Positions 1 to 64,000 of a stretch of 64,000 nt of DNA are shown piece by piece (positions within the stretch are counted from its first letter, which is position 1; each line of letters starts with the position of its first letter). The stretch covers positions 124,001 through 188,000 of the forward strand of contig NGBS01001168.1 of NCBI GenBank assembly GCA_002245135.1, written 5' to 3'. The position numbers were made by a program, and so were the translations under genes. Source of the DNA: Proteromonas lacertae (Eukaryota > Sar > Bigyra > Opalinata > Proteromonadidae). A model generated the notes under the pieces. That model ran no database searches. It saw only the letters and a program-made list of their open reading frames with translations, and was not told the origin of the DNA.

Positions 1-1140
1 GTTGGATATTGTTTCACTTGAATTTGATGGATCTACATTTGGTTCATATAATAATAAATCATCTGTAGTTTGCTCAGGAGGAGGTGGAACTATTAAGAAA
101 TATTAAATTACAAATAGAGAAAATATACTTGGATCAGTTCCTCTTATTCTAGAAACAAATGATACTTTTTCTTTTTCTATAAAATAAATATAATTCAATA
201 TTATATTTATATACTATGGTTATGTTCTTTCAATCTTATTTCTGCTCTGATTGTCCTTAAATAATCATCAACACTTCCATTTTCAAATGATACTGCTCCA
301 TTTGCTAGATATTCCATTAATATTTCATTTTTATTTAATTCATCATTTCTAAATAATTTTATTCCTCCTAACAGTGGTGGACGATGAGCTAAGGGTGCTG
401 GAGCTGTTGATGGTCTTAATTTCACTATTTAATAATAGTTTTAATATGTAATTTTATTATACAATCTGGTTCTAATGTGTCATTGTCAAAATCTACATTT
501 AAATCTTCATTATTTCTCATATAATCAGATATTAGATCTCCATTATAATATTCTAATGTTATTAATTCTGATATGATTTTGTTTTTTGAATTGTAACTAC
601 TTGAACAAGGATTACCACCTAAATCTAATTTTTTCAACTATTTATATTATATATAGTAGAATTAACATACACATGACAATTTCTTCAGTATATTTAGAGA
701 ATCATTAAAGTTTACTATTTGGTTACTATACGCAGAAAGTTCAATTAGTTTTGGATATTGGTCAATACCATACAATGATGTGAGTTTATTGTGAGAGATA
801 AATAGTTTTTGCAAATTTGGACATTCTAGACCTATTAGACTATCGATTTGGTTGAAACTGAGATTAATTTCTATCAAGTTCAGGAAATTAAATCCCAAAA
901 CATTATCAAACTCATTGTGTGATAAGGATAGCAACTCTAAATTGCCTAGTTCTTCCATTAAATTGTGATCAAACGTCTGAAGCTTTTGATCTCTTAAAAT
1001 AATCTACAAAATAGACATGAAATAAATAAAAATACTTCTCTCACATCACACAGTTCAAGTTCACCTGAATATTCTAGAACCAACTCTTTTGTAATGACAC
1101 CAGGATGTGAATTGATAAATTTAGTTTCAAATTCACTCAT
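1..1140 (-). CDS. Leucine-rich repeat protein, 3' end outside window
   Basis: I do not recognise a specific orthologue. The start codon is at 1138-1140 (MSEFETKFINSHPGVITKEL). Short introns at about 981-1021, 638-670, 425-462, 177-214 and 90-128 all rejoin in frame. The middle holds about four SDS22-type leucine-rich repeats (ELLSLSHNEF, EINLSFNQID, KLFISHNKLT, ELSAYSNQI), ending in a cap-like KKLDLGGNPC. After the repeats comes a less ordered stretch with LLGGIKLFRNDELNKNE and an acidic, proline-containing part that runs off the left edge. LRR proteins of this layout (LRRC or ANP32-like) usually serve as binding scaffolds, many of them ciliary or nuclear. The function here is not known. The gene lies 286 bp downstream of DNMT2 on the same strand. 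Confidence 0.75.
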
Positions 1141-1426
1141 ATTGTTGTTTGTCTATATTAATCAGTGGTTATTGATTAAGAAATTTGAATTTATGAATTT
1201 GAAATAGATTCGTTTCATCCAAATTGGTTTTATTCATTATCTCAATAAAAGAATTACTAATGTAATCAGACTAAACTGATATTTTATTTATTTATATGCT
1301 AATTTTGTAAGGACAAATGGTAGAAGCCATTATGTTACCAAATTCATTTAACATCAAGATATTTTAGATATTATATCACACAAATTGTATGTGTAATAAC
1401 TACAAAATAAATAAACATCAAACAAA

Positions 1427-2674
1427 TCAAGATAATAAATAATTCATTAAATGAGTAACTACAGTGACATTTAAACTCTATATACACATAAAAATACTAA
1501 ATATATATATACATTTCCTAACAACGAACATCTTGTTCTTTCAGACATATCTTTAGGAAAAACAAAGTCTTTATCATATCCAAATATTGACTTTATTTCT
1601 TCACTTTCAAAATACCTTAATTTCATTCCCTTCAAATTATCAAAATCTCTAAGCATTGGTGGAGTAACATAGGGTATATTAGTTTGAATAATACTGCCAG
1701 CACCTCTAAAATACTTCCTATAAGCTTTGGTAAAACAAATTGAATATTTATCTGTAGGAGAAATAATGTCAACACATTTCATTGAATTTGTTTTAGATAA
1801 TATTGAATCAGAGAGATAACTACTCTCACTGATTTCTTCTTCTGGTAATAAATAACTGGATATTGCTTTACAATGTGAATTCAATTCATTCCATTTTTGA
1901 TTATTCTCTAAAGTTCCCATTTCACCTGTTATTGCATTATTCTTTATAAATTTACATTCTGCATCATCAGGAATTATTCTACAGAGATTATTTTCTATTA
2001 TATATTGCGGTTCTACTGTTATAAATGGTGTGAATTTTGCTAAAAAGAAATATCTATCTCTTTGATTTGGAATAGAAAATTGATTTGGTGATAAAAGAAA
2101 TTCCTATTGATATATATATATTAAATTAGTTATATACTTGATAATTATATCCCAATTTCTTAATTGTTAAAATGAGAAGGTTGTGTGAATCACTTACTTC
2201 AAATCCTTCAACATTTTCAAGGAGTATATAATTTGGTTTTATTGTAATTTGTGTTAGTATGTCTAATAAATGATGAAATGCATTAGATCGAGGATCATCT
2301 CCTCCTAATTTTAAACCATTTCTTGTGTGTCTATTTTAAATGTATAATTTGATGAAATTTTATACGGTTGACATGGTGGAGATAAAAGCCATATTTTAGC
2401 ATTATATTCTTCTATTTGAAATACTTTAAAGTGATTAAGTAACTATTTGGATGTATAGATATAAAATGATATGTTAATCCACATATATCACTTGAAATAA
2501 ACTTTGTAGAAGAAAAATTAAGTTTATAACTATTTAAACCAACTAAATGGCAAATTTATACACTTCATTTGAATTTGGACTTACATCAAATGCACATATC
2601 ACATCATAATCAAAATTGGACTGTTCTAATGCACAATGAAGACCTCCAATACCACAAAAAAATTCAAGTGCCAT
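1427..2674 (-). CDS. TRDMT1: DNMT2/TRDMT1 tRNA (cytosine-5) methyltransferase
   Basis: The start is MALEFFCGIGGLHCALEQ, the SAM-binding motif I of C5 methyltransferases. The catalytic motif LLSPPCQPHTRNG appears once a 35-bp intron is removed. ENVEGFEV (motif VI) follows, then CFTKAYRKYFRGAGSI, whose CFT tripeptide marks the DNMT2 family, and finally LRYFESEEIKSIFG and LLGNSLNVTVVTHLMN. DNMT2 enzymes methylate C38 of tRNA-Asp and some other tRNAs, not DNA to any extent. Introns at 1478-1512, 2104-2137 and others are 32-35 bp. One junction, between DICGLT and LLNHFKVF near 2440-2470, has no obvious GT-AG pair and I could not resolve it. The length fits the family, about 370 residues. The start lies 60 bp from the divergent receptor gene. 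Confidence 0.93.
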
Positions 2675-2734
2675 TTAAGCTCGAATTACTAATTATAGGC
2701 TTGACAAAACAATTGTCGTTTTTCATTATTTTTA
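2675..2734. promoter_or_regulatory. 60-bp divergent promoter between DNMT2 and the giant receptor
   Basis: Only 60 bp separate the two start codons, so both promoters must share this space or overlap the genes. It contains GGCTTGACA, a form of the AAGCTTGA/TCAAGCC element seen upstream of other genes here. It also holds the palindrome ACAATTGT and a TTGTCGTTTTT string that resembles the CTAGTCGTTTT element at 25226 and 62305. Confidence 0.5.
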
Positions 2735-5700
2735 ATGGTTAAGGCAGTTAATAAAGTATATGAGCATTGTTTTAGTTTTATAGGGTTATCTGTATTTTAT
2801 ACTGATAATATGTGCATCGCTTAGCCCATCATTATGTATTTTATTTTAAATATTCATAACATAGGCGGTAAACCTGAGAAGACAACATATCGTGAGGATT
2901 ATAGTTTGGTAATAATTAAAGGTAGTATTATTACTCTTCATCCTCCAGAATGTTTCAAATCAGTTAGTTATAAAGAGAATCCACTAATGTACAGTGTTTC
3001 AAATACATATTTACCATCTAATTTTTTCGATAAAATACCAAAAACTTTATTGGATATAAATAATTGTATAGTGAAGTTAGACTATACAAAATTATTGAAA
3101 AACCGAGGAAGAGGATTAAAGCTATTGGAAATTAAGAGTAGATTTGGAGATTTTTATGAAACTATGGGTATAGTTTCATTCATTTATAATTTTTATAGCA
3201 TTAAATGAGACTAGTAATGGTTATCATATCCTTCCTACTGACAAGCATTCTTACTCTCATAAAACATATTATGAAGCTCCACAACTTGATTCTGACCTAT
3301 TGCATTCTAAAAAGAGAAAGTTACAAGCACCAACAACACCTCCAGCAACAACTCCATCTCCATCACCAACAACAGCTCCAACAACAGCTCCAACAACTCC
3401 ACTTGCAACAACAGAACCACCAACAGAACCACCAAAGGATCAAATCTATCGATTTGGTATAGCAGTTGAAGATCCACAAATCGCTGATGATTTTATACAA
3501 ATGATCAGTATATTATTCAATGAATCACAAAATGGTGGAGTTGATGATTTCAAAAGATTTGGAATTGAATTTTACACATATCAAAACTACACAACAACAG
3601 CAACTCCAACAGGATCTATACTTAATGAAAATTATACAATATGGGATGCATTTGAAGCTGATAAAGTAGATCATGCATTTTATGTGACAACATTAGCTGA
3701 TACTAGTAATTTAGATTATGAAGAAATAGCTTCTAAACACAATTTCTTGTTATGGGTATCTGATTATAATATTACTGAACCAACCTGTGGTAATTATATG
3801 TTTCATTTAGATGGACCTGATGCGTTTGCTAGACAATCATTAGAGCCATTATTTATGAGGTTTAATTCTAGAGCTATTTATTTATATGATAAAACTAATG
3901 CAACTGCTGTTGAATTACATGAAGATGCGCTGTTATTGAGAGATCAAAAGAATTTGAAAGTATTGGATTATGAGATAAGTGAAGTTAATGACGCATTCTT
4001 TACAGAAGTAGTAAAAGATGAGTATAAAGACTATCCAGTGTTTATGTTTTTACCAGCTGATAAAATCAAAGAATTTAGAAATTTAGCTACTAAAGCAGAC
4101 TTCTATACCAATCATCCAATTGTTTCAATGGGAATTGCTTTAGAAGAAGAATTAAAAGGCGATTATCAAAATGAAGGATATATGCTTACACATGTATTAA
4201 GTGATTCAGAACCATTTCAAGTTTATCATAAATTATTTAATACAATATTAAAAGATGATTTTATAGATTTTATTCATGGATCATTGTATTAAATATTATG
4301 TATATTTTATTTTTCATAGTTTATTGTTATTAAGAGTATTGTTTGGATTAGCCAATAATATTCAATCATTTGATAAATTAGGTATTAAAGTATATGCTCC
4401 TAATACAAAAATTAGTTCAACAACCTCTAAATCAGTCACTTATATTATTCCTGGAAATAGATTATCTATACCAATATATTTAGGACAATATAATGGTACA
4501 ACTAACCAATTTAAGCAAGTAGAAGAATATATTACATCAGCCTATGAACGTCCTAATATAGTTATTGGTATTCCAAGAAAACAAGAATGTACTGGAAGAT
4601 ATCCTATGTTACTAGGCTTATTAACTTACCTTAAAACTGATGGTCAACAATTATTCTTAAATGCATTTCTATCTAATTTGAGAATATTTAATAATGATGG
4701 AGGAATTCTAGGTAAATATACAACTGCCTTGTTTTTAGATGCAGGTAATGAAACAGCTACAAAAGAAAAAGTATTATATTATATTTTTATTTTTAAAATA
4801 GATAATAGAATATAGTTCAAATGAATTTGCATTAGATGTTATTTTTACTACTCTTTTACCAGCTGAATTAGATACATACTTAAATGATGAGAGATTTAAA
4901 GAAATATTATTCATTTCTATTTCAAATAGTCCAGGTAATATTTGTAGTAAGAATTATATATCTGTATTATATATATATATATAATATTTATTTATTATTA
5001 GATTGGACCAACTCCTGCAATATTCTTTAAGCCATTACAGTTATTCTTCTATAGACATGATGTTAGAACAATCTTTTTCATTACTTCTGATAAGGAGTAT
5101 ATTTATCATATTTATTAATATAAATAAATAGTATTTTAATGTCATACAATGATTATTTTGAAAAGAGAATAACAATGAACGATTTTGATATAGCATATGG
5201 AGGTAAAGCTATCTATTCTGATAAACAAGTTGAAAGTAATTACACAACATTATTCGATAAAATATATGCAATGAGTGATAATGATAAAAGCAGTATAATA
5301 ATAATAATATTATTATTATTATATATCAATAGATACTGTTATTGTTACTATGATTGACCCAATTATTTTTAATAATTTTATTGATGAATGGAAAAATAAT
5401 GCAAAATATAAAGAATTATTAACCAAAACCAAAGTAATTCATTGTTCTTATGATGATCATGAACAAAGTACTCTCGTATAATATATTATATATATAATAA
5501 TGAATGTATAGGATATGGCTGCAGTTAAAGGACATTATTTATTACATCATTACTTTGAATTTTTAGAAAAACCATTAGCTGTAGAATATAAACATGATAT
5601 TGCTAAAAGAACATATGAAGATCCAGATAATATTACAATTTGTGTAAAGTTAGCCGTTTTATATGATGCAATGCAAATATTAAGAAACTGTGTTAGTAGT

Positions 5701-8700
5701 TCATATGATGTATCATTTGATGCTATTACTACATCATTATATCAAGCATATTATCAAGGCGTAACTGGACATTTCGTAGTAAGTGTTGGTTTTACTAGTA
5801 GTTATGAAATGTATTTGGTTAAAGTATATATTATTTATTATTTTATTTGCATTTAATTATTATATTGTAGGTAAATAGTGGAGATTTAGTAGTTGATACT
5901 ATATCAAGTACAATACCTAATCCTGATTCATTTGTTGATCCAAATATTTATTGTGATGTAAATGCTGATAGTTCATCATCATTATATACATATATATTGC
6001 CAATAGTACTATATGGTGCAGATAATGATCAGAATCTTCAAATTCTTGATTTATTTATTAACACTGCAACAATGGTAACAATGAAATCTAGAAGTGGTGA
6101 TGTAAGATTCGTTCCAGTTTATAAGAAACTACATAATAAAGATGAAGTTAAAGATTATTTAAAGAAATATGAAAATGATGATAGAGTGTTGTTATATATT
6201 GCACATGTTATTTTCACTGGTTTGTTAGGAGAATATTTAGAAGGAAGTCAGTCGCAGAAGATTATTATGGTTCCTTTTAATACTAAAGCGTATATTTGTG
6301 ATTTTAGATATGTTCATGTATATATATATATATAATATTATTATTATTATTACTTATATAGACTGGTCCAATTTTATATAATAAGATTTTACCACTATTT
6401 TCAACATTTAGCGATAAATTTGAAGATTGTGTGATGATATATATTGATGATACAACTGATACAGGAATATCTTCTGAAAATCATAATAGATTCAATAGTT
6501 ATTTGAAGTATTTCTCAGCTGGTAAACATGCAAAATGTCTAACTGAGGTAGTATATAAACTTCCAGCTGGTACTACAGAAGCTGTTTATCATCAACAAAT
6601 AGCCACTACATTAAAGAACGATAATAAAGTGAAATCTAATTCTCATATTTTTGTAACAATAGATGTTAAGATATTACCGTTAATGAAAGAATTCAACGAA
6701 ACATTATTCCCAGCTAAACCAGATATTAAAGTGATAATATTAGATTTAACTCAACTAAATATTGATGTAAGTCCATATAAGAATTACACACTAGGTCATT
6801 ATTTAGTTGGTAATTATTTCAGAGATCTTGATATTGGTACAAATAAGAAATACGTTGAATTATATGAAAGTCATTATTGGAATATTCAATATCTGGATTC
6901 ATACTTCTTTTATGCTATTACTTCAATGAATATTCTAAGTGAAATTTACAATAATTTAGGAACTTTATCATCTTCAAATATGAATTTCTTCTTACAGACA
7001 TATTCTTATCAATCTTTTATTGGTAGTATGTCATTTGGAGTATCACAATATTTAAGTGCTTATGTTTTTGTTGCTGAAATTAAAGAAGATAGTTACACAT
7101 TTATAAGTAAATATACAAGTCCTATTGTACAACAAGTATTTGTTCCTATATTAGCTGAAAATACTGACAAAAGAAAGGTTTGTGTAACTGTTAATAATCC
7201 TCCTGAGAAAGATGAACATACATTCTTTGAAGCTTATATACTTGATTATAAAAACTCATTTTCACATTCTTTGTTTTCTTCTACATTAGTAAGTAACATG
7301 ATTGAAGCTAATGCTGAGAAAGTCACTGTGAATAGTAGAGTACAAGTATATTATAATTTATATATACTTTATATTTATTTTTTGTAGTATCCATTGTTTT
7401 TTAGTTGTCCTTCTAGTGATCAAGAATGGGCAACATTAAAGGAAACAATTAAAGATTATGATTTATTAGTTGTTCAATGTAATGATGTAAAAACTAAAGG
7501 ATATTTTACTGATGGAAGTATAAAGAATACAACTTTAATTGCTTATAATGGTTTGTTATATTCAAGTTTTTGTCATAGCAATTTGTATATGATTGTGTAT
7601 TTTATTTTCATAGCTTGAGTTATGGTTTTGAAACTTCATTTTATATTCCAATATTAGCTTATTTATTACCAAAATATGGATCAAATATTGCATATATAGC
7701 ACAGCCAAGTGGTGATAATTATGCTTCATACTATACTATAAAAGGATTTTTGGAAACAATAGGTGCTGGAATCAATCATATTGATTTAAAAGATTATTCT
7801 ACTGAAGAAAATCAAAGTTATTTATATGTTCAATTATCAGTGTTATTGAATGTAAATACAGGAATGAATATATTCTTTTTGTCAGGTATTAAAGATCAAT
7901 TAAAAGGTATGTTAAAAGTATTAAATGATTTAACAAATGCTTTGTATGGAGGTGATTTTGAAGAAGCTGGAAAACATTATATAGCTATTGGATTTGATGC
8001 TGAGAATTTAGAATCAATTGGTAGAGAAGAATCAAATTATATTAAAAACATATTTGTTATTGATTATTATTCATTAAAAGAAGAACATCAAACAGAAAGA
8101 ACAAAAGCAATTAAAAAGGGAATAACAGATTATACAGGTATGGATATTCAAGGAGATTCAAAAGTATATTCAATTTATTGTTTAACTGATAATTTGAAGG
8201 ATGTATTTCCACTTCATCAAGAAGGTCAACCATTTTCTTCCTTAATAAGGACATTAAGTGGAAAAACATTGGATTGGATTTATAAAACAGCAACTATTCA
8301 AGAATCTGGTATTTTAACTTCAACCTTATTCTTAACTGCTATTGAAGATAGTAATAGTGATAAAAATGAGATTATATCATTACAACCAACAAGTATTCCT
8401 TATTCTGGTGCATTAGATGCACTTACAATGAAACAATGTAATTTTGATTTAGAAAATCCAAATGAAATATTATATTCTTATTTAGTTGGAATAATTGTTA
8501 ATACACTTAATCAATTAGATATAGTGATGTATACTGCAATAGCTACAACTTTAAGATATGTTAGTGATATGGATTTACCTAATAATTATGTAATTAGACC
8601 ATATATAATTCAATCATATGAATCTATAATAGCAGAAAAAGTGAATGATACATTATATAATGAAGAAAAAAATATCATTTTTTACATTGGTGGATGGAAT

Positions 8701-11700
8701 AATAATATAAGAAAAAGTATTAATGATATAATTGGAGAATATATTAGAAATACTGGAGAAAAAAGATATTATTTATATCCTGGTCAAGTTGTTGGAAATG
8801 AATGTTTAGAATATACATTCTATTTGAATTTACCATTCATTTCAATGAGTAGAGTATTTACTTCATTTTTAGCAAGAGCTGTTGCAGATTCATTTTATAT
8901 TTTAACTGATCAAGATGAAGATAGAATGAGTCAAGTGAATGTATTGCAAAGTGAATTTAGAGAGAAATCTATAATATTAGATGGAATAACAGTAATACCA
9001 CCTGATGAAACTCAATTAAGTACAGTATTTGAAAGTGTATTAATGAAAATAAGAGGTGGAATTATAATATTAATATCTTATCCACTGAATATTGCAGCTG
9101 TAAATGCATTAGTTAGTTTACAGTTGAATATAACATCTCATCCAATATTTATGTATGAATTTGATATTGCTCAGTTTAATTCAATTGATGCTGTAGAAGC
9201 AGAAAAGTTGGTTAAATCATTTGAAGGTATATATTTACACTCAACTTATCCAATGGAAGTTACAAGTAGTTACACCGACAGATTCCGTAGTTTTTATCAA
9301 TATTTCAATAACTATTATTCAAGTGATGGGAAATATTTAGCAACTGATTATATCCATTATTTTGCAGGTTTAGAATTTATACGTGAAGTAGTAACAGCAG
9401 CTGGTGGTGTTGATAAGACAGAAGATTTTGATAAATATATTCATGGTAAGACATATTCATTATCAATTGGTAATGTATTTTTACAGAATAATAATTATTT
9501 CACAAATACAATGTCAATGATAATGATAAAGAATTATGAAATGAAATTATTATCTGCAATGTATTCTCCTTTACAAGCATCACCTTATTCAATTGCTTTT
9601 AATGGAAAAATAGTTGTATGTGATTGGGTAACAACAGATGAAGATATGAGAGGAATACATGATGTTCCTGATATAGATACACTTCCAGTTGGAATAATTC
9701 TATCATTTGGTAAAGAGAATATTATATTGAATCGTGCTGCATTTGATATGTTAATCACTTTAGTAGATTATATGAATGAACAAGGTGGATTTCAAAACAG
9801 ATTAATTAATTATAAATTATTTGATTATCAAGATAATTTAGAATTAGCTAAAGCTTATACAATTGGTTTAATTGATGCTGGAGTAACATTAGTAATTGGT
9901 TGTGTTGATAATAAATGTAGAAGAGCTGTTGGTCCATTATTTGATAATAGAAATTCAATATTAGTGTATTTAGGAAGTAATGAAGGTCAAGAATGTATTA
10001 AACATGTTTTACATCCTGGAAGAACATTTAGTCAATATTCTAACCTATTAGAAAGAGCAGTTGATATTTTACCATTTAAAGTAGTTTATATAGTAGGAAC
10101 AGATGAAATTTCTATTAATTATTTCTATGAAATAGCTAAGAGTATTTATACTAAATTATCTCCAACTTATGTTGTTAAGAAAATGGTGTTAAAACTACCT
10201 CAAGTAGAATTAACTACATTGTTATACGAAATAATCTTTTCACCTTATAAATCTGTGGTATTTGACTTAACATTAGGAACAGATTTTATTTTATTCAGTA
10301 CAATAATAAATAAAATGAATGTATCTCCAAATCAAGCATTGTTCATATCATTATATTGTCCAGGTATTAATTATGAAAATAAAATAGAATCATTTGAAGG
10401 TAGATATTGTATATCTAGTTTTTATACAGATGGTTCAATGTCAGAAACAAACTATTTATTATGGAAATTCGTTGCTAGAGCTGATGTAATGGAAATAATG
10501 GATAATTTATATTTAGCATTCACTGCATTTTTAGGTATTTTACAAACAGTTGATAATATATTCGATGTTGATGCTTGTATTGATGCTGGTTATTACACTT
10601 ATGTAGAATCAGCCAATGGTAAAGTGCAATTATTCCCTAATAGTTATTGGTCAAGAAATATGTATTTATTGAAATTAGAAAATCAAAAATGGGTTCAAGT
10701 TATTGCTCAAAGTAAACCTGTTGAACCATTAGCTTATGATTGGAATATTGAAGGATCTTATCAGAAATTATGTGATTTCGCTAATAGTATTGGTTTTGAT
10801 GGAATTGTTCCATTATATACAATTGGTATTGCTGTAGCACTAACAGGTCCATATGCTGTATCAGATGATGGATTAAGTGATTTAATGAGAATAACAATTG
10901 ATCAGTTTAATATGATGGGTTTATTACATGAAAAGAGATTATATTATATAGTAATAGATATTGGATCTGATGATAGTACTTGCTATCAAAATATAAAAGC
11001 AAAATTAGATAAAATGAATATATTATTTACCACAGGAACAATGACATGTCAGTATATGTTGGAAGAAGATTTAAAAGATTTAAATATATTATTATTCTCA
11101 TTAGATCAAAGTTATAGTGATAAATGTTCAACTAATATGATATTATTTGGTAGACATGCTAGTTTAAGTAATGATATTGTTGATAGATTATTGTTTTTAC
11201 ATAGAGATTTTGCATTAATTGGTGTTAGTAGAGATTATGGTGAAATGTATTCTAATTATTTTTCAACTTATATTCCTATGTATGGTGGTAATGTCTTATT
11301 TTCAGTATTAGTTCCACCAACTACAACTGATTATGATAAAATATTTAGTAATTTATTTGCTAGAATGTCTGAAGGTATTATTTTATTCTTTGGTTTACCT
11401 GAACATTTGTCAGTTATTATAAATACATTAAAACAAACAGGAAAAGATGAATTATTTGATGTTATATCTTTCACAGTTGCTGAAGAATTTAGTGAATTAA
11501 AAGATTCTAATTTCTATGCAGTTTCTACCTATTGGTATTCTTCAACAACTCAAGATATAGTAAATATGAATAATCATTTAGAAGAATTATTAGGTTATAA
11601 CAGAGTATTATCTGAGAAAATGATATTATCTTATTATGCATTACAATATTGGTTCCAAGCCGCACAAAAAGTACCATCTTTAGATTCGTTGAAAATAAGA

Positions 11701-14700
11701 GATACAATGTATACATTCCCTTATGAAGCTTATAAGTATGGATATTTCCAATTAAAGAAAAATAATATGATTTCTGCTCCAATTATATATGTCAATTTCA
11801 ATTATGGTAAAGGTAGAATGTTATATTATTCGCTATATTCGAAATTACCAAATCAATATGATTATCGTAAGACTTATGAGCCATTCACTTGTGATATTCC
11901 CTCAAACCAAATGAAAATCAAAACAGCTGATGCTAGAATTGCTTTATTATCTAGTATAACAGGAGAATGGAGATTTATTGAAGAATCTTATTTCACAACA
12001 TTTATCTATATAATCGATCAATTAAACGAAGAAGAAGGCGGAATATTTGATACATTTATAATTCCTGAAATAATTGATACTGAATCAAAGATTGAAGGAT
12101 ATGAAAGAGCAATGGAAAGAGTGGTATTAAGAGATGATATTCAAGCGACATTCTTCTTTGGAACAAAAGATGTAGCTGATGTAATATTAGATAAAGCTGA
12201 AATCTACAAGAAGTTAGTATTTTACAGTGGAAGAACTGAAACTGAGATATGTCCTGAATATACAGTAACTGTAGGTCCAGTAAATTCTCAATTACTTCAA
12301 GTATTTGAATTAATCACTCCAAAAGCAGTAGCACTCGTAGTTATTCATGATAATATAACAACGAATATTGATTTCGCTAATATAACTAAATATTATGCTA
12401 GTAATTTTGATACAAATTTCACTGCTTATGATATAACCGAATTAGAGAATATTCCAGAATTGTTAGAAAACGAATATGGAAAAGTTCATCCATATGTATT
12501 GTTTGCTTTAAGTCGTGAAAATTTGATTTCATTTTTGAAAGAAATTCCTCCATCTAAATATCCTCGAAATAAATATGGATTTACATTGTTAGGAATGAAT
12601 GAATATTTTATAGAGAAATATCAAAGTGATGTGAATGGTTTCTTTGCAATTAATTCAATGTTTGATACTTTATTAAGCAATAGAGATTATACTGATCCAA
12701 CTAAAGTATATGCTAACTTATATCAAAAACATTTGAATGGTAGAAATAAATACTATGTAACAGGTGATTCTCAAAGTGCATATGTATCAATAATGTTATG
12801 GCGAAAAGGAGTATTAAATGCATATTCTTTTGATCCATCTTCAGTAAGACATGCTTTATATGGATCTCAGTTAGACACTCCTGGATCTGAGGTAGTAGTT
12901 TTAACAAATAATTATATAACTCATCGTGCCTTTGCTAGTATGATAGTAAGTGGAAGAATAATACCAATTTTAGGTCCAAAAGATCCTTATCAACCAGTAG
13001 TTTATAATCCAAATTATAATGATAATATTTATTATACTTGTGATTGGACCATAGGTTCTTCATCATCATCATCTACAACAAAAACAACAGATTCATCATC
13101 ATCCTCAGAATCATCATCAACATCTCAATCATCTTATGCTAAAATCGAAAATCCAACCAAAATCATCGGATTTATCTTATCAATCACAAGTGAAACTAGA
13201 AAGAAAGCAATGCAATCAATATTCTATGCATCTGTATTAATCGATCGATTGAATTTAAAAGGTGGTTTATTAGGATATTATACAGTTCCAAAGATCTTTG
13301 GATATAGAGATAATAAAATAATGAAGAAACATATGAAAGAGTTTATAGATGATGATCGAGTGGTAGTGATATTTGGATGTTTAGATTTAGAATGTCGAAA
13401 TGAATATTTAAGTAGAGGAAATGGTAAAAAGATGTTATATTATTTTGGTCCAAATGTTGATAATTTCTGTAATCGATATGTATTGAACATGATGCCATCT
13501 GTTTTACAAAAGATTCCTGCAATAACTCGATATTTAATAAATTTGAAAGTAAATAAATTCTACAGTGTGACAAGTGGAAATGAAAAATATCTTTTTTTAT
13601 TATTATTATTTATATATTATAAATTTCCTTAATTTAATTGTCTTACTGAATTAGCTTATGTTAAATATACTGAAAGTTATATAAAATCTAAAGGATTAGA
13701 TTATTTAGGAACAATCTCAATAAATGCCACAGAGTCTGATATAAAATCCAAATTTGATGCAATTCCAATTTCAGAAGATCGAATAGCTTGTATATTTATT
13801 TATTTATCTATTATAATAAATAGTAATAATATTTGTAAAGAATGAATATGCTCCATTTTTAGGTAATTATTTATCCAATAGTTCTAGAGTTCAAGATAAT
13901 ATATTAAAAGCAGTATTAATGGATTATAATTACTTTGATTATGATGCAATCTTAGATCAATTAACAAATGTCTTAATTCCAAATGGTTTTGATAAAGTCT
14001 TAACATCTAGTGGAGTAACAATATTCCGTGAAGATATATTTGATTCATTAAGTTTTGATGTATCTGTTGATTTACATGAAGCAATTTCTACTGCTTTATC
14101 AATATGGCAAAGTGCAGTAAAACTAGCAAGTCAAAATATGGGTAGTAATAATAATGACAATGATAATAAACAATGGCCAACTATTGATTATGAAGCTTTA
14201 GCTATTCATGATATAACTCCTGATTTTCCATCAGGAAGTTCAACAATTGAAAGTAGTAATTATATAGGTAGAACAATGTATATATTTGAAGTAGATTCAA
14301 GTGGAATATTAAACCAAGTATTTCCTCCAATCGGAACAGTAATAATCGATGATCCAACTCCATTTATGAATAATAAAGAAAGTTGTAATTTTGGTCGAAA
14401 AGATACTCAATATGAATATAATGTAGGAATAGTTGTCGTGATTAGTTTATTAATGGCAATAGTAATAATCAGTGTAATATTATGTTCAGTATGGTTATAC
14501 AAACATCGTAAACATGCGATAGTTCAGATAGTTGGAATAAAACATTTAGTATTTATCTTATTAGGTGTATTTGTATTATGTTTATCTCCAATAATGTTTG
14601 TTGTTGCTCCAAATAATGATAGTTATTGTAATGGTAGAGTAGTATTTATAATGATCGGTGTGTTATTGATCTACAGTTCATTCTATTCAGTCACATTGAG

Positions 14701-15508
14701 AAATTTACAAATCTATCGAAGTGGAGTTCAAGGTGTAAATATAATGGGAAATGTTTATATAAATTTCATTTGTTTTGGATTGATTGAAATGATCTTTTTA
14801 GTTGTTTGGTTTATTAATGATCCTTATGTTTATACTAAAACATATTCATCCAAATATTCAACATTCTTTGAGGATGTTTATTTCCCTGAATGTGCTGTAA
14901 ATGGAAATAGTTATTTGTTTGGTCAATTAGCAATCTGTTTTTACATAACATTAATAACTCCAATATTTGGATTTTTCAGTCGTCAATTATTACCAGTATT
15001 TAATGAAACAGCTAGTTTATTTTATACAACTGTAATAACATATATCTTTTTTATAAATATATATAATTATAATCCTTAATGTAATTTAATTTTAGTAGGT
15101 CTTCTTATAACAGCATTAGATTTCATAATCTCTACAGAACCAAATTCATTGATATTAATTCGTGGATTTGGAATTGAGTTTATTTGTATTTTGATAATAG
15201 GAATCTATATTGGAAGTAAAGTATATGCCACATTTACAGATCCTGATGCAGTTCAAGTAATCCTTGATGTTGCTTCTTATGTACAAAATCTATATGTTCA
15301 ATCGAATAAAGATACTAGAAGTAGAAGATCTTCCACTCAAGCAATAGTTTCAACAGCCACAGCTACTTCCACTCAATTACGAAATTCAGCAGTTAGAGAA
15401 AGAATGACAATGAGAACTCAAACTCATTTAAGACCTTCCACAACAGGTGGAGCAGCAGGAACAGCTCGATTATCAGTGAAACTTCCTCCAACTGAAAAGA
15501 AAGAATAA
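2735..15508 (+). CDS. Giant class C GPCR-like receptor with about nine Venus-flytrap modules
   Basis: I rebuilt this as 17 exons; all 16 joins keep frame and give about 4,053 residues. Exon 1 encodes MVKAVNK, then a 28-bp intron, then a hydrophobic signal peptide (YLYFILIICASLSPS). After a PT-rich linker come about nine Venus-flytrap/ANF-receptor-like modules of roughly 370-430 residues, at about 3440-4520, 4540-5980, 5990-7165, 7167-8470, 8470-9690, 9690-10815, 10815-11930, 11930-13050 and 13140-14390. Most show an N-lobe opening such as YTIGIAVALTGPYA and a mid-domain cysteine motif such as CPEYTVTVGP or CNRYVLNMMP. There is no cysteine-rich domain, as in GABA-B-type receptors. Seven membrane helices follow at 14410-15260, with the TM3/ECL2 cysteine pair (SYCNGR, PECAVNG). 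A serine-rich cytoplasmic tail of about 85 residues ends it. The ligand is unknown. The modules are diverged, so the count is approximate. Confidence 0.85.
13587..13646 (+). other. U12-type AT-AC intron in the receptor gene
   Basis: The intron begins ATATCTTTTT, has TTCCTTAAT 13 bases before its end, and ends in AC. These match the minor-spliceosome 5' site (ATATCCTTT) and branch site (TTCCTTAAC). Removing 60 bp joins SGNE to NELAYVKYTES in frame. No GT-AG alternative is visible at this position. Confidence 0.82.
15042..15095 (+). other. U12-type AT-AG intron in the receptor gene
   Basis: The 54-bp intron begins ATATCTTTTTT, contains ATCCTTAATG near its 3' end and ends TTTTAG. Removing it joins TTVIT to LGLLITALDF in frame within the sixth membrane helix of the receptor, which supports the call. 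All other introns of this gene fit the short GTAT...TAG pattern. Confidence 0.8.
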
Positions 15509-15630
15509 ATTTGAATTTTATTATTATTATTTAGTAATTATATTGATTTATGTTATTTGAATTTCAAAAAGAAAATAAACAATTTCAATATTGAATATAG
15601 AATGAATAAAATGAATGTAATAATAGAATA

Positions 15631-18600
15631 TTACATCATTTCAACTTGGTTTTGACATCCTTCTCCACTAAATCCATCAAAACATTCGCAAACACCTGTT
15701 GAGTAATTACAAATACCTCTTCCACTACAATCTCGATATTCATTTCCTACTGTATTTGTTGCTTCTTCTGGATCTTCACCAGATGGACATTCAATTAAAC
15801 TACAATCATATCCACGATGTCTTTTATCACATAAACAACCATAAACTTGATTATCAAATCCAACATCTCCACTCTCATGTTTATTTCCAAATCCTTCATA
15901 ACCATTACTCAAATCTTCATTTGATAATAATTCACTCAATGGAACACATCGACCATTTCCATTACAATTATTTGGACAATCTAATCTTTGACAAGCACTT
16001 CCACTAAATCCATCATAACATTTACAAACACCTGTTGTTCTATCACATTCTCCTTGTCCACTACATTCTAATGAAGCATGAGTAGATTGTTCAGAAGAAA
16101 ATATGACGGTTAATGATGATGGAGCTAATGATCGAGTATTACTTAATAATCTTTTACTAATAACTGGTTTACTAAAAGATAATTCAAATTTATTGTTTTT
16201 ATTTACTTTTACTTTCAGTATTTGAGTTTCTATTCCATTTATTATTAATTTTGTTCCAGCAACCATTAATTTCTTAATTTCAACAGTTATTAAGGATGGA
16301 GGATAAGCGATGAAAGGAGATTCAGGATCAGCTAATTTACCAACATAAATATTATTATCATCAGCCTCATTCTCACTAATACTACCACTTCCTATTAATT
16401 GAGTTACACTTCCATCATCATTTTGAATAGTTTTTATAGTATCATCAACAATATTACCATATTTACCAAAATAATAATCATTGCCTTCTTTTCTTACTAA
16501 TTCAAATAAATCACTTGATTCAATATCAATTTCATCTCCTGTTGCTGTTGCTAATAAATAACACATATCTCCATCTGATGGTTTCTCACCTGTAAATATA
16601 AATCCTAAATCATTACCATTGTCACTTACACTAACTTCATATTCTTTCATTAGTTTATCACTATTTGGATTATAACAAACTATATTTACACTCTTTACTA
16701 AAGATATATTGAATCCAACTGATTCAAATATTTGTTTATATCCTATCCATGCTAATTTATGAGATGTAGTATCATAATTTCCACCTTCAGTAGAATCTAT
16801 TTCTAATGGATTTAATAATGTCATATCATTTCTTGTTGATTGTATTTCATTAATATTACATTCAATATCATCAATATAATATTTATCATTTTCTACTATC
16901 TCTGGTTTTTTCTCAACTGCATGATCAAATTGAATATAAGTATATTGACCTTTATTTCCTTTTACATCAACAATTCCCATTACAGGTTTTGAAGTTACTA
17001 CAGTATCTAATGATCTTCTTCTTGGTGGTTGAGTTGTAACTACTGTTTCAATATATTTGCATTGTATTTTTCCTCCTAATACTGGTAATTTAATCATTAT
17101 ATTATTATAAAAATCAGCTACTTTATATAAGTGTTTCTTATCATCAAGTGGAGTATTATCAATTATAAGTGATTCTGTAGGTGAAGCAACACTAACAACT
17201 CCTGTTGCTTCATAACCTGTTGGTATTGCTGGTGTGAATGGAATTTCTATTGTTGAATCACTTAATAATAATCTTGATTTAGATGGTGATATGATTGTTG
17301 CTTTATGATTATATCGGCTAGTTACATCTTCTTTTCTTTCTATTTCAATTAAGATAGTTTCACCAACTGATAAATATTCTAAATCATTATTCTGAATATC
17401 CTTTTCAACGATAGTTATTTTTGATTCTTCTATTTTGTTTTTATGAGTATCAAATACAAATACTGGAAGTTGACTCTTTTCATCCACAGTAACTTCAATT
17501 CCTTCACTAGGTTTTGTGTATTTACCATAATAATAGTCTTCTTCATCTTCATTCTTTAATGGATCTCCTTTTCTAATATAAGCGCCTAAATCACTATCTA
17601 ATAAATTATCTAATTCTATCTTAACAATATTATCACCATCAACTTTAGCTGCTAAATAACAAATATCATCTTTTGATGGTTTAGATTGACTATCTCCTGT
17701 TCTACTTATAGTAAATTCAATACTTTCATCAGCTGCTGCTTTATCAACAGTTACAGTATCATATATTGTCATTTTATTATTATCACTACTACCAGGAGTA
17801 TAACATGCAAAATAACCATCAAAACTCTCAGCTGTAAGTTGTCTTCCTGGCGATGGTACTTCAGTTGGTTTAAATGTCATTCCAGTGAGTATTGTACCAT
17901 ATCCTTTCCATTTTAATTTATGATTTTCTTCATCATAATTTCCTGCTTCTAATTTCATTGGATTATACATTGTGAAATCTTTTCTAATGGATGATATTCC
18001 ACTACATTTCATTGTAGTAATTTCACTACTTGAAACTTGACTAGAAAATTCAACATAACTAAACTTAACAACTATTTTAGAAGTAATTTCTACTGTTATA
18101 TATCCTTTTACATCAGCAGATACAGCTATTGTAGAATCACCACTAATATAACTACATTTCAATATTCCTCCTAATTTGTCATTCAAATTCATTATTAATT
18201 TATCAGCCAAATTATATACTTTATAAATTGTAGTTCCAGTTATTGGATTAGTTTCAGCATTAGGTGATGGATGATCTAATGGATTTGATGAATGAGTTTT
18301 GATGTATGGTAACATAATTCCATCAATTTTATCACCATCTAGTTTTATTGTTGTTGATTCAGAAATAGTTCCCTTTTCTTCACTCAACTTTCCATCACTA
18401 TGATATACATCAACATAAACAACCCTTCCATTCACTATTAATTCAGAAGACATAGAAATTGTAGCAGTTGTACCAGCTTCTATTTTTACATAGTTTGCAT
18501 CAGTAGTTTTTATTACAGCATATCCATTAACATCAACAGTATTACTAGTATATTTACCTAATTTATAACCATTTTCTGTATTAACATAATTTATTAATTC

Positions 18601-19737
18601 AGTATTTTCAATGTTAATTGGATTAACATCACCACTCATTAAGCAATAACACATTTCATCATCTTTAGGATTAGCACTACCACTAAATGTAAATACTAAA
18701 TCGCCTTTTGTATTACTTTCACTATCTGTGTATGTTGCAGTTACACCATCATAAACTGTAATACCAGAAATTGCTGCTTTATCAGTTGGTTGAGTATAAC
18801 AAGCAAATTTAAAATTAGTCTTTTCATAAATCACTTCACCTTCCAATCCTCTTCTTCTTGCTGATGGAGTTGTTGAAGGAGAAGGAGATTCTGATGGTGT
18901 ATCTGAAGGGGAAGGAGATTCTGTTGGTGTTGTTGAAGGAGAAGGAGATTCTGATGGTGTATCTGAAGGGGAAGGAGATTCTGTTGGTGTTGTTGATGGT
19001 GTTGGTTGTTCTGTTGGTTTTACTTCTAATACACCTATTTCTTTCAATATTTTACCATAATATTCCCATGATAATACTTTTTCATCAGCTAATTGTCTTG
19101 TAGAATTACTTTGTAATCTTCTAGTTTTAGATTTAATAGTAGTATTAGCATTAACATAAACCATTGTCTTTCGAATAGAAATGATTTTATCACAAGTAAT
19201 TACAGTTTTATCTTTTACTGAATCTTCAGGAAACTGAACATATGCTGTTGTTTTATTATCAAAAACACCTAATACTTCAACAATGATATTTGCAGCACCA
19301 GCTATACTACATTGAATAACACCTCCCATTTTTGGTAATGACTTTAATAACTCATCAATTCCACTCACTTTCCATACCTTATTCTCAGCTTCGGTAGAGA
19401 AAGGTTCAATCAATTTCATTGTTGAGGGAGATAACACTCGTCTATTGGTATTCACAACCTCGTCCAACTCACGATAATCAGGAGAGTAGTCACTGTTACT
19501 TACGGGATATTTACTTGAAACAGAAGCGAATGGGTTGCCTTCCATACACTTCACTAAGGAACAGTCACTTCCTGTGTAACTCTTTCTACTCCCATCAACG
19601 CCAATACTGTCGTAACAAACACAATTGTTTGAAACGCATTTACCGTGGCCACTACAACCATTTGGGCAAACACATAGTCCCATAATCACAATCATGCTAA
19701 AAGCAATGAGATAAACAGTCTTGTTTTGCTGTTTCAT
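15631..19737 (-). CDS. Secreted EGF-like protein with three internal repeat units
   Basis: A single uninterrupted reading frame of 1,368 residues. It starts with a signal peptide (hydrophobic stretch about residues 8-22) followed at once by a tenascin-type EGF module (CPNGCSGHGKC...GSDCSLVKC). The middle holds three copies of a roughly 300-residue unit. Part A shows GGVIQCS/GGILKCS/GGKIQCK, a C..I.S.RK/RN core, and a W.GY/W.YG motif. Part B shows FACYT or VCYNP, then MCYLLA/ICYLAA, then YYYGKY/YYFGKY. I do not recognise this unit. Three EGF-like modules close the protein (CSGQGECDRTTGVCKC, CPNNCNGNGRC, CSGRGICNYSTGVCEC). There is no membrane helix after the signal peptide, so secretion or a surface-complex role is likely. 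A PSPS-T repeat lies near residues 245-290. No intron was seen despite the length, unlike its neighbours. Confidence 0.85.
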   Translation of the reverse strand: MKQQNKTVYLIAFSMIVIMGLCVCPNGCSGHGKCVSNNCVCYDSIGVDGSRKSYTGSDCSLVKCMEGNPFASVSSKYPVSNSDYSPDYRELDEVVNTNRRVLSPSTMKLIEPFSTEAENKVWKVSGIDELLKSLPKMGGVIQCSIAGAANIIVEVLGVFDNKTTAYVQFPEDSVKDKTVITCDKIISIRKTMVYVNANTTIKSKTRRLQSNSTRQLADEKVLSWEYYGKILKEIGVLEVKPTEQPTPSTTPTESPSPSDTPSESPSPSTTPTESPSPSDTPSESPSPSTTPSARRRGLEGEVIYEKTNFKFACYTQPTDKAAISGITVYDGVTATYTDSESNTKGDLVFTFSGSANPKDDEMCYCLMSGDVNPINIENTELINYVNTENGYKLGKYTSNTVDVNGYAVIKTTDANYVKIEAGTTATISMSSELIVNGRVVYVDVYHSDGKLSEEKGTISESTTIKLDGDKIDGIMLPYIKTHSSNPLDHPSPNAETNPITGTTIYKVYNLADKLIMNLNDKLGGILKCSYISGDSTIAVSADVKGYITVEITSKIVVKFSYVEFSSQVSSSEITTMKCSGISSIRKDFTMYNPMKLEAGNYDEENHKLKWKGYGTILTGMTFKPTEVPSPGRQLTAESFDGYFACYTPGSSDNNKMTIYDTVTVDKAAADESIEFTISRTGDSQSKPSKDDICYLAAKVDGDNIVKIELDNLLDSDLGAYIRKGDPLKNEDEEDYYYGKYTKPSEGIEVTVDEKSQLPVFVFDTHKNKIEESKITIVEKDIQNNDLEYLSVGETILIEIERKEDVTSRYNHKATIISPSKSRLLLSDSTIEIPFTPAIPTGYEATGVVSVASPTESLIIDNTPLDDKKHLYKVADFYNNIMIKLPVLGGKIQCKYIETVVTTQPPRRRSLDTVVTSKPVMGIVDVKGNKGQYTYIQFDHAVEKKPEIVENDKYYIDDIECNINEIQSTRNDMTLLNPLEIDSTEGGNYDTTSHKLAWIGYKQIFESVGFNISLVKSVNIVCYNPNSDKLMKEYEVSVSDNGNDLGFIFTGEKPSDGDMCYLLATATGDEIDIESSDLFELVRKEGNDYYFGKYGNIVDDTIKTIQNDDGSVTQLIGSGSISENEADDNNIYVGKLADPESPFIAYPPSLITVEIKKLMVAGTKLIINGIETQILKVKVNKNNKFELSFSKPVISKRLLSNTRSLAPSSLTVIFSSEQSTHASLECSGQGECDRTTGVCKCYDGFSGSACQRLDCPNNCNGNGRCVPLSELLSNEDLSNGYEGFGNKHESGDVGFDNQVYGCLCDKRHRGYDCSLIECPSGEDPEEATNTVGNEYRDCSGRGICNYSTGVCECFDGFSGEGCQNQVEMM
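18877..19012. repeat. Tandem coding repeat, PSPS(D/T)TP(S/T)ES type
   Basis: About 63-bp units with GAAGGAGAAGGAGATTCT and GAAGGGGAAGGAGATTCT alternate twice inside the EGF-like gene. They encode a Pro/Ser/Thr linker on the minus strand, probably a glycosylated stalk, between the first A and B parts. Confidence 0.8.
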
Positions 19738-19892
19738 TTAAGAATAATTTTTGAGTGAATTATCCAATCAGAATGGAGAATAGCCAAACATGTTTGAATG
19801 TAATTTATGGTAATTTACAGATAAATATTTACATTATAATTCTTTAGTTTTAACCATCACAAACAATAAAAAAGCATTTATAATCTTAGTAA

Positions 19893-22077
19893 TTACAATA
19901 AATCATCTAATAAAGAATCTTCATCTTCTACTGTAACATTTTGAGTTGGTAATGGACTTACTACACTTGATTTTGGTTCTAACCATTTCCAAAATTCATT
20001 AACTTCCTCATCATCTACATCTACATTTGCACTTTCATTCTTACCTATTAAACCACAATTATCAAACTTCAAATCAATCCAAAACTTCACTCTATTTAAA
20101 TATTTATCTTTCCATTCTTTAATCACATTATTATATTCATTTCCTTCTTTTATATTGATACAACCATCTCTAAAACATTCTATACATTCTTTAGCTTTTC
20201 TATCATAAATTATACCACCTTCTTCTAAAAACTTAATTATCACATTCTTCATTCCCTCAATAGCTGGTTTATATAATTGATGATTAATGGATTTTATCAT
20301 CGAATTGAAATCTTCAATTGGATTCATTGTTGATACACTACTAGCAGTATATTGGAATATATTTTCATCGATTGAATCATCATTATTACTATTAGAATTG
20401 GAATTATTATTATTATTATCTCCTGCTAATTGAACATTATCAATATTTTTATCATTATCATCTTTATTCCAATACTTTGGCTTTTTATTGTTCTTATTAT
20501 GTTCAACCATCTCTAATGGAAATAATGATTTCATTTTATCAAATATATCAACTTTTCTCTTCTTTTTCATATCATTTATTAATTCATAATTTCTCAACAT
20601 ATAACTATCAAGTGGAGGAATATTACAATTTTTATCTAATGCTCGTTTTTGAAGTGCTTTATTAAATCTTTGAATTGTTGGGTTAAATGTAGTATCAGGA
20701 ATTAATATTTCACTATTTGAGTTATTGATTTTAGTTAAATCAAAGGATGTGATTAGATTTTTCATTATTTCATCTTCTTCACTAGTAACACTATTTAATG
20801 CAGTTATCATTGATGGAAATTCATATTCTCTACAATCGTCTCCAAATGGTAGTTGATTAATTAAAAACCCTTCATATATTATTTCATTGTTATTATTATA
20901 TTCAATATAAGGACTTAATACACATAATGATGGATCACCTTTACTTCTCTTCACAAATCGAACAATTATTACTCTGTCACTTTCTTTACAAGCTTCAATC
21001 AAACTACTCAAGCCAACTTGACTGTTTTCATCCATTGGAGCTGCTACAGCTATATCACATGTTGACATATAACTATATCTACTAATATTGTTTTTATTGG
21101 TAAAACCTAATACACTCATCTCTTTTTCACTTATATATTTCATATTACTTTCATCTTCAGTTGTAAAGGGAATATAATCTTTACCATATCGATATGCTTT
21201 TATTCGATATTCTTCAGTAACTTCACTATCAGGATCATCGATTGGTCGATATAATCTATCCATCTTTACATTACCACTTTCTTCATTATCTATTACACTC
21301 ATTTTCTTTAACGATGGTAATTTTTCTTCCATTGTTTTGGAATATACAAATACATTGATTGATAACATATTGTTGATTGTCAATGGACCACGGAATTTTG
21401 TTGTTTGACGAACTGTTCTTCGATTACATTCACTTAATAATTCCATCGCTTGACTGATAGCTAAGATTTCACCACCTACTTCTTTTACTAATTCTTTTAA
21501 TTTTTCTTCATTATTTTTACCTTCTATTGATTTGGTTTCTAATCCAAAGGCTACTCCAAATATTTCAAATTTACAGTTTAAATCTAGAAATAAAGATTTC
21601 ACTTCTTTTAGTTTATCACTTAATGGTGATTCTGCATCTGTTATTATAATACAACGTCTTGTATTGTTTGGATTGGTTTCTCTTTTATTCCTTTCAAACC
21701 CATTTCCAATCCACTCAATATATCACTCTATTATTATATATTCACCAATAACAATACATCAATGGCTGTTGGCATTATTCTGTTTATTAATTGGATTGTT
21801 TTCAGAGTTGGATGGCATAAAGGCCATAATATATTACTGTCACTACATGAAGATGCTGTTATTATTGATATCTCATCAGTTTTGGTGTAGAGAAGCTAGT
21901 AAGGATGAAGAATAGTCAAATTTAAATACCTTTCCTTGAACTAACATCGAAACTGCTGCTTTAGCATATTCTAGTCTACTTAAGCCAGAACCTCCACACA
22001 TGGATTTACCAACATCCAAAACTATTAATAACTCCTCCTAAACATGTAACAGAACTATATACAAAAGATCTAGGCAT
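19893..22077 (-). CDS. XRCC5: Ku80 DNA end-binding subunit
   Basis: Ku80 pairs with Ku70 to bind double-strand breaks and start non-homologous end joining in the nucleus. The start is MPRSF, then a 25-bp intron (22038-22062), then the vWA-like domain (LLIVLDVGKSM, IIITDAESPL). The beta-barrel follows with features close to human Ku80: AYRYGKDYIPFTTEDE, SEKEMSVLGFT, GLSSLIEACKESDRVIIVRF and INQLPFGDDCREYEFPS. A helical C-terminal domain ends in EDEDSLLDDLL, like the acidic-leucine tail that recruits DNA-PKcs in animals. At 21675-21682 the frame slips by one base (-1) between GLEMGLKGIKEK and NNTRRCIIITDAE, in a short A run. This is either a sequencing deletion or real damage. Confidence 0.9.
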
Positions 22078-22461
22078 TGTTGATGAAGTAGCTCTGTTTT
22101 TGTGAAATTTAAAAAAATGGGTATTTTAATGAAAATATTTTGAAAAACCAAAAAATCAATAAAACAAAATAACTCTTAAAATAAACAATATTCAAGAAAA
22201 GAAATCATATTACCATAAGAATAAAAATGTAATTATTTAGTTGAATTTATATGAATAATGAAATATTGGTATAGGCAGAAAATAAAACCACTTACAACAG
22301 CAAAATAGATTTTATGTGTTGTCTATTGCATTATATCAATAATTATAATGTATACATTAAATAAAATACCAAAGCATAAGCCAATGGCAAATCCTTTCAA
22401 AAATACTTCAAAATAGTTAGCATTAATTAAAGGACTTGGACTATAGCATTGTCTTTCAACA

Positions 22462-22498
<37 letters not shown>
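22078..22498. other. AT-rich intergenic stretch with a TA microsatellite
   Basis: Between the Ku80 start and the end of the hydrolase gene I see no supportable gene. A run of about 17 TA dinucleotides lies at 22466-22499 and touches the stop codon of the hydrolase gene. The rest is AT-rich and presumably holds the Ku80 promoter. Confidence 0.6.
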
Positions 22499-22501
<3 letters not shown>

Positions 22502-23525
22502 ATGAATACATGTAGTTCTATGAAATGGTTTTTTCAAATCATAATCATTCTTCTTATTTTCACCATTATTCACATTTTCTTTCATTATTTCCCAACACTC
22601 TTTATAAGCTGTATAGTGTAAACCATGTCCTTGATTCTTCAATATATGTGGTTCAACATCTATAAATATACAATATATAACATATAACATATATACGTAA
22701 TGCTTTTCCAATTATTATACTATTCTTATAACTATATACTCTATCACAATCTCCAGCTATAACTGCTTTTGGAAATGGTGTGCTTGATAATATCTGCTGT
22801 TGTTGCTGTGATACATAATGTCTATATCCAGCATAAAAACTCATGAATGTTCCTCTTATGGATGATGCAGCTATTAATGATCTTGAATCATCTTTATCTT
22901 GGGATATTTGAATTAATTGCTCTTTAGATGCACAATTATAACTATATTTGTTAAATATCAATATATTTATAAATACAATGCTCTCATTGAATGATAAAAT
23001 TGCTGATCAGCGTCTCGAATAATACAACTCATTATTAAATGATATAATCCAATCATTCTTGGAAAACCGTATATTCCTCCAAATGAAGTGCACATTAAAG
23101 TACAGGAAAGTACTCGATATGGGTACAATAAACAAAATTGTTGACACACCATTCCTCCTTGAGAAACACCACCAATGTGAACTTTTTGCCAACCAAGAAA
23201 ATCTATTAATTGCATCATATCTGTTGCCATAGTCTGAGTTGAATGATACATTAAAACTGCATCAGAACTCTGATCAACACCTCTCGGACTAAATACGCAT
23301 ATCTAGAAGAACATATTTTCAATAATACTTGATATTCATTATTTGAGTTACTTAACATATTATTTACCTATAACATATTTCAATTACAAACCATACAAAG
23401 AATTTCCACCTTAAAAGAGATCCTAGTAGCCCACAGTGTAGAACAATTTTTATTGGTCCTGTTCCATGTATTTGATAGTGAAGATAACCTTCAGGGTTGT
23501 AGAGAGGAGCAAAACCTTCTTCCAT
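22499..23525 (-). CDS. Alpha/beta hydrolase
   Basis: The start is MEEGFAPLYNPEGYLHYQIH. Introns of 26-36 bp rejoin in frame, two of them flanking a very small exon (VNNMLSNSNNEYQ). The fold shows IVLHCGLLGS (oxyanion region), VFSPRGVDQSS, the nucleophile elbow HIGGVSQGGMV with serine in GVSQG, an acid in AVIAGDCDRV, and a C-terminal histidine in NQGHGLHYTA. That is a full catalytic triad in the usual order for about 300 residues. The substrate is not known; lipase, esterase or epoxide hydrolase-type roles all fit. A Q tract sits in the cap region. The gene ends beside a TA repeat and begins 73 bp from the Hsp70 locus on the same strand. Confidence 0.82.
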
Positions 23526-23598
23526 CAATCAAACCAGAATTCAAGTTTTTCATATTAAACCTTCAAAATTTAAAATCAAAGATGTATAAAGAATTATA

Positions 23599-25199
23599 TT
23601 ATAATGTTACAACCAAATCTCTACTTATACCTGTGCCTTCTTCTTTGGCTGTGACTTTCAAAATACCATTCACATCTAAAGTGTAAACCACTTCTACTAC
23701 TGCTTTTCCTTTTGGTGCAGGTGTAATACCATCCAATTTAAAGAATCCTAAAACCTCGTTATCCTTTTGCATTTCAGAATCTCCTTCAAATATTTTCACA
23801 TCTACATAAGTCTGATTATCAGTAAATGTACTAAATTTTTGCGACATTGCACAAGGAATTCTTTGATTTTTATCGATAATGTTAACCACTTTATCATCAA
23901 TTGTATCAGTTGATAAAGCATGACAAGTAATATCATTAATCTTCAAGTTAATCAAATTATTGTTATTAGCGACTATGCAAGCACCCATTGCAACTACTTC
24001 ATCCACATTTATATCTTTCAATAATGGAACTCTTGGAAAATTAATTCTTAATAAATCTTGTATTGCTAAAATTCTGGAAGTTCCACCTACTAATACAATT
24101 CCATCAATATCTTCATTTATATTTAATTTAGATTCTTCTAATACTTTCTCAGTTATGTTTATAGTTCTTCTATATAAATCTTGATTTAATTCTGTTAATA
24201 AAGCTCTTGATAAATTCAAATTTACTTCAGTATCTTCCAGAAATTCACAATCCACTGTTGTATTATTTTCTTCAGTCAATAACATCTTACTTTTTTCACA
24301 TTCTCTTTTTAAACAGATTAATTTCTTTTTCATACTTGGATCATATAAATCAATACCACATATCTCTTTATATTGATCAGCATAATACTTTACTATATTA
24401 TTATCAATATCTCTTCCACCTAAATGATTATCAGCCTCCTGTTGCTAGTACAGTAATTTCTATTGGATGAGTTGTCATCCTTACTACACTTATATCAAAT
24501 GTACCACCACCAAAATCATATATTAAATATGTATATGATTTATCATCGCCTACTATTACTATTGTTGTTGTTATGTGTAAGTTCATATATTTTGTTATTA
24601 CAATAAGCAATGGCTGCTGCTGTTGGTTCATTGATAATACGTAATACTTCCTAGATTTGCTTTCTCAGCTGCTGTTATTGTCTTTTTTCTTTGGACTATT
24701 ATGGAAATAAGCTGGAACTGTAATAACTGCTTTTGTTTTCTTGTTTGCATCATTTCCAGCAAAGATATCTCCAATCTTTTTGAGGTATTTTAGAATTTCA
24801 CATGATATATCTTCTGGATCTAACTGAATATTAGAGTTGTTATGTTTTATTAGGAATTTTTATTTTATCTCCATCTTCTATAACTTCAAAAGTCCAATTT
24901 TTCTTTTCTTCATCTTTCAAGTGACTATAAGGTTTAGCTAACATTCTTTTAGAATCATAAATAGTATTCTGAATGTTATTCTTTTGATTCTCTCTAGCTG
25001 CCTCACCTACAACCACTTCATTATCTGTTTTAGAATAATATACATAAGATGGGACAGTTTTATCACCCTTACTAGAAGGACAAGCATCAAATCTGTAACT
25101 AGTGGTTTCACCTTCACTACCTTGTACTCTTATTATTTTCATAACATAAACACATGAATTGGTTGTACCTAGATCTATTCCAAGCATTACATCATTCAT
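23599..25199 (-). pseudogene. Hsp70-family chaperone with at least four +1 frameshifts
   Basis: The start MNDVMLGIDLGTTNSCVYVM is the Hsp70 phosphate-1 motif. IINEPTAAAIAY, YDFGGGTFDISVV, LGGRDIDNN and IVLVGGTSRI follow in order, and the substrate-binding domain reaches VNGILKVTAKEEGTG. The C-terminal lid is missing. A 48-bp intron splits AIAY from GDDKSYTYL. The frame breaks at about 24842 (ACA-T-AAC), 24694 (AGT-C-CAA), 24651 (CTA-G-GAA) and 24433 (GGC-T-GAT); each time one extra base has to be skipped. Two breaks sit exactly on an in-frame stop codon and two do not. This suggests a decaying copy, with assembly insertions or programmed frameshifting as alternatives. Sequence is divergent from cytosolic Hsp70. 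Confidence 0.8.
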
Positions 25200-25632
25200 T
25201 TTTTACGTTTTTACTTAAGAAGAAACTAGTCGTTTTAGTCACTCTAAATGTCTTTGATTGAAGGGACATTGTTGTATTATCAACTCAGAAATAAAAAGCA
25301 ATTTTACTCAAATTATTAATTTTCACATTTTTTTTATATGAAGTGCAATATGAAATGTCTGTTTGAAAATGACTTTAGAAATCATTAATTCTATTTTGAT
25401 TTTTCTAATTATTATTTTTTTCATGACGTATTAGTGATTAGTTTTTGAGAATAAAACAAAAGTATAATTCATCACAGCTTGGCTTGACATTGTTTTTGTA
25501 ATGAATAGAAAAATCTTATCGTATAAAGAGAAATTTGGTCTAATTTTTATAGTGATAACTTAGGATTGATAGGCACTCCACACTACCTTAAAGCATTAGT
25601 GTGCTTTGCAGTATTGGTAATTATTTTATACA
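25200..25632. promoter_or_regulatory. Divergent promoter region with CTAGTCGTTTT and GGCTTGACA elements
   Basis: This stretch separates the minus-strand Hsp70 locus from the plus-strand hydrolase. CTAGTCGTTTT lies at 25226-25236, 27 bp upstream of the Hsp70 start. The same 11 bases occur at 62305-62315 before another gene. Near 25478-25492 is AGCTTGGCTTGACATTG, a form of the TCAAGCC/AAGCTTGA element. I see no other gene, although the true 5' exon of the hydrolase may lie near 25560-25615. Confidence 0.45.
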
Positions 25633-26648
25633 TTGGAAGAGAAACATTGTATTTCATTTGTTTATATTTGTAATAGTAACAGTTATTTTACTATATTTAT
25701 TACTATTTTCTCCTCGTTCTTTTTAATCATTTATTTGAAGCAAGAAGAAATGGTATATGTACCATACCAAGAGGCATTACCAGGCCCATTGATGCTAAAT
25801 CCAATCGGGTTTAGAAATCCTCAAGAAGTTAATTTGCATTATGAAGATATATCAATCACATGTCCTGATGGAGTTAAATTAAATGCTTGGTTCATAGGTC
25901 AAGAAGATAGAGAACTTCGTTCCAATTGTTTTACAGTGTTATATTTCCATGGAAATGCAGGAAATATAGGAACAAGATTACCATATGCAAAACAACTATA
26001 TGATGAGATGAAAGTGAATATGTTATTAGTGGATTATAGAGGATATGGAAATAGTGAAGGTTATCCTAGTGAAATTGGCTTGCAGAGAGATTCAATTGCT
26101 TCGTTAGAGTATTTGAAAAGTAGAAATGACATTAATACAAACAGTATATTTATTTTGTTTATATTGTATTATAAATAGAAATAATTGTATTTGGGAGATC
26201 AATAGGTGGTAATGTTGCAGTATATTTAGCTTCATTATATTCAGTATTTTATAAAAACAATTATATTTATTTTATTAAATAGAATGATTTAAGTGGAATA
26301 ATCATTGAAAATTCATTTTCATCAATTGCTGATATGGGAATATCCCTTTTTCCTTTGTTAAAGTTTATTAAGTTCATATTACCTTTTTTCCTATTCAGCA
26401 ACTGGAATAGTATTAGAAAAATACCAAAAATCATATGTCCAATGTTGTTATTATGTTCAAAACATGATGATGTTGTTCCGCATGAACAAATGATGAAGAT
26501 TGTTGATACTGCCAAAAATCGAAAAGATTGTTTGACTGTTGTGCATTTGTTTGAACATGGAAATCATAATACTATTCCTGAAGCAAATCCACAAGAATAT
26601 GTAGAGCAATGGAGATCATTTATGAATATTTTAGAAAAAAGAGAATAA
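25633..26648 (+). CDS. ABHD13: ABHD13/Bem46-type membrane-anchored hydrolase
   Basis: A hydrophobic N-terminal anchor (FTIFITIFSSFFLIIYL) is followed by an alpha/beta hydrolase domain like ABHD13/Bem46. Motifs are FTVLYFHGNAGNIGTRL (oxyanion hole), MLLVDYRGYGNSEGYPS, the nucleophile elbow VFGRSIGGNV, acidic CSKHDDVVP, and catalytic histidine in EHGNHN. Introns 26144-26178 (35 bp) and 26244-26282 (39 bp) rejoin in frame. The Bem46 family sits on endomembranes or plasma membrane; its substrates are poorly known. No ATG precedes the anchor in the first listed exon, so the start is uncertain. An upstream exon, spliced by an intron that opens near 25617 and ends near 25676, is possible. Confidence 0.85.
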
Positions 26649-26811
26649 TTTTTTATAATTTAAAGTATTTGTGATTTTTTAACGTGTTATTTATGATTTT
26701 TGGGTGAATTTTGAAATTAAAAGAAAAATGATCGTTTCATTTATCAAGCCTTTGACAAACTGTAACTGCTTGATTTTGAATTAAATAATTATTGCACTTT
26801 GCCAATAAGAA

Positions 26812-29800
26812 ATGGATCCAGACCCACTCAAGAGCAGTCCTCTAATGAACCGCATTCATAAAAGAAATGCAGATGAGCTAAGACGTAATTCAGTATTTTT
26901 TAATGGTTTATTCTTCATTATTTCAATAGATAAGTCCAGGCAGACGTTCTATTACCGAAAATTCTAATAAGCCAAGAGTAGATGTAGGAAGACCAACCAC
27001 ATCTCGAAAAATACCAAATCCAAACCCTGATGTTTATTGTGATTATGTTGTACAATCCCCACCATCACAAAGAAATAAGAAGTATTATATTTGCAATTTT
27101 ATACCTCTAATAGTGCAAGAGAAGAATTAATTTTAGATTATGATTCAAAATCAACAGAGAGCTATGAAGATATTAACAAGAAGATTGATGAAGCAGGAGC
27201 TAATGATGTATATTGAAATAAATAATTAATTTTATAGTTATCAATACTTACATCCTATTTACAGAAATTAGCAAACAGAGTTGATTCAATAGAAACAAAA
27301 CTTACAGAAAACAAACAAAATCAAGATTCTATCAAGCGCAAACGAGCCGCATCACCTTATGCATTTTATGCACCAGAAACAAAGACAGGAGATACAGAAT
27401 CTGAAGATAATAACAACCGTTCATCATCCTCTGAAGAACAAGGAGAAGAAGAAAAAGATAATGATGATGATGATGATGAAGCAGGTGAAGAAAGTGAATC
27501 AGGTGGTGAAGAAAGCAGTAGTGCAGAAGCAAACAGTGATGATGATAATAATAATAATGAAAAAGATCCAAGTCCAAGTGATGAAGACAGTGAAAGTGAT
27601 ATTCCAATAGAAAGTAAATCACCATATCGATCAACTAAAGAGATATATAAAGATTATGAGAAAGTACAGCAGTTATTCCAAAGCTTGAATAATATTTTAC
27701 CAACCTTAACACCAGAACAAAAGAAAGATACAATTTCAAGAATGGAAGAGTTGATAAAGATAAGTGATTCATTGAAACAAGAACACACATTATCGTCAGC
27801 TTGGGAAGAAAGAAATACACCTGTACATCAACGTGTTATAAGTTCAACCAATGATAATCAAGATAATCAAGAAGAAGAAGAGGAGGAGGAAGAAGAATAT
27901 AACCCTGAGAATAACAATTATCAAAGACAACAACAATTACAACAGAAACAACAACAACAATATCGTAATGATCAAGAAGAAAGAAGAGAAAAAGAAGATA
28001 ATAGAAGAATAGAACAACAACAACAACAACAACAACAATCTCCAATCAAGATGAGATCTGCAGCTGAAATTAGTAATGATATAAAACAAGTTCATATGTT
28101 ATTTGCTGCATTAAAAGAATCATTAACAATCTGTAAAACTAGTGATTGGAGTAATCACATAATGTCAATATTTTCTGAAAGATTTGAAGAATTAGGTAAT
28201 GAATTAAGAAATGCTGAACAATATTATAAAGACCATCCAATGACTCCTGAAAAGAAAAGAGCATCATTAACAGCAGCCACATCTCAACAACAACAACAAC
28301 AGAATAATAATGATAATAAGAAGTTTATGACTCCAACTATTAGAATACCACCAGCTAAACCAACTGAAGATGTCAATGTTCCATTGTCATGTCCAGCAAA
28401 GACAAGAAATCAAAATATTAAGCCAACATATGATCCATTACAAAGATTTAAAGATAATAATGAGAATGACAATGACAATGATAATAGAAAGAATGAAAGT
28501 CATTCTTTCTCACAACGTTTCAATTATGATGATGATATTGACAGTTATGGTAATGAAGAACCACCAAGACCTCATTCTGAACCAACTCTTGAAGAAGTTG
28601 ATGAGAAATTAGATAGTGATAATGATAATGATAATAATTATTATGATTTACCTCCACCATCTTCTCAACCATCAAGAGTACAACAGAAACAACAATCAAT
28701 GAATGAAGAAAGATCCAAATTAACTGCGTATTCAAATGAAGAACAAGTTCTGAGTAATGAAATTGAAACATTGCAACAAGAATTTATACAATTACAAAAG
28801 GATTTAGGTAATGCCAAAACACCTGAAGAAAGACAACAGATTGTATATAGACTGATGGATTTAGAAGGTAGATTCAAAACTTTAAATCAAAAAATGAGTG
28901 ATTTAACTAATAATATACAAGGAAAGAGAGAAAGAACTGAAAAGGATATTAAAAAGGATATTCAGTTATGTTTTGCTGAATTTAGACAATTAAAAGATGA
29001 ATTAGAATATGCTTCAGAATCAAGAAAGAGTGAAATAGTGAAGAGATTAATGCAAATTAAAACAGAAATGGATGAATTAGCGGATGAATTACAGGAATTA
29101 AACAGCAGTAGTGTATTTTCAGCACCATCTATTCAACCAAGCACACTCAGACAACAAGCCCAACAACAGAAACAATTAAAAAGTAAACAACAACAACAAC
29201 AACAACCATTTACATCATCTAATATAATGGAAAGAATGCAATATATTAAAGATGAATTTACAAAATGTAAAGAAGAATTAAAAACAGCATCCCCACAAGA
29301 AGCTGAAATAATAATGGGAAAAATAAGTGCATTAAATGACGAAGCTGAAGAAATAACCAGAAGTTTAAATGAAAGAAGTAATGAAAATATCAAATATAAA
29401 GCCCAACAAGATGCTAGATCAATGACATATGATGAATTACAAGCCTTAATCGATGATAATGATAAAAAGATCAATGTATTAATCAACAAAATACAAAATA
29501 ATGATGATAATAATAGAAATGGTAGTAATAATGATGATTTAGATGAATATACTAACTTAGTTGAATATAATAAAGCATTACAAGAATGTTTAAATGATAG
29601 AAATGATTCTAATAAAGCTACACCATCCAGTACAACTGCTAATAGTGATGCAGATGATGATATTGAATTGAAAGATTTATATAACAGATTTTTATTATTA
29701 CAAAAGAAAATTGCAACTGCTAAACCTTCAGATTTACCAAAATACAAAGAAGAATTAGTTAATATACAAAGAGATATGGGCAGATTACATACTTCTAAAG

Positions 29801-29813
29801 AATCTGGACCATC

Positions 29814-29862
<49 letters not shown>

Positions 29863-30084
29863 CGTAATGGAGAGGAAGAAGGTGATGATGATGATGATGA
29901 TGATGATACAATACAAAAATTGATTTATTTAGCTGTTCTATCTTCAAAAGATTGTGAAACAATGGAAGAAAAAGAAGGATTCTTCAAACGATATTTCAAT
30001 GAGAAATTAGGAGGTTTAGGCTTTAATGATGTATTAATTAATAAGTTTGTTGATACTGCAATGGAAATAGCCAGATTGCAGTAG
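26812..30084 (+). CDS. Q/N-rich coiled-coil protein, function unknown
   Basis: I do not recognise this protein. It starts MDPDPLKSSPLMNRIHKRNA and has three introns of 37, 32 and 30 bp (26893-26929, 27082-27113, 27208-27237), giving roughly 1,050 residues. A basic, serine-containing head leads to a short coiled coil (DLSILTSYLQKLANRVDSI), then a long acidic stretch with D, E, S and N runs. Further helices follow with several polyQ runs. Three similar helical hairpins can be seen (EFIQLQKDLGNAKTPEE, EFRQLKDELEYASESRK, EFTKCKEELKTASPQEA), each ending near an IVYRLMDLEGR-like helix. They look like degenerate repeats of about 90-100 residues. A long CAA run lies at 29814-29862. The C-terminus is a compact helical segment (YLAVLSSKDCETMEEKEGF). 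A scaffold or cytoskeletal role is a guess. Confidence 0.7.
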
Positions 30085-30205
30085 TCATTAAATAAAATGT
30101 TATGATATATTTTTTATATTATCAATATAATATATATAAACTCTTTTTTTTTTTGATTAATCACAAACACATAATAAAAATAATCTATTATTATTATACA
30201 CTTAA

Positions 30206-31252
30206 TTAATCTGAATCACTATATTCTACTTTCTTCTTTTTACCTTTTGTAAGTTTCTTTTTCTTTAGATACTCCCATCTCTTTATATTTCTACAACAAA
30301 AACAATGTTTCACTATTTTTAATTTATTCTCATTATATGGTTCATGCTTTTTACCATTACCTTTTTGTTTATCTCTTGATAGAAATGACCATAACGGTTT
30401 ATAATGAGCTATTCTCCCACATTTACAAAAACCATTTGTTTTTATTCTTTCTTCTTCTTCCCATGATAATCCTGTTAATTCATCAATTTTTCTATCCATT
30501 GCACATTCTATACATAAAAATGTATATTTTATTTTATCATAAAAACATTTATATAAATTATTTTCTTTGTTACATTTTGAACAAACAACTTTCATTTCTT
30601 CATATTGAAGATACATACTTAATGCTTTTTTGTCATAATCTTTATCTAATCCATAAAATTCAGGATTTAAATTTTTATAATAATATTTGTTTAAAACTGA
30701 AGACGAGTTAATTATTTGAGATAATATACTCTTTGGATCTGATAAACTAGACAATGATGAAAATATATCATCTTCACTATAAGTTTCTTTTGAACCAGTA
30801 GTTATAGATGTAGGATGAGAAGATCTGTCTGCTGGTAATGATGCTGCTGCTGGAAGAGATTCTTCTGTAGCAATAATCTCTGTGTTATATATTGTTTGTG
30901 AAATTGGATTTTGAATAAAAGTAGAGTATTCTGATGATTTTTGTGGAGGAGGACTAGAAGAATCATTATCATATTTCAAACTCATTGAACCAAGTTTCTC
31001 TGATAAGAAATCACTACAGTCTATTCGACTATTTGGTCTAACATTAACACTTCTATCTCTATCTCTTAGAAAATCATTACTATTTACTAACTCATCAGGA
31101 ATTGATTCACTAATATTAATTGATTGAGTGTAATCAACATGTTGTAAATGTTCTCCACCCTTGTTTGTATCAAGATCAGACAGATTGTCTACAAATGCTG
31201 AACTAGTAGAATTACAGGCGTCTTCATCATCTTCTATGAAAGTTGAAAACAT
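30206..31252 (-). CDS. Cysteine-rich family protein, intact copy 1
   Basis: One of a local family with no function I can assign. A long, polar, serine-rich N-terminal half is followed by a C-terminal cysteine domain of about 125 residues. Its order is VCSKCNKENNLYKCF, then FLCIECAMD, then a WEEEE block, then GFCKCGRIAHYKPLWSFLSRDKQ, then HCFCCRNIKRWEYLKKKK. The four cysteine pairs could hold two zinc ions. The second half (C.C..., SF...., C..C) loosely recalls the Stc1 domain of fungal heterochromatin proteins, but this is only a resemblance. The basic lysine tail fits nucleic-acid binding. The ATG at 31250-31252 overlaps an 18-bp palindrome. Confidence 0.78.
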   Translation of the reverse strand: MFSTFIEDDEDACNSTSSAFVDNLSDLDTNKGGEHLQHVDYTQSINISESIPDELVNSNDFLRDRDRSVNVRPNSRIDCSDFLSEKLGSMSLKYDNDSSSPPPQKSSEYSTFIQNPISQTIYNTEIIATEESLPAAASLPADRSSHPTSITTGSKETYSEDDIFSSLSSLSDPKSILSQIINSSSVLNKYYYKNLNPEFYGLDKDYDKKALSMYLQYEEMKVVCSKCNKENNLYKCFYDKIKYTFLCIECAMDRKIDELTGLSWEEEERIKTNGFCKCGRIAHYKPLWSFLSRDKQKGNGKKHEPYNENKLKIVKHCFCCRNIKRWEYLKKKKLTKGKKKKVEYSDSD

Positions 31253-31268
31253 CAAGCTTAAGCTTGAT
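31251..31268. promoter_or_regulatory. Perfect 18-bp palindrome ATCAAGCTTAAGCTTGAT at a start codon
   Basis: The palindrome overlaps the first bases of the start codon of the cysteine-rich gene. A near-identical form, TCAAGCTTAAGTTTGATG, abuts the start codon at 61136-61153 in a family member at the other end of the window. It may be an initiator or a binding site for a dimeric factor. Confidence 0.55.
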
Positions 31269-31485
31269 ATAAAAAATCTTTTGAATATTCTATCTCTATT
31301 ATATTAAGATTAGATGTGAATGATATTATTTCTAATCATAATAATAACTTAACACTGTATAATGGCTATACTAAGGCAAAATTTTGTAAAAAGATGAGAT
31401 TGATTGTTCCACGACAAAAATACATTAAAAATAATCAATTATATACTATATTTATATGAATCAATATTCTCTCTTCTTCTTCTTC

Positions 31486-32477
31486 TTACCATTTCAATTT
31501 GTACTTTTTCTTTTTCTTCAGATATTCCCATCTCTTGTAGTTTCGACAATAAAAACATTGTTTCTCTAGCTTTAATGCATTTTCATTTACAGATACATGC
31601 TTTTTACTGTTAACTGTCTGTTTATCTCTTGATAAAAAACACCATAAAGGTTTATAATGAGCTAATCTTTTACACTTACAAAATCCTTCTATTCTACCTT
31701 TTTCTTCTTCTTCCCATGATAATCCTGCTAAGTCTTCACCATTCTTATTAACTGCGCATTCTACACATAAGAATGAATTATCTTTTTTATCACAAAAACA
31801 TTTATACAAATATTTTTCCTTTCTTACACTCACAACATTTTACCTTTTTATATTCATTTTGAAGGTATTTACTCAGCTGCTTTTTTATCAAAATCAGCTT
31901 TTAATCCATAAAAAACAGGATTTAAATTTCCAGAATATTTGTTTGAAATAGAAGATGAATTGTAAATTTGAAAGATATTCTTTGGATTTGTCAAACTTGA
32001 CAATGATGAATAATCTTCATTTTTATAACTTCCTGTAATGTTTGAAACATCAGAGACAGTTGGAGGTTGAGGAGTTGTGCAAGTTGATAACGACGGCGCT
32101 GGATGTGCTTCTTTTATATCATCAGCTTCTGTGTTATTTAAAGATTCTGCCATAGAAACACAAGTGTGTAATGAAGAGGAGTCTGGAGGTAGATTTATAG
32201 ATATAGAATCATCCTCTAAACCTATAGTGCCATACTCATCACATAAACTGTTACTCTCCTCTAATGGATTTTTTGGTGTAATATCACCACTTATATCCCT
32301 ACATCTCAATAATTCACGGGTGTTGTTTGAATTATCAGGGAGTGTTTGAATATTATCTAATTCTAATGGAAAATGGCAATATTGAATTTTTTCTGCATCA
32401 CTGCCTGTGTCTAGATAATGCAGAGGGTCTATTACTGGTGATCCACTAGCATTATTAGTATATTGTTGATTAATCAT
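31486..32477 (-). pseudogene. Cysteine-rich family protein, frameshifted copy 2
   Basis: Closest to the intact member at 61151, with the same WEEEE, GFCKCKRLAHYKPLW and CFYCRNYKRWEYLKKKK blocks. The frame breaks twice, each time by one extra base: near 31877 (after DFDKKA) and near 31824 (after CCECKK). Skipping those bases restores LSKYLQNEYKKVKCCEC and KEKYLYKCFCDKK, which align without gaps to the intact copies. Upstream, an ATG in the ancestral position (after TTTG, near 32490) is followed after one codon by a stop, so translation would have to begin at the ATG at 32475-32477. It is probably a recent pseudogene unless the base calls are wrong. Confidence 0.7.
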
Positions 32478-32490
32478 AGTTTATTAAAAC

Positions 32491-32509
32491 ATCAAACCCA
32501 AGCTTGGTC
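32491..32509. promoter_or_regulatory. CCAAGCTTGG-containing element upstream of copy 2
   Basis: The string ATCAAACCCAAGCTTGGTC resembles the palindrome at 31251 and the element at 61136. It lies just upstream of the probable start at 32477, in the same relative position as in its relatives. Confidence 0.45.
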
Positions 32510-32689
32510 AAAATAGAAAATTTTTACATAATTTCGACATGGAATCATCATGCAAGTAAAACATTATTATAACTATCGATATGATCTATTCTAGTATCAG
32601 TTTCTATGTCAGTTGATGTTTTCCTACATATTTCCAATTTTTATCTTCACAATAAATATTATCAAATAATTTCAACATTATAAACAATG

Positions 32690-33075
32690 TGATTCAGGAC
32701 TTTATATACATCCATATGTTGCAAACACATTCGTATTCTTATCCTTATCCTTTTCTATTTATAAAACCTATTGTATTGGTTATAAATATGGAGTTTTATT
32801 ACATCCTTTGATATATATATTCGATGCAGCTAAATTCTATTACCGAATTGATTTTTATCATTATATATTGGCTTTATAATCCCTTTCCATAGACAATTTT
32901 TATCATTATTATTATTATTATCATCAATTAAACATTTTATACAAATATTATAATTATATTCCGGTTTTGCACATGACTGTAAGTGTTTTATTTCTTCACA
33001 ACAGTATCTTCACACTATATTCTTTTTAAATCTTTAATAAATTGATATATTTCCAATTTCATGTTTTTATTATCC
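32690..33075 (-). pseudogene. Relic of a cysteine-rich family gene
   Basis: On the minus strand, pieces of the family domain can be read through stops and frameshifts. IYQFIKDLKRI at about 33035-33075 matches the VYEYIKQAKE helix of the copies at 58271 and 59834. CEDTVVKK and KHLQSCAKPEYNYNICIKC follow, aligning with CNVCRKVIKKLHSFGKPKDCVYYCVPC in spacing, then NCLWKG and a CNKTPYL-like piece. At least two stops and one +1 shift interrupt it. A TCAAGCTTTT element at about 33925 may mark its old promoter. Confidence 0.55.
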
Positions 33076-34039
33076 TTTAGATTATGATCAGGGAATATAA
33101 TTCATCATAACTACCTGACAATTGTATTGTAAGCAATAGTTCATCTTTTATTGATGTTTATCAACGTGTTAATAGTGACAAAAATGGTGATGGTTGATAA
33201 ATGATATTATTTGAATTATTCACATAGAAAAATGACAGATATTTATTTGCAGATCATTAATTAATCATGGTGATAATCCATTATAATAACTAATGAGTAG
33301 AGATAAATGGTGAATTGAAGTATAGTAAATTATCCATTTATTATTTTGGTAAAATTGTAATATTATTGAATGTTGGTTTATATTTCAGTATTCCTTTAAT
33401 CTGTTCAACTTCTTTGATTGTTGAAATGCATTTATTGTATTAGTCAACTAAATTTGATTGAATTAACCATCTTTGATTCACACTATTTATATCCTGTTTT
33501 AAATAATATTTTCTTCCTTAAAATTAATAATCGATTGTGGCGGAAGTGTTTGGTGTTGTATTCAAAGGTGTAATTACTCATTTTTATTCTTTTGAATGTT
33601 TTCGACTGATAGCTTAATTTTCATAACAAGAAGTAATTTGTTTAACAGCATTCAGTATAATATAATCCATTTTGGTTCAAACACAAATTTACATGAACAT
33701 ACCTCCAACTTTATCTATGTTTCTTTTATTTCATATATAATTCAAGTTTTATTTAAACTGATATCATCTGTACTATTATCTCAATAATTCAATTAGAAAT
33801 TATCTTATGTTGAATGTAATGAAATAGCTACAATACGTTTGTTTGATTTTATTTGATTATATACAAATAAATAACTACTTAAAGAGCTCTGTAAACACCA
33901 TTACTCTTAATTTGAATAAAAAAGCTTGACAAAAGATTTGAGTAAAAATTATTTTTATGTATATCTACACATTCCGTAAATATAACAACCAATTTCATAA
34001 ATTCAATAAACAAAATCTAAAATTATAAAATATAAATAT
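33076..34039. other. AT-rich stretch without a supportable gene
   Basis: No reading frame here has family similarity or an intron pattern that I can support. It probably holds the eroded N-terminal half of the relic gene and its promoter. The element AAAAGCTTGACAAAAG lies near 33921-33936. Confidence 0.5.
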
Positions 34040-35260
34040 TTAATTTTCTCCAGAAGTACGATTAATGTTATTCACAGATTCTAATGGTTTGAAAGAGTCA
34101 TTTTTTGCTTCTGGAGGAGGTGGTAATTGTTGTTGCTGTTTCTGTTCTTGTTTTTGTTGTTGTGGAATTGAAGATAATCTTGATCTTCTTTCATATATTT
34201 CACTTAATCGATTTTCATCAATCTTAGGTAATGGTGTAGTACACATACTTCTACATCCATTATCATTCTTTTCAATTCTCAATAAAGACTCTACTTTAGC
34301 TCTACAAACTGGACATTTATTAGTTTGTAATCTCAAAGCCATACTACATTCTGAACATAAACAAATATGCCTACATGGCAATAATATTGTATTCTTTGGA
34401 GCTGACATACAGATAAGACAATCTTTACCTTCATCTAATCCAAATACTTCATTTACTATATAACCATAATGACTTACGTGAATCTTTTGTTTAATTACTT
34501 GACAAGTTAAACCAGTATCAGATCCACTATTTACATAATAATTATATATATATATATATATATATAATACATAAATGTTAAATATGTTAATAATGAAGAG
34601 GAAGATCCTTCTTCTCTATGTAACATTCCATATAAATTCATATTAATATAAGTGATGGAGATAATCATCGGATATATATTTGGATCTATGTTTTGTTCAT
34701 ATTCAATTCTATTAGATGGGAATTCTTTTGGATGAAATATTAAATTATGTTGTGAAGAATCAAATGTTTGATTTAAGCCAGCTTTACAGGTAATAACGGT
34801 TGGACTAGTTCTTTTCTCACCTTCATTATTTGGTAATAGTTCAAGTGATGTTGTTTCATGTTTTGATCCTTCTGATTCTTTTACAACAAAGAAACTATAA
34901 CAAATAATATAATATTATTGTTATTAATACAAGCTTATATTCACATCAACATTTGCATCATATTTAAATTGTATTGTAAAATCATCTTCATCTTCAGATA
35001 TCATGTTTATATTAAACGATTTTGGATCTACCATAAAATTGTTCTTGTAATGTCTAATTTTTGTAGGATTCGCCTAATCAGAAAATTAGAATTACTAATA
35101 ATACAGAAGGTATTTTAGGAGCAAAAAGTGACCAACCATTTCTTTGACCAGCCATCATTCTCACTTGATCTGGTGAATAAAACTGTGTAGCTATATGATA
35201 TATGTTAACTGATATACGTTGTTCAAAGTCAGATATTGCATTACTAAAAGCAGCACCCAT
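34040..35260 (-). CDS. MGRN1/LOG2-type RING E3 ubiquitin ligase, copy 1
   Basis: The start is MGAAFS, a fit to the N-myristoylation consensus (Gly2, Ser6), as in plant LOG2 and animal MGRN1. The domain that precedes the RING in this family follows (IRHYKNNFMVDPKSFNIN, IQFKYDANVDVNISFFF, TCKAGLNQTFDSSQ, NIDPNIYPMIISITYI). Then comes a C3HC4 RING: CLICMSAPKNTILLPCRHICLCSEC...CPVCRAKVESLL. A Q- and P-rich tail ends the protein. Introns of about 29, 36 and 41 bp rejoin in frame. Relatives ubiquitinate membrane proteins and receptors. The TCAAGCTT element lies about 40-50 bp upstream of the start (near 35308). A paralogue is immediately upstream on the same strand. Confidence 0.88.
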
Positions 35261-35411
35261 ATCTTACACAAAACAAAGAAAACACTTTTTTTCTAAACCA
35301 AAAAGCTTGATTCTGTTTGAATGATTCCAAACTGAAATGCAGAAGAACAAATAGAAATATGGTATATTTTATACAATTAATACATAAAATAGAATATAAA
35401 AAATACAATAA

Positions 35412-36394
35412 TTAATCTAAATTTACTATTAAGGATGATTCAATTTCACTTCTACACAAGGGACATATATTGGTATTAGCTCTAATCTGCATACAACATT
35501 CATTACACAAACAATAATGTCTACATGGGAATATCACAGTGTCTCTCTTTTGAGACAAACATACAACACAATCTGTCCCTTCAGAGTTATTAATTCCATA
35601 GATTTCTTTCAAATAGTATCCATGATCCATAATATGTATTTTTTGTTTTATTAATTCCAATTTAGGAGCGTTAGTAGGAGATCTACATAATAATCATAAC
35701 TACAAATATACAAAACAGTAAAATAGGATAATTGTGATGTAATTGTTGGACTAGAAATACCTGTGAGTGGATACATTGGATTTCTAATTGCAACTATTAA
35801 TGGATAGTTATTTCTATCAGCAGATAATAATTTAGGATTTGATGGTAATGAAAATGGAACTTCCACCTTCTGTGTATCTACAACAATTGATTCTCCCTAT
35901 AATATAATATATATATATGAATATGCTTTAGAAAATGTCTGAATTAATGGAAAAGGCCTTCCATCTGGATTTATAGGAGTTAACTGTATTGTTTCAAGAT
36001 TAGATCCAACGGTTTCACTTGCTAAAAAGTATCTACAAGTTAATAACAAGAATGAAATACATTTCAACTTGACATTCTATCGATGCTTCTATTTCAAATG
36101 ATATAAAAAATTGATTTGACCCATTATTGGTAAATTTAATAGTATCGTTTTTGAAATAAAAGTCATTATGAACATGAGTAGCATTCATAGTTCCTCCCTT
36201 TAATATACAACGATATTTATACAACTGATATATCTGGAGCTGGTCTATTTTCATGTGGTACTTGATATGGTGAATTTCTATTTACACTTCCTGAATTAAC
36301 AAATTGCGGTGCTATTGTAAATGTTATTCTATAGAATATATATACGAGGAATTCTATCCTCTCTAAATGCTTCTTCTGAATAGAAACTCCCCAT
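35412..36394 (-). CDS. MGRN1/LOG2-type RING E3 ubiquitin ligase, copy 2
   Basis: I place the start at 36392-36394 (MGSFYSEEAFRED), because it gives a myristoylation site and leads through a 34-bp intron into PPPQFVNSGSVNRN and VPHENRPAPDISV. A 25-bp intron precedes GGTMNATHVHNDFYFKN, the conserved strand that follows the PAP motif in MGRN1. Later pieces are EIEASIECQVEMYF and LSADRNNYPLIVAIRN. The RING is CVVCLSQKRDTVIFPCRHYCLCNEC...CPLCRSEIESSL, all zinc ligands present. Unlike copy 1 it lacks the Q-rich tail and stops soon after the RING. The two genes have diverged strongly, so the duplication is not recent. Confidence 0.82.
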
Positions 36395-36487
36395 TTTTTA
36401 CGAAAAGAAGAAGAATTTTCATACACCCAATTCAGTCATTACATAGTAAAAAGAATATAAGGAAATAAAAAAAAATGTAACTTCTAT

Positions 36488-37840
36488 TTATATGTAAACC
36501 TGCAAATTTGAATGTTTTCTTTCAATCGATTGTAATAATAACTGAATACTATTTGTATCAGAAAAATCATTACCTTTTACATCCAATATTCTCAATTTTG
36601 ACAAAGATTCATCATATATAGGTAAAATCAAATAGTTTATACCTTGTGAACTTATACGATTAGCTAAACACAAATACAAATAAACCAATAATAAAGATAC
36701 ATTCAATGTAAATCTCTTCTAAATAAGGAAAGAATTTTCTTTGGATTAATTGAACAAAATCCATCAATCCTTTTGAAGATAAAAAGTTGTTATTCAAATT
36801 CATAACTTTCAAACTTGAAGCACATTTCATACTTTCACCTAGAAAGCGGAATGAATCAGGATTTAATTGATTTGACTCTAAGTTTAATAATTCTAAAAAC
36901 ATTAATGATTCACTTAATAATTCACCTAAATATCTCATTCCATCTTCTGTTAAATAAATTGATGATAAATCCAATGTCGTAAGACGTAAAGATAATGGAA
37001 ATGGTTTACTTGGATTCAACTCTTCAATCTCTATTGACATATATGATTTAGACTAATTGACAATACTATTTATTAGTTTATTTGTAATGTTAAACCTATC
37101 CACTTTAAGTGATCTTGCATATCTTGTTAAAGGAGTTGATGAACTCTTTGATAATATACGTGCCATTTCCTTTAATCCATTACTTCTAATGTTATTTCCA
37201 CTTATATATAATTCTCGAATATTTGGACAAAAATAGAGTGTATATAAAATTGGTTTTATTGATCTTTCAGTAAGAGTATTGTGAGATAAATTCAGTGAAT
37301 ACAATCCTATAAACTTTCCTAATTGCAGTACTTTGAGAATAAAATATAACCCATTATCTGATATATAATTATCTAATTAATGAAATATAGAGTAAAGTAC
37401 TTGAAATATCTAATGAAAATGGATATTTAACTGACAAGCGACACAAAAATTGAGATAATGGCTGCATACAAGCATCATTCAAATTGTTATCTATAAATAT
37501 GTTAGGATATATACTTGTTAATTGCAGTTCTCCTAATTCATCAAGCTTTAACAAAGCAAATTGACCAAATAATATCTGATAGTTTGTATATAAATTATCA
37601 CCTTAACGATATTAGTATATATTGTTACATTTTATTTTTTGAACATGTTTATATGACATTAAAACACATAATAATGAATTTAAATCATTATCACTTAATG
37701 TACCTAACAAATAACTCATTCATAGTATTACCTGTTAATTCAATGATTGAATCATTTGCTGATCTGTTTATGAACAAGGCATCAACTGCATTATTACCTG
37801 TTGTAGGTAATATATCATCGTTAGGCATTAAAACTTCCAT
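36488..37840 (-). CDS. Leucine-rich repeat (RI-type) protein
   Basis: The start is MEVLMPNDDILPTTGNNAVD. At least six introns of 27-52 bp rejoin in frame. The body is made of ribonuclease-inhibitor-type repeats: SLNLSHNTLTERSIKPI, ELYISGNNIRSNGLKEM, TLDLSSIYLTEDGMRYL, LLNLESNQLNPDSFRFL, VMNLNNNFLSSKGLMDF and ILDVKGNDFSDTN. No nucleotide-binding, RING or membrane part is seen, so this is a free LRR scaffold, perhaps ciliary (several axonemal proteins look like this) or cytoskeletal. It ends 94 bp before the start of the second RING gene on the same strand. Confidence 0.75.
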
Positions 37841-38000
37841 TGCTTCAAAAAAACACGACTATTAGATTATACTGACTATTATATACTGTTATAATATGTA
37901 TATTGAATATAACATTAATTTATAAGAAAATATCAATTATGAAGTATTTTCAATTAAATCAAAATTCAAACACTGTTATGTTAATAACAATAAATAAAAT

Positions 38001-40295
38001 TTATTTTAGTGATGTTGTTGGTCTAAATTGCACATTATGAGATGTATTATCCAAGGGAGCGCTACTTGCCATTAAATTACCATTATCCATTAAAATAACT
38101 GATTGTTCATAATCATTAGGTGGATAAATCTATATATAATAAATAAACAAATAAAATATAAATACATTATTCTTTTCTTTGGATAAAATATCAAAATTAT
38201 TAGTGAAAACAATAGTTTGTCCATTACTACCAGTTGTATTACTATCATTCAACCATCCTTTATATAATAACATATTATCCATCCATATTTCAATGTCTTT
38301 AGCACCTCTATTGGGAGTTTTATGATAATTCCATATCTTTATATAAGATAATATAATTGGTTTATCAAATAAGAAATATAATGAGTTTGTTATATATTTT
38401 CTTCTTCCTCCTTCTCCATCTTCCTCTATTGTTCTAGCTAATGGACAAAGCCATGAATGCTTATCACTTGAGATTTTACCATCTACTAAATTAGAAGGTA
38501 TTCTTAAATCGTCTTTGGATTGTTGTAATATATTAACACTATATGGAGATGCAAATATTTGACTATCTTTAACAGATATTTTATTATTATTTATATCATA
38601 AAAGCCTATTTCATTCAATCCAATATAGAATGGATCACCATGGGATTCATTTAAATTAATTTTTATTGAAGTGCCAAAAGGATGTAATACTGTAGTATAA
38701 TACTGAGAAGTGGTTACTTTACCGTTTATTGTTATATCTCTAGGAATATTGTAGTCTACTAAGGGTGAATGAAAATATAACTTTTGAGCATAATCAAAAC
38801 CTGATGAAAATCCATAAGCTGGTCTTAATATAAATCCACCAGGTGGAGAAACTAGTTTTTCATCACAATATACATTCATTCTTTTTACACAAATTGGTAA
38901 ATCATCTTCTGATTTGTTATAATTCCAGATTAATAATCCACCAATAAAATCAGCTATTTTAAAATCAATAAATATTTTTATATTCTTTTCTTTCTCTTTT
39001 TCTTCTCCTTGTGGAAGTTTGAAATAACACATATTATTTGGATTTGTAGTTTTATTTATTCCATTCACCAAATTGAATATCATTGGCATTGCACTATCAA
39101 CACTGGATGATGAAGATATCATATTAATTGTCAATTTCTGTAAATTTGTTTCAGAATCTTTCATTACTGCAATTCCAGTTAATCCAATACATTCTTTATC
39201 ACCATAATTCTCTAATAATTCCAAACATAATAACTTTGTTCTCTCTAATCTCATCTTTACTTTTTTCTCATTCTTTTGTGAGGGAGGTGTAGCATCTACT
39301 TTTGGAGCTACTCCTCGTTTACCAGGTGTTATTAACGGTGTTTTACCAACTGCAGTAAATGGTCTACCATCAAATGTAACTAAATTCAACTTAGGTCGAT
39401 GATGCTGATCTTGTTGTAGTTTTGAAATGTCTCTTTTTTCAGCTGTACTTGGACGAGCTAAATTGAATTGCTGTAATGCTTCTTGTAGACATGTTGGTGT
39501 TCTATCTAATGCTAATATTTGTGCTTTATCATATTGTTCTATCTCATTTCTAATTGCTGGATCGTTTGTGAAGTATAACGATTCTCTACATTCATCGATA
39601 TTTGCCATTGTTCCTGGTGCTTGTCTTATATCTCCATTGTAAATGATATTATTATCTAATTTCACTGTTATAGTTCTTGCTCCTCTTGTAGAGTGTGTTC
39701 TACATTTATTATAATTCCATATTCTCATCATTGACAAATCAACAACACCATCAAATGTGACATAAATCATATTGTCCTTATCAACATAATATGGAGCTAA
39801 CCATATGTGATAATCATCTGTAGTATAGTTTACACCATCTAATAAATTAGTCACTACTCTTGGATCATCATTGTAATCAGGTAAAACATTAATATCAGAA
39901 GGATCAGCTTTAATTGTGCTTTGATTAGCTATATTCTTAGGGTTTCGAAATCTTATTGGATGACCATTTTCATCATAGAATTCTATTCCATTTAATCCAA
40001 TGTAATATGGATCACCCCATGTAGAATGCAAAGCAATTTCCATATAATGACCATGTGGCATTGTATTTAAAATCATTGTTTTATTATAAATGACATTATC
40101 TAAAATAGACTGAGAAGGATTATTAATTAATGGTGTACTTGCCATATGAATGTCAATACCAAATGATGGTTGTTGTTGTTGTTGTTGTTGAGATTGTTGT
40201 TGAGATTGTGGTGTATTTTGAATATCGATTGTGAAAGGAGTAGAAGTCTTTTGTTCTGGTGTTGATAATCTTTGTGATTTAGCAGTTGGAATTCT

Positions 40296-40338
<43 letters not shown>

Positions 40339-43133
40339 GGTTGAAAAAGAGGTAAAGTCTCATTTAAATTAGGTGATGATATTGGAGGTATTGATGGAGA
40401 TAATATTCTTTTGGATATACTATTTCTCTTTTTTGGAGATATATTCTGTTGTGGTTTAATAGATATATCTTTAGGTAAATCAATAACAGGTGTTGATATT
40501 CTATCAATATGAGGAGTTGCAAGTCTTTGATATTCTCTTGGTAGATTCACAATTGGTGTAGATGGATTAATACATGGTGTTTCTGGCTTTTATTAATGGA
40601 GTAGATGCTGATACTGTTGCATTTGCATTAATATTAGCTGTTGGTACTCTTTCTGGTGAAGTTGATATTTTGATTGAAATATCTTTTGGTAAATCAACTC
40701 TTGGAGTAGTTATTAGTCTTTTTGATTCAATTGGCAATTCCAATTGCGCAGTTTTTCCTAAATTATTATTATTATTTAAAGGAGGAGTAAGAAGTGGAGG
40801 AGTTATTGGTTTATTCAATCCAGTTGGTGGTCTTTTAGAAGGTGTTTGTGGTTTCTTAGATGGAACTTTACCAGATATATCTTTTGGTAAATCAACAACA
40901 GGAGTAGATAATCTCTTTGATTCTTTTGGTAGATTTAACTGAGAAGTTGATCCTAAATCATTTGTATCTGGTTTCAATGGAGTATTACCATTAGATATTC
41001 TAGTAGATATATCTTTGGGTAATTCTATTCTAGCTGTTCCACCCATTTTACTATTATTGTCATTATTATTTTTTGATTGTGTATTTGGTCTAGATGCTTT
41101 TGATGTTGGTGAATGTTTTGGTAAATCTAATGGTATTGTTGAATCTAAATTATTATTATTATTATTATTAACATAGGGAGTTTTAGATGGTTGTTGTTGT
41201 TGTATATTTATACCATTACTTGGATGTGATGGTGGAAGTTTATGTATATCAAATCCACCACCATTATTATTATTAGAATTAGCAGTAGAAGTAACAGGAC
41301 CATGTGGACGAGGTTTATTATGTGATGGTGATATAATTGGAGATGTATTTGATTTCTTACGCTTATTAATATCATTATTATCATTATAATTTGGTTTAGG
41401 TAATAATCCTAATATTGATGGATCTACTTTGTTATCATTATTATTATGTATATTAATAGTATCATTGTCATGATCATTATTGTTTATGTTTACAGTTTTA
41501 TTATCAGAGTGTAATGGAGTATGAACAATTGTTTTAGTAGGTGATTTTTCAATAGGTATTGTAGATTCAATATTTAGATTATTCTCTAATTTTGTTTCTT
41601 TTATTTCATTTAATTCATTTACTATAGGTCTTGTTCTATTTAATTCATTATCTTTTGAACTATTTGGTCTAGTTTTAACAGGTGTTTTTCTATCATTATC
41701 CATTATTGGTGATAAAACTATATCTTTAGTTGAAACAGTATGTTTTTTTCTTATTTCATTCTCATGTTCAATTGGACTAATTTGAGCTATTTCATTTGGA
41801 TTGATACTATTTATTTGTTCTAACAATGGAATACTTATAGAATATTCGCTATCTTCACTTCCAATTGATCTTTTTATAGTATTTTCTGATATTGACATTC
41901 CATCATATTTTATTTCTAATTTCTTTACTCCAGCTCCAAGTAGATTAATATCATTATAATTCCATATTTTTATATAGGATGGTGGTAATTCTAGTGATGG
42001 AAGTAATTCTATTTTTATTGTTATTGGCATATTTGGAGTATAATCACATTTCCACATATCATCTGATTCTATTGTCATATATTTACCATTATATAGATTA
42101 GAGAGATTTTCAGTTTCAATATTATTATCATCTATATATATATATATATATATTATAATAGAATAATATTATTATACTTTGTATTATTTCTATATTACAT
42201 TTTGATAAGTCAATAACATTACTATTTCTATCATATAATTCAATATTCGTCAATCCAATTTCTATTGATTTATTATACCATGTTTCATGTAAGATTAATT
42301 CTAAATATTTTGGCCTTTGCATTTGCTTTTTCTGTGGAGATTGAGATGATGGCGGTGGTGATTGAAACATATTGTCAAGATTAGTTTCTCCTTCATTTAA
42401 TAACGTTAATATTTCCTTTTGTTTATTTAAATCTAATTTTACTATTTTACGAAGTAAATTTTGTGTATTTGGATCACTTTCCAATATCTCTATATATATT
42501 ATGAATATTAATAATAAATAAATATACTTTGTAATGTTGAGTTATTTTTATCTGGAGTATTTTTCTATTTTAATTGTAATTATAATAATAAATATATATA
42601 TATATTATACTATTGGAGATTGTTTTACAGGACTTTCTACATCTGGAAAATCATCTATAAATGTATCACTTTCATTCTCCTCTTCAAATTGAGTTTCTAA
42701 ATTATATCTTTTTGTAGGAGAGCCGAAGTTTCTATTTTCATGAATGTCAATTATTGCTATTAAACACATAGATTATAATAATATACGTCCTGGACATGAA
42801 ACAACACCTGAAAGTGATCTTTTTGGTGTACTGGATGATCTAGTTCTTCTATTAGCTGCTAAATGCAAATATAACACTAACTAAAATTATACAAAATGGT
42901 TTTTGTTGTGCTGAACCTCTATTGAGAGATAAATATTGTAAAGAATACGCTCTGGTTGAACATCTTGCTGAATTATTTTTGTCGTCATTAGCTCCTCTGA
43001 AATGCGTTGAAAACATCCTTTCTCTTTCTAGCATTTCTCTATCATAGTCACTCATTTCAGCTTCCTTCTTCATTTTCAACAGTCTATTCTTTTCTTCTAA
43101 TTTTCTGAGATATTCTTGATTTCTTTTGCTCAT
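38001..43133 (-). CDS. KATNIP: KATNIP (katanin-interacting protein) homologue
   Basis: KATNIP binds katanin and microtubules at the base of cilia in animals. The start is MSKRNQEYLRKLEEKNRLLKM, as in the family, and about six introns of 30-46 bp rejoin in frame. Repeats of the KATNIP (DUF4457) type occur four times: LHETWYNKSIEIGLTNIELY, LHSTWGDPYYIGLNGIEFYD, LELLENYGDKECIGLTGIAV and NESHGDPFYIGLNEIGFYD. Each is followed by a WNYNK or WNYHK motif and a RGA.DIEI/TVKL strand. A long N-, S- and P-rich linker with repeated LPKDIS...LSTPVVDLPKDI motifs separates repeats one and two. At about 40587 one extra G breaks the frame in this linker; a 37-bp intron ending CCAAG could also bridge it. The end is RPTTSLK. 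Total length is near 1,640 residues, like the human protein. Confidence 0.88.
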
Positions 43134-43278
43134 CTATCTCAAAATATGGTTTTAAAATTATGAAACGGTATTATTTTTGAATTTTAAAAAAGTATATGAG
43201 ATGGAATATACCATCGATAATTATCATAAACAATTAGTTATAAATTATATAATATTAAATAACAAAATAAAATCTCAT

Positions 43279-44932
43279 TTAAGATCTCACAATTATTGGT
43301 TCATCTTCTGTTTCATGCACTGTCTTATGAAATGATGTAAATGTTGGTGAAATAAAATCACTATCAGATATTGATATTCTTAAATCCATTTGTCTTATAA
43401 CCTTTTCTCTGGTAAAGATTCTCAAATTAGAAGTATCTTTCAAAAGAGATCTTAATTCAGGTAATATAATCAATAAAAAACCATTAGCAACTTCTGGTGT
43501 TAAACCTGTCAATTCTAAACCTCTATCATTACTAAGATTCTCAATAGTGTGACAGGTATTAAACCATCTAGTCAATTGTGATCTTCTAGTTGGATTATCA
43601 CTCCATGTCTCAAAAATAGCTGTCACAGCTTTATCTTCAAATTGAATTCCTGTTGGTGGTGGCATGTCTAGGTATTCCATCCATCCTTTCATTACACTAC
43701 TTCTTGCATTGTCCTCTGCTGCTTTTAATAATTCCAATTCACTCTTTAAACACTGTAATTCATATTCTTGAGATATCATATCTTCATATGACATTAAATG
43801 ACTTTCATATAATCTCTATATATATTATAAACATATAACAATGTTATAAATATATACTATTCTCTCATTAAACGAATTAACTATAATTGACTGTTGAGCA
43901 ATTTCATTTCTCTTTTCTATACCATAATGCTGTAGTATTTTACACTTCTCATTTCTATCTTCAGCTTTCTGCTTCAATGATTGGATTATAGATTGAAGTG
44001 ATTCTATGGTTTGAGCTTGAGTTGCTAAGGTAGATTCTTGTTTCTTATTGATTGTCAATACTTCTTGAATCGATGATTTTAAATCTTCTAATTGTTGAGA
44101 TAATTGTATTTTTTCATCTTCCATATTCATATTATTAGATTGTAATTCTTCTATTTTGGTTTGTAATTCTTTCTATTTAATATAAATAACAATATTAATA
44201 CTATTTCATTTTCTAAAGCAATAGTTTTCTTTGAATCATTTTCATTTACTGATGCTTTAAGTATTTGAATATCGTTTTCTAATTGTACTACTTTATTTTT
44301 TGAATTCTAATTCATTATAATAACAAAGAATATATATATATACACTATATTTAGCTGTTAAAGAATCACATTTCTGTTTTAGCTCATTGTATTGTTTTTC
44401 TTTGTTATTATACTTTTCTTCTAATTCACTTACTTTTGCTTTACAATTTGCTTCTGTTGCGGTTATTAATGACTTTAATGATAAATTTGTATTTTTAGAA
44501 GCATCCAAACGAGTTCTATGAATTTTAAATACTTTATAATACATTAATGTTGAATTTTCATCTTTTAATTTAATTATCATATCACTTAAATTCTATTAAT
44601 GTGTTAAATGTTTTATAATATACTGAATCATTATCATCTCTTGGTGTATCCTTTTGTGGCGTTAAAGCTTCTATTGACATTGACTCTGCAGATAGCTTCA
44701 ATTTAGAATTATTTGCTCTTTCAGCTCTAAGCTCATCTTCTAGTTCTGCTATTTTAGATAAAAAATAGGATGTGTTTCTTTGAATATCAGGAGAGACTGT
44801 TTCACTCTTTGAAGCATTTTTGTTTGAATTAGAGTTAGAAGATGCAGAAGATAGTTTTTGTGATAATAAATCCCAGTTTGGTGCATCTGTATCATAATTT
44901 AATCTTTGTAAGGCTTGTAACTCAAGATCCAT
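43279..44932 (-). CDS. Coiled-coil protein, function unknown
   Basis: The start is MDLELQALQRLNYDTDAPNW. Introns of 31, 37, 29 and about 41 bp rejoin in frame and give about 500 residues. After a serine/asparagine linker, almost the whole protein is predicted coiled coil (IAELEDELRAERANNSKL, KVSELEEKYNNKEKQYNEL, LEDLKSSIQEVLTINKKQ). A compact C-terminal region follows with YLDMPPPTGIQFEDKAVTA, FETWSDNPTRRSQLTRWF and ELTGLTPEVANGFLLIILP. That region looks like a defined domain, but I do not recognise it. It lies 145 bp upstream of KATNIP on the same strand. A centrosomal or ciliary role would fit but is only suggested by the neighbour and the coiled coils. Confidence 0.7.
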
Positions 44933-45114
44933 TTTTATGTTTTGTGTTTAAGATCTGCTCAAACCTCAAATTTGATAAATGATTTAATCTCCTCATCAGC
45001 TATGTGGATTATAGATATGTTGTTATTTTTATGTTTAAGACAAATATACAGATAAAAAGAAAAAAATGGATTGATATTAATAAATACACTAATTATCATT
45101 CATTCTTTATGTTT

Positions 45115-46070
45115 TTATTTGTCCTTCTTTGCTTTTCTTTTTATTTCTTGTTCATATTGATTTATTACATCTTTATCAATAAAACTTTCAGCTACTTCCC
45201 AAGTATCACTTTCTGGACCATAATTAACCCATCTCACTTTATATTGAACTACTCCTTTAACTATTCTTTTGTCCAGTATCTTATCAACAAAATAGACTTC
45301 TTCACTAAACTGTTTGGATGAATCTGATAAATACTCGTCTGAATCATCATCATCATCAAAGAATGACATTTTTTTGTTATTTCTTTTTGGTCTTTCTTTT
45401 CTTTCAACATTATTTTTTGGTTTAGTATTCACATCCTTCTTTTTTCTATAGCTATTCACATATTCTTCATTTCCAGAATCATCTTCTAACATACTACTAC
45501 TAGTTTTACGTCTTGATTTACTATTATTAATTTGTTGTTGAGAAGCTGTAGAATTAGTTGGTGATGAAGATTTAAACTTTGATGAATTACTTGTGTCTGA
45601 ATTCTGAATGGGAGATAAATCATCTGAAGAATATGAATTATCATGAATAACAGGACGTGTTTCATAAGATGATAATCTAGTCCTTTTTGATTTTTGATTT
45701 CTTTCTTCTACAGTAGATTTTCTCTTTTTTCTTTCTAATGCTGATTCATTATTTTTATTTGGTGGTTGTAATGGTGGTGGTGAAATAGCTGGAGATGTTG
45801 AAGGTGGTAAAGGTAATGAATTATTATTATTATTATTATTATATGTATTATTACCGAAATAAGATCCTTGATTTATTATTTCACCGTTATTTGCAAATAG
45901 TTGAAGATAAGAAGGTTGTGAGAATGAATTGGATTGATTTTGTTGAGATTGATATTTTAATTGGTTCTGTTGAGGTACAAAAAATTCTTTTGAATTTTGA
46001 ATTCTATTAATTCTATTGGATTTTCTTTTAGGTTGATTTCTACTACTATCTGGTATAATATTTTCTTTCA

Positions 46071-46101
<31 letters not shown>

Positions 46102-48571
46102 GGAGGTATTATTGCTATTTCTTTTTAATCTTCTTTTTACACTAGATGATGTTGAATAAGAATCAGAATCATCCTCTTCTTCTTCCAACATTTCTTCATC
46201 ATTACTTGTATAATCTTGATCGAATGAATCATCATTTTCAGAATTAGTATTTCTTCCTTTTCCTTTCTTACTCATGTATTTATGTTGATTATAATACTTT
46301 CTGCTATAATAATCTTCCTTTGTGGAAGAATTATAACTGTCATATTGTTCTTTATTTTTAAATACTTTATTCATATATATATTTACCACTTCATTCTTAT
46401 TTAATTGTATTATATACTGTAATATTGGCAATCCTAAACCAACCAATTTCCCATATTGAAATTTCTTATCATATTCAACATATACAGTATCACCATAATT
46501 TATTCCATAATTCTTTAAATAGGTTAGTAGTATCTCTTGATTATAGTTAGTTTTTTCTTTTGAATATAATGCTATATCCCTATTTGTTATATTCATTATA
46601 TCTATTAAAGCTTTGTTATTACTATCAGCATTTGCCTCATTATTATCATTATCAGATACAGTATCAATTCTTTCCATCTTAACTTTAGATGGATCTATCC
46701 ATTGAATATCATTATCTGAACCATCATACTTTACTCTATACTTACCAGTCTTGTCTTTATACGATATTATCTCTCCTTCTTTTACATTTTTATGCAAAGT
46801 CACTTTCACTTTACTTCCAATTTCAAATGAAGTAGAATACTGAGTGTGTGGATGACATAAAATATTATGGTTATCTAATACTTCAGATGAAGAAAATCTA
46901 AACTTGTGATTTCCAGTAGAACATATATATTCATTTTTTGTACATAGACAGTAACGATGATTATATAATTCTATTATACTACCAAAACTTTCTCCACATT
47001 TTGAACATTCAATATACGAAGTTCCAGTAAATGGTTGTTGTTTAAATGGCTATTTATATGCATAATAATAAATATCAATAAATACATGATCTACTTTCTT
47101 TAATTGTCCACATCCTGTACTAGTAGCAATCTTTTTATAAGATTGAAACACATCTTCATTGTGATTCCAATCAATATTTAATATTTCAAATGATATATTT
47201 TCATATGTATTAGGTGATACTGGGAAATCATTAACAATTTCATCTGCCTTTTCTATCCTTTCCGTTTTGTTTTGATTTATACTATTATTCATTGCAATAC
47301 ATGCACTTTCAAAATCTTGCATTAACCCTGTAACAGATAATGAATTATCTTCTTCATTTTCTTCATATTCCTATATTTAATAATAGCTGCAATAGTAATA
47401 CATCTTGTTCACTTGGCGTAGGATAAGATGTTTGATTGACTGAATATGCTAAAGTATTTGGATTTGATAAACAATTAGACTAATTACAATGAATAAAGAA
47501 TAATACATACGACTGTTGGATATTTGAATAAAGGTGTTACTTGTTGCTGATGAGCACAATTAAAACCAACAAACTGATGAACTAAATCAGTAGTTTCATC
47601 AATAGGCAAAAACTATATAAATAATATTATGCAATAATATATATATATATATATATACAGATTCACATTGTGGATTATCATTTATTTCTCTACTTGTATG
47701 ATAACCACTATACATGGGATGTATTATTTCAAACGATTGTTTCAACGGTTGAGAAGATCTAAACATATACCTTCCAAATGCAACTGGATTTACTATAGCT
47801 GAAGATATTGGTCTACCTACATTGGAAGTATCAATTTGAGTTGGATAACATGACTAATAGAATTTAAAATAAAACTACCGTTTAACATACAGTATAAGAA
47901 GAAAAATCAATTGTGTTGGTTTTATATCCTAAAACAACTCCATCAACTACTTTAAAACGAACTGATTCATTATGATTCTTAGCTCGAACTAATTTAGAAA
48001 TTCATTATATTAATTATACTTGTGGATATATTTGAACACATATTTTTTAGTTTACTACGATATGGATCAATTATATTATTATAATATTTTATAATATTTG
48101 ATCTCCATTCATCTAATTGAATTGTAACGTAATATTATACCTTCATTTGTCGTTGTTTGAAATAAAGTGCGAATCGTATATTTAATATCATTAGGTGCAT
48201 GTTCCAATTGTTTATTCAACCATTTTTCTGCTTTTACTGCATCATCGCCTTTATAAGAAATAATTTTGCAAAATGAACGAACCCAATCGGCTATAATTGT
48301 TTATCATATTTTTATACGTATTGCATTACCATTAGTGTTATGGGAACTTACGTACAGATCAACCATACTACAATGTTCGTCGATACTCTGTTGTTTACGC
48401 TATTTTAATTATTACATACCTATTATACACTACACTTTTGGCAGGTTTGCCTGGCTGTTGGTATTGCATCTGAAACTAGCAATTTGCAGTTTGGACAGAC
48501 ATAATAAATTCCATAATTCTATAAATAATATATATTATAGTGATTACGCTTTTAACTTGTTTTAATTCCAT
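45115..48571 (-). CDS. Zinc-ribbon, C2H2, Tudor-like and chromodomain protein
   Basis: Reconstructed from about ten exons with tiny introns. The start MELKQVKS is spliced to [17 protein letters not shown] and [19 protein letters not shown], a zinc ribbon. [20 protein letters not shown] begins a helical region. Further on, [20 protein letters not shown] and CSTGNHKF.. look like C2H2-type fingers. [20 protein letters not shown] to [13 protein letters not shown] is Tudor/Agenet-like, and a second such strand set follows ([20 protein letters not shown]). After a long S/N/K-rich, acidic linker the C-terminus is a canonical chromodomain: [20 protein letters not shown] and [18 protein letters not shown], with the usual aromatic cage positions. 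It is likely a nuclear chromatin reader of methyl-lysine. I know no family with exactly this order. Confidence 0.75.
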
Positions 48572-49717
48572 CAATAAGCAAAATTTGATATTTATGGTCT
48601 TAATAAAACACTGATAAAAGTAATTGTTTTTATTAGCTTGGAATTAATCTGTTAGTGATTTAATAAACACCCTCAGTTATGTGTTTATATAAAAAGATTT
48701 AAAAATGTTTTTTGGTCAAAAATGATTGGATGATACATAAAAAACGATTCAAAATCTCATTACATCAAAGAAAGCGAACTTTTAATATTTAATAGTTATG
48801 CTGATTCTACAGACCAAGATATTTAAATTAAGTAATTACACAGTTTCTTGTGATATGTAATAAAACAGATTGAGGTACGCTTTAGTTGATTGTATTATAT
48901 TCATAATATAAAAGGTTGAATATATCTTTAAGAACATTTACAACTATTAGTAAACTATAAAAAGACTAAATTTCATATTATTGTATTTTGGAATTGTTAG
49001 CATATGAAATGATAGATTTTATATAATTTATAAGGTATTAAACAGAACAACTAGTTCATAAATACCTTTAGTCTAATAGATACATTGTTGAGGTTACAAC
49101 TTCATATTCCTCTAAAAGTATTAATCATACAATAATATTACTAAATAAATATATTTTATGCTTTATAAATAAAATTGTGACAATAGATTAAATGAAAGAT
49201 AACGTACAATTCTATATACCATTTATTGACTTACTACACAAATTGAACCATATTTATCTTGAGTATATGAGAAATACTGCATTCTCAGTATTTTTAAGCT
49301 GGAATGCTTACTTGCCAGGTTTTAATAGCGTAAATGTGCTGCAAATAAAATGAAAAACAATTACTAATGTAAAATATATCATTTGATTGGAATTATTCCT
49401 ACTAAAATGGTTTTGATTTTGTAACGACTCTTTTTGTGTTTTAAGAGTATGAAAGATTATTAGATAAAGATATCTTCATTGAGTTGCAATTGAGATAATA
49501 TATATGATATGTTGTAAAAGACTTAATTTTTATTGATCTAATAGATGATATTCAAAATGGTGTATTTTTTCATCATTCTATATAACTTTATATTATATTA
49601 TATATAGTTACACTAAGACATTTTAGCTGCTGAATCTAGTATTAAGAAATTAACTACAAATGGAGCTATATTGTTTTATATATCAAGAACAACAACAAAC
49701 AAACACAATATCAACAA
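48572..49717. other. Long AT-rich intergenic region, no gene seen
   Basis: About 1.15 kb between two minus-strand genes. I find no reading frame with family similarity, no tRNA-like box pair, and no clear repeat. It holds the promoter of the chromatin-reader gene at its left side and the 3' flank of Ecdysoneless at its right. A noncoding RNA gene cannot be excluded by eye. Confidence 0.5.
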
Positions 49718-51593
49718 TTACTTAGGATTTTTAGAATTTTTCTTTTTCTTTTCAACATTTTCATAAATCATAGATAATAAATTACTAGCAGGACCTGACA
49801 TTCCATCTTGAGCTTCCATTGATTTTAATAAATTTTCAATCATATTGAAATCTTTTGCATTTATATCATTATATACGTCTGAATGATCACTAATTGATTC
49901 TAATTCTCTATCCATTTTTTTTTCAATATCAGAAGGCGGTAAAGAAATATTATCAATATCATCTTCTACTTCTTCGTTTAAATTCACTCCATCATATTCT
50001 GATGATTGTTGAAGTATTTTTTTCAATTGTTTAGTTAATTGCTTTAGTTTTATATGTGTATTTTCAGGTATTTCTTCACCATCTTCTTCTTCACTGTTAT
50101 CATCATCATCATCATCAGCATCATCTAAATCAGTTGGTTTTAAATGTGTCATTCTCATTTCTAATACTTTGTCTAAATCGTTTTCTGTCATCTATTAAAC
50201 AATCAAAATACAATAATCATTCATACATATAGCCAATCTTCAGAATCTGAATTGTCATTATTATTATTATTTGAATCAATCTGAATGGAATCATTATAAT
50301 TTGATAAAATGTCTTGTATTAATAAATAATCATTAAAGCATGAATCAATATTTTCTTTCTATTATGAGATTATAAATAATATCATTCATCTATACATTTA
50401 AAAACATGATTTTTGCTTGTTTAAATAAAAATTGGTAATTATCACAATCATTTGACATATCAAAAGGAAAATATCCATTATTATTTAATGATTCAAAAAA
50501 TAAATTCCATTTTTCATTGTTTTTCCAATCAAATTGTGTTGTTAATTTTTTCATTTTATTCACTATATGTTGATAATACATTTCAAATGCACAACACACT
50601 TTAACACCTAAATCAAAACTTCTATATAGATAGGAAATACTATTTAAATACTTTCTATTACTAAGTGGAAGTTCAGTCTTCACACCTTTTGGTGTTTGAA
50701 ACTTTTGACCTTGTAATTGAGCATATAAGAATTTAGTGAATTTCACATTATACTATATATATTTATTATTCATATATCTATACTTTTGTATTTAATTCCT
50801 TTCCAACAAATGACATAGAATGACAATAATTACAATCAGTAGATGTTCTTGTGTAAAAATAAGACAAAATTTTGGATATAAATTGAGGTTCTTTTAATAA
50901 TACATATGCCACTTTACGAGTTAAATAACAGTGAGCTAATCATTATAAAAAAATCATAAATATAAAATACAATGATGAAAATCTGAATATATTTTAGATG
51001 GATATTGTGATATAATTTCGTTCAGATGAGAATCTATACCAGCAATTGTCTGTGTTTGTTTTGAAAACAATGTTGATAGAGAGTTTTCTATAGATTTTGA
51101 TTCTTCACTCATTTTGTCTAATGAAACAAGATGTAGTTGTCCTTTATGAATAAATACTCTATAATCAGAATTATCAGGATCGATCCAATCAGGAACATAA
51201 TCTGCAGCTTCTATTAACAAAAATTCACCATCAGAATCAACAATATTAACCTAAACAATAAATGCATTAATATCAATACTGCTATATTATTAAATTTCTT
51301 TGATATTTCGTAAAATAAAAAAACAATAAACCATTCATCATCGATATTTTCACCAATATATACAGAGCCTTCTAAACATATAAATTCTTTAGATTTTATT
51401 GCTTCATTAGAAGGAAGTAAATAAAATTCTTGATTTGTCCATATGTAGTCTTTAACATAGGATTGAATATAAGTCAAAATATGTTCTATAATGAAATATT
51501 CCTGAGTTTTTGCATCACTATTCTAATACACATTCATACTATTAAATATACTTGAATATAAACTTTGTAACACACAGAATCAATTTCATTCAT
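49718..51593 (-). CDS. ECD: Ecdysoneless (ECD/SGT1) homologue
   Basis: ECD proteins act in cell-cycle control and pre-mRNA splicing with PRPF8 and the R2TP complex. The start is MNEIDSVCYKVYIQ, followed by introns of about 29-37 bp. Family motifs run in order: YIQSYVKDYIWTNQEF, VYIGENIDDEWFIVFL, DSDGEFLLIEAADYVPDW, IDPDNSDYRVFIHKGQLHLV, HCYLTRKVAYVLLKEP, VKFTKFLYAQLQGQKF, and near the end IENLLKSMEAQDGMSGPASN. The D-rich stretch (DLDDADDDDDDNSEEEDGEE) fits the acidic C-terminal part of ECD. The gap between 50191 and 50390 holds one small additional exon. Length is about 560 residues, near the family norm. An AATCAAGCC element lies about 15 bp upstream of the start. Confidence 0.9.
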
Positions 51594-51657
51594 TATATAG
51601 GCTTGATTGCTGTTTGAATCAGTTGGGTATTTGTTTTTATTGAGGGTTTTCTAAATA

Positions 51658-52561
51658 ATGAAGGGAAGGAAACTATCTCAATCTCTCGAAAGATCTGCTT
51701 TAAGGTATTTAATATCGAAATATACAGCATTTAGGTCTAAACGAATGCAATTTCAAAAACCTTCAATAAATTCTAACTTTGATAAAACAGTTTCTCAACA
51801 TTTAGATCCAGTAAAAGAAGAATCTCCTGCATTAGTGTCTATGACGAATCTGTCAATTACTAGTCCTACTGCCAAAATAAGCACTCCTACTCATGCATTT
51901 CAATCTTCATCGCCTGTAAATATTCCAACAAAGGATGAAATGAAGATGTATCTCCTTTAATCTATGTTTTGTAGAATTAATCGTAAGAAATGGATTTTAC
52001 AATTCCATACAAAAGAATTGAATATTCATGATGCTTTATTAGCTGATTCATCAGAAGAATTGAGAAATGTATGATTATATATATAAATATAATGAATAGT
52101 TTTACTGTAATCTATTCTTATATTTAATATATTTGATATTGATATTTGTGTCTCTATTCAAGTATATTGTATAATATATAATGCATTAGATCTCCAATCC
52201 ATTTTCCTTATGAACAGAATCAATTTCTAAGAAGCTTGTTTTTGGATAGAATGTACCAAAGTCAAGATTATGATCAAAACTTTGATGATATTGTATCACA
52301 TAAACAAATGTGGTTTTGGATAAATCAAACAATGGTACCTGGATTATATGAATATGAAAAAATATCAGATCAAACACTGATAGGTGATATTGAAGTAAGG
52401 CAGATGAGAGTGAAGAAAGAGAGTTGTAAATCTCCAATTGATGTATTTAGTAATGAATCATGTATTCCTCCATTTTCACTAAGCAATGAAGAAAAATCAC
52501 CATATAACTGGTATAAAGGTAAAACAGGACCAATATATAAGTATTTATATATATATATATA

Positions 52562-52602
<41 letters not shown>

Positions 52603-55600
52603 GGAATATACAACTGATCATTCCAAATTAACAGGATCTACAACATATACAACAAATGCATTTAATATAGATGTTGATTATGGTCATGGTGGTTTTGTAT
52701 TTTATTTGCCAGGAAGTGATAAAAACAAAGCTGTAGAAATATTAGAAGAAATGCAAGATGAAGGATATATTGATAAGCAAACAAGAGCAATGGCATTCTC
52801 TATACTTTATTATAATAAACATGCAAATCTATTCTCTACATTAAGAATTGTATTTGAGTTTTTTGGTACTGATTATATTGAAAAGACTGCTTTTATTCAA
52901 ACATTTGAGTTATTAACAGATCTTTCAACATCTCAATCTGTGGTGAGAAATGGTTTGATTATAGTAATAGGGCTTTTTACAGTCTATTTCTTATATCAAG
53001 AATATATAAATATAAGAACTCAAAGATGGAAATATATCACATTTTGGAATGCAATTGTTTTTACTCAATTTATATTAATTATTGTTTATATTTGTATGTT
53101 CATAGCATACAGTGTAAGAAGTGTAAAAACAAAAGATGATTTATTTGAATGTTATAATACAGGAAATAATCAAAACTGTTTTGTTGATATATTTGATACT
53201 TTTATATTCTTCAATCATTATAATAATGTAGCTGCATTTGTTAGTTTTGTTACATTCATTAAAGTATATTTATATTTATTATATTCATTTTGAATAGATA
53301 TTCAAATACTTAAGATTCAATGATAAATTGAATATGTTATGGAATACTCTAAGTTTAGCTATTCCAGATTTAGTCGCATTTGCATTATTGTTCTTGACCG
53401 TGTTTATTGGTTATTCGTTGTTAGGTTTAATTGCATTTGGACCAAATGTAAGGTCATTTCATAATTTTATGACTTCTGTATGGACTTGTTATGGTTACTT
53501 AGTTGGTGGAGGTAATGAAGAAGAATTAGTATATGTTCAACCAACTGTAGCTACAATATTTTATATTACATTCATTCTATTTGTTGTTCTTATTTTGATT
53601 AATATGTTTATTGCTATTATCAGTCAGTATTATGCTTTGGAAAAAGAAAACACAGAAAAGAGAAGTAAAAAGAAAGATAATTCTGATTATACAGTAGAAT
53701 TTGATCTTTATAAACAATTGAAAAGATTTTTCAAAGGTTTAAGACCAAAGCTTCAAATAACAGTAGAAGGAGATGAATTAGATGAATATCAACAGACGAT
53801 GTATCTTCAGAAAGGAAATACTGTAATTGTTATGGATTGTGATTATATTCAAGCAGAAAGAGCAAGATTACGTAAGTTATTTCAAGGTGCAGCTCATGTT
53901 ATAATGATCTGTTCAAGATTCTGGAGATTAGCTGGAGGTTCTCAATTTGATTTTATTGGTGGGACAGAATATGTGCCTCCAAAAGTAACTCCACAAAAGT
54001 ATCAAATATTGTATCTACAATCGATGAGTATTAGTTCGTTGAATTTATTACAATCTGTTAAAAAGGGTAGTAAAATAGTATTAAATGATGAATCATTTAG
54101 TAGTGATAAAGTTATATTGGAGTGTATCAATACTCCTCCTTTATTCTTTCAATATCATTATTATATTGGCTCAGGAATGCATGCTAAGAAATATAAGATT
54201 ATACAAGGTGGAAGTGTATTTCATAATCAAGAAGTTAGATTTCCATTCTATACATATATATTACAAATATTTTATGCAATTATGACATACTTCAAAACAT
54301 CCTATCAGAATTATTTAGATCAGAAATATGTTCATTTAGATTGGAAGAGTTTCTTATTATTAAGTCAAGAAGAAATAAGAGAAGTATTAATTAAATTATT
54401 GAAAATGGGTAAAACAAAAGTAAGATTTGATGAATTGATAAAACATATTAGAATTGTAGCTGCAAAGAAGCTGATTAGAATGGGAGTTGAGAATTTAAAT
54501 GAAAGAGTTGATTTAATTGTAGCATCACTAATGTTTAAACATTTCCCACAATTATCTGAGATTACTAAAGCAGAAGCTGGTAGACAGTATATTCATTATA
54601 TATTTTTATCCTATTTTTTTTAATAGTTATGTTCCTGATCCAGTAGATACTTCAAAGATAGAATTACCTCCAAAGGTGTTGAAGTTATGTGATATTATAG
54701 CAGCCAATGATCATGAAGTATGGTCTCAATCAAGAATAGCTGAAGGTTGGACTTATGGACCTGAATTAGATTCAGCTGAAAAAGAAAACCCTGATTTAGT
54801 TCCATATGATGAATTAGATGAAAGTGAAAAGGAATATAATAGAAGTAGTGCTGAACAGATTATTAAGATGATTTTATATTTAGGATATGGTATTTATAAA
54901 GAACCAAATTTAAGATGTATTAATTGGACTTATACAAAGAGGCAATGTTTCTCTCCCAATACTTATACACCAAATCCTTTCCCTACTTCATCGATTAAAT
55001 TAGTACCAACAATGTTAGATTTAGCCGATTTAATAGCAGAGAATAATCATGATGTTTGGGCAAAAGCCAAAATAAAGAATGGATGGAGATATAGTCCACT
55101 TAGAAACGATGAGAATAAACAACATAATTTATTAGTTCCATATTTATTCTTAAGTGAACCTGAGAAGAAATATGATAGAGAAGCTGCAATAGAAACATTG
55201 AAATTGATGGTAGGTTTAGGTTTTAGATTTAAGATTGGTGTTTCTGCATTAGATGATAGTATATATATTATATTATATTATATTTTAGAGGATGATGAAG
55301 ATGATATTGTATTAATAACAAGGCAGTCAATGGCATTTACTCCAACTCCAAAAGTACAAACACAAAAATCAGTTCCAGTATTACAATCAGTAGCAGAAGA
55401 ACCAGTAACAGAAGAAGATGTAGTTCCAGAAATGAAAACACCTCCAAAAAGATCTAGAAATGGTAGTATGACCAAACCATCAACAGTGTTATTAGATTCA
55501 CCTACACATTCTGCATTAAATGATGCGGTAATGAATAATGCACAATTACAACGTCAAGATTTAATCACATCAATTCCAGAAGAATTAGAAGAAGGAAATT

Positions 55601-56715
55601 CTTTAGGTAATTTAATGAAAATGCCATCTCCATTTACAGATTTAAATAAAAAGGGATTGAATAATCAATCTACAGCACCTGTTAAACCAGTTTTAATTAC
55701 CCCAACATCAAATAAAGCATCACCAATATTACCACCAAGTGAGCCAAGATTCTCCAAAACTCCATCTCCAAATTCTACCTCATCCACTCCATCTCCTTTA
55801 AAACCACCTTTATTGAAATCAGCTACTGCTGCTCCTACATTAAAACCAACACTTTTAGCTGCTCCAAAACCTGTTTTAATATCAGCAACTAAAGAGACTG
55901 AATCTGTAAGACCAGCTACAACAACATCAGCTACAACAGTTTCAAAACCAACATCAACTGCTGAGCCTACAAAGCCAGTTTTACAAACAACAGCAAAACC
56001 AACTACAGCTACTACATCAGCAACTACAACACCATCAAAGCCTGTGTTACAGACTTCTGCAGCTTCAACAACACCAGCTAAACCAGTATTGCAAGCATCA
56101 ACAAAACCTGCAGCAACAACAACATCTACACCTGCAAAACCTACAACTACATCAACTACAGCTAAACCAACAGCAACATCATCATCAACAACAACATCAA
56201 CTGATAAACCATCATCAACTACTACTTCAACACCTGCTAAACCTGTGTTACAAACAGCTACAAAGCCAACAGCTACTACTACTACTACTCCTTCTAAACC
56301 ACAAACTACAGCAACAACTACTTCATCTACAACAAGTGCAAAACCAGCAACTACATCAGCATCATCATCATCTACATCACCTTCAAAACCAGTTTTACAA
56401 ACTGCAAAAACAACCACAACTACAACAACAAGTAATAGTTCAACTCCAGCTAAACCTGCTAAACAGACAACTCCACCAAAATGCCCAACTACTTCATCTT
56501 CCACTACACTCCCCAAAGTTTCATCTCATAAATCCTTAGAAACCGGAAGAAAAGGAAGTGCAAGTTCAGCTACATCTGTAAAAAGTACAACAAGTCATTC
56601 AAGCTCAGGAGGACATTCAAGTTCAGGAGGAAGTGTTTCTTCTCAAAGAATAGCTCATACATTACCAAGGACATCTACAAATAGTAGACCTAGTGGTAAA
56701 ACAACTAAATCATAA
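51658..56715 (+). CDS. Polycystin-2-like channel fused to two RyR repeats and an S/T/P-rich tail
   Basis: The start is MKGRKLSQSLERSAL. Eight introns of 27-60 bp give about 1,580 residues. TM1 (FYCNLFLYLIYLILIFVSLF, one exon at about 52111-52150) leads to the large polycystin (TOP) domain: MWFWINQTMVPGLY, EVRQMRVKKESC, GGFVFYLPGSDKNKA, YIDKQTRAMAFSILYYNKHA. S2-S6 follow, with KIFKYLRFNDKLNMLWN, a pore turn ending YLVGGGNEEE, and LFVVLILINMFIAIISQYYA. After a helical stretch come two RyR repeats (DHEVWSQSRIAEGWTYGPEL and NHDVWAKAKIKNGWRYSPLR). The tail is about 450 residues of T, P, A, S and K. Polycystins are cation channels of cilia and ER. RyR repeats belong to ryanodine receptors, where they carry phosphorylation sites. 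Confidence 0.88.
51705..51734 (+). other. 30-bp stop-free intron, length a multiple of three
   Basis: GTATTTAATATC...GCATTTAG fits the local intron pattern, but it can also be translated in frame (YLISKYTAFR) without a stop. A second case, 55259-55288, lies in the same gene. Either may be retained without breaking the protein, so the protein sequence at these two places is uncertain. Confidence 0.55.
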
Positions 56716-56908
56716 TAAAATTATTTCATAAATTATATTATATTTCTGTAAAATGTGTTTTTGAAATGTAAATATAGTTAAGTTTGAGAAAAGCTTGATA
56801 TTTTAAAACTTTTAGAAAGAGCTAATACATCATTTTCTTTTGATTTTATTGTTAATAACTGAAATATTTATTATATAAACCATATTGCAAATTGAAGTTA
56901 ATCAAATT

Positions 56909-58165
56909 ATGGAGGCAGTGTTAAGTGAGTCTGATAATCAAATAATAAGTCTTCCTTCTGATTCTTCCCTCTCAGACATTGATTTAGTGAACAGTTCTTT
57001 AAAAAAGTACAACAATACGCCGTTTGAAGATTTATTAGATCCTTTAACACAAAATTCAACAAACAAATATTCAGAACATATGCTGTGTAGTATAGAAAAC
57101 CTGTGTGATAGAGATGAATATCTGTTAGCTTCTAGTCTAGAGAATATGAGTATATCAGAAAAAGAGTCATCGACTTATGGTAGTTTTAAAGAAAAAGACA
57201 GATCAAATCATAATAGAGAATACATTGTTAACAATAATGTCATTGATAAACACACAAATTTTACATTTAACAAACCTAATCATAATAATAATAATTGTAA
57301 AATTCCTATGGAAGTTGATTCTAAATTCGTTCCTATTATACCTCATTCTCCTGTATCTTTATCTCCTATTCCTGCTCCAGTTGCAAGTGCTATTCCTACC
57401 CTTTCACTTCCTCATACTCTTCAACAACAATCTTTTCCATCATTAACTATTAATCTAATACCAGAAGCGGATAATAATAAGACAAAGAGAGGTAAAGGAA
57501 GACCAAGGAAATCAAAAGACAATAATATCGTCCCATCTATATCACCATCCTCATCAGAATGTAATAATAATAATAATAATAAAGTGAAAAGGAAGAAAGG
57601 AAGACCACGAAGAACAATAGATAATAATAATAGTGATTCACATATGCGTGTTTCTATAGAAGAACCACCACCTATGCATGTTAGTAAAAAGTGTGGTATA
57701 GATCTGTCTGATGAAATTAAAGAATGGTTTGAAGACGTATGTTCAAAGAAAACGGAGAAAAAGAATTTACCAATTCCAAATGATGTAATAAATAAATTCA
57801 AAATGATAAAAGACGAAATTGAAATTTGTGAATTTTGTAAAAAAAATAAAAGAAAAAGAAAATTGGATTGTTTTTTATATAATGGAAAATATATTTGTTT
57901 TGATTGTGCTGGTGATTTTGTTAAAAAGGAAGAAGTGAATAAATTACAACATTGGGAAAGTGAAGTGAAAGATGGAAAAGGATTGTGTTGTCAGAGGTTG
58001 AATCATTGGTATCCAGTTCATGATTATGTAGAATTAAAGAACTGTGATGATGATGGCAGACCTGTGAGAGGTGAAGCATATAAATCATCTCAGCAATGTA
58101 TATTTTGTAGAAATTTTAAGAAGTATGAATATAGAAGAAATAAAAAAAACTTAGAGTGTAAATAA
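56909..58165 (+). CDS. Cysteine-rich family protein with two AT-hooks
   Basis: I use the ATG at 56909 (MEAVLSESDNQIISLPSD), as no upstream ATG is in frame. The first half is polar and serine-rich, like its relatives. Two AT-hook motifs follow, KRGKGRPRKSKD and KRKKGRPRRTID, each with the GRP core that binds the minor groove of AT-rich DNA. The C-terminal cysteine domain reads CEFCKKNKRKRKLDCF, YICFDCAGD, LQHWESE, GLCCQRLNHWYPVHDY and QCIFCRNFKKYEYRRNKK. This member gives direct evidence that at least part of the family binds DNA. An AAGCTTGAT element lies near 56792, where relatives have ATG in place of ATA. Confidence 0.82.
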   Translation: MEAVLSESDNQIISLPSDSSLSDIDLVNSSLKKYNNTPFEDLLDPLTQNSTNKYSEHMLCSIENLCDRDEYLLASSLENMSISEKESSTYGSFKEKDRSNHNREYIVNNNVIDKHTNFTFNKPNHNNNNCKIPMEVDSKFVPIIPHSPVSLSPIPAPVASAIPTLSLPHTLQQQSFPSLTINLIPEADNNKTKRGKGRPRKSKDNNIVPSISPSSSECNNNNNNKVKRKKGRPRRTIDNNNSDSHMRVSIEEPPPMHVSKKCGIDLSDEIKEWFEDVCSKKTEKKNLPIPNDVINKFKMIKDEIEICEFCKKNKRKRKLDCFLYNGKYICFDCAGDFVKKEEVNKLQHWESEVKDGKGLCCQRLNHWYPVHDYVELKNCDDDGRPVRGEAYKSSQQCIFCRNFKKYEYRRNKKNLECK

Positions 58166-58270
58166 TTAAAAAATAATATAATGTTATATATTATGTTAAT
58201 GTTTATATATCTTCTTTTACATAAAAATATGATCAAGCCAATTTTCGAGCTTCTCTGTTTTTTGTTTTAA

Positions 58271-59622
58271 ATGAGTAACAAAGATGGTTTGAATAACTCT
58301 GATGGTATTTATTCTGGGTTATCAAATCTGTACGACTCAAATGAAACAAAAATACCTATTACATATTCCAATTTTACAAATGTACAGAATTCCAATGATA
58401 CTACGCATGAAATGCATGGTGATAGAGATATTGATAGAAGTGTAAGAGTAAGAAGTGGAAGTGACAATATTGACAATAAAATGAGTCATTTAAATATTTC
58501 TGAAGCAAACCGTTTATATGGTAGTTTAAATCCACATGAATATGATTTACCAGTGTCTGATAGTATTGAATATATGCCACCTTTGCCCTTAGATAATAGT
58601 GAGATGCAATCTAGTCTATCTGATTCATTTCCAGGCTCAATGTCATCATCACTTCCACAAAATGATTATAATGTAATACCACAACCACTACAACAATCCC
58701 AACCACCATCACGCCTATTAGAATCAGATAATTCATTAAATGCATTGTATGATTCATTAAACATGGAAGAATCAGCATCACCAGCCAAATATCTTGGTCC
58801 AACAACAACAACAACAACAACAACAAACATATGTGAATAATCCAAATACTTTCATTTATCAACCAATAACATCAATGAACGAACCTCCATCACCACTTTC
58901 ACCACCACTTCAAACAACAACAACCACAACAAATAGATCACCATCATTATCACCACCAGAAATACCTCCACGAAGAACTAGATCAAAACAAACACCACAA
59001 CTATTACCTGAAATTCCATTACCACCATCTTGTGAAGATATTAATTTATCTGATTATAATTTAGAGGGTAATATATTTACAAAAGAGGATGTATATGAAT
59101 ATATTAAACAAGCGAAAGAAACTGTTGTATGTAATGTATGTAGAAAAGTAATAAAAAAACTACACTCATTTGGAAAACCTAAAGATTGTGTTTATTATTG
59201 TGTGCCATGTTCAATTAATGCAATAAAAGATGATAAAAAAGTAAGAGAAAATGATTGGGAATATAGTGAAAAACCTAGTAGGAGTATTGGTAGGAATAAA
59301 AAAGGAGGTGATAGTGAACCACCACCACCTGGTTTTAGATTATGTAAAAGAATGAAACATTATAAGCCAAATTGGTCATTTATAGAAAGAAATAGACAAA
59401 AAGGTAAAGATAAGAATAAAGTTCGAAAAAATAAATTTGCATTAAAACCGGAAAAACAATGTTCATATTGTAGAAATTTCAAGAAGAGACAGAATATGAA
59501 GAAAAAGATGAAAGATCTTCATGAAAGTTTCGAAAAAGTGACAAAAGACTATTATGATGAAGAAGATAATATATATCAAGAAGATGATGAAGAAAAAGAT
59601 ACCTATCCAGAAGGTGAAGAAG

Positions 59623-59654
<32 letters not shown>

Positions 59655-59699
59655 GATGAAGAAGAAAGTGATGATGAAAAAGAAGATTATGATGAATAG
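58271..59699 (+). CDS. Cysteine-rich family protein, +1 frameshift at a CAA run
   Basis: Start MSNKDGLNNSDGIYSGLSNL. The first frame ends just after a CAA repeat (58797-58838); the second frame, shifted +1, reads polyQ and continues to the full cysteine domain: CNVCRKVIKKLHSF, YCVPCSINA, WEYSEKP, FRLCKRMKHYKPNWSFIERN and QCSYCRNFKKRQNMKKK. It closes with a long E/D-rich tail. Reading CAA as polyQ suggests that the shift lies at or before the repeat. A proline-rich linker (SPPEIPPRRTRSKQTPQ) and SCEDINLSDYNLEGNIF precede the domain; the latter is shared with the next gene. Possible reasons are repeat-length slippage, an assembly error, or a real frameshift signal. Confidence 0.7.
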
Positions 59700-59833
59700 A
59701 TTTAATTATTATTTTTTATTATATTATTACTGTTGGTGGTTGTTTATTTAACTTAAATAAGCAATAAGATGAAAATGAGATAAAATATTATCAAGCCAAA
59801 ATCAAGCTTTTCAATTTTCTTTTTAAAATTTAA

Positions 59834-61045
59834 ATGAGTGGCAATGGAGGTTCAAATGATTCTGATGATATTTGCTCATCCCTAACTGATCTATTTATTT
59901 CGAATGGAAGGAATATAGCCGATAGTTCATCTTCTGCAACATATATTGACAGTTCATGTGAAATCAATTGTGGCGTAAGTGATTGTCATTTGTATAAAAG
60001 TAGAAGCTATAAAAAAGATAATGATGCTATTTTTAGTAGTGTACCAAATAATATTTGTTTGTCGTGCCCTTATAAAAATGAAACTGATAAAATGAATGAG
60101 AGTAATATGCCACCACTATCTGAAAGTATTGGTAATATTAACTGTGATATAAATCTATATCCATCATTACCAATAAGCACTAGTTATGATTATTTAATTC
60201 CGTTACCTAAAGAAAGTTATGAAATAGATGATATACCAGAAGAAATTCATTCACAACAAGTATTTAATACAAAACAACCATCTGTTATTGTTGAGCAGAA
60301 TAGATATGATATAAAAACAATCTATCCAACCTCTTCTATTCCACAACAACAACAACAACAACCATCTTCACAACAAGTCATTAATTCAAAAGGAGAAGAA
60401 TATTCATTCACCAAAATATATGAACAACAATCTGATATTATTCCGCGTACTCCACAGATATATGCCTATACTTATGAATAATCAACCATCACCATTCTCA
60501 CAACCATCACCTTTAATGAATAAATCAAATCTCACTCCTAGATCATTAACTGAAATACCATTACCAGATAGTTATGAAGATATTAATTTATCTGATTATA
60601 ATTTGGATGGTAATATATTTACAAAAGAAGAAGTATATGAATATATTAAACAATCTAAAGAGGTAGTAGAATGTAATATATGTAAAACAATAATAAAGAA
60701 GATTTACTCATTTGGTAAACCATCAGAGAATCTCTATGTTTGTTTAGAATGTTCAAATTATTTAAAAGATGTTAAAGAATACGATTGGGAAGAAAGTATA
60801 AAGGGGAAGAGTAGTGATAAGGGTAAAATTATAAACAGCATAACTACACCAAATATTCGTTTCAAAAGATGTAGTAGAAAAGCTCATTTTGAAACCGATT
60901 TATGTCATATTTAGAAAGAGATAAACAGAAAGGCAAAAATAAGAATGATGTTTGTAAGAATGAATATGCATTAAAAGGGGAAAAGCAATGTCTATATTGT
61001 AGAAATTTCAAGAAAAGATTCACTATGAAAAAAATAATGAAATAA
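59834..61045 (+). pseudogene. Cysteine-rich family protein with two frameshifts
   Basis: Start MSGNGGSNDSDDICSSLTDL. It is the closest relative of the gene before it: both contain EDINLSDYNLxGNIFTKExV and the same domain order. A +1 shift somewhere in 60420-60481 joins the polyQ-containing first part to NNQPSPFSQPSP. At about 60899 a -1 shift breaks AHFETDL from SYLERDKQKGKNKND. The tryptophan of the usual WSF motif is lost there, as if one G of TGG were deleted. The last cysteine pair (CLYCRNFKKRF) lies beyond this break. Taken at face value the copy is not functional. Confidence 0.65.
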
Positions 61046-61135
61046 AGATAAGAATTACTTTATTTTGATAATTATTATATTGTAATGTTAAGTAGATGAT
61101 TGTATGTAGAAATTGTGTAAAAATTTTGTTTATTG

Positions 61136-61153
61136 TCAAGCTTAAGTTTGATG
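61136..61153 (+). promoter_or_regulatory. TCAAGCTTAAGTTTGATG element at the start codon
   Basis: This near-palindrome differs by one base from the perfect palindrome at 31251-31268 and sits in the same place relative to ATG. The two genes it precedes are family members some 30 kb apart. Confidence 0.5.
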
Positions 61154-62185
61154 TTTTTAAATAATTTTTTAGAAGATCAAATTACTTATGTATATGTTGA
61201 TTCACCATTTGCAGATATTTTACCTGATTTAGATGCAAGTAGCGATGCAAATAATTTTCAATATAGCCATACTCCACTATTTGTAGATTCAGGTAAGATA
61301 CTTCCTGATGATTCATCCAATAGTTATAATTCATTTATACAAAAAGATAGAAGCAAGAAGGATGAATTAAAGAATCCATTTGACGAATGTGAAAGTTTAT
61401 CCGAGAGACTTGATTCAATCAGTTTAAAATATGATTGTATTTCATCTGGTTTACCTAATGAACACTCTTTAGAGAATAACAGTTTTGTACTAGATCCAAA
61501 ATCCGAATCTTTGAGTAGTTCAGTAGAACATGATATAAACCAACCACCATCATTACCATTATTATCAATTGATGTATCTCCACAACCTCTATCTATTTTT
61601 GACACTTCAAAAATCTCAGGAAGTATTAAAAATGAAAAATATTCATCTTTATCATGTTTATCAGATCCAAAAACTATATTGCTACAAATATACAATTCAG
61701 TATCTGTTTCAGATCAGCTTTCTGACACTTTAGATCCTCTAAAGTATGGACTAGAAGCTGATTTTGATAAAAATGCATTGAGAAGCTATCTTGTAAATGA
61801 ATATAGAAAAGTGAAATGTGGTGAATGTAATGAAGATAAATACTTGTATAATTGTTTTTGTGATAAAAAGGAGAATATATTTTTATGTGTAGAATGTGCA
61901 GCTAATAAGAATGGTGAAGACTTAGTAGGATTATCATGGGAAGAAGAAGAAATAGGTATTATTGAAGGTTTTTGTAAATGCAAAAGATTAGCTCATTATA
62001 AACCAATATGGTCATTCTTATCAAGAGATAAACAGACAGGTAAAGGTAAAAAGAATAAACCATTTAATGAGAATGCATTAAAAATAAAGCAGCTATGTTT
62101 TTATTGTAGAAACTACAAGAGATATGAATATCTTAAGGGGAAAAGAATAAAAGGTAAAAAGGAGAAGAAATCAACAACTAAGTAA
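61151..62185 (+). CDS. Cysteine-rich family protein, intact copy
   Basis: Start at the ATG in the TCAAGCTTAAGTTTGATG element (MFLNNFLEDQITYVYVDS). The N-terminal half shares short blocks with the copies at 30206 and 31486 (KNPFDECESLSERLDSISLK, KYSSLSCLSDPKTILLQIYN, LDPLKYGLEADFDKNALRSY). These blocks are conserved while the rest drifts, so they may bind a partner. The cysteine domain is CGECNEDKYLYNCF, FLCVECAAN, LSWEEEE, GFCKCKRLAHYKPIWSFLSR and LCFYCRNYKRYEYLKGK, with a basic tail (RIKGKKEKKSTTK). It is the best reference for this subgroup; no break is seen. Function unknown; a nuclear role is guessed from the AT-hook relative. Confidence 0.8.
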   Translation: MFLNNFLEDQITYVYVDSPFADILPDLDASSDANNFQYSHTPLFVDSGKILPDDSSNSYNSFIQKDRSKKDELKNPFDECESLSERLDSISLKYDCISSGLPNEHSLENNSFVLDPKSESLSSSVEHDINQPPSLPLLSIDVSPQPLSIFDTSKISGSIKNEKYSSLSCLSDPKTILLQIYNSVSVSDQLSDTLDPLKYGLEADFDKNALRSYLVNEYRKVKCGECNEDKYLYNCFCDKKENIFLCVECAANKNGEDLVGLSWEEEEIGIIEGFCKCKRLAHYKPIWSFLSRDKQTGKGKKNKPFNENALKIKQLCFYCRNYKRYEYLKGKRIKGKKEKKSTTK

Positions 62186-62304
62186 TTCAGAATAATATAT
62201 TATTGATTATAGATTATGCTTTTGTGGTTTTTGTTATAAACCATTAAATATTATATTTTTTGTTTATTCTTTGATTGATTAGCTCATTTTAGAGTTCTAA
62301 AAAA

Positions 62305-62315
62305 CTAGTCGTTTT
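62305..62315 (+). promoter_or_regulatory. CTAGTCGTTTT element
   Basis: An identical 11-mer occurs at 25226-25236 by the Hsp70 start, with related AGTCGTTA at 63801 and TTGTCGTTTTT at 2714. All lie within about 15-55 bp of a start codon, here 43 bp upstream. Confidence 0.4.
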
Positions 62316-62357
62316 TTATATTAAAAAAGAATTATAAATTTATTGGTAGAGAATAGA

Positions 62358-63689
62358 ATGAGTCATGCTGAGGAAGAATATTGTAGATATGAAAGTGCAA
62401 AGAAAACATGTGTGAGGTGTAATAAAGAAATCAAAATGACAGAATTGTTTAAACTGAAAGAGATGAAATTAGGTGAAAGAGAATATAGTTATAATTATAT
62501 ATGTGTCAATTGTGCTAGACCCAGTGATAAACTATGCAATTGGACAAAAAGTGATAAGCAATGTGTGAGCTGTAAAAAATATTACAGAGATTGGACATTT
62601 TTAACTCATAATAGTGATGGAACCTTTAGTAGATTTGAGAAATGTCTTTGTTGTAGATTGTTTGAAAGAATGTTTAAAAATGTTAAAGAAACGAAAGATA
62701 TAGATGTAGATATAGATGTAGATGTAGGTGATATTGCTAAAGATTCAAATAGTGGTAAAAAAATAACCAGAAGTCGTTCTAATCATAAGAGAGATAGTAA
62801 TAGAACATCCTATGATGTAAATGATTTATCATTACCAAAATTTATTCCTTCTCCTCAATCTTCTTTAGTTAATAATATTGAATCAGGAAAAGAGGATATA
62901 GATACTTTACTAAAATGTTTTCCTTTACCATTTTCAATGAAAATGAGAATAGAAGATAGAGATGAGAGAGATGAATATAAGAAATATAAAAGATGTGAAA
63001 GAAAATGTGACAAATGTGGAAATAATAAATCAATTTTAGATCTATATATATATGATAATAGAAAGAGTTATTGCTTAAATTGTGCAAGCGATGAAAAAAG
63101 AAGAAATAAAGAAATTGTTTTTAGCAATTGGATTTTACTTGACAATAGAGGTAAAGAATGTAGTAGGTGTAATAAAGTATATCCACTTTTTTGTTATATT
63201 CAGGATGATTACAGTGATACTGATATATGTTTGGATTGTAGAAAAAATGAAAATTTAAGATATGTGATAGAGTGTGATACTTTAAAAGAAAATGTTGATG
63301 ATGGAAGTTGTAAGGATTTAACATCCATTTATGATGATTTTAGAAAGAATAATAAAAGAATAAAATGTTGTTTATGTAATACAATTATTGATAAAGTCAG
63401 TGCATATGGATCTGTTAGAAAAGATAAACATATTGAATATGAAAAGAAAAATAGATATTTTTGTATTGATTGTGTTGCAAGGCTTAAGCAAAAAAAAGGA
63501 AAATACTTTAAGCGAGTATTTGATGATGAAAGTGAGGAAGGACAGGAATGTAGTAAATGTAAGAGAAGATATCCACTGTGGCATTATGTTCCAGATAGAA
63601 CAAAAGGTGAAATAATGATTACTGAACTTGACAAAAGTTGTTTAGAATGTAGAAGTTCAGAAAAGCTGACAAAATACAAAGAATGGTAA
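62358..63689 (+). CDS. Cysteine-rich protein with three tandem modules
   Basis: Start MSHAEEEYCRYESAKK. The 443 residues hold three copies of the same cysteine module. Module 1 has CVRCNKEIKMTELF, YICVNCARP, NWTKSDKQCVSCKKYYRDWTF and CLCCRLFERM. Module 2 has CDKCGNNKSILDLY, YCLNCASDE, GKECSRCNKVYPLFCY and ICLDCRKNEN. Module 3 has CCLCNTIIDKVSAY, YFCIDCVARL, GQECSKCKRRYPLWHY and SCLECRSSEK. Each module has four CxxC pairs. It differs from its neighbours, which have one module with CxC in the third pair. It looks like the fuller ancestral form of the domain. Function unknown; the TSR/K-rich linker after module 1 is basic. Confidence 0.8.
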   Translation: MSHAEEEYCRYESAKKTCVRCNKEIKMTELFKLKEMKLGEREYSYNYICVNCARPSDKLCNWTKSDKQCVSCKKYYRDWTFLTHNSDGTFSRFEKCLCCRLFERMFKNVKETKDIDVDIDVDVGDIAKDSNSGKKITRSRSNHKRDSNRTSYDVNDLSLPKFIPSPQSSLVNNIESGKEDIDTLLKCFPLPFSMKMRIEDRDERDEYKKYKRCERKCDKCGNNKSILDLYIYDNRKSYCLNCASDEKRRNKEIVFSNWILLDNRGKECSRCNKVYPLFCYIQDDYSDTDICLDCRKNENLRYVIECDTLKENVDDGSCKDLTSIYDDFRKNNKRIKCCLCNTIIDKVSAYGSVRKDKHIEYEKKNRYFCIDCVARLKQKKGKYFKRVFDDESEEGQECSKCKRRYPLWHYVPDRTKGEIMITELDKSCLECRSSEKLTKYKEW

Positions 63690-63816
63690 ATAAAAATAAA
63701 TCTTGTTTATTTTTATATTATTTTGTTGTTATTACCGATTTTAATTACTTTGAAAATGAACTTCATAGTATATTGTATTTTTTTTATTATTTAAAAATAT
63801 AGTCGTTACATATATA

Positions 63817-64000
63817 ATGAAATCCTTAATTGAGTAAGAATTATAAAATATTATTGTTATAGAATATTCGAAGAATTAAACAGTGATAATAAATTTGATG
63901 GATCAATAGTTTATTTGGATAAAAGAGCAAGTGAAGTATATACTTCGTTAATTTTAACTTAGATTATTGATAAAATAGGTGGTATGAAGTATTTATTGTC
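63817..64000 (+). CDS. 5' end of an unidentified gene
   Basis: MKSLIE is joined through a 29-bp intron (63834-63862) to IFEELNSDNKFDGSIVYLDK, and a possible 27-bp intron follows at about 63935-63961 before IIDKIGGMKYLLS. Without that second intron a TAG stops the frame. The gene runs out of the window and I do not recognise the family. The AGTCGTTA element lies just upstream. Confidence 0.45.

Follow-up and report, generated by a model that had tools for sequence, protein, structure and literature searches.

Can a single receptor chain carry a whole series of ligand-binding flytraps on one seven-helix core? To our knowledge, known class C receptors have one flytrap or none. In the window, by which we mean the whole 64,000-nucleotide stretch of Proteromonas lacertae DNA analyzed here, a sequence-only reading had proposed a gene whose 17 exons join in frame into about 4,050 residues. 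Our gene model, built by a path search over codons in which donors and acceptors were scored and then refined manually, bears this out: 17 in-frame exons at 2735–15508 give 12,162 nt of coding sequence and a single chain of 4,053 residues with zero internal stops (Table 1). Fourteen of the 16 introns are GT-AG introns of 28–47 nt. The remaining two both start with ATATCTTT, carry CCTTAAT close to the 3′ end and end in AC or AG; their start, CCTTAAT and end fit the U12-type consensus, and both look like U12-type introns. The position of the AT-AC intron is apparently common to two database proteins, P0005 and P0006. The signal peptide of the earlier reading survives as an in-frame hydrophobic stretch, MVKAVNKGYLYFILIICASLSPSLC. 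Together with the first two tiny exons, this candidate is plausible and forms the weakest and least certain part of the model, and position 2834 is a possible alternative start. A candidate intron at 14489–14527, present in an earlier gene model, was dropped as false; it removed residues after TM1.

The same two database proteins bear on the exon borders. P0005 is 79% identical across exon 14, starts with the first complete codon there, continues for a few residues beyond the 3′ border of the exon in an intron-like reading, and then stops. P0006, which is 45% identical, starts inside exon 14 and likewise overruns the 3′ border. These starts and ends support the exon borders there. A long chain of this kind might also be an artefact, either of a model that joins neighboring genes or of collapsed repeats, and the 16 introns were indeed placed by computation alone. 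We regard such an error as most improbable: exon 14 by itself encodes four whole modules in a single frame, single-frame paralogues hold up to nine module matches, the separate database record P0001 holds nine, and the modules within one receptor are too dissimilar for repeat collapse.

Table 1. Features of the receptor gene in the window. Slots are numbered outward from the membrane, slot 1 being membrane-proximal.
Feature	Residues	Positions	Strand	Remarks
Whole gene	1-4053	2735..15508	+	17 exons, 4,053 residues; stop 15506-15508; P0005 echoes exon 14, and P0006 its 3′ border
Exons 1-2, candidate signal peptide	1-25	2735..2835	+	Introns of 28 and 29 nt; in-frame join with hydrophobic stretch
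Slot 9 module (outermost; probable)	205-564	3435..4548	+	Held-out i-E 2e-5; no PBP family in Pfam
Slot 8 module	584-949	4606..5930	+	Held-out i-E 1e-38; Peripla_BP_6 35.2 bits, over cut-off
Slot 7 module	963-1336	5970..7135	+	Held-out i-E 1e-27; Peripla_BP_5 27.0 bits, at cut-off
Slot 6 module	1361-1737	7208..8409	+	Held-out i-E 6e-14; no Pfam match
Slot 5 module	1754-2131	8458..9591	+	Held-out i-E 7e-35; no PBP Pfam match; in UrtA alignment GGW and YP kept, YEG not
Slot 4 module	2154-2512	9658..10734	+	Held-out i-E 6e-49; Peripla_BP_5 68.8 bits
Slot 3 module	2534-2889	10798..11865	+	Held-out i-E 5e-48; Peripla_BP_6 72.2 bits; closest to UrtA in the window, 41.5 bits
Slot 2 module	2904-3268	11908..13002	+	Held-out i-E 2e-47; Peripla_BP_6 58.7 bits
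Slot 1 module (membrane-proximal)	3313-3687	13135..14353	+	Split by two introns, the first U12-like; held-out i-E 2e-52; Peripla_BP_6 30.8 bits versus cut-off 31.7
U12-like AT-AC intron, inside slot 1		13587..13646	+	ATATCTTT...TTCCTTAAT...AC; P0005 and P0006 frames end just beyond the same place
Class C seven-helix domain	3713-3953	14429..15205	+	7tm_3 61.5 bits; mGlu4 E 2.6e-5; family alignment; TM3/ECL2 cysteines; FNE before TM6
U12-like AT-AG intron, within TM6		15042..15095	+	ATATCTTT...TCCTTAAT...AG

The predicted ectodomain comprises nine flytrap modules, in agreement with the initial estimate of about nine in tandem. This count comes from a profile of 135 paralogue modules from which the window was excluded; a first profile contained the window modules, and it was this earlier profile that delimited the 135. 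The held-out i-E values, which are the E-values of a one-sequence search, are 2e-5 for the outermost module and range from 6e-14 to 2e-52 for the remaining eight, and the same profile has zero matches in the reversed protein and 20 shuffled copies. From the outermost module inward, the stretches matched by this profile are residues 205–564, 584–949, 968–1336, 1365–1737, 1756–2130, 2158–2511, 2535–2885, 2908–3266 and 3316–3685. A mid-domain cysteine motif had also been described as common to the modules, and the cysteine is present in all nine window modules and in 132 of 146 modules overall. Searched separately against Pfam, five of the nine reach a curated Peripla_BP cut-off, one of them with a score equal to it; slot 1 falls just below, and slots 5, 6 and 9 match no PBP family. 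Slot 9 is the weakest module, with no Pfam match and an hhalign probability of 8%. At least 49 of the 50 structural-match rows for a low-confidence model of residues 195–487 are flytraps or binding proteins, and slot 9 is probably a flytrap module. The mean pLDDT of AlphaFold models was 38 for three modules and, for a portion of slot 9, 52. The bilobed PBP type I ectodomain is found as nine modules by the held-out profile, with the fold itself seen in weak models only.

The best solved relatives of the modules are urea-binding proteins (7s6e, E 3.9e-27, with a profile built from the four modules in exon 14), and ANF_receptor stays below its Pfam cut-off in the window modules. Taken with the Peripla_BP matches, these relatives identify the modules, on sequence grounds, as PBP type I of the urea/amide kind (UrtA/AmiC, Peripla_BP_5/6) rather than the animal ANF domain. 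The proposal of tandem flytraps on a class C core stands, with modules of the Peripla_BP_5/6 type. UrtA and AmiC are free periplasmic proteins or regulators; in the window receptor such modules stand in tandem on a receptor. Across the receptors compared, the median UrtA score is 58, 53 and 49 bits for slots 2, 4 and 5, 32 bits for slot 1, 16 bits for slot 3 and 12 bits for slots 6 and 7. Slot 4 keeps the UrtA-like stretches YP and NQ, each in 17 of 22 members, and slot 5 keeps YEG..C in 12 of 21 and GGW in 9 of 21, so that two stretches of these closest solved bacterial relatives are retained in slot 5 of many members. The remaining slots show distinct consensus residues. The window member retains only the slot-5 GGW and YP, as judged from a sequence alignment.

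At the other end of the chain, the window protein is, by the features tested, a class C GPCR. The 7tm_3 score of 61.5 bits compares with a cut-off of 33.5 and refers to the exon preceding the last intron, TM7 lying outside the tested exon. By sequence, the nearest solved chains of the core in the PDB are mGlu4 and mGlu8, both metabotropic glutamate receptors. C3779 in TM3 and C3867 in ECL2 align with the family and correspond to the cysteine pair reported by the sequence-only reading. From the end of slot 1 (residue 3687) to TM1 there are just 25 residues with one cysteine, which leaves no NCD3G cysteine-rich domain, again as first read. Metabotropic glutamate receptors have the TM3/ECL2 cysteine pair and an FNE motif before TM6, and the window receptor shares both along with the seven-helix core. 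In contrast, they carry one flytrap and a cysteine-rich domain, whereas the window receptor has nine flytraps and no such domain. Features of the mGluR/CaSR/T1R subgroup are accordingly missing, NCD3G being absent and nine modules standing in place of a single ANF-type flytrap. The window member has a different sequence in ICL2 at the place where the six relatives shown carry versions of a KAWRIH stretch.

The genome encodes many giant class C receptors, and the gene is one member of this expanded family. The 50.2-Mb assembly (1,181 contigs) contains 132 7tm_3 matches, a figure that is not a gene count, since some genes give two matches and identical scores recur at certain places on different contigs. 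Counted by eye, 123 of the 132 are over the cut-off and 36 lie within open frames of at least 2,000 aa. PF13433 has at least 112 matches (112 scored of 683 candidates). A search of the same genome for other many-flytrap seven-helix genes is positive: among 19 receptor loci examined, mostly picked for long frames, 18 have a single frame of 2,556–3,672 aa with six to nine module matches (partials included) and the core. The remaining locus, L021, has a core frame of 1,090 aa with two module matches. Beyond the loci, P0001 is a single database protein of 3,886 residues with a signal-like start, nine modules and the core; by module it is at most 47% identical to the fetched loci, and P0001–P0006 all differ from the window sequence. 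The protein search that found P0001 returned 4 proteins at E <= 0.001 among 3,936 candidates, and window exon 14 as query returned 2 among 3,504; both searches need shared words and similar length, so these counts suggest rarity and not more. An 856-residue paralogue query (part of a module, a whole module and the core) found no length-matched protein at E <= 0.001 among 6,577 candidates. Elsewhere in the assembly, the strongest ANF_receptor matches lie in short frames at G000:C992:123771-124619 (best E 6e-38) and C244:37744-38714 (9e-18), which are possibly more ordinary flytrap receptors.

The very large size of the family, together with the diverged ICL2 of the window member, might be taken to indicate a surface-coat or scavenging protein that signals little or not at all and uses the seven helices as an anchor. 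This seems to us very unlikely, as the core retains class C landmarks in all members aligned, and most of the seven displayed have both an FN(E/D)S motif and a stretch resembling KAWRIH or TWRIH.

The tree used to compare modules between receptors comprised 146 modules; these came from 22 receptors, namely 18 loci, the window member and P0001–P0003. Other frames below 2,500 aa, P0004 and modules covering no more than about 220 profile columns were left out, and P0005 and P0006 were found later. For 136 of the 146 modules, the nearest module in another receptor occupies the same slot, a count inflated by close paralogue pairs such as L011/L022; with slot labels shuffled within receptors in 2,000 trials, the mean is 20.8 and the maximum 45. 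All but one of the 146 have a module from some other receptor nearer than any from their own. In the window member, slots 1–5 are nearest to the same slot and slots 6–9 are not; in P0001 this holds for slots 1–7 and not for slots 8 and 9. The tree contains only 3 modules of slot 8 and 2 of slot 9, none with a same-slot nearest neighbor. With the window left out, within-slot identity is 19–28% for slots 1–7, against 11–16% between slots, and it is 13% for slots 8 and 9 (3 and 2 modules). The same-slot neighbors and the within-slot identity indicate that the inner seven slots predate the divergence of the sampled receptors and were copied whole. At the level of sequence, the slot order is shown to be old, and this holds for slots 1–7 only.

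Conservation also changes along the chain. Over 208 receptor pairs, mean identity for slots 1–6 is.265,.247,.219,.234,.208 and.185; the outward fall is not quite steady, slot 4 exceeding slot 3. Slot 1 is more conserved than slot 6 in 196 of the 208 pairs, and more than slot 2 in only 131. A fall in conservation away from the membrane is expected if slot 1 is the transducer. It would also suit an arrangement in which the inner one or two modules sense ligand and the outer ones serve mainly as a stalk or adhesive rod for reach and avidity, for example toward prey or surfaces. The low UrtA similarity of slots 6 and 7 points the same way, yet the inner slots 3 and 1 have medians of 16 and 32 bits. 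A Dictyostelium class C receptor is reported to recognize lipopolysaccharide for phagocytosis (PMC5969738), a point on the same side. On the other side, P0005 keeps the exon-14 slots at 68–87% identity by slot (slots 6 and 1 being partial only), and many receptors retain stretches like those of UrtA in slots 4 and 5; both count against a stalk, because a plain spacer need not keep them. We consider this arrangement doubtful, though far from negligible.

The distinctness of slots 1–7 from one another and their conservation across receptors fit a different arrangement, in which most slots bind different small ligands that all feed one core, so that the receptor computes over several cues. The UrtA-like stretches of slots 4 and 5 in many members, and the separate consensus residues of the other slots, also agree with such an integrator, whereas slots 6–9 of the window member, lacking a same-slot partner, may have lost binding. 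It is a possible reading, if not a likely one. A stricter form, slightly less likely still, would be an anciently fixed array with a minimum of seven slots, or nine where the receptor is full-length, each slot tied to its own ligand class since before the family radiated and all integrated by one core. If this were true, a single receptor would be a chemical logic gate, and what the family encodes would be input combinations, not individual odorants.

Our best explanation, which we hold to be fairly probable, is that the gene is one of an expanded set of giant class C GPCRs with up to nine UrtA/AmiC-type flytraps, acting as a surface chemoreceptor with slot 1 transducing and a G-protein output. 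GABA-B-type receptors have a single flytrap per chain. The receptor would sit at the cell surface and detect small molecules; the slot 1 flytrap, joined straight to TM1 as in GABA-B receptors, would be the transducer; the outer modules may capture ligands and tune or gate the output of slot 1; and a heterotrimeric G protein would relay the signal. The assembly has 12 G-alpha matches, 7 of them marked over the cut-off (best E 7e-105). Within this explanation we favor a chemoreceptor in which slot 1 would transduce and some of slots 2–5 would bind ligands. Three readings are live: integration of several ligands, sensing by inner slots on which the outer ones form a stalk, or something of both. 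Counting against our explanation is the divergence of the window member itself, in ICL2, in the partners of slots 6–9 and in slot 1, which scores 6.7 bits against UrtA. The narrow lead of slot 1 over slot 2, the partial retention of UrtA-like stretches in the window member and the low pLDDT values also weigh against it.

Several known systems resemble the window receptor in part. GABA-B-type class C GPCRs (PMC12716839) likewise have a flytrap on a seven-helix core without NCD3G, but their flytrap is of the ANF type and the window receptor has nine of the UrtA type; for class C receptors of animals and choanoflagellates, the same source sets out single-chain layouts. Class C receptors also occur in microbes such as anaerobic gut fungi and diatoms (PMC5168858, PMC3727952), and many of these have binding domains of bacterial type, as here. 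The gut fungi have about 100; their amino-terminal parts average 600 residues, about half being SBP type II and about 30% pectin-lyase-fold, β-helix and/or EGF, while diatom N termini span 40–730 residues. The Dictyostelium Grl receptors (PMC10445921, PMC1885808) are class C receptors in a single-celled eukaryote, as here. In the main texts of PMC12716839, PMC5168858, PMC3727952, PMC10445921 and PMC4302439, the word "tandem" has 0 occurrences. Among the open-access papers searched, we found no class C receptor with tandem flytraps and no description of this kind of ectodomain. Overall, the architecture first proposed, one chain with about nine flytraps on a class C core and no cysteine-rich domain, is upheld; the modules are of the UrtA/AmiC type, and the gene is one member of a large family.

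Work on class C receptors has treated a single flytrap as the driver of a single core. A family whose members line up as many as nine in a conserved order would mean that several sensors in a chain can share one core, and it offers a natural experiment on the distance from the membrane at which binding still matters. Flytraps of the UrtA/AmiC kind are now placed on class C receptors, and the slot order yields predictions, slot by slot, for binding assays on isolated domains.

The window contains further genes. A DNA cytosine methylase-like gene (1471 to about 2680, minus strand) diverges from the start of the receptor; it is DNMT2-like by eye, with PF00145 at only E 0.0046 in one exon. Convergent with the receptor gene, at 15634–19737 on the minus strand, lies a secreted-looking protein of 1,368 aa with EGF_2 repeats and Pro/Ser/Thr linkers. 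Five cysteine-rich open frames (30209–31303, minus strand; 56879–58162, 58761–59696, 61121–62182 and 62325–63686, plus strand) have no Pfam match at E <= 0.01, and several share, by eye, a similar C-terminal motif, AHYKP...FLSRDKQ...CRN.KR. A piece of a polycystin-like cation channel (PKD_channel, E 3e-20) lies at 53298–54620 on the plus strand.
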